Assembly (NCBI RefSeq): GCF_900142085.1 | Contig: NZ_FQZQ01000007.1 | Span: 1-64,000 of the forward strand | Reading direction: 5' to 3' | Length of the DNA stretch: 64,000 nucleotides | DNA from: Shimia gijangensis | GTDB lineage: Bacteria > Pseudomonadota > Alphaproteobacteria > Rhodobacterales > Rhodobacteraceae | Part shown: positions 1 through 64,000 of the stretch, piece by piece | How positions within the stretch are numbered: the first letter of the stretch is position 1 | Layout of the letters: every line of letters starts with the position of its first letter | Notes under the pieces: model-generated | Databases searched by the model: none | The model's input: the letters and a program-made list of their open reading frames with translations, nothing else | Told to the model about the DNA's origin: nothing | Translations under genes and position numbers: made by a program

Positions 1-39
1 TGAGACAATCTCTTCCGGCTTCAGTCGCTTGTTTGCCAT
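1..39 (-). CDS. IS3-family transposase OrfA, N-terminal 13 codons only
   Basis: The reverse complement of bases 39 to 1 translates as MANKRLKPEEIVS, the typical opening of the helix-turn-helix OrfA of IS3-family elements (commonly M-x-x-KR-x-x-PEEIV). A GGAGG Shine-Dalgarno sequence sits 7 bases upstream of the ATG. OrfA binds the terminal repeats and is usually joined to OrfB by a -1 frameshift to give the active transposase. The gene runs off the left edge. The call rests on these few residues and the ribosome binding site. Confidence 0.65.
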   Translation of the reverse strand, partial: MANKRLKPEEIVS

Positions 40-95
40 TCTTAGTCCTCCGTTTCCTAACCTTAACGGTGGACCCATTCAGATGGGGAGGCTCA
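1..95 (-). mobile_element. End of an IS3-family insertion sequence (partial)
   Basis: The first 95 bases read on the minus strand as the left end of an insertion sequence: an outer end near position 95, an untranslated lead, a ribosome binding site GGAGG and then the start of a transposase OrfA. The likely tip on the minus strand begins TGAGCCTCCCC, compatible with the TG...CA ends of the IS3 family. From base 96 the plus strand continues in frame as a beta-helix protein, so the element seems to have inserted inside that gene. The rest of the element lies outside the window, so the exact tip, the other terminal repeat and the target duplication cannot be seen. Confidence 0.6.
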
Positions 96-650
96 CCGGA
101 GCCAGACTTTACCAGTGGATATTCATTCTCTGCGCTTAGTATCACGGACAATGTGTTTTTGTCCGGAAACGTGGCACCGTGGTTTGCCTATCTGGTGATC
201 AAGCCTCACGGGAGCGGGCATTTCATCGGAGGAATGACGGTGACCGGAAACAAGTTCCGCTCGATCCAAAGCACAAGCATTGATCGGGTGGACAGCGTGG
301 ATACGAGCCATGCCAGTCTGGACATGTCAAAAGGCAAAAACATCTTGTTCGAGGGCAATACGTTTCACGCGGTTGATACCCCGTGTTTCAACCCGCTGGT
401 TGTCACGCACACGCAAAATACGGCGGCTCAGACATGGACGGTGGACAGCGATGACAGGCTGCCATTCGGCGGTCAGACACGCACTATTGAATCCGTTGTG
501 ATGAAGGGTAAGGTCAAGAACGCTGGCAATGTGACGCAGTTTACGTCGCCTTATGTTACCACCGAGCAAGGGGCAAACAATGACCAGGTCTATCTGAACT
601 GGCAAACGGCGGTCTCTGGCACTGTGACTGTGCGCATGCGAATGGACTAA
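96..650 (+). pseudogene. Right-handed beta-helix (pectate-lyase-like) protein, C-terminal fragment cut by the IS
   Basis: This reading frame continues leftwards into the insertion sequence, so the apparent start codon at 33 belongs to the IS and not to the gene. The remaining 184 residues contain repeated short strand-turn units rich in N, G and V (SITDNVFLSGN, VTGNKFRSI, ILFEGNTFHA) typical of parallel beta-helix proteins such as pectate lyase 3-like or phage tail-spike proteins. It ends in a beta-rich tail. Only the C-terminal part is present in the window. The upstream part should lie beyond the element if this was a simple insertion. Enzymatic function cannot be assigned; a cell-surface polysaccharide role is possible. 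Confidence 0.6.
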
Positions 651-655
651 TTCGG

Positions 656-799
656 TCAGCGCCAGAAGGCGACCCATTCGATCAAATCAAAGAATTTGCG
701 GGATAACACCAGGGTCGCCTGACCATCCATCCAGATCAGATCATAGCCCAGTCCTGCTAAAATAAGCAGAGTCAAGAATACGGCGATCGGGTTGGTCAT
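656..799 (-). CDS. Small membrane protein (47 aa) downstream of gap
   Basis: A short frame on the minus strand encodes 47 residues starting MTNPIAVFLTLLILAGLGYD and ending DLIEWVAFWR. It has one hydrophobic helix at residues 4-19 and an amphipathic aromatic C-terminus. A good ribosome binding site (GGAGG, 8 bases before the ATG) supports translation. I recall similar tiny proteins near gap in Rhodobacteraceae, but no function is known to me. It lies 85 bases downstream of gap on the same strand, so it may be cotranscribed. Its ribosome binding site falls in the 3' arm of a 9-bp inverted repeat (804-857), which could limit translation. It is convergent with the beta-helix remnant, 5 bases apart. 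Confidence 0.6.
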   Translation of the reverse strand: MTNPIAVFLTLLILAGLGYDLIWMDGQATLVLSRKFFDLIEWVAFWR

Positions 800-803
800 G
801 AAA

Positions 804-857
804 TGCGCCTCCAGAAGCTTGTGGCATCAGATATGCCTGAGAGCGTCCGGAGGCGCA
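804..857 (-). promoter_or_regulatory. Inverted repeat covering the small protein's ribosome binding site
   Basis: TGCGCCTCC at 804-812 is perfectly complementary to GGAGGCGCA at 849-857, with a 36-base loop. On the minus strand transcript the arm at 804-812 contains the GGAGG Shine-Dalgarno sequence of the 47-residue protein. It lies just behind gap, so it could be a 3' processing or termination structure or a translational gate. No U-tract follows. Confidence 0.4.
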
Positions 858-884
858 ACATTTTGCGTCACGTAAATTGATGGA

Positions 885-1883
885 TTACAGGCGACCCATT
901 TGGGCCGCAACATCCGCCATCCGGCAGGAGAAGCCCCACTCATTATCGTACCATGCCAGCACTCGCACCAGACGTTTGCCGGTGACTTTGGTCTGGTCGG
1001 CAGCAAAGATGGCGCTTTCTTCAGAGTGGTTGAAGTCGATCGAAACCAGTGGTTCTTCGTTGTATCCCAGAACGCCCTTCATCGGGCCAGCTGCCGCTTC
1101 GGCCATTGCTGCGTTGACTTCGGCCTCTGTGACATCGCGACATGCGGTAAAGGTTAGATCGACCGCTGAGACGTTGGCGGTTGGAACACGCATGGCAGAG
1201 CCGTCCAGCTTGCCTTTGAGGGCTGGCAAAACTTCCCCCAAAGCTTTGGCCGCACCGGTCGAAGTTGGGATCATCGACATGGCTGCGGCACGGGCGCGAT
1301 AGAGGTCCTTGTGGCGGCGGTCGACGGTTGACTGATCGCCCGTGTAGGCGTGGATCGTGGTCATGTTGCCGGATTCAATGCCAACCGTGTTGTGCAGAAC
1401 CTTGGCCACCGGTGCGAGGCAGTTGGTGGTGCAGGAGCCGTTCGAAATCATGGTGTCAGAGGCTTCCAGCATCTCGTCATTCACACCAAAAACGATGGTT
1501 TTGTCGACATTGGTTCCCGGTGCGGAAAGAAGAACTTTTTTCGCGCCCCGCTCAAGGTGGATTTTTGCTTTTTTACCGTCGTTGAACTTGCCTGTGCATT
1601 CCATGAGAATGTCCACGCCAGACCAGTCCAGTTCCTCGGCGTTATAGGTTGAAAACATTTCAATCTCGCCCTGACCGAGGTCAATCGTTCCGTCACCGAT
1701 TTTGACGTCGTTCTTAAAACGGCCATGCACCGTGTCATAGCGAAACAGATGGACCGCGGTTTCCACGGGGCCGGTGGCATTCAGCTTGACCACTTTCACA
1801 TCATCGCGGGCAGTTTCAGCAATGTGTCTTAGGGTGCAGCGGCCAATCCGGCCAAATCCGTTGATCCCAACAGTGACGGTCAT
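885..1883 (-). CDS. gap: Type I glyceraldehyde-3-phosphate dehydrogenase
   Basis: The 332-residue protein catalyses oxidative phosphorylation of glyceraldehyde 3-phosphate in cytoplasmic glycolysis and gluconeogenesis. The Rossmann motif GINGFGRIG is at residues 6-14, the catalytic cysteine is C151 in SNGSCTTN, and the activating histidine is near H178 (TTIHAYTGDQ). Length matches the family. The ATG at 1883 was chosen over an upstream in-frame start at 1997 because the protein then begins exactly at the conserved MTVTVGINGFGR and has an AAAGGA ribosome binding site. The residue normally Asp at the end of strand 2 (IND in NAD enzymes) is Ala36 here (LNA), which may relax the preference for NAD over NADP. 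Two LacI-type operator-like sites lie 85-128 bases upstream. Confidence 0.93.
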   Translation of the reverse strand: MTVTVGINGFGRIGRCTLRHIAETARDDVKVVKLNATGPVETAVHLFRYDTVHGRFKNDVKIGDGTIDLGQGEIEMFSTYNAEELDWSGVDILMECTGKFNDGKKAKIHLERGAKKVLLSAPGTNVDKTIVFGVNDEMLEASDTMISNGSCTTNCLAPVAKVLHNTVGIESGNMTTIHAYTGDQSTVDRRHKDLYRARAAAMSMIPTSTGAAKALGEVLPALKGKLDGSAMRVPTANVSAVDLTFTACRDVTEAEVNAAMAEAAAGPMKGVLGYNEEPLVSIDFNHSEESAIFAADQTKVTGKRLVRVLAWYDNEWGFSCRMADVAAQMGRL

Positions 1884-1967
1884 GTCATTTCCTTTAGTCC
1901 TGAATTTGACTGCGGTATAGGAGGCTTGTTTCCTATGGGAAAGTCTCAAACGTCCCCTATCGCGGTA

Positions 1968-2011
1968 TGTTAGCGATAAACGTGACGTGGTGACCAATGA
2001 TAGCGGTAACG
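1968..2011 (-). promoter_or_regulatory. Two LacI-family (CceR-like) operator candidates upstream of gap
   Basis: TGTTAGCGATAAAC (1968-1981) and TGATAGCGGTAACG (1998-2011) both resemble the palindrome TGTTAGCGNTAACA that I recall for CceR, the central carbon regulator of Rhodobacter. Their centres are 30 bases apart, about three helical turns, so two dimers could bind the same face. Both lie in the 198-base gap between gap and the EamA gene, upstream of gap. Confidence 0.5.
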
Positions 2012-2081
2012 ATTGGGCCTGCGAACGGACCGCATCAGAAGTGCGGTGATTGCCTCGTGTCTGGAGGAGCGGTGTGATTCC

Positions 2082-2984
2082 CTATTCTGAGCGTTTGTTC
2101 TTCCTGTCGCGATGCAGAATGAAGAGCGCAGAGCTTACGATGAACAGTGCGCCGAAAATCGTGTAAACATCTGGAATTTCATCAAACAGAACATACCCCA
2201 AAATGGCCGTGTAAATTAGTTGGGTGTACTGGATGTTGCCGATGACGCTGGCCTCTGCCAACCGCAAAGCTTTGACTCCGACCCACTGACCTGTTGTTGC
2301 CAGTGCTCCCATTGTCACCAACAGTAAGAACCCGGCCATATCGGGGGGTTTCCAAAGCCAGAAAACGGGCACGCCAGCCAGCAGACCAACAAATATCGAT
2401 TGATAGACCAGTAATGTCGCTGTGGAGTCCGTTTGGGACAGCCGGCGCGCAGATGTAACGGCCAATGCAGCACCAAGAGCTCCGGCAACAGGGATCATGG
2501 CATTGGGATCGGCAAACCCCTGAGCATTGGGCCGCAAGATAACAAGCACTCCCAGAAATCCGACCAATATTGCGCAAATTCGGCTTATTCCAACAGGTTC
2601 TTTCAGAAAGCGGGCAGCGAGAAGTGCCACAAAAAACACCTGCACAAAAGCCAGCGTAATTGCGGTTGTCAGGGGCAGCACTGACACCGCCCAGATACCA
2701 GTTGAGAGCGCGACGAAAGCGCCGATCAGGCGTAATGCGTGAAGGCCGGGATGCTGTGTTCGCAAGCTTTCGGGAAAAGACCGGGCGAGCGATGGCAGCG
2801 ACGACAAGAACACCATGATCTGGCGGAAAAACAGGATTTGAAGGACGTGGTATTCGGCCACGGCAATTTTGGCCATCGCGGCAACGGTCGCGAACAAACC
2901 GGTTGCCAGCATAGCCCAAAGAACACCCTGCATGTTGCTCGACATCCCAGGGGGATGTGCGGGAGGGGGGTGCGGGTTTGTCAT
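2082..2984 (-). CDS. DMT-superfamily (EamA) permease
   Basis: The 300-residue inner-membrane protein has the ten hydrophobic segments and two repeated EamA halves of the drug/metabolite transporter superfamily. The first half starts near residue 18 (MQGVLWAMLATGLFATVAAMAKIA) and the second after about residue 150. These proteins export or import small metabolites; the substrate cannot be read from sequence. The start at 2984 has an AAGGGG ribosome binding site. It is divergent from the small gene at 3055, and the 70-base space between them contains a 14-bp perfect palindrome (3017-3030) that may control both genes. Confidence 0.85.
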   Translation of the reverse strand: MTNPHPPPAHPPGMSSNMQGVLWAMLATGLFATVAAMAKIAVAEYHVLQILFFRQIMVFLSSLPSLARSFPESLRTQHPGLHALRLIGAFVALSTGIWAVSVLPLTTAITLAFVQVFFVALLAARFLKEPVGISRICAILVGFLGVLVILRPNAQGFADPNAMIPVAGALGAALAVTSARRLSQTDSTATLLVYQSIFVGLLAGVPVFWLWKPPDMAGFLLLVTMGALATTGQWVGVKALRLAEASVIGNIQYTQLIYTAILGYVLFDEIPDVYTIFGALFIVSSALFILHRDRKNKRSE

Positions 2985-3016
2985 TTGGGTGCCCCTTGAA
3001 GTTGCAAAGGTAATCT

Positions 3017-3030
3017 GGTACCATGGTACC
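3017..3030. promoter_or_regulatory. 14-bp perfect palindrome GGTACCATGGTACC between divergent genes
   Basis: GGTACCATGGTACC is a perfect palindrome made of two GGTACC units, centred in the 70-base divergent region between the EamA permease and the small gene at 3055. Its position, size and symmetry suggest a repressor operator, for example for a GntR- or ribbon-helix-helix-type protein. The neighbouring small protein is a candidate autoregulator. Confidence 0.4.
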
Positions 3031-3054
3031 TATTGAAATGTAAAGGAGAAACCT

Positions 3055-3312
3055 GTGGCGACCGTGGGAAAGACTGTTGAACGTGTTCAGACCGGCGTGC
3101 GTATCGAAAAGCGCATCCTCAAAGTGCTGAAGGCGGTTGCTGAAAAGCACGACATTGGACTTGGGGATTTGATTGAAGGCATCGTTCTGCACAACTTTGA
3201 GGGCCGTCAGCCTTTTGGCGACGACACGCTGCAGTTTATCGAGCAGATGAAGATGGCTTACGGGCTCGACCTTAGCGCCGAGGACAGCCACAATTTGCAG
3301 GAAGAGGGCTGA
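3055..3312 (+). CDS. Small ribbon-helix-helix-like protein (85 aa)
   Basis: The protein starts with GTG at 3055, behind a strong AAAGGAG ribosome binding site. Residues 8-32 (ERVQTGVRIEKRILKVLKAVAEKHD) look like a short basic strand followed by helices, as in ribbon-helix-helix DNA-binding proteins. The next stretch (LGDLIEGIVLHNFEG) would be the second helix. The acidic C-terminus (SAEDSHNLQEEG) is not part of that fold. A role as a small transcriptional regulator of the divergent permease is plausible but inferred. The stop codon abuts the cueR stop codon with no spacing. I do not recognise a named family. Confidence 0.55.
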   Translation: MATVGKTVERVQTGVRIEKRILKVLKAVAEKHDIGLGDLIEGIVLHNFEGRQPFGDDTLQFIEQMKMAYGLDLSAEDSHNLQEEG

Positions 3313-3705
3313 TCAGCCTTTGACAGCGGCCAGATCGTTCAGGATCGGACAGTCCGGGCGATTGTCGCCGGCACATTCCGAGACCAGATGAGATAGCGTG
3401 TCGCGCATCGATTGCAGCTGTGCGATCTTTTCGTCGATCCGGGTAAGATGTTGTTTGGCCACCGATTTAACGTCCGAGCTGGCGCGGGTTTCATCTTCGT
3501 ACAGGGCCATCAGAATGCGGCAGTCTTCGATGGAAAACCCCAATGTGCGGGCGCGGCATAGGAAGGTCAGCTTGTGCAGATCATTGGCGTTAAAGTGGCG
3601 ATAGCCGTTGTCAGACCGGTTTGGCGTGACCAGGCCGATATCTTCGTAATAGCGAATGGTTTTGGCGGGCAGGCCGCATTTTTCAGAAATCTCACCGATA
3701 TTCAT
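3313..3705 (-). CDS. cueR: MerR-family copper-responsive regulator CueR/HmrR
   Basis: The 130-residue protein has an N-terminal winged-helix domain (MNIGEISEKCGLPAKTIRYYEDIGL) and a C-terminal metal loop with C111 and C119 (C-x7-C), the Cu(I) ligand pair of CueR and HmrR. It activates copper efflux genes by untwisting a promoter with a long spacer, which is what is found upstream of copA (6192-6222). The ATG at 3705 overlaps the copA stop codon by four bases (ATGA), so the two are translationally coupled. A longer in-frame start at 3819 would lie deep inside copA and lacks homology, so it was rejected. Confidence 0.9.
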   Translation of the reverse strand: MNIGEISEKCGLPAKTIRYYEDIGLVTPNRSDNGYRHFNANDLHKLTFLCRARTLGFSIEDCRILMALYEDETRASSDVKSVAKQHLTRIDEKIAQLQSMRDTLSHLVSECAGDNRPDCPILNDLAAVKG

Positions 3706-6164
3706 GAGGAAGCTCCCGGTGTGGTGGCAGGGATGTGGCGCAGGCGCAGGGCATTGCTCAGCACAAAGACCGAGGACAGCGCCATGGCACCAGCCCCCAG
3801 CATCGGCGACAGTTGCCACCCTAAGATGGGGTAAAACAGTCCGGCGGCGACAGGGATCAGGGCAATGTTATAGGCAAAGGCCCAAAACAGGTTCTGACGG
3901 ATATTGCGCATGGTTCGCCGGGACACATCAAGCGCATGCACCACTCCCAGCGGGTCGCCAGACGCCAGCACCACATCGGCGCTTTCAATGGCAATGTCTG
4001 TGCCGGTGCCAATGGCAATGCCTGTGTCCGCCAAGGCCAGCGCCGGAGCATCATTGATACCGTCACCGACAAAGGCGACCGGCCCAAGGTCGGCCCGCAA
4101 GGACTTGATGGTGTCTGCTTTGCCTTCGGGGAGGATTTCGGCGGCCACTTGGTCAATGCCCAGCTCGGTGGCGATGGCGTTGGCGGTGGCTGCATTGTCG
4201 CCGGTGATCATGGCCACAGTCAGCCCGGATTGGCGCAAATGTTGCACGGCAGCCCGCGCGCCGGGTTTGATCGGATCTGCCACCGTGACAAAGCCTGCCG
4301 CCACACCGTCGACGGCGATGTAGAACGGTGTTTGCCCTTTGCTGGCCAGAATGGTGGCGCGTTGCGCAAGAGAGGTCACATCGACGCCTTGCTGCGCCAT
4401 GAACCGATCCGCACCTATCGCAATTGCCTGCTTTTCAACTTGTGCCCGCACGCCAAACCCGCTGCTGGCGGCAAAATCACTGACCGCAGGCAGGGTCAAA
4501 TCCCGGTCGTGGGCCGCGTCTTCGATGGCGCGGGCAATCGGGTGCTCAGACTGGCTTTCGACTGCCGCTGCCAGACGCAGCAAGGCATCCGGCTCAAACC
4601 CGTCGCGGGTTTCAAAAGCCGCCATTTTGGGTTTGCCCAAAGTCAGCGTGCCGGTTTTGTCAAAGGCCACGACGCGGGTTTCATCCAAGCGCTGCAAGGC
4701 TTCGCCTTTGCGGAATAAGACCCCGATTTCGGCCGCCCGTCCGGTGCCCACCATGATCGAGGTCGGTGTGGCCAGCCCCATGGCGCAGGGGCAGGCGATG
4801 ATCAGAACGGAAACGCCGGCAACCAAGGCATGCGCCAATCGGGGATCAGGCCCAAAGACCAGCCAGCCGGCGATGGCCAAAAGCGCAATCAGGATCACCA
4901 CAGGCACAAAGATTAGCACCACGCGGTCCGCCAGCGCCTGCACGGGCAGTTTTGCGCCCTGGGCCTGTTCGACCATAGCAATGATGCGCGCCAGCACCGT
5001 GTCGCTGCCGACACTGGTGGCGCGATAGGTCAGAACCCCCTGACCATTCAGAGTGCCCGCGACAACCGCTGCGCCTTCGGCTTTGGCGACAGGCACCGGT
5101 TCGCCGGTGATCATGCTTTCGTCGATATAGGACATGCCCGCTATCACGGTGCCATCTACGGCGATTTTTTCGCCGGGGCGCAGGTGCAATTCATCTCCGA
5201 CGATGATCTGTTCAAGAGGCAGTTCGACAAGGTCTCCGTCGCGGAGCACGCGGGCGGATTTGGCCTGCAAACCCACCAGTTTGCGCAGGGCGGCTCCGGT
5301 GCGGCCTTTGGCGCGCGCTTCCATCCAGCGGCCCATGAGGATCAGCGTGACAATGACTGCGGCGGCCTCAAAATAGACGTTCTGCGCGCCGGGTGGCAGA
5401 ATTTGGGGGAAAAACAGAGACACGGTGGAATAGCCCCAGGCCGCAGCTGCGCCGAGCGCCACAAGGGAATTCATATCCGGTGTGCGCTTTGCCAAAAGCG
5501 GCAGGCCCTTGGTGAAAAAGCCGCGTCCGGGGCCGATCAGCACAAGGCTGGTCAGCAGGAACTGGATTGTCCAGCTGGTCTGGAGGCCGATGCTGCGGGC
5601 GATCCAATGGTGGAACGCCGGAAACAGATGCCCGCCCATTTCAAGGATGAAAACCGGCAGGGTCAAAAGGGCCGCCAGCAACGTCGCATTGCGCGCGGAG
5701 GTCAGCTTGGTTGTGTCGCTTCGGGCAGGATCGGCGTGATCGCCAGACTGGCGCGGTGTGGCGCTATACCCGGCATCCGTGACAATGCGAGCGAGGTCAG
5801 CGGGGGCCGTCGCGCCGCGCAGCACGGTGATCTGGGCGGTTTCCGAGGCCAGATTGACAGACGCCTCCAGAACACCGGGCACCGCCATCAACGCCTTTTC
5901 AACACGCGCACTGCAGGATGCGCAGTTCATATTGGCGACATCCAATGTCACCACGTCTTCGCGTGCGGGATACCCCGCGGTCTGCAAGGTGTCGCGGATG
6001 TCAGAGCTAACAGCCCCATCCAAAGTGACTAGACCGGTTTCCGAGGCCAGATTGACCGATGCGGACGATTGTCCGGGCATGGCCAGAAGGGCCCGCTCGG
6101 CCCGGCCCGCGCATCCCGCACAGTTCATTCCGTCGATTTCAAAACGCAGGCTAATGGCCGACAT
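3702..6164 (-). CDS. copA: Cu(I)-exporting P1B-type ATPase CopA
   Basis: The 820-residue inner-membrane pump exports cytoplasmic Cu(I). It has two N-terminal metal-binding HMA domains (GMNCAGC with C15/C18 and NMNCASC with C81/C84), the membrane metal site CPC in ACPCAMGLATPTS near residue 458, the phosphorylation motif DKTGTLT near 501 and the hinge GDGIND near 700. Length and domain order match bacterial CopA. It is the first gene of the copA-cueR pair and is read from a promoter with MerR-type geometry. A PCu(A)C copper chaperone gene sits far away at the right edge of the window. Confidence 0.95.
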   Translation of the reverse strand: MSAISLRFEIDGMNCAGCAGRAERALLAMPGQSSASVNLASETGLVTLDGAVSSDIRDTLQTAGYPAREDVVTLDVANMNCASCSARVEKALMAVPGVLEASVNLASETAQITVLRGATAPADLARIVTDAGYSATPRQSGDHADPARSDTTKLTSARNATLLAALLTLPVFILEMGGHLFPAFHHWIARSIGLQTSWTIQFLLTSLVLIGPGRGFFTKGLPLLAKRTPDMNSLVALGAAAAWGYSTVSLFFPQILPPGAQNVYFEAAAVIVTLILMGRWMEARAKGRTGAALRKLVGLQAKSARVLRDGDLVELPLEQIIVGDELHLRPGEKIAVDGTVIAGMSYIDESMITGEPVPVAKAEGAAVVAGTLNGQGVLTYRATSVGSDTVLARIIAMVEQAQGAKLPVQALADRVVLIFVPVVILIALLAIAGWLVFGPDPRLAHALVAGVSVLIIACPCAMGLATPTSIMVGTGRAAEIGVLFRKGEALQRLDETRVVAFDKTGTLTLGKPKMAAFETRDGFEPDALLRLAAAVESQSEHPIARAIEDAAHDRDLTLPAVSDFAASSGFGVRAQVEKQAIAIGADRFMAQQGVDVTSLAQRATILASKGQTPFYIAVDGVAAGFVTVADPIKPGARAAVQHLRQSGLTVAMITGDNAATANAIATELGIDQVAAEILPEGKADTIKSLRADLGPVAFVGDGINDAPALALADTGIAIGTGTDIAIESADVVLASGDPLGVVHALDVSRRTMRNIRQNLFWAFAYNIALIPVAAGLFYPILGWQLSPMLGAGAMALSSVFVLSNALRLRHIPATTPGASS

Positions 6165-6191
6165 GACGCACTCCGGTGATCTTTGGTTCCC

Positions 6192-6222
6192 TAGATAAGG
6201 GTTCCAGTAATTGGAAGGTCAA
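6192..6222 (-). promoter_or_regulatory. CueR-controlled copA promoter with 19-bp spacer
   Basis: On the minus strand TTGACC (6222-6217) and TATCTA (6197-6192) are separated by exactly 19 bases, the long spacer that MerR-family activators need. Inside the spacer TTCCA-N5-TGGAA (6202-6216) forms the dyad seen in CueR operators. The copA ATG is 28 bases downstream of the -10 element. Confidence 0.85.
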
Positions 6223-6274
6223 GGGGGTGCAAGGCTTCTTGTCACAGGAAGGTTGCAAATTGCGGGGTCGCAAG

Positions 6275-6351
6275 AGGGGCGCTGCCCCTTAGGTCGTCTT
6301 TGCGGGGGCAAAGGCGACGCTCACCCCCGGAGCATTATTGAAATAATGAAG
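6275..6351. repeat. Intergenic repeat, copy 1 (hairpin plus CATTATTGAAATAATG)
   Basis: A short GC-rich hairpin (AGGGGC-GCT-GCCCCT at 6275-6289) is followed, after about 35 bases, by CCCCCGGAG and the dyad CATTATTGAAATAATG (6333-6348). A near-identical arrangement is found at 11410-11457 and a degenerate dyad at 50121-50142. In each case the dyad lies just 3' of a minus-strand gene. It may act as a transcription end or as a dispersed repeat. Confidence 0.55.
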
Positions 6352-6356
6352 ACCGG

Positions 6357-7412
6357 TCAGGGTTTCCTGAAAGTACCATCGTCAATCATCTGGGCGAACA
6401 TGTCTTCCATGGTGTCCTGCAAGGTGCGATAGGTTACGCCCAATTCGCGCCGACCTTTGGCATTGTCCGCCTTCCAGACCACGTTGACGTTGCGGGCCAC
6501 AAATGTGCGCGAGATGCCTGAGAAAGGTCCAACCAGCCAGACCAGCCATTTGGGCAAAGCCCGTTTGGGCAGAGGATAGTCGGCGCCGTATTTGTCCTGC
6601 AAGGCAAGGCCCAGCTCGAGCAAGTCGGTGTTGTGGCCTGAGACAATGTTGCGACCCTTGGCGTCCGGCGTAAAAGCGGCGGCGACATGAGCATCCGCAA
6701 GATCGCGCACGTCGACGGCACCAACACCTGCGCGCGGGGCACCTGCTTTCATCGTGCCATCACCGATCTGCTTCACAATACGGAAGGTTTCGGATGTGGG
6801 CGCCGCATTGAGCGCAGGCCCCAGCACCAAAGATGGGTTGATCACCACAAGATTCTACTGTGATTGGGCGTCTGCAATCTTCCAGGCTTCTTTTTCAGCC
6901 AGTGTTTTCGAATATGAATAGGGCTGATAGTCCAGCGATGAGGTGGTGTTCCAGATGTCTTCGGTGAGGGTGCCGTTGGGCGCCTTGGCGCAATCACTGG
7001 CATCGGTGTAGATCGCCGCACAAGAGCTGGTCAGGACAATGCGTTTGACGCTGTCGGTTTTGCGGGCTTGTGTCAGCACGTTTCGGGTGCCGTTGACCGC
7101 CGGGTCTATCAGCTCTTTTTGGGCATCTTTCACGTTGATTGTGAAGGGGGAAGCGGTGTGAAACACGACTGCACACCCCTGCATGGCCTCATCATAAGAC
7201 CCTTCGTCGAGAAGGTCTGCCTTGAAGAACTTGATTTCACCGGCGGAATTGGCGGCAAGGTTGGTCAAATGCTGCAGTTTCTCAGAATTGTCCGGGTCGC
7301 GCACCGGGGCATGCACGGTGAGGCCCGCATCCAGCAAGCCTTTGACGATCCAGCCGGCAACATAACCTGTGGCACCGGTGATCATGACGGGGGATTTGGT
7401 GTCGATTTTCAT
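6357..7412 (-). pseudogene. NAD-dependent epimerase / dihydroflavonol-4-reductase-like, interrupted by an in-frame TAG
   Basis: Two adjacent pieces in the same reading frame form one extended-SDR protein of about 350 residues. The first (6858-7412) has the nucleotide motif TGATGYVAG, the substrate region FHTASPF and YSYSKTLAE as the catalytic Y-x3-K. The second carries the C-terminal half, beginning VVINPSLVLGP. They are separated only by an amber codon at 6857-6855, in the context SQ-stop-NLVVINPS. Relatives usually have an aromatic residue there, so a TGG to TAG change is likely. A GTG at 6848 could restart the second half, but it has no clear ribosome binding site. A sequencing error cannot be excluded. 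The intact enzyme would reduce an aldehyde or ketone with NAD(P)H. Confidence 0.8.
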
Positions 7413-7520
7413 CAGTTTATGTCCTGTGTCTTGGCGCGCAGCCGATACATGAGAGTTGCATCGGATGGTTCAATTGCGGATTGCGCCAGATGACCTGCCA
7501 AGCGCGTTTAGCGAATGCAG

Positions 7521-8519
7521 TTAGTGCATCGGAGTGCTTCGGGCCTGCATCGGTGTCATGCCGGTCCAGCCCTGAAAGGCGCGGTAAAACGAGTTGGGGT
7601 CCTGATAGGCGAGCAGATATGAGATTTCTTCGACAGTCATGTCGTTCTGTTTGAGATAATGCAGCGACAGTTCCGAGCGAACGGAGTCCAGCACCGCCTG
7701 ATAGGATGTGTTTTCGCTGCGCAGCTTGCGCTGCAGGCTGCGTTTGGACATCGCCAGCCGTTGACAGGCCGCGTCCACCGAAGACTGGCCCGAGGGCAGC
7801 ATCTCGATCAAAGCGCTGCGCACCCGCGTGGCCACGGCATTGTCTGCCGATTTCTTGAGAAGCTGGCGGTTCAGATCGGTCAGAACATCATCCAGCATTT
7901 CGGCATTTTCCGAGATCAGCGGGCGGGTGGCATCCTGAACCGAAAGGTGAATGGCAGGCAGCGCGGCCGTCTGAGGGGCTATGCCGTAGAACGCGACTTC
8001 ATCCTCGGTCGGGGTCATCCCCTTGGGTAGATCAATGGCCAAAGGCACGAGATGCTCGCCGGTGAACATGCGGCAACATTCGATGAAGTAGACCAGTTCG
8101 AACATCACCATGCTTTGCGGCAGCGGTATCGCCGGATCAACCGACAAAAAGGTCAACGATACCCGGTGATCGGTGCGCTTTACGTCCAGCCGCAAGGGTG
8201 CCAGCAAAGGTTTGAACAAGGCCAGCCGCGCAAGGCCGATCTCAATGTTCTGGCTACATGAAAATGCAAAAATTGCCGGCACAAAGGGGCCGTGGGCCAT
8301 CATTTTGCCTACAAACAACGCGATATCGTCCCGTTTGGCTTCGTCTTTGACAGCCTCAAACAGGGCAAAGAACTGCTCAGCTGTGCTGCCCTTGCCTTCG
8401 TTTTCAAAGTAGTCCGGCGGCAGGCCTGCACGGCGCATGACACGCTCGGGTGAAATTTCGAGAACCTGGCAGAGCTGGGCGGTTTTTTGGGCCACAGGAT
8501 AGAGGGGGCGAAGTGTCAT
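7521..8519 (-). CDS. AraC-family transcriptional regulator
   Basis: The 332-residue protein has a long N-terminal ligand-sensing domain of the arabinose-binding type (residues about 15-205). The C-terminal double helix-turn-helix of AraC proteins spans about 230-328 (CQRLAMSKRSLQRKLRSENTSYQAV and VEEISYLLAYQDPNSFYRAFQGWTGMTP). It is divergent from the molybdenum hydroxylase genes (first start at 8696) across 176 bases, so it probably controls that operon in response to a small ligand. The signal is not known. The reductase pseudogene lies downstream on the same strand, 108 bases away, and may once have been part of the same regulon. Confidence 0.88.
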   Translation of the reverse strand: MTLRPLYPVAQKTAQLCQVLEISPERVMRRAGLPPDYFENEGKGSTAEQFFALFEAVKDEAKRDDIALFVGKMMAHGPFVPAIFAFSCSQNIEIGLARLALFKPLLAPLRLDVKRTDHRVSLTFLSVDPAIPLPQSMVMFELVYFIECCRMFTGEHLVPLAIDLPKGMTPTEDEVAFYGIAPQTAALPAIHLSVQDATRPLISENAEMLDDVLTDLNRQLLKKSADNAVATRVRSALIEMLPSGQSSVDAACQRLAMSKRSLQRKLRSENTSYQAVLDSVRSELSLHYLKQNDMTVEEISYLLAYQDPNSFYRAFQGWTGMTPMQARSTPMH

Positions 8520-8695
8520 GAAAGGGGGCCTTTCGGCGGTGAAGATTGGGCCAAGAATGCGTGCTGGAAGGGCCTCTTGCCAGTCTCTCCAAGTGACTTG
8601 GCGTCATCAGAATGAATTTTGGCGCGATCTGCAAGTTGAATTTCCGTCGAGACTGCTAATCTTGAAAGGAACATGGCAAATCGTTCAACGGGAGA

Positions 8696-9160
8696 ATGCG
8701 AGTGCAACTGGTTGTAGACGGGAAAAAACATGACGTGGATGTTGAAGAGGACATGCCGCTTTTGTGGGTGTTGCGGGATGAGCTGAACATCAAGGGCGTG
8801 AAATACGGTTGTGGTATCGCCGCTTGTGGGGCCTGCACCGTGCATATCAACGGCGAGGCGGTACGGTCGTGCCAGACTTTCGTGTCGGATGTGGACGGCC
8901 CTGTGACCACCATCAACGGGCTGGGCACACCGGATGCGCTGCATGCTGTGCAAGAGGCGTGGGTCGAAACCCAAGTGGCGCAATGTGGATACTGCCAGTC
9001 GGGGCAGGTCATGCAGGCGGCGTCCTTGTTGGCAGAAAATCCGACCCCTACAGACGATGAGATTGACGAGGCCATGTCAGGCAACCTGTGTCGCTGTGGC
9101 ACCTATCCGCGTATCCGGGCCGCCGTAAAGCTGGCCGTCACCAAGACACAGGGAGTGTGA
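8696..9160 (+). CDS. Molybdenum hydroxylase small subunit, two [2Fe-2S] clusters (IorA-like)
   Basis: The 154-residue protein is the iron-sulfur subunit of a xanthine-oxidase-family dehydrogenase. The plant-ferredoxin-type cluster is bound by C39, C44, C47 and C59 and the second cluster by C97, C100, C132 and C134 (CGYCQSG and CRCGTYP). It passes electrons from the molybdenum site on the partner subunit to an acceptor. The stop is 2 bases before the large-subunit ATG, so the two are coupled. The best-known relatives are isoquinoline 1-oxidoreductase and aldehyde dehydrogenases that use cytochrome c as acceptor. No cytochrome or FAD subunit is encoded here. Confidence 0.9.
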
Positions 9161-9162
9161 TC

Positions 9163-11403
9163 ATGAGCAAAGTTGGAAAAATTGCCCGCCGCACATTTCT
9201 GATCGGTTCTGCTGCTGTTGTGGGCGGCGTGGCCTTTGGCGTCTACAAGGTGAAAACCCCTTATGCGAACCCGCTGGAAGAAGATCTGGCCGCAGGTGCC
9301 GCGACGTTCAACCCATGGGTGGTGATCGACGGCGACACCATTACGCTTATCGGACCACATGGCGACAAGGGGCAGGGCGTGGCGCATAGTCAGGCGGCCT
9401 TGATTGCCGAAGAGTTGGACCTTGAGTTTGGCCAGTTCGAGGTGAGCTTTGGCAAACCGGACAAGGCCTATTGGAACACCGCTATGGCCTCTGAGGGCGT
9501 GCCGTTCATGTCCACCAATCAGGGGTTCGCCGCGGAAAGCATGCGAAGCGTCATGGGTGGCGTGATGAAATTGATGGGGATGCAGGGTACCGGAGGGTCG
9601 ACGGCGATCCCGGACAGTTTCGTGAAACTGCGCGAGGCGGGAGCCGTGGCGCGCGAAACCTTGAAGGCTGCGGCGGCGCAAAAGTCGGGCATCAACACGA
9701 CTGCACTCAAAACCGAGGCGGGGCATGTGATCCTGCCGGATGGTACTAAGCTCAGCTATCAGGAATTGGCCCCGATTGCAGCAGGGCTGGACCCGGTCAC
9801 AGATGTAAAACTGCGCGATCCCAGCCAGTGGCGTCTGATTGGCAAGCCAATGCAGCGGTTGGACATGCTGGCAAAATCCACCGGGACGCAGGCTTATGGC
9901 ATCGATATTGAGACCGAAGGCGCTGTGCATGCAGCCGTGAAAGTGAACCCGCGTCAGGGTGGGGTATTGAACAGCTATGATGCGACCACCGCCAAATCCA
10001 TGCGCGGTGTGCAAAAAGTGGTCGAAGTCACCAATGGTGTGGCGGTGATTGCCGACAATACATGGCGCGCGTTTCAGGCTGTGGATGCTATTGATTTTGA
10101 CTGGGGCGAGGCGCCCTATCCGGCAGAGCAGGACGGGCATTGGGCGGCGCTGGAAGCCTCCTTTAATGACGACCAGCTGGACAGCAAATGGCGTGACGAC
10201 GGAGATGTGGACGCGGCATTGGCTACGGGCAAAGCGATCACAACCGAATACCGCGCGCCCTATGTGGCACACGCGCCGCTCGAGCCGTTGAATGCCACGG
10301 TTCTGGTAGAGGACGGCGGTGTGACGGTCTGGACGGGTCATCAGCTGCCGCGCATGCTGCAACAAATGGTGGCGGCGATCACCGGGCATGATCAGGATCA
10401 GATTGATTTCCAAAACCAGTATATGGGCGGCAGTTTTGGCCATCGGCTGGAATTTGAACATGTCCGGCAGGCAACTGAGATTGCTAATCAGATGCGGGGC
10501 ACGCCGGTTAAGCTGACCTATTCCCGCGAAGAAGATTTTGCGCATGACTTTCCGCGTCATCCGGGCATCGCGCGCGCCGCTGGCACAGTGAAAAACGGGC
10601 AGGTTGAGGCGCTGGACTTACAGGTTACGATGCCGTCGGTGATTGGCTCGCAAATGGGACGCGCAAATATTTCGGTGCCGGGCCCCGACAGCCAGATTTC
10701 GGCCGGGTCATGGAATAATCCTTATGGGATTGCGAATTTCCGGATGCGCGCCTACCGCGCGCCGGAACTGGCGCCGGTGTCGTCGTGGCGCTCGGTCGGG
10801 GCGTCGGCCAATGGATTTTTCTTTGACTGCGCGCTGGATGAATTGATCCACGCAGCCGGGGCCGATCCAATGCAGGAACGCATTCGGCTGATGGATCATG
10901 ACGTCAGCCGCAAGGTGCTGGAGGCCGTGGCCGAGATGTCGTCCTGGGGTGGCCAACTGGCTCCGAACAGCGGGCGCGGCGTGGCTTATGTCGAAAGCTT
11001 TGGGGTGCCAACCGCAGAGGTGGTTGAGGTCACCAATACACCCGATGGCATTCGTATTGATAAGGTCTGGGTGGCCGCAGACGTCGGCACCGTGGTTGAT
11101 CCGGTCAACTTTGAAAATCTGGTGCAGGGCGGGGTTGTGTTTGGTCTGGGCCACGCGATCAATTGCGAAATCACCTATGCGGATGGCATGGCAGAGCAGT
11201 CAAATTTCGACAGCTTTGAGGGAATGCGCCTGAACCAGTGCCCTGAGATCTTTGTAAAAGGGCTGGAAAACGGCAACCGCATTCGCGGGATTGGCGAGCC
11301 TCCTGTGCCACCTGCGGCACCTGCGCTGGCTAATGCGATCTTTGCGGCCACAGGCCAGCGTATTCGTGAGATGCCATTTAGCAAGCATATCTCATTTGCC
11401 TGA
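9163..11403 (+). CDS. Molybdenum hydroxylase large subunit (IorB-like) with Tat-type N-terminus
   Basis: The 746-residue protein is the molybdopterin-binding subunit that hydroxylates an N-heterocycle or oxidises an aldehyde. It begins MSKVGKIARRTFLIGSAAVVGG, a twin-arginine-like signal followed by a hydrophobic stretch, as in isoquinoline 1-oxidoreductase beta subunits. Conserved blocks include GQGVAHSQAALIAEELD, GGSFGHR and a C-terminal GIGEPPVPPAAPALANAI, where the glutamate of GEPP is the likely active-site base. The start at 9163 was chosen over 9088 because the longer frame overlaps the small-subunit gene. The Tat signal implies periplasmic placement with the small subunit carried along. 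The substrate is unknown. Confidence 0.88.
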   Translation: MSKVGKIARRTFLIGSAAVVGGVAFGVYKVKTPYANPLEEDLAAGAATFNPWVVIDGDTITLIGPHGDKGQGVAHSQAALIAEELDLEFGQFEVSFGKPDKAYWNTAMASEGVPFMSTNQGFAAESMRSVMGGVMKLMGMQGTGGSTAIPDSFVKLREAGAVARETLKAAAAQKSGINTTALKTEAGHVILPDGTKLSYQELAPIAAGLDPVTDVKLRDPSQWRLIGKPMQRLDMLAKSTGTQAYGIDIETEGAVHAAVKVNPRQGGVLNSYDATTAKSMRGVQKVVEVTNGVAVIADNTWRAFQAVDAIDFDWGEAPYPAEQDGHWAALEASFNDDQLDSKWRDDGDVDAALATGKAITTEYRAPYVAHAPLEPLNATVLVEDGGVTVWTGHQLPRMLQQMVAAITGHDQDQIDFQNQYMGGSFGHRLEFEHVRQATEIANQMRGTPVKLTYSREEDFAHDFPRHPGIARAAGTVKNGQVEALDLQVTMPSVIGSQMGRANISVPGPDSQISAGSWNNPYGIANFRMRAYRAPELAPVSSWRSVGASANGFFFDCALDELIHAAGADPMQERIRLMDHDVSRKVLEAVAEMSSWGGQLAPNSGRGVAYVESFGVPTAEVVEVTNTPDGIRIDKVWVAADVGTVVDPVNFENLVQGGVVFGLGHAINCEITYADGMAEQSNFDSFEGMRLNQCPEIFVKGLENGNRIRGIGEPPVPPAAPALANAIFAATGQRIREMPFSKHISFA

Positions 11404-11409
11404 ACAAGG

Positions 11410-11474
11410 CCGGGGGCGCTGCCCCCGGACCCCAGAGCATTTTTGAAATAATGAAAAGGGGGTTTCGGCCCCCT
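11410..11474. terminator. Double hairpin between convergent genes, containing repeat copy 2
   Basis: CCGGGGGC-GCT-GCCCCCGG (11410-11428) is an 8-bp stem. AGGGGG and CCCCCT (11457-11462 and 11469-11474) form a second stem directly before the Lrp stop codon. Between them lies CATTTTTGAAATAATG, nearly identical to the dyad at 6333. The region is only 75 bases between convergent genes, so it probably ends transcription from both sides. Confidence 0.6.
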
Positions 11475-11478
11475 GTTC

Positions 11479-11937
11479 TTATGGTGAGATCACAGCCGCC
11501 CGTTTGATTTTGCGCAGCACCACGTTGGTTTGCGCGCTGGCCACGGCGGGCAGGCGGAACAGCACGTTTTCAAGGAAGTCATTGTAGGTGGCGATGTCCG
11601 CAAACAGCACGTGCATGTGGTAGTCGGCCTGCCCGGTGGTGGCGAAACATTCCAGCACTTCGGGGCGCATTTCAATCACGCGAACCAGCTCCGCGAGGTT
11701 GTCGGGATCGTGGCGGGTGAGTTGTACCAGTACGATCGCTTCAAATTCGAGCCCCACCTTGTCGGGGTTGAGCACTGCACCATAGCGCGCGATGATGCCA
11801 GCCTCTTCAAAGGCGCGCACCCGTCGCCAGCAGGCCGAGGCAGACATGCCAACTTTTTGCGCCAGATCTGCGTTTGATATCCGGCAATCCTGTTGCAAGA
11901 GCGCCAGAATGCGTCTGTCACGATTGTTGAGTTGCAT
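11479..11937 (-). CDS. Lrp/AsnC-family transcriptional regulator
   Basis: The 152-residue protein has the N-terminal helix-turn-helix of feast/famine regulators (LNNRDRRILALLQQDCRISNADLAQKVGMSASACWRRVRAFEEAGII). A C-terminal ligand-binding RAM domain follows (residues about 65-145). It is divergent from the indolepyruvate ferredoxin oxidoreductase gene across 129 bases, an arrangement that usually means the Lrp protein controls the neighbouring amino-acid catabolic gene. An aromatic amino acid or its keto acid is a reasonable effector, but this is inferred. Confidence 0.9.
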   Translation of the reverse strand: MQLNNRDRRILALLQQDCRISNADLAQKVGMSASACWRRVRAFEEAGIIARYGAVLNPDKVGLEFEAIVLVQLTRHDPDNLAELVRVIEMRPEVLECFATTGQADYHMHVLFADIATYNDFLENVLFRLPAVASAQTNVVLRKIKRAAVISP

Positions 11938-12066
11938 GGTTCAGATTGTCACAAGTTCATTTAATTTGGGTAAAATAGTCAAAATGTGATGCTCAGGCAA
12001 TGAAATTCGGTCAACCTGTTCAGGCGGGGTGAGGTATTCTGTCAGGGCGCAAACAGGAGAGACCTC

Positions 12067-15000
12067 ATGACTGACCTCAGCCCAAAGCTTAAGACCTATC
12101 AGCTGGACGACCGCTATGCCCTAAGCGAGGGGCGGGTGTTTCTGACCGGGACGCAGGCTTTGGTGCGGATCATGCTGGATCAGGCGCGGCGCGATCGGGA
12201 CGCGGGGCGCAACACGGCCGGATTCATCTCGGGGTATCGCGGGTCGCCGTTGGGTGCGCTTGATCTGGAACTGTGGCGCGCACGCACGCAGGTCGCGCAA
12301 GACCGCATCACGTTCATGCCAGCCGTCAACGAAGACCTGGGTGCGACAGCCGTTTTGGGCGCGCAGCAGGCCAGCCTTGATCCGCATTGCGAGGTCGAGG
12401 GAGTGTTTTCCATGTGGTACGGCAAGGGCCCCGGCGTGGATCGTTCTGGCGATGCGCTGAAGCACGGCAATGCTTATGGATCGGCCCCAAAGGGTGGCGT
12501 TTTGGTGGTGGCCGGGGATGACCACGGATGTGTGTCGTCATCGATGCCGCATCAGTCGGACGTGGCCTTTATGTCGTGGTTCATGCCAACGCTGAACCCG
12601 GCGTCGGTGGCAGAGTATCAGGCGTTTGGCGAATATGGATTTGCGTTGTCGCGGTTTTCCGGCACCTGGGTTGGGTTCAAGGCCATCTCCGAGACCGTAG
12701 AGAGCGGCCAGTCGGTTGAGCTATGCGCGGATCGCGTTTTCGAACAGCCTGATTTCACCGGACCGCAAGGGGGGCTGCACGTGCGCAGCGCCGATTTGCC
12801 ATCCCCCGAGATTGAAACCCGAATTGGTCATAAACTGCGTGCGGTGGAAGCCTTTGTCGAAGCCAACCCGATTGACCGGCGCATCTATGATTTGCCAAAT
12901 GCGTCGTTTGGGATTGTAACGACCGGCAAGGGGCATCTGGACCTGATGGAGGCTTTGCGATTGCTGGGGCTGGATGAGGCAAAATGCCGAAAGCTGGGCA
13001 TTGATATTTACAAGGTCGGCATGGTCTGGCCCCTGGCACGCCGGGATGCGCTGGCCTTTGTGCGAGGCAAGGAAGAGGTGCTGGTTGTCGAAGAAAAACG
13101 CGGCATTATCGAAAGCCAGTTCAAGGAATACTTCTATGATTGGCCGGGTGATAAACCGGAAAAGATGGTCGGCAAACATCGTGCGGTTGGCGATCCGCTG
13201 ATCCCTTGGACCGGAGAGTTGAGCCCACTGCAGTTGGTGCCAATAGTGGCTGAGCGGCTGGATCGGTTTTTCCCCGGCGAAAATCTGTTGCAGACAGCGA
13301 AATCTTTAACCAACACACCGCCGGTTTTGCTCAAAGTTGAGGGCGCCAACCGGACGCCATACTTTTGTTCCGGCTGTCCGCACAACACATCCACCAAAGT
13401 GCCGGAAGGGTCCAAGGCAGCGAGCGGTATTGGCTGTCATGTGATGGCCAGCTGGATGGACCGAGACACAGTTGGATATGCACAGATGGGTGGTGAAGGT
13501 GTGCCATGGGTCGCATCGTCAAAGTTCAATGGAAACAAGCACATCTTTCAAAATCTGGGCGAAGGCACATGGTATCATTCGGGCAGTCTGGCGATCCGGC
13601 AGGCCGTGGCCGCAGGCACGAATATCACCTACAAAATACTCTACAATGACGCCGTGGCGATGACCGGAGGGCAGCCCGTGGACGGGCCGGTGTCGGTACA
13701 TGGCATTGCCCAGACGTGTCGCGCCGAAGGTGTTGACCAGATTGTGTTGGTCTCGGACGACATATCCAAGTTTTCGCACGGCGATTTTCCGGCAGGCACC
13801 ATGTTCCGCCCCCGAGAGGAACTGGATGCAGTGCAGCGCGAATTGCGCGAGGTAAAAGGTGTGTCCGTGCTGATCTACGAACAAACCTGTGCCACCGAAA
13901 AGCGCCGCCGCCGCAAGCGGGGAACGCTGATTGATCCCAAGAAATTCGCGGTGATCAACCCGTTGGTGTGCGAAGGGTGTGGGGATTGTTCGGTGGAGAG
14001 CAACTGCCTGAGCGTCGAGCCGTTGGAAACCAAATTCGGCACCAAACGCAAAATCAACCTGTCAAACTGCAACAAGGATTTTTCCTGTCTGAACGGGTTT
14101 TGCCCGAGCTTTGTCACCGTTGAAGGGGCTGAACGACGCAAGAAAGATGGTGCGGATCTGGATGTTGCATCACTGGTTGCGGGGGTGGCGCAGCCCATGC
14201 TGCCAACGCTGACAAAACCGTTTGATCTTTTGGTGACTGGTGTGGGGGGCACGGGCGTGGTGACAGTCGGGGCGCTGATCACAATGGCGGCACATATTGA
14301 GGGGCGCGGTGCGTCGGTGTTGGACTTTACCGGATTTGCGCAGAAGTTTGGCACAGTGCTGAGTTACATTCGGCTGGCACAAACCCCGAACGATCTTCAT
14401 CAGGTGCGTATCGATCAGGGGGCAGCGGATGCCGTCATCGGGTGCGATATCGTGGTGTCGTCGTCCCCACGGGCATCGATACACTACCGAGAAGGCTCTC
14501 AGGTGGTTTTGAACCGGGCGGAAATGCCGACAGGCGATCTGGTTTTGCATCGCGACGCTAATTTGCGTGTGGATGCCCGGGAGCAAGTGATCCGGGGCGC
14601 AGTGGGTCCCGAAAATGTCAGCGGATTTGACGCCAACGAAGTGGCCGAAAACCTGATGGGGGACGCGGTGTTCGCCAATGTTCTGATGTTGGGGTTCACA
14701 TGGCAAAAGGGGTTGGTTCCGGTCAGCGAAAGTGCTTTGAAACAGGCGATTCTGCTCAATGGCGTGGCTGTTGAAAAGAACGCGCTGGCCTTTGATCTGG
14801 GACGGGTGTTGGCGCAAGATGCTGGTGCGCTTGTGAAAGAGGAAGGCGAAGAAGCGGAAACGTTTCAATCGGTTGTCAATGACAGAGTGACGTTTTTGAC
14901 GGCCTATCAGAACGACGCTTATGCCGCGCGCTATCGTGGGTCGGTGATGAAAGTGCAGGCTGCTTTGGGGGACGAATTGGGTATGATCGCCGCCCGATCC

Positions 15001-15459
15001 TTGTTCAAACTGATGGCCTACAAGGATGAGTATGAGGTTGCGAGATTGCAGACCGGAACCGGGTTTCATGAGACCCTGGCCGAAATCTTTTCAGGTGATT
15101 TCAAAGTAAAATACCACATGGCTCCGCCAATTTTCTCAACTGGAAAAGATGCTCGGGGACGGCCGAAAAAACGTCAGTTTGGAGCGTGGATGACGCCTGT
15201 GATGCGTGGCCTTTCGGCGATGAGGGCGGTGAGAGGAACCCCGTTTGATCCGTTTGGGTATTCTGCTGAGCGGCGTGAGGAACGGGCGGTAATTACATGG
15301 TATGAACAGCTGATAACCGATGTGACAACCCGCAAAGGTGGGGGCGATCTGTCTGTCTTTGCAGACATTCTCTCGGCGCCCATGGACATTCGTGGGTATG
15401 GCCCGGTGAAGGAAGCCGCTAGCAAAGAGGTCAAGGCTCGGGTGCAAAGTTTGCTTTGA
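12067..15459 (+). CDS. Indolepyruvate ferredoxin oxidoreductase, fused alpha-beta form
   Basis: The 1130-residue cytoplasmic enzyme decarboxylates aryl-pyruvates (indolepyruvate, phenylpyruvate) to aryl-acetyl-CoA with thiamine diphosphate and reduces ferredoxin. The N-terminal two-thirds carry the alpha-type domains (GTQALVRIM and SGYRGSPLGALD near the start). Cysteine clusters include CSGCPHNTS near residue 435 and a ferredoxin-like CEGCGDCSVESNC at about 636-648. The gamma/beta domain follows (VTGVGGTGVVTVGALI near 720). The single-chain form is typical of proteobacteria, whereas archaea use separate IorA and IorB. It is divergent from an Lrp regulator, and a CHMI-like isomerase follows, pointing to aromatic amino acid breakdown. 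Confidence 0.92.
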   Translation: MTDLSPKLKTYQLDDRYALSEGRVFLTGTQALVRIMLDQARRDRDAGRNTAGFISGYRGSPLGALDLELWRARTQVAQDRITFMPAVNEDLGATAVLGAQQASLDPHCEVEGVFSMWYGKGPGVDRSGDALKHGNAYGSAPKGGVLVVAGDDHGCVSSSMPHQSDVAFMSWFMPTLNPASVAEYQAFGEYGFALSRFSGTWVGFKAISETVESGQSVELCADRVFEQPDFTGPQGGLHVRSADLPSPEIETRIGHKLRAVEAFVEANPIDRRIYDLPNASFGIVTTGKGHLDLMEALRLLGLDEAKCRKLGIDIYKVGMVWPLARRDALAFVRGKEEVLVVEEKRGIIESQFKEYFYDWPGDKPEKMVGKHRAVGDPLIPWTGELSPLQLVPIVAERLDRFFPGENLLQTAKSLTNTPPVLLKVEGANRTPYFCSGCPHNTSTKVPEGSKAASGIGCHVMASWMDRDTVGYAQMGGEGVPWVASSKFNGNKHIFQNLGEGTWYHSGSLAIRQAVAAGTNITYKILYNDAVAMTGGQPVDGPVSVHGIAQTCRAEGVDQIVLVSDDISKFSHGDFPAGTMFRPREELDAVQRELREVKGVSVLIYEQTCATEKRRRRKRGTLIDPKKFAVINPLVCEGCGDCSVESNCLSVEPLETKFGTKRKINLSNCNKDFSCLNGFCPSFVTVEGAERRKKDGADLDVASLVAGVAQPMLPTLTKPFDLLVTGVGGTGVVTVGALITMAAHIEGRGASVLDFTGFAQKFGTVLSYIRLAQTPNDLHQVRIDQGAADAVIGCDIVVSSSPRASIHYREGSQVVLNRAEMPTGDLVLHRDANLRVDAREQVIRGAVGPENVSGFDANEVAENLMGDAVFANVLMLGFTWQKGLVPVSESALKQAILLNGVAVEKNALAFDLGRVLAQDAGALVKEEGEEAETFQSVVNDRVTFLTAYQNDAYAARYRGSVMKVQAALGDELGMIAARSLFKLMAYKDEYEVARLQTGTGFHETLAEIFSGDFKVKYHMAPPIFSTGKDARGRPKKRQFGAWMTPVMRGLSAMRAVRGTPFDPFGYSAERREERAVITWYEQLITDVTTRKGGGDLSVFADILSAPMDIRGYGPVKEAASKEVKARVQSLL

Positions 15460-15476
15460 CAGGGTCGGGCTGTAAA

Positions 15477-15492
15477 ACTTAATATATTAAGT
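15477..15492. promoter_or_regulatory. 16-bp perfect palindrome ACTTAATATATTAAGT
   Basis: A perfect AT-rich palindrome of 16 bases lies 22 bases before the isomerase start codon, in the 55-base gap behind the indolepyruvate oxidoreductase. The size fits a MarR- or TetR-type operator controlling the isomerase and perhaps the following beta-oxidation genes. A role as the stem of a weak terminator is less likely because it is so AT-rich. Confidence 0.5.
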
Positions 15493-15514
15493 AGTTTTTC
15501 CGAAAGGTCAGTCC

Positions 15515-15892
15515 ATGCCGCACTTTATTGTCGAGTATTCTGCCAACCTTGAGCCCGAGGTGGATGTGGCCCAGTTATGCGAAGCTATCCGGGCGACGGC
15601 GGCAAAGATTGATACGTTTCCAACGGCTGGTATCCGTGTGCGCGCGTTTCGGGCGGATCACTATGCCATTGCCGATGGCAACCTCAAACATGGCTTTGTG
15701 GATATCTCGATCCGCTTGCGCGAAGGGCGCGCACAGGATGTGAAAGAGGCCGCATCCACCGAGATATTTGAGACGGCCCGCGCCTTTTTGGCCCCTGTGA
15801 TGGCGCATCGTCCGGTGGCTCTGTCGTTGGAGATGCGTGACATTGATGCCAGCCTGTCACCCAAGGCGGGCACCATCCGCGACCACCTCTGA
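15515..15892 (+). CDS. 5-carboxymethyl-2-hydroxymuconate isomerase-like protein
   Basis: The 125-residue protein matches the small trimeric CHMI family of the homoprotocatechuate pathway. It begins MPHFIVEYSANL; the N-terminal proline after methionine removal is the catalytic base of this tautomerase-type fold, and VRAFRADHYAIADG is a conserved block. In homoprotocatechuate catabolism CHMI isomerises 5-carboxymethyl-2-hydroxymuconate, but the ring-cleavage and other hpa genes are not in this window. It lies between the indolepyruvate oxidoreductase and the beta-oxidation operon. It could act on another unsaturated acid there. Confidence 0.8.
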   Translation: MPHFIVEYSANLEPEVDVAQLCEAIRATAAKIDTFPTAGIRVRAFRADHYAIADGNLKHGFVDISIRLREGRAQDVKEAASTEIFETARAFLAPVMAHRPVALSLEMRDIDASLSPKAGTIRDHL

Positions 15893-16009
15893 CGCACCGT
15901 CATTTGCAAAGTCGTTTGCGTTAAAAGAATTTCACATAGTAAAATTTTTTCAAGTCCAATGGCGAATCCCGTCGCTGGAAGAAATGCGTTTCTTGCTTGG
16001 AGGAAAGCT

Positions 16010-18100
16010 ATGAGCTCGCCCGTTCAGATGACCGTGGAAGACGGTATTGCCGTCATTGAAATCAACAACCCACCCGTAAATGCCCTTAGTCAGGCCGTGC
16101 GGCAGGGTTTGATCGAAGCGGCCCGCGCTGCAGATGCAGACCCGGATGTGAAGGCTATTGTGGTCTATGGTGCCGGGCGGACGTTTATTGCCGGGGCCGA
16201 CATTCGCGAATTTGGCAAGCCGCCGATGCCGCCTGGATTGCCCGAGGTGATCGACGAATTTGAACTGGTCTCAACCCCTACCGTAGCGGCCTTGCATGGC
16301 ACGGCGCTGGGCGGTGGATTAGAGACCGCTTTGGGCGCGCATTACCGGATCGCGCTTGCATCGGGCCGCTTTGGTCTGCCCGAAGTGCACCTTGGTATCC
16401 TGCCGGGTGCTGGCGGTACACAACGATTGCCGCGGGTGGTGCCAATTGCCAAAGCGGTCGAGATGATCACCGGTGGCGGCATGATCGGCGCCAAAGAAGC
16501 GCTGGCTCTGGGGCTCATTGATGAGATTGCCGAAGGGGATGACATTCGCGCCGCAGGGATCGCGATGGCCAGACGTCTGGTGTCTGAGGGCAAAGGTGTG
16601 CGTCCGCTAAGTGCTGAAGAGCCAAATCGCGTGACTGCCGAAGAATTTGAGACGATGCGCAGCATGGTCGCCAAAAAGGCCCGTGGCCTGATTGCCCCAC
16701 TGAACTGCATGAAGGCCATAGAGGCCGGGATGACCATGCCCTTCACAGAGGGCCGCCAACGCGAACGCGAGTTGATCATGGAACTGTTCGCCAGCCCGCA
16801 AAGCGGCGCGATGATCCATGCGTTTTTTGCCGACCGCGAAGTCGCCAAAGTGCCCGAATTGAAAACCGGCACCCCGCGCAATATTGCCAAAATGGGTGTG
16901 GTGGGCGGCGGCACCATGGGGGCAGGGATTGCCACTTCGGCCTTGCTGGCAGGCCTGGACGTGACGCTGGCCGAACGTGAAGCCGAGGCGGCAGAGCGCG
17001 CCGCGGCCACCGTGCAAAGCCATCTGGCAGGGGCGGTGAAGCGCGGCAAGCTGAAGCAAGATGCTTATGATGCGATCATGGGCGGCAAATTCCGCACCAC
17101 CACTGATTACAACGACTTTGCCGACGCCGATCTGGTGATCGAGGCGGTGTTTGAAAGCATGGAAGTCAAAAAGGACGTTTTTGGCCAATTGGACGTAATC
17201 TGCAAACCCGGCGCCATTCTGGCATCGAACACATCATATCTGAATGTCGACGAAATCGCCGCCATGACCAACCGGCCCGAAGATGTGATTGGGTTGCACT
17301 TCTTTTCACCGGCCCATGTGATGCGCCTGTTGGAAGTTGTGGTTGGCGACAAGACGTCTGACGACGTTGTAGCATCCGGCTTCGCTCTGGCCAAGACCAT
17401 GAAAAAGATCGCCGTGCGCTCAGGCGTGTGCGATGGCTTTATCGGCAATCGCATCCTGAACGCCTATGCCAAGGCGATCAACGGCGCGGTTTTGGCGGGC
17501 GCCAGCCCCTATGACGTGGACCGCGCGATGCAGGATTTCGGACTGGCGATGGGCCTGTTCCGGGTGGCGGATCTGGCCGGTCTGGACATTGGCTGGGCCA
17601 ATCGCAAGCGCAAGGCCGACAGCCGCGATCCAAACGAGCAATACGCCGAGTTTGCCGACCGCATTTGTGAATTGGGCCGCTTTGGCCGCAAGACCGGGCG
17701 CGGCTTCTATATCCACGACAAGGCCAAAGGTGAGTTGCCCGACGACGAGGTTCTTGAGATCATCGCCAGGGAACGTGCCGACAAAGGCATCACGCCGCGC
17801 GCGATCAGCGACGCCGAAGTGATCGACCGCTACATGGCCGCGATGATCAACGAGTCTGCCAAAGTGGTCGGTGAAGGCATCGCCCTGCGCCCGCTGGACG
17901 TCGATATCACACTGTTGAACGGCTATGGGTTCCCCCGTTGGCGTGGTGGGCCTCTGCATTACGCGGACACTGTGGGGTTAGATAAGGTTCTGAACGATAT
18001 CAAAACCTTTGCCAAAGAAGACACCAATTTCTGGCAACCTGCACCTTTGCTCGAACAACTGGTCGCCGACGGCAAAACCTTTGCCTCTTTGAACCGCTGA
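16010..18100 (+). CDS. Fused enoyl-CoA hydratase / 3-hydroxyacyl-CoA dehydrogenase (FadB/FadJ/PimF type)
   Basis: The 696-residue bifunctional protein hydrates enoyl-CoA and oxidises the 3-hydroxyacyl-CoA with NAD. The crotonase domain covers about residues 1-190 ([11 protein letters not shown] and [15 protein letters not shown]). The dehydrogenase starts near 295 with the Rossmann motif [13 protein letters not shown]. The conserved [15 protein letters not shown] and the C-terminal helical repeats follow. The ATG at 16010 follows a GGAGG ribosome binding site and matches family N-termini; the in-frame 15959 start would add 17 residues of leader. It heads an operon whose content resembles pimFBCD. 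Confidence 0.93.
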
Positions 18101-18114
18101 AAAGGAAAACCCCC

Positions 18115-19290
18115 ATGAAACAAGCTGTTATTGTCTCCACCGCCCGCACCGGGCTGGCGAAATCCTTCCGCGGATCGTTCAATGTCACCCATGGCGCGAC
18201 CATGGGCGGTCATGCGGTTCAGGCCGCCGTGTCGCGCGCGGGTCTTGAGGGGGGGGAAATCGAGGATTGCGTAATTGGCTGCGGCCTGCCCGAAGGCGAG
18301 ACCGGTGGCAACATCGGCCGTCAGATCGCCATTCGTTCAGGCCTGCCCGTAACCGCCTCGGGCATGACCGTGAACCGGTTCTGTTCATCCGGGTTGCAGG
18401 CCATCGCGCTGGCCGCCAACGCCATCACTCAGGAAGGTGCCGGGCCGATGGTCGCCGGCGGTGTGGAAAGCATCTCAATGGTGCAATCCAAAATGCGCCC
18501 CGCGCCGGATCCCTGGATCCTCGAGCATAAGCCCGCAATCTATATGTCGATGATCGAAACCGCCGACATCGTTGCCGAGCGCTATGGTATGCAGCGCGCC
18601 TATCAGGACGAATACGCCCTGCGCTCGCAGCAATTGATTGCCGCCGCGCAGGCCAGTGGCAAGTTTGACGATGAAATCGTGCCGATGCAGGCAACCATGG
18701 CGGTGAAAGACAAGGAAACCGGCGAGATCTCGATGCAAGAGGTCACTGTGGACCGAGACGAATGCAACCGCCCGACCACCACGCTCGAAGCGCTGGCCGG
18801 ATTGAACCCTGTGCGCGGCGACGGCCACCACATCACTGCGGGCAATGCCTCGCAGTTGTCCGATGGCGCAGCGGCGGTTGTGGTGATGGACGCCAAAGAC
18901 GCCGAACGTCGGGGCCTGAACCCGCTGGGTGCGTTCAAAGGCTTTGCTGTGGCGGGCTGCGAGCCGGACGAGATGGGCATCGGCCCGGTCTTTGCTGTTC
19001 CGCGTCTGTTGGAGCGCCACGGGCTAACGGTGGATGACATTGATCTGTGGGAACTGAACGAAGCCTTCGCCAGCCAGTGTCTCTATAGCCGTGATCGTCT
19101 GGGCATCGATCCAGAGAAATACAACGTGAACGGCGGCTCGATCGCCATCGGACACCCGTTTGGCATGACAGGCGCGCGCATGACCGGACATTTGTTGCTG
19201 GAAGGCAAACGTCGCGGCGCCAAGCTGGGCGTTGTCACCATGTGTATCGGTGGCGGCATGGGCGCGGCTGGCCTGTTCGAGATTTACTAG
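18115..19290 (+). CDS. Acetyl-CoA C-acyltransferase (thiolase, FadA/PimB type)
   Basis: The 391-residue thiolase splits 3-ketoacyl-CoA with CoA to acetyl-CoA and a shortened acyl-CoA. The acylated cysteine sits in [15 protein letters not shown]. The catalytic histidine is in [11 protein letters not shown], and the second cysteine is in [13 protein letters not shown]. Length and motifs are normal for degradative thiolases. It lies 14 bases behind the fused hydratase/dehydrogenase and 9 bases before an acyl-CoA dehydrogenase, so the genes form one transcript. Confidence 0.94.
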
Positions 19291-19299
19291 GAGGCGGCA

Positions 19300-20496
19300 A
19301 TGGACCTGAATTACACAGACGAGCAACAAGCCTTTCGCGCCGAAGTACGCGATTGGCTGGCTGAAACCTTGCCGCGTGAAATGTCCGAAAAAGTACGGTT
19401 GGGCAAACGCCTGACCAAGCAAGACAGCGAAAGCTGGCATGCCATGCTGAATGCGCGTGGCTGGCTCGCTCCCAACTGGCCGAAAGAGTACGGCGGAGCG
19501 GAATGGGATGCAGTACAACGCCAGATTTTTGAGGATGAATGCTGTCGCGCCCACGCGCCACGTATTGTGCCGTTTGGCTTGTCGATGCTGGCGCCGGTGC
19601 TGATGGCCTTTGGGTCCGAAGAACAATGCCAGCGGTTTCTGCCGCGTATCCTAAGCGGTGAAGACTGGTGGTGTCAGGGCTATTCTGAACCCGGTGCAGG
19701 GTCCGATCTGGCAGCCGTCAAAACCCGTGCGGTGCGTGACGGTGACAACTATGTTGTAAACGGTCAAAAGACATGGACCACGCTGGGGCAACATGCCGAC
19801 TGGATTTTCTGCCTCGTGCGCACCGACCCGGATGTGAAGAAACAAGAAGGCATTTCTTTCCTTTTGATCGACATGAAAACCCCCGGTGTCACGGTGCGCC
19901 CGATCGTGCTCGTCGATGGCGGAGCCGAGGTGAACGAGGTGTTTTTTGACGATGTGCGCGTGCCCGCCGAAAACCTTGTGGGCGAGGAAAACAAGGGCTG
20001 GACCTATGCCAAGTATCTGCTGACCCACGAACGCACAAATATCGCCGGTGTTGGATTTTCCAATGCCGCCTTACAGACCGTCAAAGACGTGGCCGCAAAG
20101 GTGCACGCGGGCGGCAAACCGTTGGCCCAGAACCCGCATTTCGCCGCCCGTGTGGCACAGGTCGAGATTGACCTGATGGCCATGGCCACCACCAACCTGC
20201 GGGTGGTCTCAGCGGCCGCCAAAGGACAGGCGCCAGGCGCGGAAAGCTCGATGCTCAAGGTCAAAGGCACGGTGATCCGTCAGGAACTCACATCGCTGTT
20301 GCGCCGCGCCGTCGGGCCCGATGCGCTGCCGTTTCAGGCGGACTATCTGGAAGGCGGCGACAACGCCGAAATGATGGGGCCGGAACACGCGGCAACCTCG
20401 GCGCCGGGATATTTCAACAACCGAAAACTGTCGATCTTTGGGGGCTCGAACGAGGTCCAGCGGACGATCATAACCAAAGCCATTATGGGGCTCTGA
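19300..20496 (+). CDS. Acyl-CoA dehydrogenase, large-subunit-like (PimC type)
   Basis: The 398-residue flavoprotein has the full three-domain acyl-CoA dehydrogenase fold: N-terminal helices, the middle beta domain with GYSEPGAGSDLAAVKT near residue 127, and a C-terminal helical domain ending FGGSNEVQRTIITKAIMGL. It oxidises an acyl-CoA to the 2-enoyl-CoA and passes electrons to ETF. It is followed 13 bases later by a second, shorter dehydrogenase. Such adjacent pairs (pimC-pimD, and steroid side-chain FadE pairs) often form heteromers in which one subunit has lost some active-site parts. Confidence 0.9.
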   Translation: MDLNYTDEQQAFRAEVRDWLAETLPREMSEKVRLGKRLTKQDSESWHAMLNARGWLAPNWPKEYGGAEWDAVQRQIFEDECCRAHAPRIVPFGLSMLAPVLMAFGSEEQCQRFLPRILSGEDWWCQGYSEPGAGSDLAAVKTRAVRDGDNYVVNGQKTWTTLGQHADWIFCLVRTDPDVKKQEGISFLLIDMKTPGVTVRPIVLVDGGAEVNEVFFDDVRVPAENLVGEENKGWTYAKYLLTHERTNIAGVGFSNAALQTVKDVAAKVHAGGKPLAQNPHFAARVAQVEIDLMAMATTNLRVVSAAAKGQAPGAESSMLKVKGTVIRQELTSLLRRAVGPDALPFQADYLEGGDNAEMMGPEHAATSAPGYFNNRKLSIFGGSNEVQRTIITKAIMGL

Positions 20497-20509
20497 GGGG
20501 GGATCAATC

Positions 20510-21604
20510 ATGGATTTTAATCTGACCGAAGAACGCCGGATGCTGCAGGACAGTCTTGGGCGTTTTCTATCCGATAAATACGACCACGAAAGCCGCCGCA
20601 AAGTGATTGCAGCGGGCAAACCTTATGATGCCGGCCTGTTTGCCGGACTGGCCGAACTGGGTGTGCTTGGGGCATTGTTCGCCGAGGACCAAGGCGGCTT
20701 TGGCGGGCTGGGCTTTGATCTCTCTGTGGTGTTCGAAGAACTGGGCCGTGCAGGCGTGATTGAGCCGGTGCTGCCAGCCGTGCTGACGGGATCGTTGGTT
20801 GCTGAGAACGCCGACCTTGTCGAAAACATCATCGCCGGTGAGGCCGTCGTGACGCTCGCTCATTCCGAGGCCGCAGCACGTTATGATCTGAACTATGTCA
20901 CCACAACCAGCAGTAATGGCGTGCTGAACGGTGCCAAAGTGCATGTGCTGAACGGTGCGCAGGCCTCGTATCTGGTGGTCTCGGCGCGCGAAGGTGGGGA
21001 TGACTGGGACAAAGACGGCATTGCCCTGTTTCTGGTGCGCACGGATGCGACTGGTGTGACCATCACCGATCACGTCAACAACGATGGCACTTCGGGCGCG
21101 ACTGTGGTGCTGGATAATGTCACGCCTGATGCGCGCCTGACCGGCGGTTTTGCGGCGCTGGAACTGGCTGTCGCACGGGGCACACTGGCTTTGTCCGCCG
21201 AGGCGCTGGGTGCAATGGAATCGGCCAAAGCGCTGACGCTCGACTACCTCAAGGAACGTAAGCAGTTCGGCATTCCAATCGGTAAGTTTCAGGCCTTGCA
21301 GCATCGTATGGCGGATGTGCTGATTGAGGTAGAGCAGGCGCGTTCGGCGGTGATCAATCTGGCAGGCCACATGGAGGCTGATCGCGACACACGCGAGCGC
21401 CACGTCAGTGCCACCAAGAACCTGATGGGTCGGGTCGGTGCGCAGGTGGTGGAAGAGGCGGTGCAAATGCATGGCGGCATTGGCATGACCGATGAATACG
21501 CCCTGTCGCATTTTGCCCGACGTATCACCATGATCGACCACTGGCTGGGTGATGTGGATCACCACCTTGCCCGCTTCATCGATTTGTCTGCGGGGGAGGC
21601 ATGA
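20510..21604 (+). CDS. Acyl-CoA dehydrogenase, small-subunit-like (PimD type)
   Basis: The 364-residue protein has the same fold as its upstream neighbour but is shorter. The middle-domain flavin-binding motif is degraded (EAVVTLAHSEAAARYDLN in place of the usual S-E-P-x-x-GSD), while the C-terminal domain is well kept (RKQFGIPIGKFQALQHRMADV and QMHGGIGMTDEYALSHFARR). This pattern supports a role as the partner of a heteromeric dehydrogenase. Its stop overlaps the next start (ATGA), so translation is coupled. Which subunit carries the catalytic glutamate was not settled. Confidence 0.88.
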   Translation: MDFNLTEERRMLQDSLGRFLSDKYDHESRRKVIAAGKPYDAGLFAGLAELGVLGALFAEDQGGFGGLGFDLSVVFEELGRAGVIEPVLPAVLTGSLVAENADLVENIIAGEAVVTLAHSEAAARYDLNYVTTTSSNGVLNGAKVHVLNGAQASYLVVSAREGGDDWDKDGIALFLVRTDATGVTITDHVNNDGTSGATVVLDNVTPDARLTGGFAALELAVARGTLALSAEALGAMESAKALTLDYLKERKQFGIPIGKFQALQHRMADVLIEVEQARSAVINLAGHMEADRDTRERHVSATKNLMGRVGAQVVEEAVQMHGGIGMTDEYALSHFARRITMIDHWLGDVDHHLARFIDLSAGEA

Positions 21605-22014
21605 CCGAACCCATTCGCAAACCTATCCCGCTCGCCGGTCTCATTGGGTTCCGGGTTGAGGTCGACGCCGCCAACACATCAGCGTCTTGCCTGTTGGATA
21701 TCACGCCCGTGCACCTTAATCGCCATGGCGTCCTGCATGGCGGGGTTATCTCGACCCTTTTGGATACCACCAGCGGGGTGACCGCCAGCATGACGGTCGA
21801 CGCGCACGGCCTCACCCCCTTCACCACTGTGTCGCTGAACATCAACTTCCTCGCGCCTGTGCAGGCGGGACAGGTGCGCGCGACGGGGCGCGTATCAGGT
21901 GGCGGGCGCAGTCTCACCTTTGTGGAGGCCGAGGTTCGCGATGCTGACGGACGCAAGATCGCCACGTCGACCGGCGTGTTCAAACGGGTCCGCCCGAAGG
22001 AGCCCGCACCATGA
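21601..22014 (+). CDS. PaaI-type hotdog thioesterase
   Basis: The 137-residue protein has the hotdog signature of PaaI-like acyl-CoA thioesterases: HLNRHGVLHGGVISTLLDTTSGVTA, where the HGG segment positions the substrate thioester, then ISFLAPV-like INFLAPVQAG. It would hydrolyse stalled or unwanted acyl-CoA intermediates and release CoA during turnover of the operon's substrate. It overlaps its neighbours by four bases on both sides (ATGA), so it belongs to the operon. Confidence 0.88.
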   Translation: MTEPIRKPIPLAGLIGFRVEVDAANTSASCLLDITPVHLNRHGVLHGGVISTLLDTTSGVTASMTVDAHGLTPFTTVSLNINFLAPVQAGQVRATGRVSGGGRSLTFVEAEVRDADGRKIATSTGVFKRVRPKEPAP

Positions 22015-22793
22015 GCGCCCTGTTCCGACATGAGGTGACAAACGGTGTTCTGACCATCTGGAACTGCAATGCGCCGCGCCGCAATGCGTTGTCGGCGGAA
22101 TACTACGCGGGCCTGATCCAGGGGTTGCAACGCGCCAGCAGTGAAGACGACATCGTGGCCGTTGTTCTGGCAGGCGAAGGCGGGTTCTTTTGCTCGGGCG
22201 GAGACCTCAACAGCCTCAAGCAACGTCGCGATATGAGCGAGGAGGCGCGGCGCGCGCAGATCGAGCGGCTGAACGACATTATCCGTGCGCTGAAATCCTG
22301 CCCCAAACCAGTGATTGCTGCCGTAGAAGGCGGCGCTGCCGGGGCGGGTCTGTCGATTGCCATGGCGTGCGACATGATCGTTGCGGGTGACAGTGCCAAG
22401 TTCACGCTGGCCTATGTCAAAGCAGGTCTGGTGCCTGACGGCGGAGCCACCTACACGCTGATGCAAGCCATGCCACGTGCCACAGTTGCGCGGATGGCGA
22501 TGCTTGGCCTGCCGCTGGACGCTGCGCGCATGTACGCGCTGGGCGCGATCAGCGAACTGGCGCCGGATGCCGATGTCCTAAGCCGCGCGCATGGCTTGGC
22601 CGTGCAAGTCGGGCAGGGGCCAGCCGAGGCCATCGCCACCATCAAGGGGCTGCTGAACTCTGCTGAAACGGCCACCTTGGAACAGCAATTGCAAGCCGAA
22701 CGCAACGCCATGGCGCGCGCCTTGGGGGGGGATGAGGCCGCCGAAGGCATCAGCGCCTTTCTCAACAAACGCAGTCCACGATTCCGGGGGTAA
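22011..22793 (+). CDS. Enoyl-CoA hydratase/isomerase family protein
   Basis: The 260-residue crotonase-fold protein has the oxyanion-hole segments GFFCSGGDLNSL (about residues 62-73) and EGGAAGAGLSIAMACDMIVA (about 104-123). The position of one usual catalytic glutamate is occupied within LVPDGGATYTL, so Asp is found where many hydratases have Glu. Such proteins may hydrate, isomerise or cleave acyl-CoA. The operon already encodes a hydratase in the FadB-type fusion, so this enzyme may handle a substrate-specific step. The IclR gene starts 2 bases after its stop codon. Confidence 0.88.
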   Translation: MSALFRHEVTNGVLTIWNCNAPRRNALSAEYYAGLIQGLQRASSEDDIVAVVLAGEGGFFCSGGDLNSLKQRRDMSEEARRAQIERLNDIIRALKSCPKPVIAAVEGGAAGAGLSIAMACDMIVAGDSAKFTLAYVKAGLVPDGGATYTLMQAMPRATVARMAMLGLPLDAARMYALGAISELAPDADVLSRAHGLAVQVGQGPAEAIATIKGLLNSAETATLEQQLQAERNAMARALGGDEAAEGISAFLNKRSPRFRG

Positions 22794-22795
22794 GC

Positions 22796-23557
22796 ATGGT
22801 GGGAACCGACCGGGATATGCGATTTTCCTCCACCCTTGCCCGTGGGCTCGCCGTGTTGCGCGCCTTTCGCCCTTCGGACGACGGGCTGGGCAATCAGGTG
22901 ATTTCCGAACGCACAGGCATTCCCAAACCAACGGTTTGCCGCCTTACAAAAACGCTTTGCGCCGATGGCTATCTCACCCAAGGCAAACGCAACGACAAAT
23001 ACCGCCTTGGCCCCGCCGCATTGGCTTTGGGTCAAATTGCCGGGGCATCGTTTGGCTTTGTCGATGAAGCAACACCGGTGATGCAGGCTTTGGCAAATAA
23101 GACGGGTGTTCTGGTTGGTATTGCCATTCGCGACGAAGATCACATGCTGATGTGTAAAACCTGGACACCGGATGCGACGGGCCGTGAATGGATGGATGTT
23201 GGCTATCGAATGCCTATTTCTTCGTCCTCCAGCGGTCGCGCCTTTTTGGCAGGGCTGACGGATGCTGCGATGAGCGTGGTGTCAGAGCAGATAGAGCCTA
23301 AGTCAGTGGCGCAGATGATGAGTGCCCGACAGGATGCCAGACGCGAGTTGGCAGAAAGCGGGTTCATTTGTGTGTCAGGCGAGGCGCATTATTCACAGAC
23401 CATTCACGCTGTGGCGGTGCCATACTGCCCGGCCGGGATGGGTGCGCCTGTTGCCTTTCTGGCGGGTGCTGCTGTTGCCGATGTTGACGAACACCAAATG
23501 CGAAACGTGATCGGGTCAGAGTTGGCGCGCTCTGTCATCGCACTCAAGGCCAAATAG
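22796..23557 (+). CDS. IclR-family transcriptional regulator
   Basis: The 253-residue protein has an N-terminal winged helix (STLARGLAVLRAFRPSDDGLGNQVISERTGIPKPTVCRLTKTLCADGYL). A C-terminal GAF-like effector domain follows (residues about 90-250, with ISSSSSGRAFLAGL and the late cysteine in VPYCPAGMGAP). IclR regulators commonly sense aromatic or dicarboxylic acids and control adjacent catabolic operons. It is the last gene of the beta-oxidation operon and lies directly upstream of the soe promoter region. Either or both could be its target. Confidence 0.9.
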   Translation: MVGTDRDMRFSSTLARGLAVLRAFRPSDDGLGNQVISERTGIPKPTVCRLTKTLCADGYLTQGKRNDKYRLGPAALALGQIAGASFGFVDEATPVMQALANKTGVLVGIAIRDEDHMLMCKTWTPDATGREWMDVGYRMPISSSSSGRAFLAGLTDAAMSVVSEQIEPKSVAQMMSARQDARRELAESGFICVSGEAHYSQTIHAVAVPYCPAGMGAPVAFLAGAAVADVDEHQMRNVIGSELARSVIALKAK

Positions 23558-23591
23558 CGCGGTTTTCTAAGTTCAAAATTACAGGCAATAT

Positions 23592-23620
23592 TTGACATAA
23601 AATGATACCAAACGTATCAA
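23592..23620 (+). promoter_or_regulatory. Promoter and overlapping operator candidate for soeABC
   Basis: TTGACA (23592-23597) and TATCAA (23615-23620) are separated by 17 bases and look like a sigma-70 promoter pointing at soeA. The inverted repeat TGATAC-CAAAC-GTATCA (23603-23619) covers the spacer and most of the -10 element, so a repressor binding there would block RNA polymerase. The soeA start is about 120 bases downstream. Confidence 0.5.
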
Positions 23621-23738
23621 TAATTATAAAGCATTAATCAAAAATGAAACTTCTGGACTGATATGCCCTGAGAATTTGGCTTTATGTTCTGAGGGCAAAA
23701 GGCTGTCTAAGTGGCCGAACCAATGCAGCGGAGGAAAG

Positions 23739-26573
23739 ATGGGCGATATCAAGGCTGGGAAAGTGGAGGCGCGGCCATCTCCGAAGGTATCGGATGAGGT
23801 CCGTCAGACCACTTGTTACATGTGTGCATGTCGCTGTGGCATCAACGTTCATCTTCAGGACGGCAAAGTTAAATACATCGAAGGCAACAAAGATCATCCG
23901 GTGAACAAGGGTGTGTTATGCGCCAAAGGCTCCGCCGGGATCATGCAACATTATTCGCCCGCCCGCCTTCAGGCGCCGATGAAACGTGTTGGTCCGCGTG
24001 GATCAGGCGAGTTCGAAGAGATCAGCTGGGATGAAGCCTATGACATTGCTGAAGGCTGGTTAAAGCCACTGCGCGATACCGCCCCGGAAAAGCTCGCCTT
24101 TTTCACGGGTCGCGATCAGTCACAAAGTTTCACCAGCTTCTGGGCCCAAGGGTTCGGGACGCCAAACTACGCCGCGCACGGCGGGTTTTGCTCGGTCAAC
24201 ATGGCGGCGGCTGGCATCTATACCATGGGCGGCGCGTTCTGGGAGTTTGGCCAACCCGATTGGGACCGCGCCAAGCTGTTCATGATCTTCGGTGTCGCCG
24301 AAGACCACGATTCCAACCCGATCAAAGCCGGGCTGGGGCGGCTCAAGGCCAATGGCGGCAAGGTCATTGGCGTCAATCCAATCCGCTCGGGCTATAATGC
24401 GATTGCTGATGAATGGATCGGCATCACGCCGGGCACCGATGGGCTGTTCATCCTGTCGATCATCCATGAATTGCTGCGCGCAGGCAAAGTCGACCTGAAT
24501 TACCTGTGCCGCTATACCAATGCCGGGTTCTTGGTCAGCACCGATGAAGGCGCGGCTGACTTTGGCTTGTTCCTGCGTGGTGACGATGACAAAGCGCTGG
24601 TACTGGATCGCGCCACTGGCAAAGCCGTGGCCTTCGATACGCCGGGCATCAACCCCGATCTGGCTGGGCATTTGCGTCAGGGTGGCACCACCTATCGCCC
24701 CGCATTCCAGTTGTTGGCCGAAAAATACATGGACGGTGCCTATGCGCCGGAAGAAGTGGCGGAACGTTGTGGACTGACCGCTCAGAAAATTCGTGCGGTC
24801 GCGGCGGAACTGGCCCGCGTGGCCTTTGAAGAAGAAATTGTTCTGGATCAGCCTTGGACCGACTGGAAAGGCGAAAAGCATGACAAGATGATCGGGCGCC
24901 CGGTCAGCTTCCACGCCATGCGCGGAATTTCGGCGCATTCCAACGGCTTTCAGACCTGTCGCGCGCTGCACATCCTGCAAATTCTCTTGGGCAGTGTCGA
25001 AGTGCCCGGCGGTTTCCGCTTTAAACCACCTTATCCCAAACCCCCCGAGGCCCATCCCAAACCGCATGACATGAACGGACCCGGTCAGCCAATGAAAGGC
25101 CCGCATCTGGGCTATCCGATGGGCCCCGAGGACCTGTTGGTCGAAGGCGACGGCACCCCCAAACGCATCGACAAGGCATTTTCGTGGGAGAACCCGTTCT
25201 CGGTGCATGGCATGATGCATATGGTGATCTCAAACGCCCATGCCGGGGACCCTTACAAGATCGACACGCTGTTCCTTTACATGGCGAACATGGCATGGAA
25301 TTCGTCGATGAATACCTCCGAGGTGATGCGCATGCTCACCGACAAGGATGACAATGGCGACTATGTGATCCCGCATATCATCTACTCGGATGCTTATTCT
25401 TCAGAAACAGTGGCTTACGCCGATCTAATCCTGCCGGATACCACCTATCTGGAGCGGCATGATTGCATCTCAATGCTGGACCGTCCGATCTGTGAAGCGG
25501 ACGCTGCCGCCGACGCCATCCGCTGGCCGGTGGTGGAACCAGACCGCAACGTCAAAGGCTTTCAATCCGCCCTGTGTGATCTGGGTGCACGGCTTGGTCT
25601 GCCGGGGTTTGTCAACGAAGATGGCAGCCAGAAATATGCCGATTACGCCGACTATATCGTCAACCACGAACGGCGTCCCGGTGTGGGCCCCTTGGGTGGT
25701 TTCCGCGGCGAAGACGGCACCGGCGAAGGCCGGGGCAGCGTGAATCCTGAACAGCTGAATCGGTATATCGAAAACGGCGGCTTTTGGCACACCCAAGTGC
25801 CGGACGACGCGAGTTACTACAAACCATGGAACGCGGGCTATCAGGATTGGGCGGTGAAGATCGGCCTGTTCGACAAACCGCAACCTTACGTGTTCAACCT
25901 CTACCTTGAGCCGATGCGCAAAATGCAGCGCGCCGCCGAAGGGCATGGTGACGTGCAGCCCCCCGACAACATGCGCGAGCGTGTGAAGGCGGCGTTCACG
26001 CCCCTGCCGGAATGGTCGCAACCGTTTGAAGATGCCGCCGTGGATCACGACGAATACCCCGTCCACGCGCTGACCCAGCGCCCGATGCACATGTATCACT
26101 CGTGGGGGTCACAAAACGCATGGCTGCGCCAGATCACCAACGTGAACCGGCTCTATATTCCCGGCAAAATCTGGGATGAAAAAGGCTTTGAAGAGGGCGA
26201 CTGGGCGCATGTCTCATCGGTTCATGGCAAGATCAAAGTGCCGGTGGCGCGTATGGATGCGCTGAACCCTAATACGGTTTGGACATGGAACGCGATCGGC
26301 AAAAAACGTGGTGCATGGGCGCTTTCTGAAGACGCTCCCGAAGCCACCAAGGGTTTTCTTTTAAACCATCTTATCAATGAGTTGCTGCCTGAAAAGGGCG
26401 ATGGCCAACGCTGGGCGAACTCCGATCCTGTCACCGGACAGGCGGCGTGGTTTGATCTGCGCGTGCGCATCGAAAAGGCCCCACCGGGCGGCCCATCGGA
26501 GCCTGCGCATAAAGCGTCGAAATCGCACATCGGGCAGGGACCCAAAGACATGGCCTACGGGGAGGAATTCTGA
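23739..26573 (+). CDS. soeA: Sulfite dehydrogenase molybdoprotein subunit SoeA
   Basis: The 944-residue protein belongs to the DMSO-reductase family of bis-MGD molybdoenzymes. An N-terminal [4Fe-4S] site is formed by C26, C29, C33 and C61 (CYMCACRCG...CAKG). There is no Tat signal, so it acts in the cytoplasm, as known for SoeABC, which oxidises sulfite to sulfate and feeds the quinone pool. The ATG at 23739 follows GGAGG and gives a natural N-terminus; the frame could be extended to 23676 without support. Overlapping stop and start codons couple it to soeB and soeB to soeC. Other bis-MGD oxidoreductases are possible from family alone, but the three-gene order and the sulfatase neighbours favour Soe. 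Confidence 0.85.
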   Translation: MGDIKAGKVEARPSPKVSDEVRQTTCYMCACRCGINVHLQDGKVKYIEGNKDHPVNKGVLCAKGSAGIMQHYSPARLQAPMKRVGPRGSGEFEEISWDEAYDIAEGWLKPLRDTAPEKLAFFTGRDQSQSFTSFWAQGFGTPNYAAHGGFCSVNMAAAGIYTMGGAFWEFGQPDWDRAKLFMIFGVAEDHDSNPIKAGLGRLKANGGKVIGVNPIRSGYNAIADEWIGITPGTDGLFILSIIHELLRAGKVDLNYLCRYTNAGFLVSTDEGAADFGLFLRGDDDKALVLDRATGKAVAFDTPGINPDLAGHLRQGGTTYRPAFQLLAEKYMDGAYAPEEVAERCGLTAQKIRAVAAELARVAFEEEIVLDQPWTDWKGEKHDKMIGRPVSFHAMRGISAHSNGFQTCRALHILQILLGSVEVPGGFRFKPPYPKPPEAHPKPHDMNGPGQPMKGPHLGYPMGPEDLLVEGDGTPKRIDKAFSWENPFSVHGMMHMVISNAHAGDPYKIDTLFLYMANMAWNSSMNTSEVMRMLTDKDDNGDYVIPHIIYSDAYSSETVAYADLILPDTTYLERHDCISMLDRPICEADAAADAIRWPVVEPDRNVKGFQSALCDLGARLGLPGFVNEDGSQKYADYADYIVNHERRPGVGPLGGFRGEDGTGEGRGSVNPEQLNRYIENGGFWHTQVPDDASYYKPWNAGYQDWAVKIGLFDKPQPYVFNLYLEPMRKMQRAAEGHGDVQPPDNMRERVKAAFTPLPEWSQPFEDAAVDHDEYPVHALTQRPMHMYHSWGSQNAWLRQITNVNRLYIPGKIWDEKGFEEGDWAHVSSVHGKIKVPVARMDALNPNTVWTWNAIGKKRGAWALSEDAPEATKGFLLNHLINELLPEKGDGQRWANSDPVTGQAAWFDLRVRIEKAPPGGPSEPAHKASKSHIGQGPKDMAYGEEF

Positions 26574-27310
26574 TGACTGCACTTCCCGAAGCCGCCGACA
26601 AAAAACTGGGCCTTGTGATTGATCTGGACACTTGCGTCGGCTGTCACGCTTGTGTGGTGAATTGCAAGGAATGGAACACCTCGAACTATGGCAACCCGCT
26701 GTCGGACATCGATGCGTATGGCGCTGAACCCGAAGGTACGTTCCTCAACCGCGTACATGCATTCGAGGTGACACCGGATACCGGGGGATGTGCGCAAACT
26801 ATCCATTTCCCCAAATCCTGTCTGCACTGCGAAGACGCGCCTTGTGTGACCGTCTGCCCGACGGGCGCCAGCTATAAACGGGTCGAAGATGGCATTGTTC
26901 TGGTCAATGAAAACGACTGCATGGGCTGCGGCCTGTGTGCCTGGGCCTGTCCTTATGGCGCGCGGGAACTGGACGCGCTGGCGGGCATCATGAAGAAATG
27001 CACCCTGTGTGTGGATCGCATTTACAACGAGAACCTGCCCGAAGAAGATCGTGAACCTGCCTGCGTGCGCACTTGTCCGGCAGGGGCCCGTCACTTTGGT
27101 GATCTGGGTGATCCCAGCAGCGATGTGTCCAAACTGGTCGCCGAGCGCGAAGGCATGGACTTGATGCCGGAAATGGGCACCAAACCGGTGAACAAATACC
27201 TGCCACCCCGTCAAAAGGATACGCTTTTGGCTGATATGGCGCTGACCCCGAAATCCGAAGAACCCAAAGGCTTTCTGGCCTGGCTTGACAAAGCACTGGA
27301 GGCCCTCTGA
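26573..27310 (+). CDS. soeB: Sulfite dehydrogenase iron-sulfur subunit SoeB
   Basis: The 245-residue ferredoxin-like protein has four cysteine clusters (CVGCHACVVNC, CLHCEDAPCVTVC, CMGCGLCAWAC, and a split CTLC...CVRTC) that hold four [4Fe-4S] centres, as in DmsB, NrfC and PsrB proteins. It carries electrons from SoeA to the membrane subunit SoeC. It has no signal peptide, in agreement with a cytoplasmic complex. Start and stop codons overlap those of its neighbours (TGATG), giving strong translational coupling. Confidence 0.9.
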   Translation: MTALPEAADKKLGLVIDLDTCVGCHACVVNCKEWNTSNYGNPLSDIDAYGAEPEGTFLNRVHAFEVTPDTGGCAQTIHFPKSCLHCEDAPCVTVCPTGASYKRVEDGIVLVNENDCMGCGLCAWACPYGARELDALAGIMKKCTLCVDRIYNENLPEEDREPACVRTCPAGARHFGDLGDPSSDVSKLVAEREGMDLMPEMGTKPVNKYLPPRQKDTLLADMALTPKSEEPKGFLAWLDKALEAL

Positions 27311-28182
27311 TGCACCCGGCACCCTCAGTAATCGTATTCACCACACTTAGCGGATTGGGCTTTGGCCTGCTGGCTTTCCTGGGCCTTGGTCTGCCGGATG
27401 TCTCTGGCATGACGGCTTTCGTGTTCTTCTTTATTGGCTATGGTCTCGCCATCGCAGGCCTCTTGGCGGCAACATTCCACCTTGGCAACAAGGTCAATGC
27501 CCACAAGGCGTTCAGCCAATGGCGCACAAGTTGGCTCAGCCGTGAAGGCGTCTGTTCCGTTGCCGCCCTGTTGGTTATGGCACCCTATGCGATTGGTCGT
27601 ATTTTCTGCGACGCGAACTGGGCCATTTTGGGCTGGGTCGGGGCCTTGTTGTGCCTTGGGACCGTGTTCACCACCTCGATGATCTACGCGCAGCTGAAAA
27701 CTGTGCCGCGTTGGAACATGCGTTGGACACCGGCCTTGTTCCTCACCCACGCGCTCGCAGGCGGTGCCTTGCTGGCGGGGCAAATCTCGGCAGCCGCGAT
27801 CCTTCTGGCGCTCCTTGGTGCGGTCCTGGCGATCTCCTGGAAACAGGGCGATCAACGCTTTGAAGACACCGGCACAACCCTTGGCACAGCAACCGGGCTG
27901 GACAGCATCGGCACCGTGCGTCAGCTGGAGCCACCGCATTCCGGCAAGAACTATCTGTTAAAGGAAATGGCCTTTCAGGTGGGGCGCAAACACAGCGCCA
28001 AACTGCGCGCGATTGCGCTGGCTTTGGGGGTGATTGTGCCCGTTCTATGCCTGACGGTGTTGCCGTTTTCACATGGGCTCGCCTTGGTTGCGATCCTGTC
28101 GCATCTGGTCGGCATCATGGCCGGACGCTGGCTGTTCTTTGCCGAGGCCAAGCACGTGGTCTCACTGTACTACCAAAGCTAA
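27310..28182 (+). CDS. soeC: Sulfite dehydrogenase membrane anchor SoeC (DmsC family)
   Basis: The 290-residue protein has eight or so hydrophobic helices and aligns in character with DmsC, the quinone-reactive anchor of DMSO reductase (PSVIVFTTLSGLGFGLLAFLGLG at the start, SQWRTSWLSREG after the second helix). It would pass electrons from SoeB to ubiquinone. It is the last gene of the soe operon. The stop is only 2 bases from the stop of the convergent octaheme cytochrome gene, leaving no room for a separate terminator. Confidence 0.88.
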   Translation: MHPAPSVIVFTTLSGLGFGLLAFLGLGLPDVSGMTAFVFFFIGYGLAIAGLLAATFHLGNKVNAHKAFSQWRTSWLSREGVCSVAALLVMAPYAIGRIFCDANWAILGWVGALLCLGTVFTTSMIYAQLKTVPRWNMRWTPALFLTHALAGGALLAGQISAAAILLALLGAVLAISWKQGDQRFEDTGTTLGTATGLDSIGTVRQLEPPHSGKNYLLKEMAFQVGRKHSAKLRAIALALGVIVPVLCLTVLPFSHGLALVAILSHLVGIMAGRWLFFAEAKHVVSLYYQS

Positions 28183-28184
28183 GA

Positions 28185-30116
28185 CTACGGAATTTGCGCA
28201 GCCAGCCCCGCGATCGTTGGGTCACCGGGGTTGGCGGCTTGCGCCTCGACCAGTGCCGCCCGTGCGGCGTCAGGTTCTTCCATGGCAAGGCTCAGGCGAA
28301 TGATAATACTCCAGGCCTGTACCATTTGTGGGTCCATCCGCACGGCCTCAAGAAAGGCCGCCCGCGCACCGGCAAAATTGCGTGTCGTCAAGGCGATGCC
28401 GCCCAGTTGCATATGCGTTTCGGGATAATCCAACCGGGTCTGCAGCGCATTTTGCCATTCACCGAATGCCCGGCTCATGGCCGACCTTTGATCGCCTGAC
28501 AGGCCGCTTGCCGGAGTTGTCAGCAACTCGCGCGCAGCCGTAATCCGCACCACCCGCCGCGTATCTTCCAGCAAGGGAAACAGGCGAGCGATCATGTCCT
28601 GCGGTTTGGCAGAACGTTGCAAAGGCACGGTGTTGGCGCGCACCATTGGGTTTTTATCCCGCAAAAGCGGCGCCACTGCGTCCGCCAGTTCGGGTGTGAT
28701 ATAGGCCTGCAATTGCTCCAATGCGGTGGCGCGAACAATTGCGGGCAGGCCATCATAAAGCGCAAGGTCCGCCAGCAAACGCCCCATTTCGGGACGGCCC
28801 TGACGCGCCGCAAAAAACACCTCGGAAAAATGCGACCCGCGGTTGGTCGAATTCGGATACCAGCGCTCCACCTGCCGCGCGGCCCATTGCGGGCTTTGGT
28901 CGGCGTGGCAATCGTTACAGGCATTTGGCGCGCCGGTTTTGGCTGTCAGATCAGGGCGTGGCACCCGGAACGAATGATCGCGCCGCCCATCAACACCCAT
29001 ATAGACCCGCTCGATCATATGACAGCTTTTGCATTCTGCACCTTTGCTGTCGACCTCGTGAAAATGATGCTTTGCGCTGTCATATTCGGCCAGTGGCAGA
29101 GACGGAAAATCACTGTTGCCTGCCTCGGAATGGCAGGTGGTGCAAACCGCATTGCCTTCGGCCTCAAGATTGGCCGCATGCACGTCGTGACAGTTTTTAC
29201 AGGTCACACCCTTGGCGTACATCTTGGATTGCAGGAATGACCCATAAACATAAACCTCGTCCAGAATTTGACCGTCGGGTTCGTAAATCGGCGCACGCAA
29301 CGTGGACAGGCGATAGGCGTCGTGGAACGGTGTGCCGGGGGCAGGGGAGCCGCCCAACAGCGGTTCACGTCGCGAATGACAACCCGCACATTGCTGGATC
29401 AGCACTTCACCATCTCCGGCGGCATAATCGACGGTCAGCCGGGTGTCTGTCAGGGTGTTTTGGGCCTCTCTGGAGGGCACGTCATTGGCCCAGTCCACAT
29501 GCGCAGACCCCGGTCCGTGACAGGCTTCGCACCCCACACCTATCTCGGCTTGCGTGCTGGAATAACTGCGGGTCTGTGGATCGTAATTGCGCTGATAATC
29601 CGTGGCGTGACATTCGGCGCAACGGGCATTCCATGTTTTGTAAGATCCGGTCCAGTGCAGGCCATTTTGGGCGTTCAATCCCTGTTCAGGATACATATGG
29701 AACCATTCTTTTCGCACAATGTCCCAAGGCACATCAAAGCTTTGCAAGCGCCCCGGTTCGGTCTCGACGGCATATTGCTGGAGCGGGGCCACTCCGATCA
29801 CCGCCGCCACCGGATAGCGTGTCATTTCGCCATCAGGCCCGTCGCTCTCGATGATAAAATCTTCACCTTCGCGGGAAAATCGCGAGGTCACACCATCGAG
29901 TGTAAAAGATGTATCACCAAAGTCGGCCAGAATGGTGGCCTCGGATGGCGGCGTCCAAGCCAAGTCATGATGTGAGCCTTCCCAGGCCTTGGCCTCATCC
30001 GTGTGGCAGGCAATGCAGGCGTCGGTGCCAATATAGGCAGGTTCTGCCTGACCGGGGGTGGCCTGACAGATCAGAAAAAGGCCAAAACCAAAAATGAAAG
30101 ATCGAAAAAGAAACAT
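28185..30116 (-). CDS. Octaheme cytochrome c with repeat-rich C-terminal domain
   Basis: The 643-residue protein has a signal peptide (hydrophobic to about residue 20, cleavage near PGQA-EP) and eight CXXCH heme sites at residues 34, 166, 196, 243, 306, 325, 362 and 400, so it is a periplasmic octaheme cytochrome. After about residue 440 there are no hemes; the remainder is helical, with HEAT-like (AVAPLLRDKNPMVRANTV) and TPR-like (FAGARAAFLEAVRMDPQMVQAWSIIIRLSLAMEE) repeats. The ATG at 30116 was preferred to an in-frame TTG at 30131 because it starts the signal peptide. It is convergent with soeC and divergent from an arylsulfatase, so a role in sulfur redox chemistry is likely but unproven. 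Confidence 0.82.
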   Translation of the reverse strand: MFLFRSFIFGFGLFLICQATPGQAEPAYIGTDACIACHTDEAKAWEGSHHDLAWTPPSEATILADFGDTSFTLDGVTSRFSREGEDFIIESDGPDGEMTRYPVAAVIGVAPLQQYAVETEPGRLQSFDVPWDIVRKEWFHMYPEQGLNAQNGLHWTGSYKTWNARCAECHATDYQRNYDPQTRSYSSTQAEIGVGCEACHGPGSAHVDWANDVPSREAQNTLTDTRLTVDYAAGDGEVLIQQCAGCHSRREPLLGGSPAPGTPFHDAYRLSTLRAPIYEPDGQILDEVYVYGSFLQSKMYAKGVTCKNCHDVHAANLEAEGNAVCTTCHSEAGNSDFPSLPLAEYDSAKHHFHEVDSKGAECKSCHMIERVYMGVDGRRDHSFRVPRPDLTAKTGAPNACNDCHADQSPQWAARQVERWYPNSTNRGSHFSEVFFAARQGRPEMGRLLADLALYDGLPAIVRATALEQLQAYITPELADAVAPLLRDKNPMVRANTVPLQRSAKPQDMIARLFPLLEDTRRVVRITAARELLTTPASGLSGDQRSAMSRAFGEWQNALQTRLDYPETHMQLGGIALTTRNFAGARAAFLEAVRMDPQMVQAWSIIIRLSLAMEEPDAARAALVEAQAANPGDPTIAGLAAQIP

Positions 30117-30303
30117 GATGTCTTTCCGCAAAAAGGGACTGCCTTAGGCTATGTAGCCCGCTGCCTCACCAAATCGCCACCGCGAACTGGAAATTCTTAG
30201 AAAAAGGAAGTTAAATCGCGAGGGCAAAAAAATTACGCCGAAAAGTTGCCCTGCCGCCGCGCCAATCTAAATGTACCAGTATTCGTAAATCGGGGAGAGT
30301 TTT

Positions 30304-31890
30304 ATGATTTTGCAATTATCCATTTTAGGGCGGTGCACGGGCGGTGTCCTCAGAACCGCCGCCGCGGTGGTCGCTTTGGCGGCACCTGCATGGGCCCAGG
30401 CGGACAAACCCAACATTCTGGTGATCTGGGGCGATGATATCGGCCAATCCAATATTTCGGCGTACACAATGGGGATGATGGGCTATCAGACGCCCAACAT
30501 TGACCGCGTGGCCAAAGAAGGCATGATTTTCACCGATTATTACGCCGAACAATCCTGCACAGCGGGGCGGTCATCCTTTATTACGGGTCAATCGGTGTTC
30601 CGCACGGGCCTGTCCAAAGTGGGAATGCCCGGTGCCAAAGAGGGCATGCAAGTCCAGGACCCCACGATTGCGGGCTTGTTGAAAGCACAAGGCTACAGCA
30701 CAGGACAATTCGGCAAAAACCACCTTGGTGACCGCGATGAAATGTTGCCGACAAACCATGGCTTTGATGAGTTTTTTGGCAACCTTTACCATCTGAATGC
30801 CGAAGAAGAGCCCGAGAACGAAGACTATCCAACAAACCCTGAATTTCGAGAAAACTTTGGTCCACGCGGTGTGATTAAGTCGAACGCCGATGGCACCATC
30901 GAAGACACCGGCCCGCTGACCAAAAAGCGCATGGAAACTGTGGATGATGAAACCACAGAGGCTGCGCTGGACTTTATTCGACGTAAAAACGAAGAAGGTG
31001 AGCCTTGGTTCGTGTGGTGGTCTGGCACACGGATGCACTTTCGCACCCACGTCAAAGACGAAATGCGCCTCAAAGCGGATGAGCTTGCCGGGCGGCATAT
31101 GGATGAATATCAGGCTGGCATGATCGAACACGACCTGCACATTGGTCAGTTCCTTGATTTGCTGGACGAGTTGGGCATCGCCGACAACACCATCGTGCAT
31201 TATTCAACCGACAACGGCCCCCATATGAACACGTGGCCAGATGCCGCAATGACACCGTTCCGGGGTGAAAAGAACACCAACTGGGAAGGTGGCTGGCGCG
31301 TGCCATCCATGGTGCGTTGGCCGGGCAAAATTGAGGCCGGATCAATCAGCAACGACATCATGCACCACATGGACTGGCTGCCCACTTATGTGGCTGTGGC
31401 TGGGAACCCGGATATCAAGGAACAGTTGAAAGATGGTGGCGTTCAGGCCATCGGGCGCGAATACAAAGTGCATCTGGATGGTTACAATTTCTTGCCGTAC
31501 CTCACCGGGGAAACCAACGAAGGTCCGCGCCAGGAGATTTTCTATTTCTCGGATGACGGTGACCTGACAGCTCTGCGTTATGGCGATTGGAAGGCTGTTT
31601 TCCTTGAGCATCGCTATCCACAAACGCTGCAGGCCTGGGCCGAGCCTTGGACCGAATTGCGTATTCCACTGCTGTTTAACCTGCGCCGTGACCCTTATGA
31701 ACGTGCATCGGTGACTTCAAACACCTACTGGGACTGGTACATTGACCGCGTCTATCTGCTGTTGCCAGCAGCGGCCTACGTCAGCCAGTTCCTTGACACA
31801 TTTGAAGAATTCCCGCCGCGTCAAAAACCCGGCAGCTTCACGATTGGTGACGCCAAGGACAAGATCTTTAGCCAGATCGGGTCCAAATAG
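30304..31890 (+). CDS. Periplasmic arylsulfatase (S1 family) with CTAGR active-site motif
   Basis: The 528-residue protein has a signal peptide (hydrophobic to about residue 31, cleavage near AWAQA) and the alkaline-phosphatase-like sulfatase fold. Metal ligands are in IWGDD at residues 44-45. The residue converted to formylglycine is C85 in CTAGRSSF. The usual motif is C-x-P-x-R, and the proline is alanine here, a variant known for some anaerobic-type maturases. No maturase gene is in the window. The C-terminal helper motifs GQFGKNHLG and TDNGP are present. It removes sulfate from an ester in the periplasm; the substrate is unknown. Confidence 0.9.
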   Translation: MILQLSILGRCTGGVLRTAAAVVALAAPAWAQADKPNILVIWGDDIGQSNISAYTMGMMGYQTPNIDRVAKEGMIFTDYYAEQSCTAGRSSFITGQSVFRTGLSKVGMPGAKEGMQVQDPTIAGLLKAQGYSTGQFGKNHLGDRDEMLPTNHGFDEFFGNLYHLNAEEEPENEDYPTNPEFRENFGPRGVIKSNADGTIEDTGPLTKKRMETVDDETTEAALDFIRRKNEEGEPWFVWWSGTRMHFRTHVKDEMRLKADELAGRHMDEYQAGMIEHDLHIGQFLDLLDELGIADNTIVHYSTDNGPHMNTWPDAAMTPFRGEKNTNWEGGWRVPSMVRWPGKIEAGSISNDIMHHMDWLPTYVAVAGNPDIKEQLKDGGVQAIGREYKVHLDGYNFLPYLTGETNEGPRQEIFYFSDDGDLTALRYGDWKAVFLEHRYPQTLQAWAEPWTELRIPLLFNLRRDPYERASVTSNTYWDWYIDRVYLLLPAAAYVSQFLDTFEEFPPRQKPGSFTIGDAKDKIFSQIGSK

Positions 31891-32232
31891 AGGCCCGCGC
31901 AAACACCAATTCCTGCCGCTTGCAAAAGGCAGAACAGGTCTAAATGCGCCTAACAACCAAAAGCCGCCTTTTGAGGCGGCTTTTTCCATTTGAAATTCCG
32001 GCCCCCAAACCTCGGGCCAAAAATTTCCTGAGGCAGGCATGAGACCATCGCCTTGCAAGGTCGGATTCAGTCAACAGGCTTCGGAAACTGGCAAGAAATC
32101 TATGCTTTGCGCTCGCAAGCTTGGCACAAAGACATCGGACATCGAAGCGCGCCCATATTGAACCCTTTGGGGGGCGGGTTTTAAAACCGGTCGATTTGTC
32201 GTCGGTATTCGCTGAAATCTGAGGAGGCATCC
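31891..32232. other. Intergenic region, 342 bases
   Basis: This gap holds the sulfatase terminator (31959-31985) and then about 250 bases of leader before the enolase gene. I see no convincing ORF or RNA gene in it. A GAGGAGG ribosome binding site lies at its end, just before the GTG start at 32233. Confidence 0.5.
31959..31985 (+). terminator. Rho-independent terminator after the arylsulfatase
   Basis: AAAAGCCGCC (31959-31968) pairs with GGCGGCTTTT (31975-31984) in a 10-bp stem with a 6-base loop, and the stem's 3' arm runs into a run of five T. It is a strong intrinsic terminator, 68 bases after the arylsulfatase stop codon. Confidence 0.9.
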
Positions 32233-33333
32233 GTGAAGATCAAAGAACTCCATATTTACCAACACGATCTGCCGGTTGAAAACGGCCCCTATACGATGGC
32301 AAACGCCGAGGTCTGGTCCCTTAAAACAACGCTGGTGAAAATGGTGGCCGACAATGGCCTTGTCGGCTGGGGAGAGACCTGTCCTGTGGGCCCCACCTAT
32401 GCCGAAAGCCATGCGTTGGGGGCGCTTGCGGCACTGTCTGAGATGGCGCCGAAACTGGTCGGGACCGAAATCAATCCTCTGGCGTTGCGGCGGGCGATGG
32501 ATGGTTTGTTGAATGGTCACCGCTATGCCAAAGCCGCCATTGATATCGCCGCCTATGACCTTATGGGCAAGGCAACAGGATTGCGGGTGGCTGATCTGTT
32601 GGGGGGCGCGATGACCGAAAATGTGCCGTCCTATTATGCCAGCGGTGTGGGCACCCCGGATGATATCGCGCGGCTCGCCGGAGAAAAAAGCGCCGAAGGC
32701 TATCCCCGGATGCAGATCAAAGTCGGGGGGCGCCCGGTTGAGATTGATATCGAGGTGATCCACAAGGTCTGGGAAACGGTTGGCCTAAAGATGCGGCTGG
32801 CGGTTGATGGCAACCGGGGTTGGACCACGCGGGACGTGTTGCGCGTATCCCGCGAGTGTGCGGAAATTCCTTTCATCATGGAACAACCCTGCAATACCAT
32901 CGAAGAAATTGGCGCCATTCGCGCGCAAGTTGGCCATGCGATCTATCTTGATGAGAACACCGTTGATCTGAACACTGTGTTGCGCGCTGTTGGGGATGGC
33001 ATATGCGACGGGTTCGGGATGAAAGTCACGCGCATCGGTGGCCTGCATGCGATGGCCACATTCCGCGACATCTGCGAGGCGCGATCCATGCCCCATACCT
33101 GCGATGATTCCTGGGGCGGCGATATTATCGCGGCGGCCTGCACCCACATCGGCGCCACAGTTCAGCCACGGCTATTGGAAGGTGTCTGGTTGGCGCAGCC
33201 CTATATCAAAGGGCATTATGACCCGGTCAACGGTATTAAAATTAAGGACGGTCATATCGCATTGCCCAAAGGCCCGGGGCTGGGCGTGGTGCCAGACGAA
33301 ACACAATTTGGCGCTTCGGCGGCGTCCTTCTGA
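32233..33333 (+). CDS. Enolase-superfamily enzyme, HpbD-like betaine epimerase / hydroxyproline dehydratase subgroup
   Basis: The 366-residue protein starts at GTG 32233 behind GAGGAGG and has the capping domain and barrel of mandelate racemase and muconate lactonising enzymes. Metal ligands are D192, E217 and D240; the two catalytic lysines are K163 (QIKVGG) and K264 (GMKVTR). The residues Y56, D291/D292 and W319 match, in my recollection, the betaine-binding residues of HpbD, a roseobacter 4-hydroxyproline-betaine 2-epimerase. That would fit the betaine-type ABC importer and the choline-sulfatase-like genes nearby. The substrate is an inference. Two SDR genes follow closely (9 bases, then overlapping). 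Confidence 0.8.
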
Positions 33334-33342
33334 GGAGCGATC

Positions 33343-34074
33343 ATGGATTTCACTGGAAAACACGCATTGGTGACGGGCGCGGCTGGCGGCATTGGTGCGG
33401 CTATCGTTCGGATGCTACGTACAGCAGGGGCCAAAGCCGCAGTGGCCGACAAGGATGTGTCGGGACTTGAGGCCGAGGCGTATTTGCCGGGCGACCTGAC
33501 CGATGGCGACTATGCAAATGGGTTGCCCGCAGCGGCCATGGACGCTCTTGGTGGTCTGGACATCGTGATCAACAATGCAGGTATCATGCGACGCGGGCCA
33601 GTCACTGCCAGCACAGATGAGGACTTTGATCTGTCGGTGGCGGTCAACGTCAAAGCGCCGTTTCGGATTTGCCGGTCGGCCATTGCGTTGATGGCAGAAC
33701 AGGGCAGCGGGGCAATCGTCAACACTGCCTCGTGTTGGGGGGTGCATCCCGGACCGGACCACGCGGTCTATTGTATGACCAAGGCCGCGATTGCGTCGCT
33801 CACCCAATGTATGGGACGTGACCATGCCCATCAGGGCATCCGCATCAACGCAGTTTGCCCAAACGAAGTTGACACGCCAATGTTGCGCACCGGATTTGAA
33901 ATGCGCGGATTTGATCCCTCAACGGCAGTGGCAGAGCTTGGCAAAACGGTTCCTCTTGGCCGTATCGCGCAACCCGAAGACATTGCCGAAGTGGTGTTGT
34001 TTCTGGCGTCCCCCCACGCGCGCTATATTTGTGGGGAACTGGTTGAAGTGAACGGAGGCAAGCCCGTCGGATGA
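33343..34074 (+). CDS. SDR-family dehydrogenase (first of a pair)
   Basis: The 243-residue protein is a classical short-chain dehydrogenase/reductase: NAD(P) motif TGAAGGIG near residue 9, NNAG ([11 protein letters not shown]), and the catalytic Y-x3-K in [10 protein letters not shown] with an upstream serine in NTAS. It oxidises a hydroxyl or reduces a ketone of an unknown substrate. The acidic residue in AVADKD after the second strand suggests NAD rather than NADP. It is translationally coupled to the next SDR by a 4-base overlap (ATGA). Confidence 0.9.
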
Positions 34075-34805
34075 CACGTTTTGAAGGCAAAACCGCGCTT
34101 GTGACTGGCGGGCGCAGCGGCATCGGGCAGGCCATTGCCCGACGGTTGCGCAATGAGGGCGCGCTTGTTGTGACGGCTCAGCGCAGCGCAGACCCCGAGT
34201 TTGACTGGATATCCGCCGATTTCACGGATCCTGCCAGCCCTGCCAAAGTGATTGCGGAAATGGTTGGCCGGGCAGGGCGGCTTGATGTTCTGGTCAATAA
34301 CGCCGGTATGATGCAGGAAGCGGGTATCGAGGATATGTCTCTGAGCGATTGGCAGAGATCGCTGACCGTGAACCTGACCGCGCCGTTTCTGATGATTAAG
34401 GCCGCACTGCCGCATCTGCGTTCAGCCAAAGGCAGTATCGTCAACATTGGGTCCATCGAAGGTCTGGGCAGCAATCCCAGTCACGCCGCCTATTGCGCGT
34501 CCAAGGCAGGGTTGCACGGGCTGACGCGCGCCGTGGCGGTGGATCACGGTGTTGATGGCGTGCGTTGCAACGCCATCGCGCCGGGCTGGATCGACACCGA
34601 CCTTAATCTGGATTTCATCGACAGCATGGATGACCCGGACGCGTTTCGCCGTGAGATCGGCAAAATCCACCCGGTGGGCCGCACCGGACACCCTGACGAA
34701 GTGGCTGCTTTGGTTGCCTTTCTGGCGGCTGAAGAAAGCGGTTTTGTCACCGGGCAAGTGTACACCGTGGATGGTGGGCGTATGGCCAAACTCAGCCTGC
34801 CATAG
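34071..34805 (+). CDS. SDR-family dehydrogenase (second of a pair)
   Basis: The 244-residue SDR has TGGRSGIG near residue 12, VLVNNAGMM, a serine in [10 protein letters not shown] and Y-x3-K in [16 protein letters not shown] after the second strand replaces an acidic residue by arginine and serine, which favours NADP. It overlaps the first SDR by four bases. The pair may oxidise and reduce consecutive intermediates, or work as an epimerising couple with different cofactors. It ends 16 bases from the convergent sulfatase gene. Confidence 0.9.
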
Positions 34806-34821
34806 TCGTGTGGAGAAAGGT

Positions 34822-36372
34822 CTAGTGGTTTTTCGGCAGCGGGTATCCCTTGGCCGGGAGCCGCACCTTTCGGTCAATCACCTCGTGGCTGTTGGCTGAC
34901 CGCACATAGGTGTCGCTATAGTCCGGCTTGGGGATGAAATCCCACGGCTCGGCCCGCCCCTGTTTCAACGCATCACGGACAACATCGCGCTTCTTCTGGC
35001 TTCGGCGGATTTTGTCGTTCAGTCTGGGCAGATCCCAGACCTCCGCCTGCCGGGCGCGAAACTGCGACAGAAGCTCTGCGCTGTCGGCATGTTCCGCCAG
35101 ATTGTTCAGTTCATTTGGATCAACCCTCAGATCAAACAACATCTCGGGATCATCTGTCGAGGCGATGTATTTGTAGGGGCCTTTGCGGATCATGATGATC
35201 GGCGTGGTGGTGGCATCTGCTGTGTATTCCGCAAGAATTTCGTCAGACCAATCCTCGGCTGCTCCGGTCACCAGGCCCAGCAGGCTCGCGCCCTCCAGAT
35301 CACAATGATCCTGGTTGCAGTGATCCTGCCCAACGTCGGCTCCGGCGATATCCAGAAAGGTCGGCAGCAAATCCATCAACGATGTATTCTGTTCCACCAT
35401 GGGGGTCTGTGACTGGCCGGGAAGGTGGACGATCAAAGGCACCCGCATGGCCCATTCAAAAAAACAGTCCTTGGCCCACAATCCGCGTTCACCCAGCATT
35501 TCGCCGTGATCTGCGGTGACGATGATTGCGGTGTCGTCTTTCAGCCCGGAGGCCTCCAGCGCCTCAATGATTTGCCCGACTTTGGCGTCGAAATACGAGA
35601 TTGACCCGTAGTAGGCATGCCGGGCCTGACGCGCGTGGTCGGCGCTGACATCACTGTGATCCAGCCCGATCATTTTGCGGCACCTTTGGCTGTGTGGATC
35701 AAGATTGGCGTCTGGCAGGCGGTCAACGGTGGGTTCGGGAACCTCCTCTTCGCGGTACATCTCCCAATATTCGGGCTGTGTCAGAAACGGATGATGTGGA
35801 TGGCTGAGGGACACAAACAGGAAAAACGGATCGTCTGGCGCGCGCGCGTATTCAAACAACTTGTGAACCGACTTTTGCGTGGCCTCTTCGTCAAAGGCGA
35901 TCTGCATATTCCACGCACAGACACCACCATTTTCGATGGTGTTGCGCATCGGCTCAAAACCTTTTTCGCCGGTTGTCCAATCCGGCAGCCATGCGAAATC
36001 GGCGGGGTAAATCTCGGCCGTTAGCCGTTCTTCAAACCCGTGTAGCTGATCGGGGCCGACAAAATGCATCTTGCCACTCAGGCAGGTGTGATACCCCGCA
36101 CGACGCAGGAAATGCGCAAAAGTTGGCTCGGAGGCCGGCAGCTCTGCGGCATTGTCATAAACACCAACCTTGCTGGCCAGTTGCCCGGTTAACATTGAGC
36201 CGCGCGACGGGCCGCACAGGGGGTAGTTGCAGTAAAAATTCCGAAACACCGTGCCCTCGCTGGCCAACCGGTCCAGATTGGGCGTTTTCGCCGCCCCTCC
36301 ATAGAGCGACAAAGCCTGCGCGGCGAGCTGGTCTGCCTGAATGACCAAAATGTTGGGTCTTGTTGCAGGCAT
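34822..36372 (-). CDS. Choline-sulfatase-like sulfatase, copy A
   Basis: The 516-residue cytoplasmic sulfatase (no signal peptide) resembles BetC. The formylglycine cysteine is C53 in CGPSR and the metal site begins ADQ at residues 13-15. The block SGKMHFVGPDQLHGFEERLT is characteristic of choline sulfatases. The C-terminus (PRLNDKIRRSQKKRDVVRDALKQG) is the helical tail that BetC uses for oligomers and substrate capping. It hydrolyses choline-O-sulfate or a related sulfate ester to the amine and sulfate. The next gene upstream on the same strand is a second homologue. betIBA genes are not in the window. Confidence 0.88.
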   Translation of the reverse strand: MPATRPNILVIQADQLAAQALSLYGGAAKTPNLDRLASEGTVFRNFYCNYPLCGPSRGSMLTGQLASKVGVYDNAAELPASEPTFAHFLRRAGYHTCLSGKMHFVGPDQLHGFEERLTAEIYPADFAWLPDWTTGEKGFEPMRNTIENGGVCAWNMQIAFDEEATQKSVHKLFEYARAPDDPFFLFVSLSHPHHPFLTQPEYWEMYREEEVPEPTVDRLPDANLDPHSQRCRKMIGLDHSDVSADHARQARHAYYGSISYFDAKVGQIIEALEASGLKDDTAIIVTADHGEMLGERGLWAKDCFFEWAMRVPLIVHLPGQSQTPMVEQNTSLMDLLPTFLDIAGADVGQDHCNQDHCDLEGASLLGLVTGAAEDWSDEILAEYTADATTTPIIMIRKGPYKYIASTDDPEMLFDLRVDPNELNNLAEHADSAELLSQFRARQAEVWDLPRLNDKIRRSQKKRDVVRDALKQGRAEPWDFIPKPDYSDTYVRSANSHEVIDRKVRLPAKGYPLPKNH

Positions 36373-36393
36373 CGCGCGTTCCTTCTGAAGGGG

Positions 36394-37908
36394 TCAGGCT
36401 TTTGACGGAAGGTGGTTAAAGGCCCATTCGTTGTACCCACCTTCACCACGATACCACAGAACCTCGTCCCCCGGTTTTTCATCATGATTCCAACGGGTTT
36501 TGACACCGGTGCTGGTGGCGTTTCGTACCACGGCCCGACGTTTCTGGCTGAGCCTGATTTGAGTGTTCAGCGCATCCGTGTCCCATTTGGCGCGGGCTTC
36601 ATCTACAAACCGTGCGACCACGTCCTGATGGTTGACGTCTTCAGCCAGATTGTTGACCTCGGTGGGGTCCGCCTCAAGATCATACAGCAGATGACCATCG
36701 TGCGAGGAGGTGATGAATTTGTATTTGCCGCGCCGGATCATGAAAATCGGAGCGGGAGTGGCTTCGGCCAGATACTCGCCGTAAACCGCGCGCTCCGGCG
36801 GCGGATTGCCCCGATCAATCAACGTCATCAGGTCGCTGCCTTCCAACGGCTCTGCCGTGGCAGACCATTGCCCTTCGGTCGCCAGACTGTTGAACGTGGG
36901 CACCAGATCAACCAGCGACGTCAGTTCCGATACGCGCTGGGCGTCAAGCCAGGGGGCATAGATGAACATCGGAATACGCATGGAATGTTCAAAGAAATGC
37001 TTTTTGAACCACATGCCGCGTTCACCCAGCATTTCGCCGTGGTCTGACGTAAACACAATTGCAGTGTTTTGATCTGCGCCGGTGGCTTTCAGAGCGTCCA
37101 GCAATTGCTGGATCATCGCGTCGATATAACTGATCGCGCCATAATATGCCCGTTTCGCCCGCAGCACCTCTTCGTCTTTAAAGCGGTGCTCAAGCATGCC
37201 GAAATCATTCAACAGCCGCACCGAATGCGGATCGTGATCCTGTTCGTTTAAGGGGCCGACTGCGGGCAAGGGGATATCCTTGTCTTCATACAGATCCCAA
37301 TATTCCTTGCGGCACAGATAAGGCTCGTGTGGATGGGTGTAACTCACCTGCATAAAGAACGGACGCTTGTCATTTGACCGCGCCAGATCATAGATGTTCT
37401 GCACCGCTTTGAACGTGACCTCTTCGTCATAGTCCATCTGCACCGTGCGTTCGGCGATACCAGATATCAGGATGGCGCGGGCATCATTGGTGTCGCGATC
37501 GCCTTCGTCCTCCCAATTTGGCACCCAGCTAAAGTCAGCGGGATACAAGTCTGCCGTCAGCCGCTTTTCGAACCCGTGAAACTGGTCAGGGCCGATGAAA
37601 TGCATCTTGCCAGACAGGCTGGTCTGATAGCCAAGTTCGCGCAAATAATGCGCATAGGTTGGCACTTCTGCTGAAAACTCGGCTGCATTGTCATAGGCCC
37701 CAACTTTGGAGCAAAGCTGCCCTGTGGCCATGGAAAACCGTGACGGGGCACAGAGCGGAAAGTTGCAATAGGCGTTTTCGAACACCACGCCATTGTCCGC
37801 CAGATGATCCAACGCCGGAGAGTGGCAGGACTGATCGCCATAGGTGCGCAAGGCTGACGCGGTCAGTTGGTCGACCTGAAGGAACAGGATATTCGGTTGT
37901 TGCGACAT
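36394..37908 (-). CDS. Choline-sulfatase-like sulfatase, copy B
   Basis: The 504-residue cytoplasmic sulfatase is a close paralogue of copy A. C53 in CAPSR is the formylglycine residue, the metal site begins VDQ at residues 12-14, and SGKMHFIGPDQFHGFEKRLT is conserved. The C-terminal tail is longer and different (RWNHDEKPGDEVLWYRGEGGYNEWAFNHL). The residues that differ between copies near the substrate may separate choline-O-sulfate from another ester. It ends 21 bases before copy A and begins 14 bases after the permease stop, so all lie in one transcript running from the ABC importer to the sulfatases. Confidence 0.88.
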   Translation of the reverse strand: MSQQPNILFLQVDQLTASALRTYGDQSCHSPALDHLADNGVVFENAYCNFPLCAPSRFSMATGQLCSKVGAYDNAAEFSAEVPTYAHYLRELGYQTSLSGKMHFIGPDQFHGFEKRLTADLYPADFSWVPNWEDEGDRDTNDARAILISGIAERTVQMDYDEEVTFKAVQNIYDLARSNDKRPFFMQVSYTHPHEPYLCRKEYWDLYEDKDIPLPAVGPLNEQDHDPHSVRLLNDFGMLEHRFKDEEVLRAKRAYYGAISYIDAMIQQLLDALKATGADQNTAIVFTSDHGEMLGERGMWFKKHFFEHSMRIPMFIYAPWLDAQRVSELTSLVDLVPTFNSLATEGQWSATAEPLEGSDLMTLIDRGNPPPERAVYGEYLAEATPAPIFMIRRGKYKFITSSHDGHLLYDLEADPTEVNNLAEDVNHQDVVARFVDEARAKWDTDALNTQIRLSQKRRAVVRNATSTGVKTRWNHDEKPGDEVLWYRGEGGYNEWAFNHLPSKA

Positions 37909-37922
37909 GGATTAGTCCTTGA

Positions 37923-38840
37923 TCAGTTCTTGAGGATTTTTGATCGCAAGAAACCAATCGGGCCAGTTTCGTACCATTTCTTATGTCCACGATCGCGCGC
38001 AGAGATACCAAAGCTTTGCGACACCCGGTCAATCACCACAGCAAGAAACACAATGCCAAGACCACCCACGGTCGCCAGCCCCATATCCAGACGCCCGATA
38101 CCGCGCAAAACCATCTGTCCCAGACCGGTCACCGAAATCATCGAAGACACGACCACCATCGACAGCGCCATCATGATCGTCTGGTTGACGCCAGCCATGA
38201 TGGTTGGCATCGCCAAAGGCAGTTCTACTTTGTACAGAGTTTGCCGTTTGCTGGCGCCAAAGGCGCGCGCGGCTTCGACCATGTCGGGGCGCACCTGTCG
38301 GATACCCAGGTTGGTCAGGCGCACAACCGGTGGCAGGGCGTAAATAAAGGTCACGATAACCCCCGAGACATTGCCGATCGAGAACAGCATCACGATAGGC
38401 ACGAGATACACAAAAGACGGAATGGTCTGCATCAGATCCAAAAAGGGCTGCAACACGTACCAGAACCGATCACGTTTGGCCGCCACCACGCCCAGCGGAA
38501 TGCCAATGATCGAACAGAACACCACGCAAGTCAGCACAATGGACAAGGTGGTCATGCTTTCTTCCCAAGCCCCCATCAGCCCGATGGCCAGCATACAGGA
38601 TGCCGAAATCAGCCCCAGACGTCGCCCGCCAGCCTGCCAGGCCACCAGCGTAATTACAGCCAGCATGACCAGATCGGGCGCACCGGTCAGCGTGTCTTCC
38701 AGACCGCTCAACACAAAATCAAATGGCACTTTAATTGCTTGGAAAATAAAGCGGAAATTGGACACAACCCAGTTAAGAAATTGTTCAACCCAGGCCCCAA
38801 CCGGCACCCATTCTTTATCGAAGATATCCCAGAGATCCAT
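37923..38840 (-). CDS. ABC transporter permease, ProW-type (quaternary amine importer)
   Basis: The 305-residue protein has an N-terminal extension and the six-helix membrane domain of glycine-betaine/proline importers. The EAA-type cytoplasmic loop is near VEAARAFGASKRQTLYKVELPLAMPTIMAGVNQTIM. It forms the channel of an ABC importer with the ATPase just upstream and the binding protein further upstream. It lies 11 bases after the ATPase and 14 bases before sulfatase B. Confidence 0.92.
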   Translation of the reverse strand: MDLWDIFDKEWVPVGAWVEQFLNWVVSNFRFIFQAIKVPFDFVLSGLEDTLTGAPDLVMLAVITLVAWQAGGRRLGLISASCMLAIGLMGAWEESMTTLSIVLTCVVFCSIIGIPLGVVAAKRDRFWYVLQPFLDLMQTIPSFVYLVPIVMLFSIGNVSGVIVTFIYALPPVVRLTNLGIRQVRPDMVEAARAFGASKRQTLYKVELPLAMPTIMAGVNQTIMMALSMVVVSSMISVTGLGQMVLRGIGRLDMGLATVGGLGIVFLAVVIDRVSQSFGISARDRGHKKWYETGPIGFLRSKILKN

Positions 38841-38851
38841 TTTCGTTTCTC

Positions 38852-39871
38852 CTATCCGCGCAGCGCCGTCAACGCGGCCTTGATGGTGATATGACCAACC
38901 GAATTGCCATCCGGATCGACAACAGTCAGCGGCTCTTGGTCGTCAAGAAAGCAATCAATGATTGCGCTCAACTCGGCCCCTGTCTGAATGGTTTTGTTTG
39001 TGGCTGCGCGCCCTTCCAGCGGCTCCATGATAGTCTCGGCATGCACGAGGCTGACTCGGCTGATGCCTTTGACAAACTCAGCGACATAGTCGTCTTTGGG
39101 GTTGGTCACGATCTCTTCGGGTGTCCCGATCTGAACGATTTCGCCATCATTCATAATTGCGATGTGGTCCCCCATGCGGATCGCTTCATCCAGATCATGG
39201 GTGATGAACAGTGTTGTTTTCTTGAGCTTTGCAGACAGTTCCAGAAACTGATCCTGCAATTGTCGGCGGATCAGCGGATCCAAAGCCGAGAATGGTTCAT
39301 CCATCAGCAGGATTTCAGGGTCAGCGGCCAAAGCGCGTGCCAATCCGACCCGCTGTTGCATTCCGCCAGAAAGCTGATCGGGGTAATGGTCAATCCAGCC
39401 GCTCAGATCCATCGCTTCCAGCGCTTTGATCGCAGCCTCACGGCGGGCCTCATAGGGCACATCACGGACCTCAAGACCAAATCCGACGTTTTCACCCAGT
39501 GTTCTGTGCGGCCACAGCGCCATGTGCTGAAACACCATGCCAATGGTTTCTGCCCGAAGAAGACGTAGTTCGGGTTCGGCCATCGTATCCACCCGTTGGC
39601 CGGCCACATGAATTTGTCCCGACGTTGGTTCAATCAGGCGATTAACGTGGCGCACAAGGGTGGATTTCCCCGAGCCTGACAGGCCCATAATGCAAAAAAT
39701 TTCGCCTTCTTTAACGGAAAAGCTGGCGTTTCGGACTCCAAGCACACAGTCGAACTGATCTCGGACTTCCTCTTTGGTAAGGTTGTCTTTCAGAACCGCT
39801 TCCATGGCTTTCTGGGAATTCGCACCGTAGATTTTCCACAAATCCCGGCATTCGATCTGGGCGTTGCTCAT
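38852..39871 (-). CDS. ABC transporter ATPase, ProV-type
   Basis: The 339-residue cytoplasmic ATPase has a Walker A site GLSGSGKST near residue 62, the signature LSGGMQQRVGLARAL and a Walker B ILLMDEPFSALDP. ProV proteins carry a C-terminal CBS region that senses ionic strength. Here the C-terminal 70 residues (TNKTIQTGAELSAIIDCFLDDQEPLTVVDPDGN) form one partial CBS module. It energises uptake by the neighbouring permease. The binding-protein gene ends 55 bases upstream of its start. Confidence 0.93.
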   Translation of the reverse strand: MSNAQIECRDLWKIYGANSQKAMEAVLKDNLTKEEVRDQFDCVLGVRNASFSVKEGEIFCIMGLSGSGKSTLVRHVNRLIEPTSGQIHVAGQRVDTMAEPELRLLRAETIGMVFQHMALWPHRTLGENVGFGLEVRDVPYEARREAAIKALEAMDLSGWIDHYPDQLSGGMQQRVGLARALAADPEILLMDEPFSALDPLIRRQLQDQFLELSAKLKKTTLFITHDLDEAIRMGDHIAIMNDGEIVQIGTPEEIVTNPKDDYVAEFVKGISRVSLVHAETIMEPLEGRAATNKTIQTGAELSAIIDCFLDDQEPLTVVDPDGNSVGHITIKAALTALRG

Positions 39872-39926
39872 GAACTGACCTCAAAAAAGGGGAGCGCGGA
39901 CCAAGCCGCGCTCCAGTAGGGGAGTT

Positions 39927-40910
39927 TTAGTTGGCAGCGGCCATTCCGGCGGCAACCCAGCTGTCGAATTCCGCCTGATTGGCAGCAATCCAGGCTTCGG
40001 CGTGGCGATAGAAATCTTCCAGCGTATCCTCACCTTCTTTGACCTTCACCTGTTGGGCGTTGATGGCTCCAATCGGAACGTCGACCTGTTCAAAGAACGC
40101 GGCAGCCGCCGGATTCTCTTTGAGGAAGTCGTTGTTGGCGACAATATAGATGTCGTTCACCGCAAACCCCGGGTCGGTACCGTCGGCCGCAACTGTTGTG
40201 CTGTCGTCACTGGCAGGCACGCCAATCTGCACAGTGTCTGTGCCGGGAATCAGAACGTCGCTGATCCAGTTGGGTGTCCATGTGTAATAAAAGATCGACC
40301 CACCTTCGTTGTAGCGCGTGATGGTGTCGGCCATGATGGCGAAATAGCTGCCCTGATCGTGGTGAATCGAGTCACGCAGGTCAAACTTGTCCAAATGCCC
40401 TTCGATCACCAGCTCACATCCCCAGCCCGGGTTACAACCCGACAGGTTCGCTTTGCCGTCGCCATTCGCGTCAAACAAGGCCGCAATTGCGGGATCAGTC
40501 ATCTGGCCGATATTGGTGATGCCATGCGCTTCAGCGGTTTTCTTGTCGATATAAAATCCCTGGCCTGCGCCTTTTACGCCAGCTTTGACCCGCGTCATCA
40601 CATCGTTGCCGCCGGACTTGTCATAAAAGCTGTTGTGCAACGGTTTCCAGTGGTTGAACGTATAAGTCGTATCGCCTGAAGCGATCGACAGATGCACCGC
40701 AGGGTAATCGGCTTCCTGCGTTTCTTCCAGTTCATAGCCCAGCTTTTCCAGACCTTTTCTGACAATAATATGCTGGAACCATGCGTTCGCTGTACTGCCC
40801 TTAATCGGAGAGACCTCTACGCCTGCACCGGGCAGGTCTGCCGCAAAAGCCGCCGATCCCATTGTCATTCCTGCTGTGGCCAAAGCCATCATCATTTTTT
40901 TCGCTGTCAT
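39927..40910 (-). CDS. Periplasmic betaine-type substrate-binding protein (OpuAC/ProX)
   Basis: The 327-residue protein has a signal peptide (hydrophobic to about residue 23, cleavage near AFAADLPG). It has the two-lobed OpuAC fold, with many aromatic residues near the ligand cleft (TFNHWKPLHNSFYDK, YYTWTPNWISD) that make cation-pi boxes for quaternary amines. It delivers substrate to the permease. It starts the importer operon, and a GGAGG ribosome binding site precedes the ATG. An 8-bp inverted repeat lies 17 bases upstream. Ligands such as choline-O-sulfate, betaines or hydroxyproline betaine are possible. Confidence 0.92.
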   Translation of the reverse strand: MTAKKMMMALATAGMTMGSAAFAADLPGAGVEVSPIKGSTANAWFQHIIVRKGLEKLGYELEETQEADYPAVHLSIASGDTTYTFNHWKPLHNSFYDKSGGNDVMTRVKAGVKGAGQGFYIDKKTAEAHGITNIGQMTDPAIAALFDANGDGKANLSGCNPGWGCELVIEGHLDKFDLRDSIHHDQGSYFAIMADTITRYNEGGSIFYYTWTPNWISDVLIPGTDTVQIGVPASDDSTTVAADGTDPGFAVNDIYIVANNDFLKENPAAAAFFEQVDVPIGAINAQQVKVKEGEDTLEDFYRHAEAWIAANQAEFDSWVAAGMAAAN

Positions 40911-41433
40911 TTTTTCCTCCTGGTGGCAAACCGCAGATTTTGGCGGTTTGGTGAAAGTGTTTCCGAGCCCTGCTGATCACGATAAAGCTTGGGAATTCCC
41001 GGCTTCATATGTTGACCAAACTGTTACGGCTGACCTTCTCCTCGTCTTTGTTCAAAGACAGGCCGACTCGGTAAGTGTAGTGCCTGCGGCGCATGCGGGT
41101 CAAAAGAATCACATTTTGCCGGGTTGCAAAATTGGGCCGTTTCTCGGTGTTCCTGTGGGGTTTGTTGAGAGCTTTGCTGATCGACTTCGCCCGCAATGAT
41201 TTCCCGACCTGGTGCCAAAACACCTTGATTTGACCAATCAGACAAAGAATTTCGCCACATTTTGATGCGGGACGCAGTAAATTTGTCTGAAGGGGGAAAG
41301 GAAAGCATTGTCACGGAGCGTTATAAACCCTGAGCTGTCATCGTTAGGTGAGCGTTCATATTTCCTCCGGGTTTCAAGGCAGCAAATAATTCCCCTTTGC
41401 TGAGATGTTCATATTAGGAGGACGAATACACCT
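40911..41433. other. Divergent regulatory region, 523 bases, between importer operon and LysR gene
   Basis: No believable protein is encoded here: the overlapping frames lack homology-like features. The region contains the inverted repeat at 40927-40950, the 10-bp palindrome GGGAATTCCC at 40991-41000, and the AGGAGG ribosome binding site of the LysR gene at 41416-41421. It probably holds both promoters and LysR binding sites. Confidence 0.5.
40927..40950. promoter_or_regulatory. Inverted repeat upstream of the substrate-binding protein gene
   Basis: CAAACCGC (40927-40934) and GCGGTTTG (40943-40950) are perfect complements with an 8-base loop. The repeat begins 17 bases before the importer's first start codon. 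It may be an operator or a 5' leader hairpin. Confidence 0.4.
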
Positions 41434-42369
41434 GTGAAGTTCCAATTTCCGTTTCAATGTGTTAACCACAGCGTTATGCGAAATCTACGTCTAGAACTCT
41501 CAAAACTAAACCACCTGATCACGTTTGAAGCGGCAGCCCGTGCGGATAATTTTTCACGTGCCGCCGACCATTTGGGCGTGACTCGGGTCTCTGTCAGCCG
41601 CCAAATCACGGAACTGGAAGAGTTTCTTGGCACCAAACTGTTTCACCGGCATCATCGCACAACGTCTCTGACGCAGGCCGGGCGGGCTTTGAAAAGCTCG
41701 GTCGGCCCGGCATTGAATGATGTTGCGGCGACCCTGCAACAGATCAAACTGGGGGCCGGGGACACGCGCCTGTCTGTTACAGCAACGGCCGCCTTTGCGA
41801 CCTATTGGTTGATGCCGCGCATTGTTGATTTCAACAACAAGTACCCCGAAGTGGAATTGAACCTTATTATTTCAGACAAATATCTGGACCTTGATGCTGA
41901 AAATGTCGATGTCGCCATTCGGTATCCGGATATGCCCATGACAGGCGATCATATTACGCCGTTGTTTCAGGAAACGGTTTGCCCGGTTTATAGTCCGAAG
42001 TATTCCCCACGAACCAAGCTGAGTTCCCCAGAGGATCTGCTGAACGAAAACCTTTTGTCGCTGTCTGGTCGATATCGTCCCGGAGCCAAATGGCCCAATT
42101 GGTTTCGACAGGTCGGACTGTCCGCACCACGAGAAAACATGGGGGTGTCGGTCAACACTTACAGCAACATGATTCAGGCCGCGATCGAGGGGCAGGGCGT
42201 GGCTTTGGGGAGCTTCCCACTGGTCGATCACTGCATCAGAAACGGGTCTTTGATGAAAGTCCCGGGCGCTCCCGGCCTCACACGGGATACATTCTATCTT
42301 GTGGATCAAGCGGGGGGTCGGAAAAACGCCCGGCTGTTTTGCGAGTGGCTACTTGCGCAATCTCCCTGA
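41434..42369 (+). CDS. LysR-family regulator (GcvA-like)
   Basis: The 311-residue protein has an N-terminal helix-turn-helix (LNHLITFEAAARADNFSRAADHLGVTRVSVSRQITELEEFLG) and a type-2 periplasmic-binding-like effector domain. The GTG at 41434 is favoured because an AGGAGG ribosome binding site lies upstream; an ATG at 41476 has no such site but would match shorter family members. It is divergent from the betaine-type importer and probably controls it together with the sulfatases. The effector is unknown. Confidence 0.88.
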   Translation: MKFQFPFQCVNHSVMRNLRLELSKLNHLITFEAAARADNFSRAADHLGVTRVSVSRQITELEEFLGTKLFHRHHRTTSLTQAGRALKSSVGPALNDVAATLQQIKLGAGDTRLSVTATAAFATYWLMPRIVDFNNKYPEVELNLIISDKYLDLDAENVDVAIRYPDMPMTGDHITPLFQETVCPVYSPKYSPRTKLSSPEDLLNENLLSLSGRYRPGAKWPNWFRQVGLSAPRENMGVSVNTYSNMIQAAIEGQGVALGSFPLVDHCIRNGSLMKVPGAPGLTRDTFYLVDQAGGRKNARLFCEWLLAQSP

Positions 42370-42378
42370 GGCGTGAGG

Positions 42379-42666
42379 TCAGACGCCCTCCACAATCACC
42401 ACATGCCCGCTCGAACAGCCCTGCCGCAATTCTTTCAGCGGCGCATAAGCGTCCGAGTTGAACAGGGCGCGCGCGCTGTCCATGTCGGGGAATTGAAACA
42501 GAACAATCCGGGTTGGATTCCAGTCGCCTTCCAGCACCTCATGCGCACCACCGCGCGCCAGATAAGTGCCACCCATCTCCTCGACCAGAGGCTTCACCTG
42601 CCGCATGAATTCGCCGTAAGGCTCGGGGTCGTGAATTTCGACGTCATAGATCAGATACGCGGGCAT
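42379..42666 (-). CDS. DUF1330 family protein
   Basis: The 95-residue protein has the dimeric alpha-beta barrel signature of DUF1330 (YLIYDVEIHDPEPYGEFMRQVKPLVEEMGGTYLARGG then WNPTRIVLFQFPDMDSARALFNSDAY). The family's function is not established; some members are thought to be small-molecule-binding or detoxifying proteins. It is convergent with the LysR gene (9 bases apart), and a pair of TTGTACAA sites lies upstream, between it and rimO. Confidence 0.9.
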   Translation of the reverse strand: MPAYLIYDVEIHDPEPYGEFMRQVKPLVEEMGGTYLARGGAHEVLEGDWNPTRIVLFQFPDMDSARALFNSDAYAPLKELRQGCSSGHVVIVEGV

Positions 42667-42799
42667 GGTGTCCTCCTGAGGATTGCAGGAACCCTAACAC
42701 GCTTTTCACAAAATCGCAGGGCGGGCGTTCACCCCGCCGAACACGTCCGGAAAGGCATGAAAACCTTACTCACGGGTTAACAGATTTCGCACTTTCAAA

Positions 42800-42838
42800 T
42801 TGTACAAAACGAACATTTACCGGGAAAGTTTTGTACAA
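42800..42838. promoter_or_regulatory. Paired inverted TTGTACAA sites
   Basis: TTGTACAAAAC (42800-42810) and GTTTTGTACAA (42828-42838) form an 11-bp perfect inverted repeat separated by 17 bases. Each half contains the 8-bp palindrome TTGTACAA, and the two palindromes are 31 bases apart centre to centre (about three turns). They lie 134-172 bases upstream of the DUF1330 start and 26 bases beyond the rimO stop. They look like paired operators for a dimeric regulator I do not recognise. Confidence 0.5.
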
Positions 42839-42863
42839 ACCGGTCATTTCACCGAAAACGCGC

Positions 42864-44249
42864 TCAAACCGTCAATGCACCCCAAAGGTCGTATTCGCCC
42901 GCTTCATCGACCTCAACTGACACGATATCACCCACTGAAAGGTTCTCGGTGCCTTCATCAATGAACAGGTTTCCGTCGATCTCGGGGGCGTCCGCTTTGG
43001 TGCGGCAGGTGGCGATGCCATCGCCGTCAATATCGTCGATAATCACGTCCATTGTCTGACCGACTTTGGCTTCCAGCTTGGCTTCGGAAATGGCCTGCGC
43101 CTTCTCCATAAAGCGGTTCCAACGGTCTTGTTTGACCTCGGCGGGTAAGTGATCCGGCAGCGCGTTCGAGCGCGCTCCGTCGACATTTTCATATTGAAAA
43201 CAACCCACTCGGTCCAGTTGTGCTTCGTCCATCCAATCCAATAGATGCTGGAATTCGGCCTCGGTCTCTCCGGGGTAGCCGACGATAAAGGTCGAGCGCA
43301 GGGTGATGTCGGGGCAAGTGTCACGCCACGCGGCGATTTCGGTCAGAGTTTTCGCCGTGTGCGCCGGGCGCGCCATACGTTTCAGGACATCCGGGTGCGA
43401 ATGTTGAAACGGGATGTCCAGATAGGGCAGGATTAACCCATCGGCCATCAGTGGGATCAAGTCGCGCACATGTGGATAAGGATAGACATAATGCAAGCGA
43501 ATCCAGGCGTCTAACTGCCCAAGTTCACGTGCCAGATCGGTGATATGGCTGCGCACTTCGCGGTCTTTCCACGGGTGGGTCGAGTATTTGCGATCGAGCC
43601 CATAAGCCGAGGTATCCTGAGAGATCACCAACAGCTCTTTGACGCCGCTTTCCACCAGCTTTTCCGCCTCACGCAGGATGGCATGAACGGGCCTTGACGC
43701 CAGTTTTCCGCGCATATCGGGGATAATGCAGAACTTGCACTTATGGTTGCAACCTTCTGAAATCTTTAGGTAACTATAGTGACGCGGGGTGAGGGACACG
43801 CCGGAGGCTGGCAACAGATCGACAAACGGATCAGGGTCCGGCGGCACGGCAGAATGCACCGCGTCCAACACCTGTTCGTACTGATGCGGGCCCGTCACAG
43901 CGAGCACTTTGGGATGCGCACCTGTGATGAATTCTGGCTCGGCCCCCAGGCATCCCGTGACAATTACCTTACCGTTTTCGTGCAAGGCCTCTCCGATCGC
44001 TTCAAGGCTTTCCGCCTTAGCCGAATCCAGAAATCCGCAGGTGTTCACAATCACCGCATCGGCCCCGGAATAGTCGGGCGAAACACCATACCCTTCGGCG
44101 CGCAGCCGGGTGAGAATGCGTTCGCTGTCGACCAAGGCTTTGGGGCAGCCCAACGACACCATGCCGATGGTCGGCTGGCCAGGGCGGTTGGTTCCTGTGA
44201 CTTGGGCACGGGCGAGGTCGGGGCGAAGGTCTGGCGGGTTCTGGGTCAT
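42864..44249 (-). CDS. rimO: Ribosomal protein uS12 methylthiotransferase RimO
   Basis: The 461-residue radical-SAM enzyme adds a methylthio group to an aspartate of ribosomal protein S12. The N-terminal MTTase domain has cysteines in [23 protein letters not shown] and [10 protein letters not shown]. The SAM-binding cluster is [11 protein letters not shown], and the TRAM domain is at the C-terminus. The ATG at 44249 begins MTQNPPDL; the in-frame frame to 44315 was rejected because its N-terminus has no homology. The gene is monocistronic in this window. Confidence 0.93.
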
Positions 44250-44402
44250 GGCGGGCCGTATAGGGGATGGGGAAGGTGAAAGCAAAGATTCATAGGGCGG
44301 AAGGAGACAGACCATATCTCACCCACAGTTGAGCGCATGGCCATTGCGCCTTTGCCCTGCAGGAGGCTAGGCTGATCCTGAGCAGTATTGTTGAGGGTTC
44401 CC

Positions 44403-46328
44403 ATGCGTTTGATCCGGATTTTGTTGATGGTGGTCGTGGCTTTGGTCATCGGCCTTGTGGTTCTTGTGATTGCCCTGCCGGGTGAAAAGATTGCGCGGAT
44501 CGCAGCAGATCAGGTGAAGTCTTATACAGGTCGTGATCTGGTGTTTGACGGTAAGGTCGGGATCAGCTGGTATCCGGTGTTTGGCGTGGCCACGGGGCCG
44601 GTGAGCCTGAGCAATGCGGAGTGGTCCGACGCGGGGCCGATGTTTCGTGCCGAAAGTGCCGCGATTGGCGTCGATGTGATGAGCCTGATTGGCGGAGACA
44701 TTCGTGTCACACGGATTGAAGCGGTCAAACCGGATGTATTGCTTGAGGTTGCCAAAGACGGACGCGCCAATTGGGAGCTGTTTGGCAATGAGGCTGCCTC
44801 TGCGGCTCCGGCGGGGGCTGGGCAAAACGAGTCAGGCGGCGCGCTAATTCTTGAAAACCTGAAAATCCGCGACGCCCGGTTGCGCTATGTTGATCATGGC
44901 GGCGAAAGCTTTGAGATTGCGGATGTGGATGCTCAGCTGAAATGGCCCGATCCACGCAAGCCTGCGAAGATTTCGCTGACCCTGCGCCCGGCGGATGACG
45001 CGGTGACGGTGACTGCCACGGTGAATGATCTTGAGGCGTTGATGAACGGTCAGGTGGCCGGTGTTGTGGCTGAAATGCAGGCCGCCGGTGCCAAAGTGAC
45101 ATTTGACGGGCGCGCGGGCATTGCACCTCAACTGGGCGGGCTGCTGGATGCGTCGGTGCCCAATCCGGACAAGCTGATGGCGGCTTTGGGCTTGCCTGCG
45201 GCTGGGATTGCTGGCCCTGCGTCGATGCGCGGCCAGATCACCTATACCAAGGACGGGCGGTTTACATTGCGCGAAGGCAGCCTGACGGCCCTGGGTAATT
45301 CGTTGAGCGCGCAAGCGGATGTGGCCACGGCGGGCAGAAAACCGGTGGTGACAGCGCAATTTGTGGCCGGAAAACTGGACCTTAGCGCCTTTGGAAACAG
45401 CGGGGGAGACGCGCAGTCCGATGGCGGGGATACCGGATGGTCCAAAGCGGCCATCGATGCCAGCGGTCTGGCGGCGATTGATGGTGAGATTGCTTTGGCA
45501 GCTGAGGCGATCGATCTGGGGAACCTGAAATTTGGTCGCTCACGCATGGTGGTCAAGATTGACAATTCGCGGGCTGTGTTTTTGCTCAATGAGTTGAACG
45601 CCTATGAGGGGCAGGTGACGGGACAGTTTGTCGCCAATAACCGCAGTGGTCTGTCGGTGGGTGGCAAGATGAAAGTGGCCGGGGTTGAGTTGAAAAGCGT
45701 TCTCAAGGACACAATGGAAATCTCGCGGTTTTCGGGCAAAGCCGCCGTGGACTTTTCGTTTCTGGGTGTCGGCCAGTCAGTACACGCCATCATGAATTCC
45801 CTGAAAGGGGATGCATCGGTCAAAGTCGGGCAGGGCACAATAGCGGGTATTGATCTGGACAGGTTATTGCGCGGCATCCCGGGAGGCGGCACCACGGTGT
45901 TTGACGCGTTGACCGGCACGGCGGTGATTGAAAAAGGCGTGCTCAGCAATGACGACCTGCTGCTGGAGTTGCCAAGCGTGATTGCCAAGGGGGAAGGTGT
46001 TGTGGGGCTGGGCACGCGCACGATTGACTACCTCTTCACCCCACAAATCCGATCGTCAGACGACCAGGGGCTGGCCATTCCGGTGCTTGTCAAAGGCAGC
46101 TGGGATGACCCGAGCATTCGCCCACAATTGGACAAGGCCCTGGGGGTTGATCTGGAAGCCGAGAAAGAAAAGCTGAAAGACGAGGCCGATGCAGCGTTGA
46201 AGGACAAACTGAATGAAGAATTAAACCTTGCGCCAGACGATGAGCGGTCGACCGAAGAGGCCATTCAGGACAAATTGGAAGACGAGGTGAAGGATAAATT
46301 GCTGGACCTGTTGGGCGGGGGCGACTGA
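44403..46328 (+). CDS. AsmA-family protein
   Basis: The 641-residue protein has one N-terminal transmembrane helix (MRLIRILLMVVVALVIGLVVLVIALPG) and a long beta-rich periplasmic part typical of AsmA and related chorein-like lipid-transfer bridges. Conserved AsmA pieces are GKVGISWYPVFGVATGPVSLSNAEW near the start and GKAAVDFSFLGVGQSVHAIMNSLKGDASVKVGQGTIAGIDL near residue 450. The C-terminal 60 residues are highly charged and helical. AsmA proteins help maintain the outer membrane. The start at 44403 follows TGAGGG; a TTG at 44388 would add five residues. Confidence 0.88.
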   Translation: MRLIRILLMVVVALVIGLVVLVIALPGEKIARIAADQVKSYTGRDLVFDGKVGISWYPVFGVATGPVSLSNAEWSDAGPMFRAESAAIGVDVMSLIGGDIRVTRIEAVKPDVLLEVAKDGRANWELFGNEAASAAPAGAGQNESGGALILENLKIRDARLRYVDHGGESFEIADVDAQLKWPDPRKPAKISLTLRPADDAVTVTATVNDLEALMNGQVAGVVAEMQAAGAKVTFDGRAGIAPQLGGLLDASVPNPDKLMAALGLPAAGIAGPASMRGQITYTKDGRFTLREGSLTALGNSLSAQADVATAGRKPVVTAQFVAGKLDLSAFGNSGGDAQSDGGDTGWSKAAIDASGLAAIDGEIALAAEAIDLGNLKFGRSRMVVKIDNSRAVFLLNELNAYEGQVTGQFVANNRSGLSVGGKMKVAGVELKSVLKDTMEISRFSGKAAVDFSFLGVGQSVHAIMNSLKGDASVKVGQGTIAGIDLDRLLRGIPGGGTTVFDALTGTAVIEKGVLSNDDLLLELPSVIAKGEGVVGLGTRTIDYLFTPQIRSSDDQGLAIPVLVKGSWDDPSIRPQLDKALGVDLEAEKEKLKDEADAALKDKLNEELNLAPDDERSTEEAIQDKLEDEVKDKLLDLLGGGD

Positions 46329-46344
46329 CCGTGCGAACCCTTCA

Positions 46345-47544
46345 ATGCTAGGCGCGGCGCAAACCCCGCCACGCATGGCCACGCTGATCTTGCTGACAGC
46401 GATTTCCATTCTGACATTGAATATGTTTCTGCCGTCACTAGCGCATATGGCGGATGATTTCGGCGTGGACTATGCCTTGGTCAATTTAACGGTCGCAGGA
46501 TACCTCGCCGTCACTTCTGTTCTACAGCTGATTTTTGGACCGTTGTCGGATCGGTATGGGCGTCGACCTGTTCTTTTGGTGGGGCTGGTGTTGTTTTGCC
46601 TTGCCTCTTTAGGGTGCTTGCTGGCCCAGGATTTTTGGTGGTTTCTGACCTTTCGCGTGCTTCAGGGGGCGGTGATTTCCGGCTCAGTGCTCAGCCGGGC
46701 GGTGGTGCGTGATATTGCGCCACCTCAACAGGCGGCCAGCATTCTGGGCTATATCGCCATGGTGATGGCCATTGCGCCGTTTCTCGGGCCCAGCTTTGGT
46801 GGCCTGTTGGATCAGTGGTTCGGATGGCGCGCGTCTTTTCTGGCCTTTTCCTTTATGGGGGTGGGGCTGTTGGCACTGGTCTGGGTCGATCTGGGCGAAA
46901 CTAATCTCACGCCGTCGGAGACCTTTACCAAACAGTTTCTGGCTTACCCCGAGTTGATCCGGTCACGTCGGTTCTGGGGCTATTCGTTGTGTTTGGCGTT
47001 TTCCGTGGGCGCGTTTTACTCTTTTTTAGGGGGTGCTGCGCTGGTTTCGACAACCGAATTCGATTTGACAACCGCGCAACTGGGGTTGGGCATGGGCTCA
47101 ATCACCGGCGGGTTTGCCTTTGGCAATTTTCTCTCGGGGCGATTGTCGACGCGGTTTTCGCTGACAACGATGATGATTATTGGCAGGTTGACCGCCTGTG
47201 CAGGGCTGCTGGCTGGATTGCTGTTTGTTTTGATAGGTGTGGTTGAAGTGCCGACCTATTTTGGCGCTGTGGTTCTGGTGGGCATGGGCAACGGTTTAAC
47301 TTTGCCTGCGGCCAACGCCGGATCCATGTCGGTACGGCCCAGACTGGCAGGCAGTGCTTCGGGGTTGTCTGGTGCGTTGATGATGGCCGGAGGCGCCGCT
47401 TTGACGTCTTTGGCCGGAACGTTGCTGTCTCCGGGTAATGCCGCCTGGCTTTTGTTGGTCATTATGTTGATTTCGTCCTTTGCGGGTTTGTTGGCTGCGC
47501 TTTACGTGCGCCGGATCGATTTGCACGAAGGCGCACCCTATTGA
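46345..47544 (+). CDS. MFS transporter, Bcr/CflA drug-resistance type
   Basis: The 399-residue inner-membrane protein has about twelve hydrophobic segments and the MFS motif A in GPLSDRYGRRPVLLVG near residue 70. The Bcr/CflA family pumps out bicyclomycin, sulfonamides or other small molecules. The next reading frame is 188 bases away and the AsmA-like gene ends 16 bases before it, so it may be cotranscribed with that gene. Start codon ATG 46345 was chosen because it directly precedes the first helix. Confidence 0.88.
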   Translation: MLGAAQTPPRMATLILLTAISILTLNMFLPSLAHMADDFGVDYALVNLTVAGYLAVTSVLQLIFGPLSDRYGRRPVLLVGLVLFCLASLGCLLAQDFWWFLTFRVLQGAVISGSVLSRAVVRDIAPPQQAASILGYIAMVMAIAPFLGPSFGGLLDQWFGWRASFLAFSFMGVGLLALVWVDLGETNLTPSETFTKQFLAYPELIRSRRFWGYSLCLAFSVGAFYSFLGGAALVSTTEFDLTTAQLGLGMGSITGGFAFGNFLSGRLSTRFSLTTMMIIGRLTACAGLLAGLLFVLIGVVEVPTYFGAVVLVGMGNGLTLPAANAGSMSVRPRLAGSASGLSGALMMAGGAALTSLAGTLLSPGNAAWLLLVIMLISSFAGLLAALYVRRIDLHEGAPY

Positions 47545-47577
47545 CAGAACGGCTCCATTTGTGAGACCTCCGTGCCC

Positions 47578-47628
47578 ATGACACTGAAACGCCTTATCAG
47601 CACAGTCTATTATCCCCTGACCACATAG
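47578..47628 (+). CDS. Possible leader peptide with tandem tyrosines, upstream of tyrA
   Basis: A 16-codon frame reads MTLKRLISTVYYPLTT and contains two adjacent Tyr codons near its end. It lies 105 bases upstream of a TyrA-like dehydrogenase and in front of overlapping base-paired elements. That is the layout of ribosome-mediated attenuators of amino acid genes. The ribosome binding site is weak (GTGAGA), and two Tyr codons may be chance. It is offered as a hypothesis. Confidence 0.25.
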   Translation: MTLKRLISTVYYPLTT

Positions 47629-47647
47629 GTGGCGGGGCTTTAAGCAT

Positions 47648-47723
47648 GTTCAACCGCCGCGTGGCCGGAGGTTGAGCAACGAGGCAAATCATCCCGAAAG
47701 ACACGCGGCCCTTATGGCAAGGG
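47648..47723 (+). ncRNA. Structured leader upstream of the tyrA-like gene, with overlapping stems and an SD-sequestering hairpin
   Basis: Three pairings can be drawn. GTTCAACC (47648-47655) pairs with GGTTGAGC (47670-47677). GCCGCGTG (47656-47663) pairs with CACGCGGC (47702-47709). CCCTT (47709-47713) pairs with AAGGG (47719-47723), which covers the ribosome binding site of the ATG at 47733. The first two interlock like a pseudoknot or are alternatives, and the last two share base 47709. This is the form of a translational switch. I do not recognise a known riboswitch class; SAM-II does not fit its consensus. Confidence 0.35.
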
Positions 47724-47732
47724 AACCCCGTG

Positions 47733-48524
47733 ATGGGTATTGATAAACAAGATACAGCAAGGCCAAGTCTTGGCCTGATTGGCTTTGGTGCCTTTGGCCG
47801 ATTGGTGGCAGCAACCTTGGTGGACCACTTTGACCTGACGGTATGTGATCCCGGCTATGTCCAGGCGACCCTGCCGGACGGGCGTCTGTGCCGGATGGGG
47901 ACGCTTGCAGATGTGGCCAGGTTGGATGTTGTTGTGATGGCAGTGCCTGTGGCGCGCTTGCATCATCTTTGCACCACTTTGGCGCCTCTACTCAGCCCCG
48001 GCACTCTGGTTTTGGATGTGGGATCGGTCAAGGTTGAGCCTGTTGCCATCATGCAGGAGCTTTTGCCGGATCATGTCGACATTGTTGCTACGCATCCTTT
48101 GTTTGGGCCGCAAAGTGCAAAAGATGGTGTGGAGGGGCATAAAGTGGTGCTGTGCCCTGTACGGGGGCAACGGCTCAGGTCGGTTGCCAGAGTTCTGCGG
48201 CGACTCGGACTCAAAGTGATTGTGGAATGTGCTGAGGCGCATGATCGTGAGGCCGCGATGGTGCAAGGGCTGACACATCTGATTGCCAAAGTTCTGGTGG
48301 GCCTTGGTCCCTTGCCCGAGCGCATGACCACGGCGAGTTTCGACCTTTTGCGAGAGGCGGTGGGGATGGTGAAAGATGACCCGCCCACGGTGCTGCACGC
48401 GATCGAGGTGGCCAATCCATACTCGGCTGAAGTGCGCGAGGCGTTTTTTGCCCACGCAGATACATTGCGTGCGCATTTTGATGCCGACAGAGAACGTAAT
48501 CCAAAGGAAAACCCCACAGCCTGA
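47733..48524 (+). CDS. Prephenate/arogenate dehydrogenase-like protein (TyrA family)
   Basis: The protein of about 263 residues has an N-terminal Rossmann motif GLIGFGAFGRLVAATL, the catalytic-type block VATHPLFGPQSAKDG and a helical C-terminal part. Cytoplasmic TyrA proteins oxidise prephenate or arogenate on the tyrosine pathway with NAD(P). It is shorter than fused TyrA and has no chorismate-mutase or ACT domain. The ATG at 47733 was chosen with AAGGGA as ribosome binding site; an adjacent GTG at 47730 is also possible. A leader with base-paired elements precedes it. Confidence 0.78.
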   Translation: MGIDKQDTARPSLGLIGFGAFGRLVAATLVDHFDLTVCDPGYVQATLPDGRLCRMGTLADVARLDVVVMAVPVARLHHLCTTLAPLLSPGTLVLDVGSVKVEPVAIMQELLPDHVDIVATHPLFGPQSAKDGVEGHKVVLCPVRGQRLRSVARVLRRLGLKVIVECAEAHDREAAMVQGLTHLIAKVLVGLGPLPERMTTASFDLLREAVGMVKDDPPTVLHAIEVANPYSAEVREAFFAHADTLRAHFDADRERNPKENPTA

Positions 48525-48538
48525 AGGCCATGGGGTTT
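48508..48538. terminator. Terminator hairpin at the tyrA-like stop codon
   Basis: AAACCCCA (48509-48516) pairs with TGGGGTTT (48531-48538), with an inner GCC-TGAA-GGC stem (48519-48528). The stem overlaps the stop codon at 48522-48524. It lies between convergent genes (tyrA-like and gcrA) and probably serves both. Confidence 0.65.
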
Positions 48539-48572
48539 GCTGGTTTATTATGTGTCGGCTGATGCCGACAAG

Positions 48573-49145
48573 TTAGCGTTTGCGATCGCGTCGCGCGCTC
48601 ATTGGTTGGAAGGCAACGCCAACATGGGCTTCGCAATAGGGTTTGCCAGCCTTGACTGGCAAGCCGCAGAACCAGAAATCATCTGTGGCAGGGTCGCCAA
48701 CAGGCCACTTGCAAGTGCGCTCGGTCAATTCCATCAGCGACAACCGTTTGGCTGATTTTTCAATCTCGCTCACTTTGGCAAGCGCTTCGGGGCTGATTTC
48801 ATTGGCCGAAGGTTGCGGTGGCAGGGGCTGGCCTGCGGGAATGATCGCCCGACGCGCTGCTGACATCGCAGGTTTGGCCGCAACCGGTTCCGGTTTGGGC
48901 TCCGCCTTGGGGGCCGCCGCTTTGGGCGCGGCCCTTGGCTTGGGGGCTGCCTTAGGCTTTGGGTCTGCTTTGGGCTTGGCGTCAGCCTTGGTGGTGGTCG
49001 CGCGGTTGGACAGGCCAAGGCGGTGCACCTTGCCGATCACAGCGTTGCGGGTCACGCCACCCAGCTCTTTGGCGATCTGGCTGGCCGACTGGCCCTCGCC
49101 CCACATCTTCTTCAACAACTCTACGCGTTCGTCGGTCCAGGACAT
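48573..49145 (-). CDS. gcrA: Cell-cycle regulator GcrA
   Basis: The 190-residue protein starts MSWTDERVELLKKMWGEGQSASQIAKELGGVTRNAVIGKVHRLGL, the conserved GcrA helix-turn-helix. A long Lys/Pro/Ala-rich linker (about 50-100) and a C-terminal zinc-like domain with C-x-W and C-x-L-P (TCKWPVGD and FWFCGLPVKAGKPYCEAH) follow. GcrA binds sigma-70 RNA polymerase and activates promoters carrying GANTC sites methylated by CcrM in alphaproteobacteria. The start has a GGGGAA ribosome binding site. It is divergent from the ABC-2 permease, and a GANTC site lies between them. Confidence 0.94.
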   Translation of the reverse strand: MSWTDERVELLKKMWGEGQSASQIAKELGGVTRNAVIGKVHRLGLSNRATTTKADAKPKADPKPKAAPKPRAAPKAAAPKAEPKPEPVAAKPAMSAARRAIIPAGQPLPPQPSANEISPEALAKVSEIEKSAKRLSLMELTERTCKWPVGDPATDDFWFCGLPVKAGKPYCEAHVGVAFQPMSARRDRKR

Positions 49146-49270
49146 TCAATGTTCCCCAATTAAAAAACGGCCCGTAGCGAGCCGTCACGCATTTCTTGGT
49201 CAGGGGCCTATTTTAGTCACCCTTGTCCGAGTTACAAGGCAGAGAATCAGCGAAACGGGGGCTTGAGGCC

Positions 49271-50071
49271 ATGAATCAGCTTGAAATGGGTGTGCGCCGC
49301 TTTGGTCGGGTGAACTGGTTGGGGCTTTACACGCTTGCCAGCCGCGAAATCACCCGGTTTGTAGTGGTGTGGACACAGACCCTTTTGGCACCGTTGGTGA
49401 CCGCCGGTTTGTTCCTGATGATCTTTACGATTGCGGTGGGATCGCGCCGGGGCGAGGTCATGGGGGTCCCGTTTATCGAATTTCTGGCACCAGGGATTTT
49501 GATGATGACAGTGATCCAGAACAGTTTTGCCAATGTGTCGTCGTCTTTGGTTATTTCCAAAGTGCAGGGCAATATTGTCGACACGCTGATGCCCCCCCTT
49601 GCGCCACTGGAAATGGTTCTGGGGTATTTGGCAGGTGGCGTGGTGCGCGGGCTGTTTGTGGCGGTTGCAATATGTCTGGGGCTTTGGGTGTTTCTGGGGA
49701 TCGGCGTTGCCCATCCCTTGTGGGCGCTGATTTTTGTTCTTCTGGGCGGCGCCTTTTTGGGAGCGGTCGGGATCATCGCAGGTATTTTCGCCAACAAGTT
49801 CGATCAGATGGCAGCGATTACTAATTTCATCGTGACACCTTTGGCGTTTTTGTCGGGCACGTTTTATTCAGTGACGGCGTTGCCGCCAGTGCTGCAGGTG
49901 ATCACGCGATTTAACCCGATCTTCTATCTGATTGATGGGGCCAGATATGGGGTGATTGGTGTGTCGGACGGCTCACCCGTGCTTGGGCTGGCGGTTGTCG
50001 GTGGGGCGACGCTGGGCCTGTGTTGGGTGGCCTGGGCGATGATGAAGCGCGGCTATCGGTTGAAAAGCTAA
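49271..50071 (+). CDS. ABC-2 type transporter permease without an adjacent ATPase
   Basis: The 266-residue protein has six hydrophobic segments and belongs to the ABC-2 exporter family (WTQTLLAPLVTAGLFLMIFTIAVGSRRGEV, then PLAFLSGTFYSVTALPPVLQVITRFNPIFYLIDGARYGVIG, typical of the family). Such proteins, for example DrrB, NodJ or YadH, export drugs, glycans or lipids with a separate ATPase. No ATPase is encoded nearby, so it must use one from elsewhere. The start at 49271 has TTGAGG upstream; an in-frame ATG at 49223 would add 16 residues. Confidence 0.88.
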   Translation: MNQLEMGVRRFGRVNWLGLYTLASREITRFVVVWTQTLLAPLVTAGLFLMIFTIAVGSRRGEVMGVPFIEFLAPGILMMTVIQNSFANVSSSLVISKVQGNIVDTLMPPLAPLEMVLGYLAGGVVRGLFVAVAICLGLWVFLGIGVAHPLWALIFVLLGGAFLGAVGIIAGIFANKFDQMAAITNFIVTPLAFLSGTFYSVTALPPVLQVITRFNPIFYLIDGARYGVIGVSDGSPVLGLAVVGGATLGLCWVAWAMMKRGYRLKS

Positions 50072-50079
50072 GTCACTGA

Positions 50080-50102
50080 GAAACCCGCCTTTGTGGCGTT
50101 TC
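50080..50102 (+). terminator. Candidate terminator after the ABC-2 permease
   Basis: GAAAC (50080-50084) pairs with GTTTC (50098-50102), and GCC (50087-50089) pairs with GGC (50095-50097), with a two-base bulge between. It lies 9 bases after the stop codon. There is no long T-run. Confidence 0.45.
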
Positions 50103-50120
50103 CACCATACCTACTACTGT

Positions 50121-50142
50121 GAGCATTTTTGAAAAAGTGAAG
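50121..50142. repeat. Intergenic repeat, copy 3 (degenerate dyad)
   Basis: GAGCATTTTTGAAAAAGTG (from 50121) matches the core of the repeats at 6330-6351 and 11435-11456 with a few changes, and it keeps a near-palindromic arm. It lies 3 bases 3' of the EamA gene that is read on the minus strand. The GC-rich hairpin of the other copies is missing. Confidence 0.5.
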
Positions 50143-50145
50143 CTG

Positions 50146-51021
50146 TTAGCGATTGCGCGTTTCGCGCCAGGCCAGAATGCCAGCGCTGGCCAGAATCAGG
50201 GTGGCACCTGCAATGCTGATCTTGTCTGGGAGTACGTGGAAGACGGCAGCGTCGTAAAACGCGGCAAAGGCCAAGGCACAGTAAAAGAAGGGTGCAACAA
50301 AGCTGGCGTCGGCCATGCGCATGGCATTAACGAAACAAGTTTGTGCCGATGCCATCAGAATGCCAATGCCTGCCAGTGCCAACCATTGTGCCGACGTTGG
50401 AGATTGCCAGACAATTACGGTGGCGATGCTGGAGATCACCAACCCCAAAGCATTGTTCACCAAAAGAATTTGGAACGGCGTTTCCTTACCCGACAACAGT
50501 TTGATGAAGATCACTTCGGCCCCAAGAAACAGCGCCGAGGCCACGGCGATCAGCGCGCCAATCTGAAGTGCACCCGCACCGGGACGCATGAGAACGAAAG
50601 CGCCGATCAAAGCGATTGCGGTAGAGCCCCACCGCCATGGTCCAATGCGCTCCCCGAGAAAGGGAATGGCAAACAGCATGCCAAACACAGGGTTGAGAAA
50701 GCTGATTGCGGTGGCATCAGACAAGGGGATAAAGGCGGCGGCGGCAAACATCATGGTGACACCCAGCCAACCCAGTGTTGAGCGCCCCAGATGCCAACCC
50801 CAGCTTGGCCGCGTAAAAGCAGGTCGCATTATCAATGCGGCGCTGAATATCGCAATAAAAGCGAACAAAAACCGGCCGTGGCTGATTTGTAGTGCATGCA
50901 ATGGAGGGCCAAGTGCGTCTGTACCCAAAGCCTTGGCCAGCAACGTGGTGCCAGCGGCAAAGGCCGACGCTGCAACGGTTAAAGCCGCGGCAAGGGCTGG
51001 GTTTTGAGGCGGGTGAACCAT
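50146..51021 (-). CDS. DMT-superfamily (EamA) permease
   Basis: The 291-residue inner-membrane protein has about ten hydrophobic helices in two EamA halves (NPALAAALTVAASAFAAGTTLLAKALG at the start; PFQILLVNNALGLVISSIATVIVW in the second half). Substrate unknown. It is a different member from the one at 2082: alignment by eye gives only family-level similarity. It is divergent from argD across a 305-base region that contains no gene. Confidence 0.85.
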   Translation of the reverse strand: MVHPPQNPALAAALTVAASAFAAGTTLLAKALGTDALGPPLHALQISHGRFLFAFIAIFSAALIMRPAFTRPSWGWHLGRSTLGWLGVTMMFAAAAFIPLSDATAISFLNPVFGMLFAIPFLGERIGPWRWGSTAIALIGAFVLMRPGAGALQIGALIAVASALFLGAEVIFIKLLSGKETPFQILLVNNALGLVISSIATVIVWQSPTSAQWLALAGIGILMASAQTCFVNAMRMADASFVAPFFYCALAFAAFYDAAVFHVLPDKISIAGATLILASAGILAWRETRNR

Positions 51022-51326
51022 AGTGCGAGCTTTTGACGTGGGTGTGGCGGTGTTGCAAGGTCAAAGACCTGATCGAGAATTTAGGGGGTTCTCAAGCGCA
51101 AATTGCATCGCTAGAGAGGCGTCATGGAAACCACTTTCGCTCAAAAAGGCCTCCGACGCCTGCGATGCAATCGACGCCGATAAACCGGCTGCGATACGAT
51201 TTGGTGCGCTCATAGCGCAGCGAGTTTCCTAAAAAACCGCGCCGGATGGGCGCACTTCATTCTCAAATTATTGACTTGATCGCCCACGTGGGGCAACCAC
51301 GGGGCTTCCTATATGAGGACCGGACT
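51022..51326. other. Divergent region between EamA and argD, 305 bases
   Basis: I see no gene here. CCCACGTGGG (51283-51292) is a perfect 10-bp palindrome 34 bases before the argD start, and TTGACT (51271-51276) could be a -35 element of the argD promoter. No ARG-box-like repeat was recognised. Confidence 0.45.
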
Positions 51327-52508
51327 ATGATCCCTTCTGTTCTACCGACCTATACCCGCGCCCCTTTGACCTTTGTCAAAGGCGAAGGCTCTTGGATGAT
51401 CGAAGCAGATGGCCGACGTTTTCTGGACCTTGGGGCCGGGATTGCGGTGAATGTTCTGGGGCATGCCAACCCGATTTTGGTTGAGGCTCTGACCGCGCAG
51501 GCGGGCAAGCTGTGGCATGTGTCGAACCTTTACAACATCTCTGAACAACAGGCTTTGGCGGACAAGCTGGTGGATAACACCTTTGCCGACACGGTGTTTT
51601 TCACCAACTCGGGCACCGAGGCGTGTGAGTTGGCCGTAAAGATGGCGCGCAAGTACTGGTATGACAAAGGTCAGCCTGAAAAGGTTGAGATCATTGGCTT
51701 TGATGGTGCCTTCCATGGCCGGTCATCGGCTGGGATTGCGGCTGCGGGCGGCAAGAAGCTGACCAAAGGTTTTGGACCGCTGTTGCCCGGTTTTAAACAC
51801 CTCACGTGGGGCGATATTGCATCGGTGAATGATGCGATCAACGATGAGACCGCAGCAGTGATCATTGAACCCGTGCAAGGTGAAGGGGGCATTCGCCCAA
51901 TTGCCGATGACGACCTGCGCGAGCTGGCGCATATTTGCAAAGAAAACAATGTTTTGCTGATTTTGGACGAAGTCCAATGCGGGGTTGGCAGAACAGGAAA
52001 GCTGTTTGCCCATGAATGGGCCGGGATCACACCTGACATCATGATGGTGGCCAAAGGCATCGGCGGCGGGTTTCCCCTTGGGGCTGTTTTGGCCAGTGAA
52101 GAAGCGGCTAGCGGTATGACCGCGGGCACGCATGGATCGACCTATGGTGGCAATCCTTTGGCCTGTGCGGTTGGCTGCGCAGTGATGGACACGGTGGCGA
52201 CGCCTGAGTTTATTGCGGATGTGAACCGAAAGGCCGGCCTATTCCGTCAGAAACTTGAAGGGCTGGTGGCCTCGTATCCAGACCTGTTTGAAGAGGTTCG
52301 TGGCACTGGGCTGATGTTAGGGTTGAAATGCTATGCCCCTAACACGGATGTGGTGAACGCGGCTTATGATGCTGAGCTGATCACCGTACCGGCCGCCGAC
52401 AATGTGGTGCGCATTTTGCCACCTTTGAACATCACCGATGACGAAATTTCCGAGGCTGTCAGCAGGCTCGACAACGCGGCGGCGCAGGTCGCGGCGAACA
52501 AGGATTAA
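51327..52508 (+). CDS. argD: Acetylornithine aminotransferase ArgD
   Basis: The 393-residue PLP enzyme transfers the amino group in arginine biosynthesis. It has the class-III signature [46 protein letters not shown], where the lysine of AKG binds PLP, and [16 protein letters not shown]. Length is normal. The ATG at 51327 starts MIPSVLPTY; the frame could be extended to 51246 without homology. It is followed 6 bases after the stop by argF, and the two clearly form an arginine operon. Confidence 0.93.
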
Positions 52509-52513
52509 TCCCG

Positions 52514-53440
52514 ATGGCCAATTTTCTTGATATTCACACAACTGATGCCGCTGATCTGCGGGGCATCATCGACAGCGCCAAATCCATCAAAAATGCGCGC
52601 AATGGTCGCCCTAAGGGGGCTCTGGATGATGATCTGCCGCTGAAAGATCACATGGTTGCGTTGATCTTTGAAAAACCATCGACCCGGACGCGCGTGTCTT
52701 TTGATGTGGGCGTGCGCCAGATGGGCGGGCAAACCATGGTGCTTTCCGGCAAGGAAATGCAGCTGGGACACGGCGAAACCATTGCTGATACCGCACAAGT
52801 TCTAAGCCGCTATGTTGATTTGATCATGATCCGAACTTTTGAAGAGCAGGTGCTGCTGGAACTGGCAGAATATGCCGATGTGCCGGTGATCAACGGCCTG
52901 ACAGACCGGACGCACCCCTGTCAGATTATGGCGGACATTCTGACCTTTGAAGAACACCGCGGGCCAATTGCTGGCAAAAAAGTGGTGTGGTCGGGTGACG
53001 GTAACAACGTTTGTGCGTCGTTCCTGCATGCGGCTGGCCAGTTCGGATTTGATCTGACCTTTACCGGCCCCGAAGTGTTGGACCCTGAGGAAGAGTTTGT
53101 CACATTGGCGCGCTCAAAAGGGGTGAAAGTCGAGATTGAACGCAATCCTCAGGTTGCGGTTGAGGGTGCCGATCTGGTGGTGACGGACACTTGGGTCAGC
53201 ATGCATGATTCCCAGTCAGCACGCGAACGTCGTCATAACCAGTTGCGCCCTTATCAGGTTGACGAGGCTCTGATGCACCATGCAAAGCCAGACGCATTGT
53301 TTATGCATTGCCTGCCAGCGCACCGTGATGAGGAAGCCACCAGCGCTGTCATGGATGGCCCACATTCGGTGATATTCGACGAGGCCGAAAACCGTCTGCA
53401 TGCGCAAAAAGCGGTCATGCGCTGGTGCTTGAGTAAGTAG
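52514..53440 (+). CDS. argF: Ornithine carbamoyltransferase ArgF
   Basis: The 308-residue trimeric enzyme makes citrulline from ornithine and carbamoyl phosphate. Motifs are [11 protein letters not shown] (the STRT carbamoyl-phosphate site) near residue 54, [14 protein letters not shown] with HPCQ, and the ornithine-side [11 protein letters not shown]. It is the second gene of the argD-argF pair. A terminator follows at 53469-53498. Confidence 0.96.
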
Positions 53441-53468
53441 ACCCGCGTATTGTTGCAAAGCAGCCAGG

Positions 53469-53498
53469 AAACACCTCTCTGAAACAGGAGGGGTGTTT
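53469..53498 (+). terminator. Terminator after argF
   Basis: AAACACC (53469-53475) pairs with GGTGTTT (53492-53498), and the next bases continue pairing (TCTCT against AGGAG with wobble). The stem is about 11 bp and ends in TTT. It is 28 bases after the argF stop codon. Confidence 0.65.
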
Positions 53499-53687
53499 GC
53501 CGAAAAGCTTTGCAAAATTTGCCGAAGAGACGGCCAAATTTCGATTCTAAAGACACAATATTGCCTCAATCTTTACGCATTCTGAGGGCCACAGCCTTTG
53601 GGGCGTGAGTATCCTGTTGTTAACGAGTTTTCTGGTTTTCTTTGAAATGAATGCGTGACTCTTGCGTGAGTTTTTGGGGAATTTTGG

Positions 53688-54716
53688 ATGGACGGAGCTT
53701 CGGGAAGCCGGGGGAATACTCCACATATTGTGGTTGCAGGCGCAGGCAGCGTTGGGTGTTTCGTTGGCGGGATGCTTGCACGCGGAGCGCATCACGTAAC
53801 TCTGTTACTGCGCCCAAGAATGGCCGAAGAATTGTTGCGCCAGGGCCTTAACCTGACGGACTTTCAGGGGCTGGACGAAGACCTGTCGCCGGATTTGTTT
53901 GCCTTGGCCAGTGACCCGGCCTGCCTTGAAAAGGCAGACGTCATTCTGGTGACTGTCAAAAGCGGTGACACCGAGGAAATGGGCCACCTGATACGCCGAC
54001 ACGCGCGCAAAGATACAATTGTCGTCAGCCTGCAAAACGGCATCGGCAATGCCGGTGTTCTCAAGGAATTGCTGCCCGACCTAGATGTGCGGGCCGGGAT
54101 GGTGCCGTTCAGCGTTGCGGCCATCGAAGGCGGCCGTTTTCATAGGGGCACAAGCGGAGACATCGTCATTGAAAAAGGGCCCAATCATCTGGCGCGTCAT
54201 CTGAGCGTTCAGGGTCTCGCGTTTCACGAGCGTAAATCCATGACCGAATTGCAGTGGGGGAAGCTGATCGTAAATCTGAACAACGCATTGATTGCCCTGT
54301 CAGGTTTGACGCTTAAAGAAGAATTGAACAGTATGGTCTGGCGTCGCCTGATGTCTGACCAGATCAGAGAGGCGCTGAGAGTGCTTGAAGCTGCGGGCAT
54401 TCGGGCCGTACCGCCGATGTCCACCCGGATGCCAATTCGCTTTTTGCCCAAAATCCTCCGATTGCCTTCGCCGCTGTTTAACCGTGTGGCACGCGCCATG
54501 CTGACGATCGACCCGCATGCGCGCAGTTCAATGTGGGACGATCTTGAAATGGGCCGCAGAACCGAGGTTGAAGAATTACAGGGCGTGATTGTTGAATTGG
54601 GGAACAAAGAAAAAATTAAGACCCCAATCAACAAACGCGTGGCGCAGCTTGTTCGTGAAGTCGAGGCCAAAGAAGAGCGCTCGCCGGGGTTGATGGCACA
54701 TGAAATACGACCCTGA
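53688..54716 (+). CDS. 2-dehydropantoate 2-reductase-like protein (PanE/ApbA family)
   Basis: The 342-residue protein has a Rossmann motif HIVVAGAGSVGCFVGGMLARG near residue 14, a conserved SLQNGIGN near residue 108, and the C-terminal helical domain (KLIVNLNNALIALSGLTLKEEL) of ketopantoate reductases. It probably reduces a 2-oxo acid with NADPH. Pantothenate synthesis is one option; mannitol-type or other ketoacid functions cannot be excluded. It is followed by gnd across 77 bases. Confidence 0.8.
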   Translation: MDGASGSRGNTPHIVVAGAGSVGCFVGGMLARGAHHVTLLLRPRMAEELLRQGLNLTDFQGLDEDLSPDLFALASDPACLEKADVILVTVKSGDTEEMGHLIRRHARKDTIVVSLQNGIGNAGVLKELLPDLDVRAGMVPFSVAAIEGGRFHRGTSGDIVIEKGPNHLARHLSVQGLAFHERKSMTELQWGKLIVNLNNALIALSGLTLKEELNSMVWRRLMSDQIREALRVLEAAGIRAVPPMSTRMPIRFLPKILRLPSPLFNRVARAMLTIDPHARSSMWDDLEMGRRTEVEELQGVIVELGNKEKIKTPINKRVAQLVREVEAKEERSPGLMAHEIRP

Positions 54717-54793
54717 AATGACAACAGGGTTGCGACCTTCCGCATTCCGTCGCAACATTGTGACTAACGTTAAAAGCGCGGGAACACAGCCTC

Positions 54794-56197
54794 ATGACAA
54801 AGGCGGATATCGGGGTCTATGGGTTGGGCACGATGGGCAGCGCCTTGGCGTTGAATATTGCCGAGCATGGTTTCCGGGTTGCCGTCAGCAACCGCGAACT
54901 TCCATGGATTTCGGATTTCATCACAGAGGCCGGTGCGCTGGGCCCGAGTATTCAGCCCTGCGAGACGCTTGAAGACTTTGTCTTGTCTCTGAAAACACCC
55001 AGAGTCATCTTGTTCATGATCCCGTCCGGAACGCCCTTGGATCAAATGATCGGTGTGATCGCGCCTTTGTTAGAGGCGGGAGACACGATCATTGACGGTG
55101 GGAATGCCGATTTCAACGACACTCGGCGCCGGTTTTCAGAACTCGAAGGCAAGGGGCTGCATTTCGTCGGTATGGGTGTCTCTGGCGGCGAAGAGGGCGC
55201 GCGATTTGGACCGTCGATGATGGTTGGTGGCACAGCGCATAGCTGGCAACAATTGCGCCCCATGGCCGAGGCGATCTCGGCAAAGTTTCAGAGCGCGCCT
55301 TGTGTGGATCATCTGGGCCCTGACGGGGCAGGTCATTTTGTCAAGACCATACACAACGGTATTGAATATGCCGATATGCAAATGATTGCAGAGGTTTACG
55401 GCCTGTTGAGGGATGGTGATGGCTGGAATGCCGCTCGGATCGGCGCGCAGTTTTGCAAGTGGAACGATGGTCCATTGCGCAGTTATTTGATTGAAGCCAC
55501 TGGCGAGGTTCTAGCTGCTGTCGACCCTGAAACAGGGTCTGCCATGGTGGATGTAATCGAAGATCGCGCGGGCCAAAAGGGCACGGGGCGCTGGACAGTG
55601 ATTGAAGCCCTTAAGCTTGGCCAATCGGCGAATGGGATCGAAGCGGCAGTTGGCGCGCGTGGATGGTCGGCTGACAAAGACTTGCGGATCGCCGCCTCTG
55701 ATACTCTGGAAGGCGGGGAGATCGGATACGAAAAACCCTCAGGGCAGGATATGGCGCTGGGCTTTGAAGCGGCTCGAATATTGGCCCATGCCCAAGGGTT
55801 CGCGGTGATGCAGGCCGCTTCGGACGAGTTTGCCTGGGACCTTGATTTGGCACGGATCGCTGAAATCTGGCGCGCAGGATGCATCATACGCTCAGCTTTG
55901 TTGGATGATCTTTCGGATGCCATTCGCGCCGACCCGCCATCACGGGCGCTGATTTTAGCGCCCGTGATGGCCGAAAGACTGGCCAAAGGCATTCCGGCCT
56001 TGCGTAGGGTGGTGTCGGCGGCTGTGGTGGCTGGTTTGCCAGCCCCTGCATTAAGCGCGGTTTTGGCTTGGTATGACAGCCTGCGTCATGCACGTGGCAC
56101 CGCCAACCTCATTCAGGCCCAGCGTGATTTCTTTGGCGCGCATGGGTTTGAGCGAGTTGATCAACCGGGAAAACACCACGGGCCATGGTCCGCGTAA
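54794..56197 (+). CDS. gnd: 6-phosphogluconate dehydrogenase, decarboxylating
   Basis: The 467-residue protein has the N-terminal NADP-binding domain (GVYGLGTMGSALALNIAEHGFRVAVSNREL; the Asn-Arg after strand 2 suits NADP), the substrate-site block FVGMGVSGGEEGARFGPSMMVGG, the catalytic region HFVKTIHNGIEYADMQMIAEVYGL, and the usual C-terminal dimer tail ending near GFERVDQPGKHHGPW. It converts 6-phosphogluconate to ribulose 5-phosphate in the oxidative pentose phosphate route. A TAACGTTA palindrome lies 22 bases before the ATG, and a strong terminator follows at 56225. Confidence 0.93.
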   Translation: MTKADIGVYGLGTMGSALALNIAEHGFRVAVSNRELPWISDFITEAGALGPSIQPCETLEDFVLSLKTPRVILFMIPSGTPLDQMIGVIAPLLEAGDTIIDGGNADFNDTRRRFSELEGKGLHFVGMGVSGGEEGARFGPSMMVGGTAHSWQQLRPMAEAISAKFQSAPCVDHLGPDGAGHFVKTIHNGIEYADMQMIAEVYGLLRDGDGWNAARIGAQFCKWNDGPLRSYLIEATGEVLAAVDPETGSAMVDVIEDRAGQKGTGRWTVIEALKLGQSANGIEAAVGARGWSADKDLRIAASDTLEGGEIGYEKPSGQDMALGFEAARILAHAQGFAVMQAASDEFAWDLDLARIAEIWRAGCIIRSALLDDLSDAIRADPPSRALILAPVMAERLAKGIPALRRVVSAAVVAGLPAPALSAVLAWYDSLRHARGTANLIQAQRDFFGAHGFERVDQPGKHHGPWSA

Positions 56198-56224
56198 CCA
56201 CCGGTGAAGCCGATGCAAGAAAGG

Positions 56225-56250
56225 AGAGGCGCTGCATAGCGCCTCTTTTT
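56225..56250 (+). terminator. Strong Rho-independent terminator after gnd
   Basis: AGAGGCGCT (56225-56233) pairs perfectly with AGCGCCTCT (56238-56246) over a 4-base loop, followed by a run of five T that includes the last paired base. It lies between convergent gnd and pit. The A-rich left flank lets it act in both directions. Confidence 0.9.
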
Positions 56251-56253
56251 CGT

Positions 56254-57735
56254 TTAAGCGACGACGCTGTTTAAGACCAGGAAGATCACAGCCGACATGA
56301 TCGCGGCGGCGGGCACGGTGATGACCCATGCGGCGACGATGGTCATAAAGTGACTGCGGCGCACCAATTTGCGTCGGCGGCGCTCTTCTGACGCAATACG
56401 CTTGGCCTGAGGACGGGCTTGTGCAGATTTGCGCAGGCGACGCTCCGCGTGCCATTCGCGGAAAAAGCCAACCCCGAACACGCCACCCACGGCGATGTGT
56501 GTGGACGACACCGGCAAGCCCAACCAGGACGCGACGATAACGGTAATCGCGGCCGACAGTGCCACACAGTAAGCGCGCATAGGGTTCAGTTTGGTGATCT
56601 GTTCACCCACCATGCGGATCAGCTTGGGGCCAAACAGAAACAAACCAAAGGAAATCCCAAACGCTCCGATAATCATCACCCAGGATGGGATCGATACTTT
56701 GGCGGCAAAATCGCCAAACTCGGACGCATGCACAATCGCAGCAAGCGGGCCAACCGCGTTGGCGACATCGTTGGCGCCGTGTGCAAACGACAATAGCGCG
56801 GCAGAAAATACCAGTGGAATGCCGAACAGAATCTTGAGAGATTTGTTGCGATTTTCCAGCCCTTCGGATTGTCGGCGGATCAGCGGTTTGGAGATGAAAT
56901 AGGTCAACGCACCGATGCCAAGGCCGATTAACAGCGCGGTCTGGATGTCGATCTTGATGATGCGCTTCAAGCCTTTGAGCGCCAGATAGGCCGAAAATGC
57001 TGCTGCCATGATGGCAATCAAAACGGGAACCCAGCGGCGTGCGGCGGCAATCTTGTCATCCTGATAGATGATATAGGCCTTGATGAAGGCCAGAAATCCG
57101 GCGGCAATTGCCCCGCCCAGAACCGGGGAAATCACCCAGCTGGCGGCAATCTTGCCCATTGTCGGCCAGTTCACGGCGGCAAATCCGGCAGCGGCGATGC
57201 CAGCCCCCATAACACCACCCACAACCGAGTGCGTGGTCGAGACCGGCGCGCCGACAAAAGTCGCCATGTTAACCCAGACTGCAGACGAAATCAGAGCGGC
57301 CATCATCGCCCAAATAAAGACGCGCGCATTGGCAATGCCAGCAGGGTCAATGATGCCTTTGGAAATGGTCGACACAACGTCTCCGCCTGCCAAAAGTGCC
57401 CCAGCACTTTCAAAGAAAGCGGCAATGGCAATCGCACCACCCATTGTCAGCGCATTTGCCCCAACAGCCGGGCCCATGTTGTTGGCGACATCGTTCGCGC
57501 CAATGTTGATCGCCATATAGGCGCCAACTGCTGCGGCTGCGATCACAACCATGTTGGAGGGGAAATCACCAAAAAACAGACCGGCGGCAAAAGCAGCTAT
57601 GATGATGAAAAGTAACGCAATTCCAAGCCCAACCATAGGGCGTGCCACATAGGCAGTCGCATATTCAAAGTTGGAAATCTTGTTGAGGTCTTTGTCCAGT
57701 GTGGACCAGTTTTTCCCAGGTTGTTCCGAAGTCAT
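56254..57735 (-). CDS. Inorganic phosphate transporter, PiT family
   Basis: The 493-residue inner-membrane protein has the duplicated PiT signature: NIGANDVANNMGPAVGANALT near residue 102 and SFAHGANDVANAVGPLAAIV in the second half, with the GANDVAN motifs of both repeats. It cotransports divalent-metal phosphate with protons. The N-terminal 30 residues and the basic stretch HAERRLRKSAQARPQAKRIASEERRRRKLVRRSH near the C-terminus lie in the cytoplasm. Length is normal for the bacterial form. Nothing in the flanks indicates PhoB control. Confidence 0.9.
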   Translation of the reverse strand: MTSEQPGKNWSTLDKDLNKISNFEYATAYVARPMVGLGIALLFIIIAAFAAGLFFGDFPSNMVVIAAAAVGAYMAINIGANDVANNMGPAVGANALTMGGAIAIAAFFESAGALLAGGDVVSTISKGIIDPAGIANARVFIWAMMAALISSAVWVNMATFVGAPVSTTHSVVGGVMGAGIAAAGFAAVNWPTMGKIAASWVISPVLGGAIAAGFLAFIKAYIIYQDDKIAAARRWVPVLIAIMAAAFSAYLALKGLKRIIKIDIQTALLIGLGIGALTYFISKPLIRRQSEGLENRNKSLKILFGIPLVFSAALLSFAHGANDVANAVGPLAAIVHASEFGDFAAKVSIPSWVMIIGAFGISFGLFLFGPKLIRMVGEQITKLNPMRAYCVALSAAITVIVASWLGLPVSSTHIAVGGVFGVGFFREWHAERRLRKSAQARPQAKRIASEERRRRKLVRRSHFMTIVAAWVITVPAAAIMSAVIFLVLNSVVA

Positions 57736-57821
57736 CAGCCAGCATCCCCTTAACTCGACGTCGCGGTAAACCGGAAATCGAGTCGGGGCAACAGGGCTGT
57801 TAAAAAACGTTCAGAAAACTG

Positions 57822-58280
57822 TCACAATTGTCGCAGTATTTCCTGCAAGCCCGGCTCTTCCACAAGCTGAGCAGCTTCCTGCGGCGACACCCATTTGCGC
57901 TCGCGCTCAGAGGCCTCAGGAAACTCGTCTTCCAGCCTTTTAACTTCGACCGTAAACACGGTGGTTTCGACGGGCACTTCGGCGCCATTGTCGAGTTGCT
58001 TGTCATAATCGTAAGTGCCAACCGGCTCGCGGTTGATATTGCCCTCAACAACGCCTGCTTCTTCCCAAGCTTCCTGCATTGCGGCGCCTGGGGCGTCATA
58101 CCCATCCATCGGCCAGCCTTTGGGAACAACCCAACGCCGACTGTCGCGGCTGGTGATCAGCAACACTTTTTTTCCGGCACTTTCGGAACGATAGCAAATC
58201 GCCGCAACCTGAAGCCGTTTTGGGCGGCGCAAAAGGGGGCCGACCACGCTGGTCAGCGCGTTTCTAAGTGCATCTGTCAT
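57822..58280 (-). CDS. Nudix hydrolase (diphosphoinositol-polyphosphate-phosphohydrolase-like)
   Basis: The 152-residue protein contains a Nudix box that keeps the metal-binding core QEAWEEAGV (residues about 67-77) behind PKGWPMDG. The usual first glutamate of the box is Tyr and the arginine is Gln, a pattern I recall from many alphaproteobacterial members with GWP-type boxes. Such enzymes hydrolyse a nucleoside diphosphate linked to another moiety. It is followed on the same strand by the PiT gene after 86 bases. Confidence 0.82.
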   Translation of the reverse strand: MTDALRNALTSVVGPLLRRPKRLQVAAICYRSESAGKKVLLITSRDSRRWVVPKGWPMDGYDAPGAAMQEAWEEAGVVEGNINREPVGTYDYDKQLDNGAEVPVETTVFTVEVKRLEDEFPEASERERKWVSPQEAAQLVEEPGLQEILRQL

Positions 58281-58385
58281 TTGATTATACCGCTCTTCTC
58301 GTCGTTATTTTTTTCGTTATCGGTGTTAAGTATATACGCTGGTTCAGGCAAATTTGCAAGTCACGTCCCTATTTTCTAAGGAATT

Positions 58386-60824
58386 TCACGTGCTTCGGCG
58401 TTTTACGCGCAGAGTTGGATCGGCCTGTGTCGGGTCTTCGGGCCAAGGGTGTTTGGGGTAACGTCCACGCATATCTTTGCGCACATCGGCATAAGAACTC
58501 GCCCAGAAACCGGGGATGTCCATCGTGGTCTGAACTGGACGTCCGGCGGGTGACAACAGCGTTACACGCAACGGAGTGTGGCCCACCACGGGATGCTGTG
58601 TTTGTCCGAACATTTCTTGCAGCCGTAGTGTGATCTCAGGGTGCTCACCAGAGTAGTCTATCGGGATTTTTCGCGCCAATGGCGTGGTGAAATGGGCGGG
58701 CGCCTTTTGATCCACCAGTTGCATCTGGTTCCAATCAAGCCTTGCGCGCAATGGGGCCAGCAGATCAAAACGTTTCCAGTGATCGGCGGTTTTCACACCA
58801 CGCAGATGTGGCAAAAGCCAATCAGAGATCGTGTCCATCAAAGCCTCTGGCGACATATCGGGTAGATCATGGCCCGCCTCGCGCAACAATTCGACCCGCG
58901 CGACAAAGCGACGTGCAGGCGCAGAAAGCGTTATGTCGAGATCGCGCACACCGTCCAGCATGGCTTGTGCGATCACGTCATCTGGTGCGTCTTTCCAGTT
59001 GCGGTCCTGAAGGACCAGCGCACCAAAGCGCTCTTGCTGACGCACTTGTACCTGTCGGTCTCGTTTGGACCATGCACAGTGGTGATGCCACTGCAAATGG
59101 TCGGCGAAAAGGTCGCGAATTTCCTGAAACGTAAGCCGAGCTGCAAGGCGCACGCGCGCTTCACGCGGATTGCCGTCGGTGTCTGCCACCACGAGATAGG
59201 TAGCGGATCCCATGCCTTCGCCGTCCTCAACGATGGCGCCCTTGCCGCCTGACAGGGCAAACCGGTGTTCTTTGGTGTCGCGCCGCTTACCCACGCGGTC
59301 AGGATAGGCCAGGGCAACCATTTCGCCTGGGCTTAGAGCGGGTTTGTCAGGTGCGTTGCGGGTCAGCCGTTTGGCTTCATCGCGGATGCTATGCAACGCG
59401 GCGCGGTTCACGACATAGGAATATCTATCATTAAAGACTTTCAGGTCTTTCAGCGCTTCAAGTCGCAAAGACAGGTCAATTGGCACACCCCGTCCAAGCG
59501 GATCACGGGCGGCCAACAGGGCTGCTACCGGGGCGGCCTGTTTTCCGGCCACAGCCAACATATGCGCCAAGCGGGGGTGTACCGGTGTCGTCGCCAATTG
59601 CTTTCCGTGCGCGGTGATCCGGTTGTCGTCGTCCAGCGCTCCCAACATCCTTAGGACATTTTGTGCCTCGCTATAGGTGCCAGTGTTGGGGGGTGTCAGA
59701 AAATCCAGATCCTCCGGGGTCGTCCCCCACAGTGCCAATTCTAATGCCAGCCCGGTCAGGTCAGCGGCCTGAATTTCGGCAGGTGGAAACGGCAACAGCC
59801 CGCCTTCCTCACCTTTGGTCCAGAGACAGTAACAGGTGCCCTCGGCGACACGTCCTGCACGCCCTTGGCGTTGCGTGGCTTCGGCGCGTGTTACCCGTTC
59901 CGTGACAAGCCGTGACATGCCAGAGCCCGGATCAAACCGCGCGCGACGGGCCCGACCTGCGTCCACAACCACGCGAACGTCCTGAATGGTCAGTGAGGTC
60001 TCGGCAATGGATGTGGCCAAAACCACTTTGCGGCCCTGATCAATGGGACGGATTGCGGCCTGCTGATCCTTGAATGGCATCGCACCATAGAGCGGGTGGA
60101 TGTGACAGTCAGCGGGCAGTTTCAGCAAAGACTGCGTGCGGCGAATTTCACCTTCTCCGGGCAGGAAAACCAAAACCCCGCCGTCCGTTTCGGCAATCGC
60201 CTGAGTAACGAGGCGTGCCGTAGCCTGCTCAAGCCGTTCCTTTTTGTCCAACGGGCGATCCAGCCAACGGGTCACAACTGGAAAACTGCGCCCTTGCGAA
60301 GTGATGACCGGAACGTCGCCCATGAGCGCGGCAACCGGGGCGGCGTCCAGCGTGGCAGACATCGCCAGGAGCATCAGATCGTCCCGCAGTGCGCCCGCGA
60401 TCTCAAGGCAGAGCGCAAGACCAAGATCAGCATTCAGGGAGCGTTCGTGAAATTCATCAAAGATCACTGCACCGATGCCAGACAATTCCGCATCTGTTTG
60501 GATCATGCGGGTCAGGATGCCTTCGGTGACAACTTCGATGCGGGTATTTTTGCCGACCCGGCTTTCTCCACGCACCCGGTAGCCCACGGTATCACCAGGT
60601 TTCTCGCCCAAGGTCTGCGCCATGCGTTCAGCGGCCGCGCGGGCGGCCAGCCGGCGTGGTTCGAGCATTAGAATTTTGCCATCCGTCAGCTTGGCGTCCA
60701 ACATGGTCAAAGGCACCACAGTGGTCTTTCCGGCACCAGGCGGGGCCTGTAGTACAGCGCGTCCCCGGCTTCGCAAGGCAGCGATCAGCGGGTCAAGCGC
60801 GTCATGAATGGGAAGCGTTGTCAT
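58386..60824 (-). CDS. hrpB: ATP-dependent helicase HrpB
   Basis: The 812-residue DEAH/RHA-type helicase has Walker A APPGAGKTT near residue 31, motif II DEFH in IFDEFHERSL and motif VI QRQGRAGRVAEG. The C-terminal region is specific to HrpB (ending ...DPTLRVKRRST). Its exact role is unclear; it is linked to RNA processing and fimbrial function in some bacteria. The ATG at 60824 was chosen; a frame to 61022 would overlap the upstream DUF3108 gene and has no homology. It starts 4 bases after the DUF3108 stop, so the two are coupled. Confidence 0.92.
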   Translation of the reverse strand: MTTLPIHDALDPLIAALRSRGRAVLQAPPGAGKTTVVPLTMLDAKLTDGKILMLEPRRLAARAAAERMAQTLGEKPGDTVGYRVRGESRVGKNTRIEVVTEGILTRMIQTDAELSGIGAVIFDEFHERSLNADLGLALCLEIAGALRDDLMLLAMSATLDAAPVAALMGDVPVITSQGRSFPVVTRWLDRPLDKKERLEQATARLVTQAIAETDGGVLVFLPGEGEIRRTQSLLKLPADCHIHPLYGAMPFKDQQAAIRPIDQGRKVVLATSIAETSLTIQDVRVVVDAGRARRARFDPGSGMSRLVTERVTRAEATQRQGRAGRVAEGTCYCLWTKGEEGGLLPFPPAEIQAADLTGLALELALWGTTPEDLDFLTPPNTGTYSEAQNVLRMLGALDDDNRITAHGKQLATTPVHPRLAHMLAVAGKQAAPVAALLAARDPLGRGVPIDLSLRLEALKDLKVFNDRYSYVVNRAALHSIRDEAKRLTRNAPDKPALSPGEMVALAYPDRVGKRRDTKEHRFALSGGKGAIVEDGEGMGSATYLVVADTDGNPREARVRLAARLTFQEIRDLFADHLQWHHHCAWSKRDRQVQVRQQERFGALVLQDRNWKDAPDDVIAQAMLDGVRDLDITLSAPARRFVARVELLREAGHDLPDMSPEALMDTISDWLLPHLRGVKTADHWKRFDLLAPLRARLDWNQMQLVDQKAPAHFTTPLARKIPIDYSGEHPEITLRLQEMFGQTQHPVVGHTPLRVTLLSPAGRPVQTTMDIPGFWASSYADVRKDMRGRYPKHPWPEDPTQADPTLRVKRRST

Positions 60825-60828
60825 GAGG

Positions 60829-61575
60829 TCAATCGCGCCGGTGCAATGTCGCCGGACCATGACGGGTGCGCACATAGACCCGCACGGTGCGCCATGTGTC
60901 GCCAGACTTGCGGTATGTGATCGACAGGGGCGAGGTCGACATCTCATCCAGTTCGGCCTGCGAATACCCGCCAAGCCGATCATAGCTGCCGTGACAAATG
61001 ATATCGTCATCGTCGTCTTCACGTCTGGTCAGGCGAATGGCGGTCAGGCGTGTGCCGTCAAACTGGGTCTGATCAAAGACGCATGTGGGAGCTTCGCTGT
61101 CGCGCAGTGTCAGCCACATCATTGTCATCGGATCGATCGCACCGTTCAGGCGATCAGGATCAATCGGAACGGCGGGTGCATCTTTGCCTGCGGTCTTACG
61201 GGGGATGCCGGTGGAATACTCCAAAGTGGTCTGCGATTTGCGCTTTCCGGTGTTGATGCTGCCTTTGTAGGCTTTGGGGCGCAGCATGTCCCCTGTCAGC
61301 GTGCCTTTGGCGGAAACGTCAAAATGAATCCGGGCCAGAACCCCGGCCAGTCCGGTGGTGCGAAAACTGCCGCTGCCTTTGTAGGTTTCACCGGTTTGCG
61401 CCATGCGCACCTGCATTTCGCCAACTTTGATGCCAAACCCGTGCACGGACCACAGTTGATCCGCTTTGGCGGGCAACGTGCCAAGCACAAGCGCTGCGGC
61501 GCATTGCAGCGCAAGTTTTCTAAAATGCGGTCTGCATCTGTCGCGCTCTGGACTTTTCGGGGCTGAGCAAGGCAT
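60829..61575 (-). CDS. DUF3108 family periplasmic protein
   Basis: The 248-residue protein has a signal peptide (hydrophobic about residues 21-34, cleavage near PAKADQ). The body is beta-rich, of the DUF3108 family, a lipoprotein-carrier-like fold probably used in the cell envelope. The conserved block is GIKVGEMQVRMAQTGETYKGSGSFRTTGLAGVLARIHFDVSAKG. No ligand is known. It is followed 4 bases after its stop codon by hrpB and is divergent from meaB across 55 bases. Confidence 0.82.
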   Translation of the reverse strand: MPCSAPKSPERDRCRPHFRKLALQCAAALVLGTLPAKADQLWSVHGFGIKVGEMQVRMAQTGETYKGSGSFRTTGLAGVLARIHFDVSAKGTLTGDMLRPKAYKGSINTGKRKSQTTLEYSTGIPRKTAGKDAPAVPIDPDRLNGAIDPMTMMWLTLRDSEAPTCVFDQTQFDGTRLTAIRLTRREDDDDDIICHGSYDRLGGYSQAELDEMSTSPLSITYRKSGDTWRTVRVYVRTRHGPATLHRRD

Positions 61576-61630
61576 GTAATCACCCTATAGGACAGGCGCA
61601 AAAAGCGCAGATGGTTGAACAGGTACTTAG

Positions 61631-62614
61631 ATGGATATCGCAGATTTTCGCGACAAGATACTGAAACAGGACCGAAGGGCGCTCGCAAGGGCGATTACGC
61701 TGGTGGAAAGTGCACGCGCCGACCACCGTGCGCAGGCCTCTGAACTTTTGGAAGCGCTGAGGGGGGCTGGAAAGCAGTCCTTGCGTATTGGTCTGTCGGG
61801 GACGCCGGGTGTGGGGAAATCCACATTCATCGAAAGCTTTGGCATGATGCTGACGGCTTCGGGATTGCGGGTTGCGGTTCTGGCCGTAGACCCGTCATCT
61901 GCGCGATCCGGTGGGTCGATCCTTGGCGACAAAACCCGGATGGAATTTCTCAGCCGCGATCCCAATGCCTTTATTCGCCCATCCCCCAGCCAGACCCATC
62001 TGGGGGGCGTGGCGCGCCGTACACGCGAGGCTGTGGCACTGTGCGAGGCAGCTGGCTTTGACGTGGTGTTGATCGAAACGGTGGGGGTCGGACAATCCGA
62101 GACCGTTGTCGCCGAAATGTCCGATCTGTTCTTGTTGTTGCTGGCCCCGGCGGGTGGCGACGAATTGCAAGGAGTGAAGCGCGGCATCATGGAAATGGCC
62201 GATATCATACTGGTGAACAAGGCGGACGGCGATCTGAAAACCACAGCCATGCGCACCTGCGCCGACTATGCGGGTGCCTTGCGCCTGTTGCGAAAACGCC
62301 CACAGGACCCACAAGGCTTTCCCAAAGCCATGACGGTTTCAGCTGTCGAGAAGGCCGGGCTTGAGACAGCCTGGGAAGAAATGACAACCCTGATCAATTG
62401 GCGGCGCGAAACAGGGCACTGGGATCAGAGGCGTGCGCAGCAGGCAAGTTTCTGGTTCCACGAAGAGGTGAAACAAGGATTGCTCGCCCGACTGCAGCAA
62501 GGCGAGGCCAAAGAGGCGATTGCCGCATTGGAAACGCGTGTGGCCACCGGAGACGTTACGCCTTCGGCCGCCGCAGATAGCGTATTGAGAATTCTCAATA
62601 TCTCGGCCAGATAA
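61631..62614 (+). CDS. meaB: Methylmalonyl-CoA mutase-associated GTPase MeaB
   Basis: The 327-residue G3E-type GTPase has a P-loop GLSGTPGVGKST near residue 56 and the G2/G3 region VLAVDPSSARSGGSILGDKTRM. ETVGVGQSET, ILVNKADG and a C-terminal dimerisation tail follow. It protects and reloads the adenosylcobalamin of methylmalonyl-CoA mutase, which is not in the window. That links it to propionyl-CoA metabolism of odd-chain or branched acids. It ends 235 bases before rpmB. Confidence 0.93.
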   Translation: MDIADFRDKILKQDRRALARAITLVESARADHRAQASELLEALRGAGKQSLRIGLSGTPGVGKSTFIESFGMMLTASGLRVAVLAVDPSSARSGGSILGDKTRMEFLSRDPNAFIRPSPSQTHLGGVARRTREAVALCEAAGFDVVLIETVGVGQSETVVAEMSDLFLLLLAPAGGDELQGVKRGIMEMADIILVNKADGDLKTTAMRTCADYAGALRLLRKRPQDPQGFPKAMTVSAVEKAGLETAWEEMTTLINWRRETGHWDQRRAQQASFWFHEEVKQGLLARLQQGEAKEAIAALETRVATGDVTPSAAADSVLRILNISAR

Positions 62615-62729
62615 TGCCGCCATTTTGGAAAATACCCCGAAATGTGTGCGGTTTGGCGCAAGCCGTCGCGGCGCTTGTGGCATTTGTGGAAAACAGCGGG
62701 CTTCTGCCAAAAAGCTTTGCCTGAATCAC

Positions 62730-62758
62730 TTGACGCCCCCCGGTTTTCGGCCTAATGA
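62730..62758 (+). promoter_or_regulatory. Probable rpmB promoter
   Basis: TTGACG (62730-62735) and TAATGA (62753-62758) are separated by exactly 17 bases, so the pair resembles a sigma-70 promoter. The predicted start leaves a leader of about 85 bases with two hairpins before the rpmB start. Confidence 0.45.
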
Positions 62759-62774
62759 CCGCGAACGAATTTAC

Positions 62775-62824
62775 GGGCGCTGTTCGTCGGCGCCCCTTTG
62801 CATTGACGGGGGCCGATCTCCCGT
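62775..62824 (+). promoter_or_regulatory. Two leader hairpins upstream of rpmB
   Basis: GGGCGC (62775-62780) pairs with GCGCCC (62790-62795), followed by CTTT. ACGGG (62806-62810) pairs with CCCGT (62820-62824). Both are in the untranslated leader and could be an autoregulatory or attenuating structure for L28. No known L28 leader is recognised. Confidence 0.35.
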
Positions 62825-62849
62825 GACCAAGTAAAACGAGGATGAAGCC

Positions 62850-63140
62850 ATGTCGCGTCGTTGCGAATTGACCGGAAAAGGCCCTATGTCTGGCAACAAT
62901 GTCAGCCACGCCAAAAACCGTACCCGCCGCCGTTTTCTGCCGAACCTGAATGACGTGACACTGCAGTCCGAAATTCTGGGTCGTGGCGTAAAACTGCGCA
63001 TCTCGGCAGCTGCCCTGCGCACTGTTGACCACCGCGGTGGTTTGGACGCCTTCATGGCGAAGTCCAAAGATGAAGAACTGTCAGCCAACGCGCTGAAAGT
63101 TAAAAAAGAGATTGCGAAAGCTCAAGCGGCAACCGCTTAA
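62850..63140 (+). CDS. rpmB: 50S ribosomal protein bL28
   Basis: The 96-residue basic protein starts [33 protein letters not shown], the standard bL28 N-terminus, with [19 protein letters not shown] in the second half. It is somewhat longer than the E. coli protein owing to a helical C-terminal tail ([26 protein letters not shown]), as usual in alphaproteobacteria. The start has an ACGAGG ribosome binding site. A strong hairpin terminator follows (63168-63197). Confidence 0.96.
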
Positions 63141-63167
63141 GTTTTTGACGATCGGACAGTGAAGACG

Positions 63168-63197
63168 GCCCTGCCTGAAATTCAGGCGGGGCTGTTT
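63168..63197 (+). terminator. Terminator after rpmB
   Basis: GCCCTGCCTGAA (63168-63179) pairs with TTCAGGCGGGGC (63181-63192) with one G.U step, followed by TGTTT. The loop is tiny as drawn; in practice the innermost A-T pairs open. It ends 57 bases after the rpmB stop codon. Confidence 0.75.
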
Positions 63198-63244
63198 CCT
63201 TTTGTCGCTTCACCTTCCGGCGCAGGAAGGTCTATATCAACCTC

Positions 63245-63592
63245 ATGACTTGGCTGCGCAATCAGATCGTGATTCTGCTGGTGGCTGTGCTGGTGTTGAC
63301 CGGGCACAGCATGGCAATTGCACGCGTCATGCCCACGGCCTCGGGTTTCATGGAGTTGTGCACGGGCACAGGCCCGGTGATGACGCCGATGGACGCCGAA
63401 GGCAATCCGACCGGTCCGTCCCATATCTGCCCCGAGTTTAGTCTGTCGCTGATGGATGCGGTTGCACCTGTCCCTGTCCTGGCGGTGCCTCTGCAGGTGC
63501 GTGGACGCAAGGCAGAGCCAACTTATGAGGCGTCGTTTCAGCTGATTCGAGTGGTCGAAGCGTCGGCCCGCGCACCCCCTGCGTTGGTCTGA
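63245..63592 (+). CDS. Small DUF2946-like protein with signal sequence
   Basis: The 115-residue protein has an N-terminal hydrophobic stretch (IVILLVAVLVLTGHSMA) suggesting a signal peptide or anchor. CTGTGPVM and HICPEF carry cysteines and a histidine in the mature part. The C-terminus RAPPALV resembles DUF2946 proteins. In Rhodobacteraceae such genes often sit next to copper chaperone genes, as here (66 bases before PCu(A)C), so a copper-related role is likely but not shown. The ribosome binding site is weak. Confidence 0.6.
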   Translation: MTWLRNQIVILLVAVLVLTGHSMAIARVMPTASGFMELCTGTGPVMTPMDAEGNPTGPSHICPEFSLSLMDAVAPVPVLAVPLQVRGRKAEPTYEASFQLIRVVEASARAPPALV

Positions 63593-63657
63593 ACCGCTTT
63601 GGTTCATTCCAATACCTAACACCCATAATCCAATACCCAATTTTCAGGAGAGACGAG

Positions 63658-64000
63658 ATGTCCTTCAAAACTATTGCTGCTGCAACTGCGGCCGCTATCC
63701 TCCTTGCCGTTCCAGCATTCGCCGACAGCATGATCATGGTCGACGACCCTTATGCACGTGTGTCGGCTAAGTCGTCCAAATCCGGCGCGGCCTTTATGGC
63801 GATTATGAACCACGGTGACGAAGACGATCAGCTGATTGATGTTCGCTCGGATGTGGCCAAAAAGGTCGAACTGCACACTCATATGGAAAACGCTGATGGC
63901 GTCATGAAAATGATGCATGTGCCCGAAGGCTTTGCGATTCCTGCCGGTGAAACCCACATGCTGATGCGTGGTGGTGATCACGTGATGTTTATGGGGCTGA
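63658..64000 (+). CDS. PCu(A)C copper chaperone (partial, runs off the right edge)
   Basis: The visible 114 residues have a signal peptide (cleavage near AFADSM) and the PCu(A)C copper site: VELHTHMENADGVMKMMHVPEGFAIPAGETHMLMRGGDHVMFMGL, in which H and M residues bind Cu(I) and Cu(II). These periplasmic proteins deliver copper for cytochrome oxidase assembly. A GGAG ribosome binding site precedes the ATG. The stop codon lies outside the window. Confidence 0.9.
   Translation, partial: MSFKTIAAATAAAILLAVPAFADSMIMVDDPYARVSAKSSKSGAAFMAIMNHGDEDDQLIDVRSDVAKKVELHTHMENADGVMKMMHVPEGFAIPAGETHMLMRGGDHVMFMGL

Follow-up and report, generated by a model that had tools for sequence, protein, structure and literature searches.

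The described systems closest to the locus reported here are the choline sulfatase BetC, the epimerase HpbD, the dehydratase LhpI and the importer ProXVW. In BetC of Sinorhizobium meliloti (6fny, 6g5z, 7pth), Trp129 and His145 form a choline clamp that involves a WYHN hairpin (excerpts of PMC5870055 and PMC9063841). HpbD acts as a 4-hydroxyproline betaine 2-epimerase and proline betaine racemase, and LhpI, an AcnX protein, is a cis-3-hydroxy-L-proline dehydratase, according to PMC5144071.

The window, a 64,000-nucleotide stretch of Shimia gijangensis DNA, carries relatives of the first two enzymes and of the E. coli importer side by side (Table 1). All of the genes named for positions 30304-42369 in the original prediction (a periplasmic sulfatase, two choline-sulfatase paralogues, a ProXWV importer, an enolase, two SDRs and a LysR regulator) are present when the open reading frames and profiles of the stretch are read. 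They form at least three transcription units and include two catabolic modules, arranged tail to tail, that belong to an accessory region of this Rhodobacteraceae-type genome. In none of the 12 same-genus stretches examined was the block found next to rimO. The SDR-A and SDR-B reading frames overlap by four bases, and the hpbD-SDR operon converges on the importer-sulfatase operon with a gap of 16 bases between SDR-B and sulfatase 3. The hairpin upstream of hpbD was spotted by eye and then folded (-17.4 kcal/mol, z -3.46, equalled in 2 of 200 shuffles), and its sequence has a single exact match within the window. It is absent from the list produced by a consensus scan, which returned 6 promoter-like and 14 terminator-like sites, numbers not above those of shuffled sequence.

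Table 1. Features of the sulfatase and betaine region of the window.
Feature	Position	Strand	Evidence
Sulfatase 1, S1 sulfatase, secreted-type, CTAGR motif	30304..31890	+	PF00884 173.6 bits; signal-like N-terminus by eye
Hairpin resembling an intrinsic terminator, after sulfatase 1 and before hpbD	31959..31985	+	RNA fold
HpbD-type 4-hydroxyproline betaine 2-epimerase (predicted), MR/MLE enolase superfamily	32233..33333	+	Similarity to 4e8g/4izg/4j1o; invariant residues
SDR-A, NAD-type, Asp36 after beta-2, tetrad N102 S130 Y143 K147	33343..34074	+	Alignment
SDR-B, NADP-type, Gln37-Arg38, tetrad N101 S128 Y141 K145	34071..34805	+	Alignment
Sulfatase 3, cytoplasmic, CGPSR, choline-sulfatase superfamily	34822..36372	-	TIGR03417 599.2 bits
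Sulfatase 2, cytoplasmic, CAPSR	36394..37908	-	TIGR03417 613.5 bits
ProW-type permease	37923..38840	-	PRK10952 428.9 bits, just below cut-off 439
ProV-type ATPase	38852..39871	-	TIGR01186 353.4 bits, cut-off 326.6
T-tailed hairpin in the proX-proV gap	39891..39914	-	Consensus scan; fold -18.6 kcal/mol, z -4.07
ProX-type binding protein	39927..40910	-	PRK11119 401 bits, cut-off 215
LysR regulator, divergent from importer-sulfatase operon	41434..42369	+	GcvA and choline-sulfate regulator models, both below cut-off

The enolase is, by sequence, a betaine-type member of the HpbD family, in keeping with the quaternary-amine theme first proposed for the region. Its scores are 611 bits against 4e8g/4izg/4j1o and 515 bits against 4h2h/2pmq, of which 2pmq, 4h2h and 4e8g are HpbD entries. 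Residues K163, K264, Y56, W319, D291 and D292 are invariant in 18 aligned sequences; presumably these are the two catalytic lysines and the aromatic and acidic parts of the pocket, the enzyme shares with HpbD its superfamily, both lysines at catalytic positions and the pocket, but differs in its neighbours, two SDRs that follow it and the adjacent sulfatases. Of the two reactions originally proposed, isomerisation or dehydration, the former stands as an expected C2 epimerisation. Dehydration was rejected: the NCBIfam cis-3-hydroxyproline dehydratase model gives 256.6, under its cut-off of 500, compared with 515-611 bits for the closest solved structures.

The different cofactor signals reported for the two SDRs are real and conserved, with Asp36 in 72 of 72 aligned SDR-A sequences and Q37-R38 in 70 of 70 for SDR-B, some loci being counted twice in both sets; SDR-A scores 371 bits to 3uxy. 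Because these signals are opposite as well as invariant, they suggest stereoinversion of a hydroxyl rather than successive oxidations by the two enzymes; two oxidoreductions had been envisaged. We found no published role for the SDR pair of the hpb cluster in the open-licence part of PMC.

Module A (hpbD, SDR-A and SDR-B) recurs widely. Among 80 named hpbD loci, which are the best of 509 relatives and thus favour close ones, both SDRs occur together in 62, MTTB in 59 and the DHDPS, ALDH and DAO genes together in 57; 61 of these loci are at least 20 kb long and two lie on one contig. At 29 other SDR-A loci in the family sample SDR-B is always present, an hpb-type MTTB (77% or more) is present at 24 and HpbD at 11, and in one genome (G038) the SDR pair is placed precisely between the DAO and MTTB genes. 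Genes in the comparison stretches were called as simple ORF picks, and genome-wide homologue searches scored only 3, 5, 6 or 9 candidates per genome, depending on the query. The usual partners of module A are in the same genome but outside the window, on contig C46, where MTTB, ALDH, DHDPS and DAO are 88, 86, 79 and 54% identical to those of the hpb cluster and are accompanied by AraC (72%) and GntR (80%); no SDR pair was found on C46. We read module A as the first half of a widespread pathway for hydroxyproline betaine, displaced from the rest. The published pathway demethylates with a Rieske system, whereas the gene expected to do so here is the MTTB on C46, one of 16 MTTB paralogues in the genome. 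No specific NCBIfam cut-off was reached by the DAO, DHDPS-type and ALDH proteins of a reference cluster (L040) or by the DAO and DHDPS-type proteins of this genome, and the assignment to a hydroxyproline route accordingly draws on families and context.

Sulfatases 2 and 3 both exceed the TIGR03417 choline-sulfatase cut-off of 433.45, and neither has a signal-like start by eye. The CxPxR formylglycine motif and C54, R58, K102, H104, H201, D296, H297 and K309 are identical in the two, and position 386 is acidic (Glu or Asp; Asp in sulfatase 3, which also has a Choline_sulf_C domain), so that the sequence family, formylglycine motif, catalytic residues and acidic residue are those of S. meliloti BetC. 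They differ from it in lacking the WYHN hairpin, which is replaced in both although W129 and Y123 are kept, in falling into a clade of its own (sulfatase 2), and in being linked to ProXVW and LysR rather than to betI or betBA. Sulfatase 2 belongs to a separate clade, with R-D-T-N-D where BetC has its clamp, and the clamp residues are missing from all 12 members of this clade (support 1.0); the hairpin is found in 16 sequences that group with SmCS, at a node without a support value. The positions that align with the C-tail gate also differ from BetC in sulfatases 2 and 3. With up to five candidates scored in each of the other 294 genomes of the family, nothing matched sulfatase 3 at E <= 1e-150.

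The importer has all three parts of E. coli ProXVW (ProU), and its ProX conserves the Trp box (W65, W140 and W188) and H69 of the E. coli protein, which we assume to contribute to the ligand site; it differs in having a sulfatase in the operon. Such a site could accommodate choline-O-sulfate or ordinary betaines as well. An Arg follows GWGCE in 21 of 22 ProX sequences aligned from hpb loci, whereas the five ProX of module B lack it. The LysR regulator reaches neither the GcvA model (244.9, cut-off 288) nor the choline-sulfate regulator model TIGR03418 (213.9, cut-off 324.8), and regulators 50% and 58% identical to it stand beside equivalent importer-sulfatase operons at two loci (L185 and L199).

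Module B (LysR, ProX-ProV-ProW and sulfatase 2) was recovered as a unit in five loci: the window, G269, Ruegeria sp. ANG-S4 (G427), and plasmids of R. leguminosarum WSM2304 and Yoonia SS1-5, the two plasmids having been found in a further search that covered 72,556 records and the Yoonia LysR match being in two pieces. Ruegeria sp. ANG-S4 carries module A as well, on a different contig. Transposase or integrase genes adjoin it in G269 and Yoonia, and it is apparently a second, mobile module. A Yoonia enolase was considered as a hydroxyproline enzyme and rejected, since it has no HpbD match at E <= 1e-15 and no NCBIfam match at 1e-40; that plasmid is thus counted as a module-B locus only. Elsewhere the neighbours of sulfatase 2 vary, and include a dipeptide-type ABC transporter, an amidohydrolase and a sugar ABC transporter.

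The sequences show directly which gene families are present, that module A is split from the genes it usually accompanies, that both modules are conserved and that the clamp is missing. We lean modestly toward a two-module explanation, in which module A would serve hydroxyproline betaine and module B the import and desulfation of a betaine-like sulfate ester; the epimerase and stereoinversion activities, the substrates and any link between the modules are what we infer. HpbD would epimerise C2, and the NAD-type and NADPH-type SDRs would most likely invert the ring hydroxyl via a ketone, letting other stereoisomers feed in, after which the MTTB demethylase of C46, an FAD oxidase, a DHDPS-type enzyme and an aldehyde dehydrogenase would finish the pathway. 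ProXVW would import a small, charged, betaine-like sulfate ester, either instead of choline-O-sulfate or in addition to it. In the cytoplasm the sulfate would be stripped off by sulfatase 2, which at this locus is joined by sulfatase 3. If the modules were used jointly, a sulfated hydroxyproline or hydroxyproline betaine would be imported and desulfated and its product passed into module A, and together they might let the bacterium eat a sulfated osmolyte. The MTTB-(HpbD)-SDR-SDR cluster makes the stereochemistry of hydroxyproline-betaine breakdown a testable question.

Module B might instead be another choline-O-sulfate uptake and hydrolysis system whose choline sulfatases have a changed pocket. 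The TIGR03417 scores, the Choline_sulf_C domain of sulfatase 3, the retained W129 and acidic position 386, and the annotation of the plasmid orthologs of the module-B sulfatase as betC all suit this reading. We nonetheless consider it unlikely, since WYHN is missing from both enzymes and the whole sulfatase-2 clade, the gate positions are changed, and a clamp-bearing BetC with the full WWYHN motif is kept beside BetI on another contig (C42) of the same genome. As originally noted, choline-to-betaine genes are not found here: a genome search for betA listed five sites, all on contigs other than that of the window, and the sole one above the cut-off shares C42 with betC-betI, for which reason a choline-to-betaine reading of the locus was rejected. 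The absence of the clamp and the clamp-bearing BetC elsewhere argue that the substrate is probably not choline-O-sulfate, as had been proposed, and that this ester is unlikely to be the main substrate of sulfatases 2 and 3. Automatic betC annotation of such sulfatases would credit their hosts with the use of choline sulfate, against which the missing clamp argues; its absence points to sulfated osmolytes, possibly in plants, algae and seawater. That the module-B substrate is a betaine sulfate of a non-proline kind, for instance a carnitine or serine derivative, seems to us quite improbable. Such a substrate would be in line with G126, where one operon combines a related though distinct KWYHN sulfatase, a GbcA-like Rieske oxygenase, an SDR, a beta-keto acid cleavage enzyme and a further SDR, a set that fits a beta-hydroxy betaine and whose gene order is repeated, by clustering, in G223; but the KWYHN sulfatases are a different clade, and no such enzymes were seen next to module B in its five loci.

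The original prediction is supported in part, but its single pathway does not hold up as a co-inherited unit: the hpbD-SDR-SDR and LysR-ProXVW-sulfatase sets separate in other genomes, and sulfatase 1 seems to have its own terminator. Eleven sulfatase queries found no sulfatase in the sequence retrieved around hpbD in 97 other stretches (window left out; at least six duplicates between the unnamed and named sets; 15 stretches under 15 kb), which leaves a joint pathway as a tentative proposal. The chances are about even that the modules are unrelated neighbours in a general quaternary-amine island, with some other sulfated amine handled by module B and hydroxyproline betaine, in its free form, by module A; this reading rejects only the link between them. 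It agrees with their opposite, convergent strands, with the abundance of such genes in the genome (17 sulfatases besides the MTTB paralogues), with the mobile elements beside module B, with the block not being found next to rimO in the same-genus stretches, and with G126, where an hpb-type gene set likewise has the sulfatase of another clade nearby, encoded in a separate operon, as simple clustering of amine genes would produce. Against it, and as indirect support for a link, stand the co-occurrence of the modules and two individual loci. With this genome dropped from the 295-genome family sample, 5 of the 8 remaining sulfatase-2 genomes carry SDR-A, compared with 29 of all 294 (P 3e-4, which like the P values below ignores phylogeny and genome size). 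Genomes with other choline-sulfatase-family matches are also enriched, for SDR-A (7 of 27, P 0.01) and slightly for hpbD (4 of 27, P 0.048), and the SDR-A excess of sulfatase-2 genomes over these is weak (P 0.07). In G079 a gene for cis-3-hydroxy-L-proline dehydratase (AcnX; 865 bits, cut-off 700), the family of LhpI and not present in the window, is an operon partner of the sulfatase-2 ortholog, beginning four bases past its stop if the first GTG is used. In HIMB11, the only one of the 29 other SDR-A loci with a sulfatase, the SDR pair is convergent with a sulfatase operon across a 15-base gap and a sulfatase-MTTB pair lies nearby. The sulfatase counts are the same with or without the hit-overlap rule, which hides one sulfatase match (L186) in some listings.

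For joint use of the two modules, the leading specific candidate substrate is a sulfated hydroxyproline betaine, albeit a doubtful one, and no sulfated hydroxyproline was found in the literature searched. We tentatively raise the possibility of a dedicated bacterial route for sulfated hydroxyproline betaines or hydroxyprolines, in which a clamp-swapped sulfatase clade would take an amino-acid-like betaine, travel with ProXVW on plasmids, and feed HpbD, the SDR inversion pair and MTTB. We know of no described nutrient use for this class of osmolytes.

The genes on the other side of hpbD appear to be separate. The adjoining sulfite oxidation genes of the original prediction are a DmsABC-like molybdoenzyme set at 23676-28182, whose recognised domains are all general ones (molybdopterin oxidoreductase, Fe-S and DmsC); a domain search gave no specific assignment to SoeABC sulfite dehydrogenase, and its sulfite role is only a guess. 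Sulfatases release sulfate and not sulfite. A functional tie was rejected for both of these reasons, and the set is probably separate from the sulfatase and betaine modules. Sulfatase 1 is probably an independent unit, apart from hpbD; none of the six NCBIfam models listed for it reaches its cut-off, and the closest solved relative is 7aj0 (193 bits).

All of the genes in the original prediction are present at 30304-42369 of the window; the single pathway for sulfated quaternary amines that it proposed merges two modules into one. The stretch comprises at least three units, with the hpbD and proX runs convergent across a 16-base gap and the LysR gene divergent from proX with 523 bases between them. 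We refer to hpbD, SDR-A and SDR-B as module A, and to LysR, proX-proV-proW and sulfatase 2 (joined in the window by sulfatase 3) as module B. A search of the hpbD loci gave no match to the secreted sulfatase, which we regard as unrelated.

Gene units of the window and related stretches (C76, window contig; L-numbers, fetched stretches of other genomes)
Feature	Position	Strand	Intergenic gaps (bases)
Unit 1: secreted-type sulfatase, then hairpin	hairpin 31959-31985		
Unit 2: hpbD-SDR-A-SDR-B		plus	9, -4
Unit 3: proX-proV-proW-sulfatase 2-sulfatase 3		minus	55, 11, 14, 21
POR + DUF6537 protein, ferredoxin oxidoreductase-like; adjoins beta-oxidation set (15959-22793)	12067-15459		
Multihaem cytochrome, HEAT- and TPR-like repeats; convergent with DmsABC-like genes	28185-30131		
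MTTB gene just beyond the window	C76:68726-70204		
SDR pair of G090; ProV/ProW-type genes, 44-46% identical to those of the window, converge on it	L251:9767-13196		
SDR pair and sulfatase operon of HIMB11	L242:9186-18951		
Operon of AraC, GbcA-like Rieske oxygenase, KWYHN-type sulfatase, SDR, beta-keto acid cleavage enzyme, SDR	L223:6751-13418; L219:7342-15148		
Run of a sulfatase-2 ortholog, a DAO oxidase and an ABC importer of dipeptide type (two binding proteins)	L184:118-10565		

The module A enolase scores 611 bits against PDB entries 4e8g/4izg/4j1o and 515 bits against 2pmq/4h2h, entries that we take for HpbD, the hydroxyproline-betaine/proline-betaine epimerase described in two papers from 2013-2014. 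Residues K163, K264, Y56, D291, D292 and W319 are invariant across an alignment of 18 sequences. Both epimerase activities, on hydroxyproline betaine and on proline betaine, are named in passages of PMC5144071. Scanning a named genome collection with the 18-sequence alignment gave 509 relatives, and at the loci of the best 80 of these tblastn found SDR-A with SDR-B at 62, the MTTB methyltransferase at 59, the DHDPS, ALDH and DAO set at 57, and ProV of at least 50% identity at 30; relatives of the window sulfatases were found at none of the 80. Pfam assigns the partners in one representative locus to MTTB, aldehyde dehydrogenase, DAO oxidase, the DHDPS family and GntR. By analogy with known hydroxyproline pathways, HpbD and these partners are what demethylation followed by a D-hydroxyproline route would be expected to need; against that route, no DAO, DHDPS-type or ALDH protein in the scan passes a specific NCBIfam cut-off. 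No paper in the open-licence part of PMC was found to combine proline betaine, a short-chain dehydrogenase, a methyltransferase and hydroxyproline, and the passages concerned of PMC12478193, on glycine betaine demethylation in marine bacteria, do not mention hydroxyproline.

A split hydroxyproline-betaine (hpb) pathway with a conserved SDR pair is a robust conclusion. Contig C46 of the window genome carries a set matching the hpb cluster at 72 (AraC), 80 (GntR), 79 (DHDPS), 86 (ALDH), 54 (DAO) and 88% (MTTB) identity. Since there are no SDR genes in this set, and the SDR pair of genome G038 lies directly between DAO and MTTB, the hpbD-SDR-SDR run of the window is most simply read as the displaced other half of the C46 pathway. 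The SDR pair is bound more tightly to MTTB than to HpbD: of 29 SDR-A loci that the family sample holds besides the window's, 24 include an hpb-type MTTB and 11 include HpbD. Asp36 occurs in 72 of 72 aligned SDR-A sequences and Gln37-Arg38 in 70 of 70 for SDR-B, the classical NAD and NADP signals, respectively. On the simplest reading we infer that the two enzymes invert the hydroxyl epimer: the ring hydroxyl would be oxidised with NAD+ and then re-reduced with NADPH to give the opposite epimer. Neither an hpb-type MTTB nor a sulfatase was found near the SDR pair of G090.

By the NCBIfam model for choline sulfatase, both cytoplasmic sulfatases, 2 and 3, score over the cut-off. In the structure of the Sinorhizobium meliloti enzyme (SmCS), as described in PMC9063841 and PMC5870055, the ammonium is clamped by Trp129 and His145, and Glu386 has been proposed to take part in its recognition, with unequal weight given to clamp and Glu386 in the two papers. 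Sulfatases 2 and 3 retain the catalytic residues and Trp129; however, sulfatase 2, while keeping Glu386, has R-D-T-N-D in place of W-W-Y-H-N, and sulfatase 3 has Asp for Glu386 and lacks WYHN. In a midpoint-rooted tree the 12 members of the sulfatase-2 clade (support 1.0) are separate from 16 WYHN sequences including SmCS. The window genome has a separate WWYHN BetC adjoining BetI, and that contig also carries the one betA of the genome that is over the cut-off. That the sulfatase-importer module is not of the choline-clamp type is robust, and a substrate other than choline-O-sulfate had been rightly suspected. A search of the open-licence part of PMC found no description of sulfated hydroxyproline.

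Module B also occurs in G269, G427 (which has a stretch in common with the record of Ruegeria sp. ANG-S4), plasmid pRLG203 of R. leguminosarum WSM2304 and a Yoonia plasmid, where the LysR match is split in two pieces with no annotation. In G269 it has a transposase as neighbour; on the Yoonia plasmid its neighbours are an integrase and a transposase of type IS1182. The window ProX retains the Trp box and His69 of E. coli ProX; an Arg after GWGCE, present in 21 of 22 ProX from hpb loci, is absent from all five module B ProX proteins.

Modules A and B acting as a joint pathway is a good hypothesis, and a rather unlikely one. Two results count against it: a search with 11 sulfatase queries across 97 further hpbD stretches (15 of them under 15 kb) gave no match, and the neighbours of sulfatase 2 differ between loci. 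In its favor, SDR-A is present in 5 of 8 other sulfatase-2 genomes versus 29 of 294 family genomes (hypergeometric P 3e-4), and hpbD in 3/8 versus 16/294 (P 0.006). Enrichment is also seen in 27 control genomes, which have matches to other members of the choline-sulfatase family, both for SDR-A (7/27, P 0.01) and hpbD (4/27, P 0.048), and the sulfatase-2 genomes differ weakly from these controls (P 0.07). Two loci speak for a joint pathway. A cis-3-hydroxy-L-proline dehydratase gene of G079, over the cut-off, lies downstream of sulfatase 2 on the same strand, beginning 4 bases past the sulfatase stop codon if its first GTG serves as start codon. In HIMB11 (genome G176, which has a stretch in common with the HIMB11 record) the SDR pair and a sulfatase operon are convergent and 15 bases apart; the operon includes three genes that resemble TctA, TctB and TctC, as judged by size and order rather than by family matches. 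A second sulfatase there precedes an MTTB-like gene. Among the 29 SDR-A loci besides the window's, that of HIMB11 alone has a sulfatase; the window was itself chosen because a sulfatase was present.

In genome G126 a sulfatase from another clade shares its operon with a Rieske oxygenase, a beta-keto acid cleavage enzyme and two SDRs. An hpb-type set of DAO, MTTB, ALDH and DHDPS genes lies close by, which would be either a third sulfatase-hpb association or mere clustering of amine genes. The operon seen in L223 and L219 is a candidate for the breakdown of a sulfated beta-hydroxy betaine. Downstream of it, L223 has DAO, MTTB, ALDH and DHDPS genes of hpb type, and L219 adds carnitine-dehydrogenase-like and DMSP-lyase-like genes.

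We compared the surroundings of rimO in genomes of the same genus, using 12 stretches, each some 17-18 kb long, out of the 19 other genomes with a rimO match. At E <= 1e-15 no genes of the 30304-42369 block were found beside rimO, except weak ProV-type ATPase matches in one stretch, nor were the molybdoenzyme and beta-oxidation genes left of the block; the region is therefore accessory. The window genome, at 4.1 Mb, holds 16 MTTB paralogues and 17 sulfatases.
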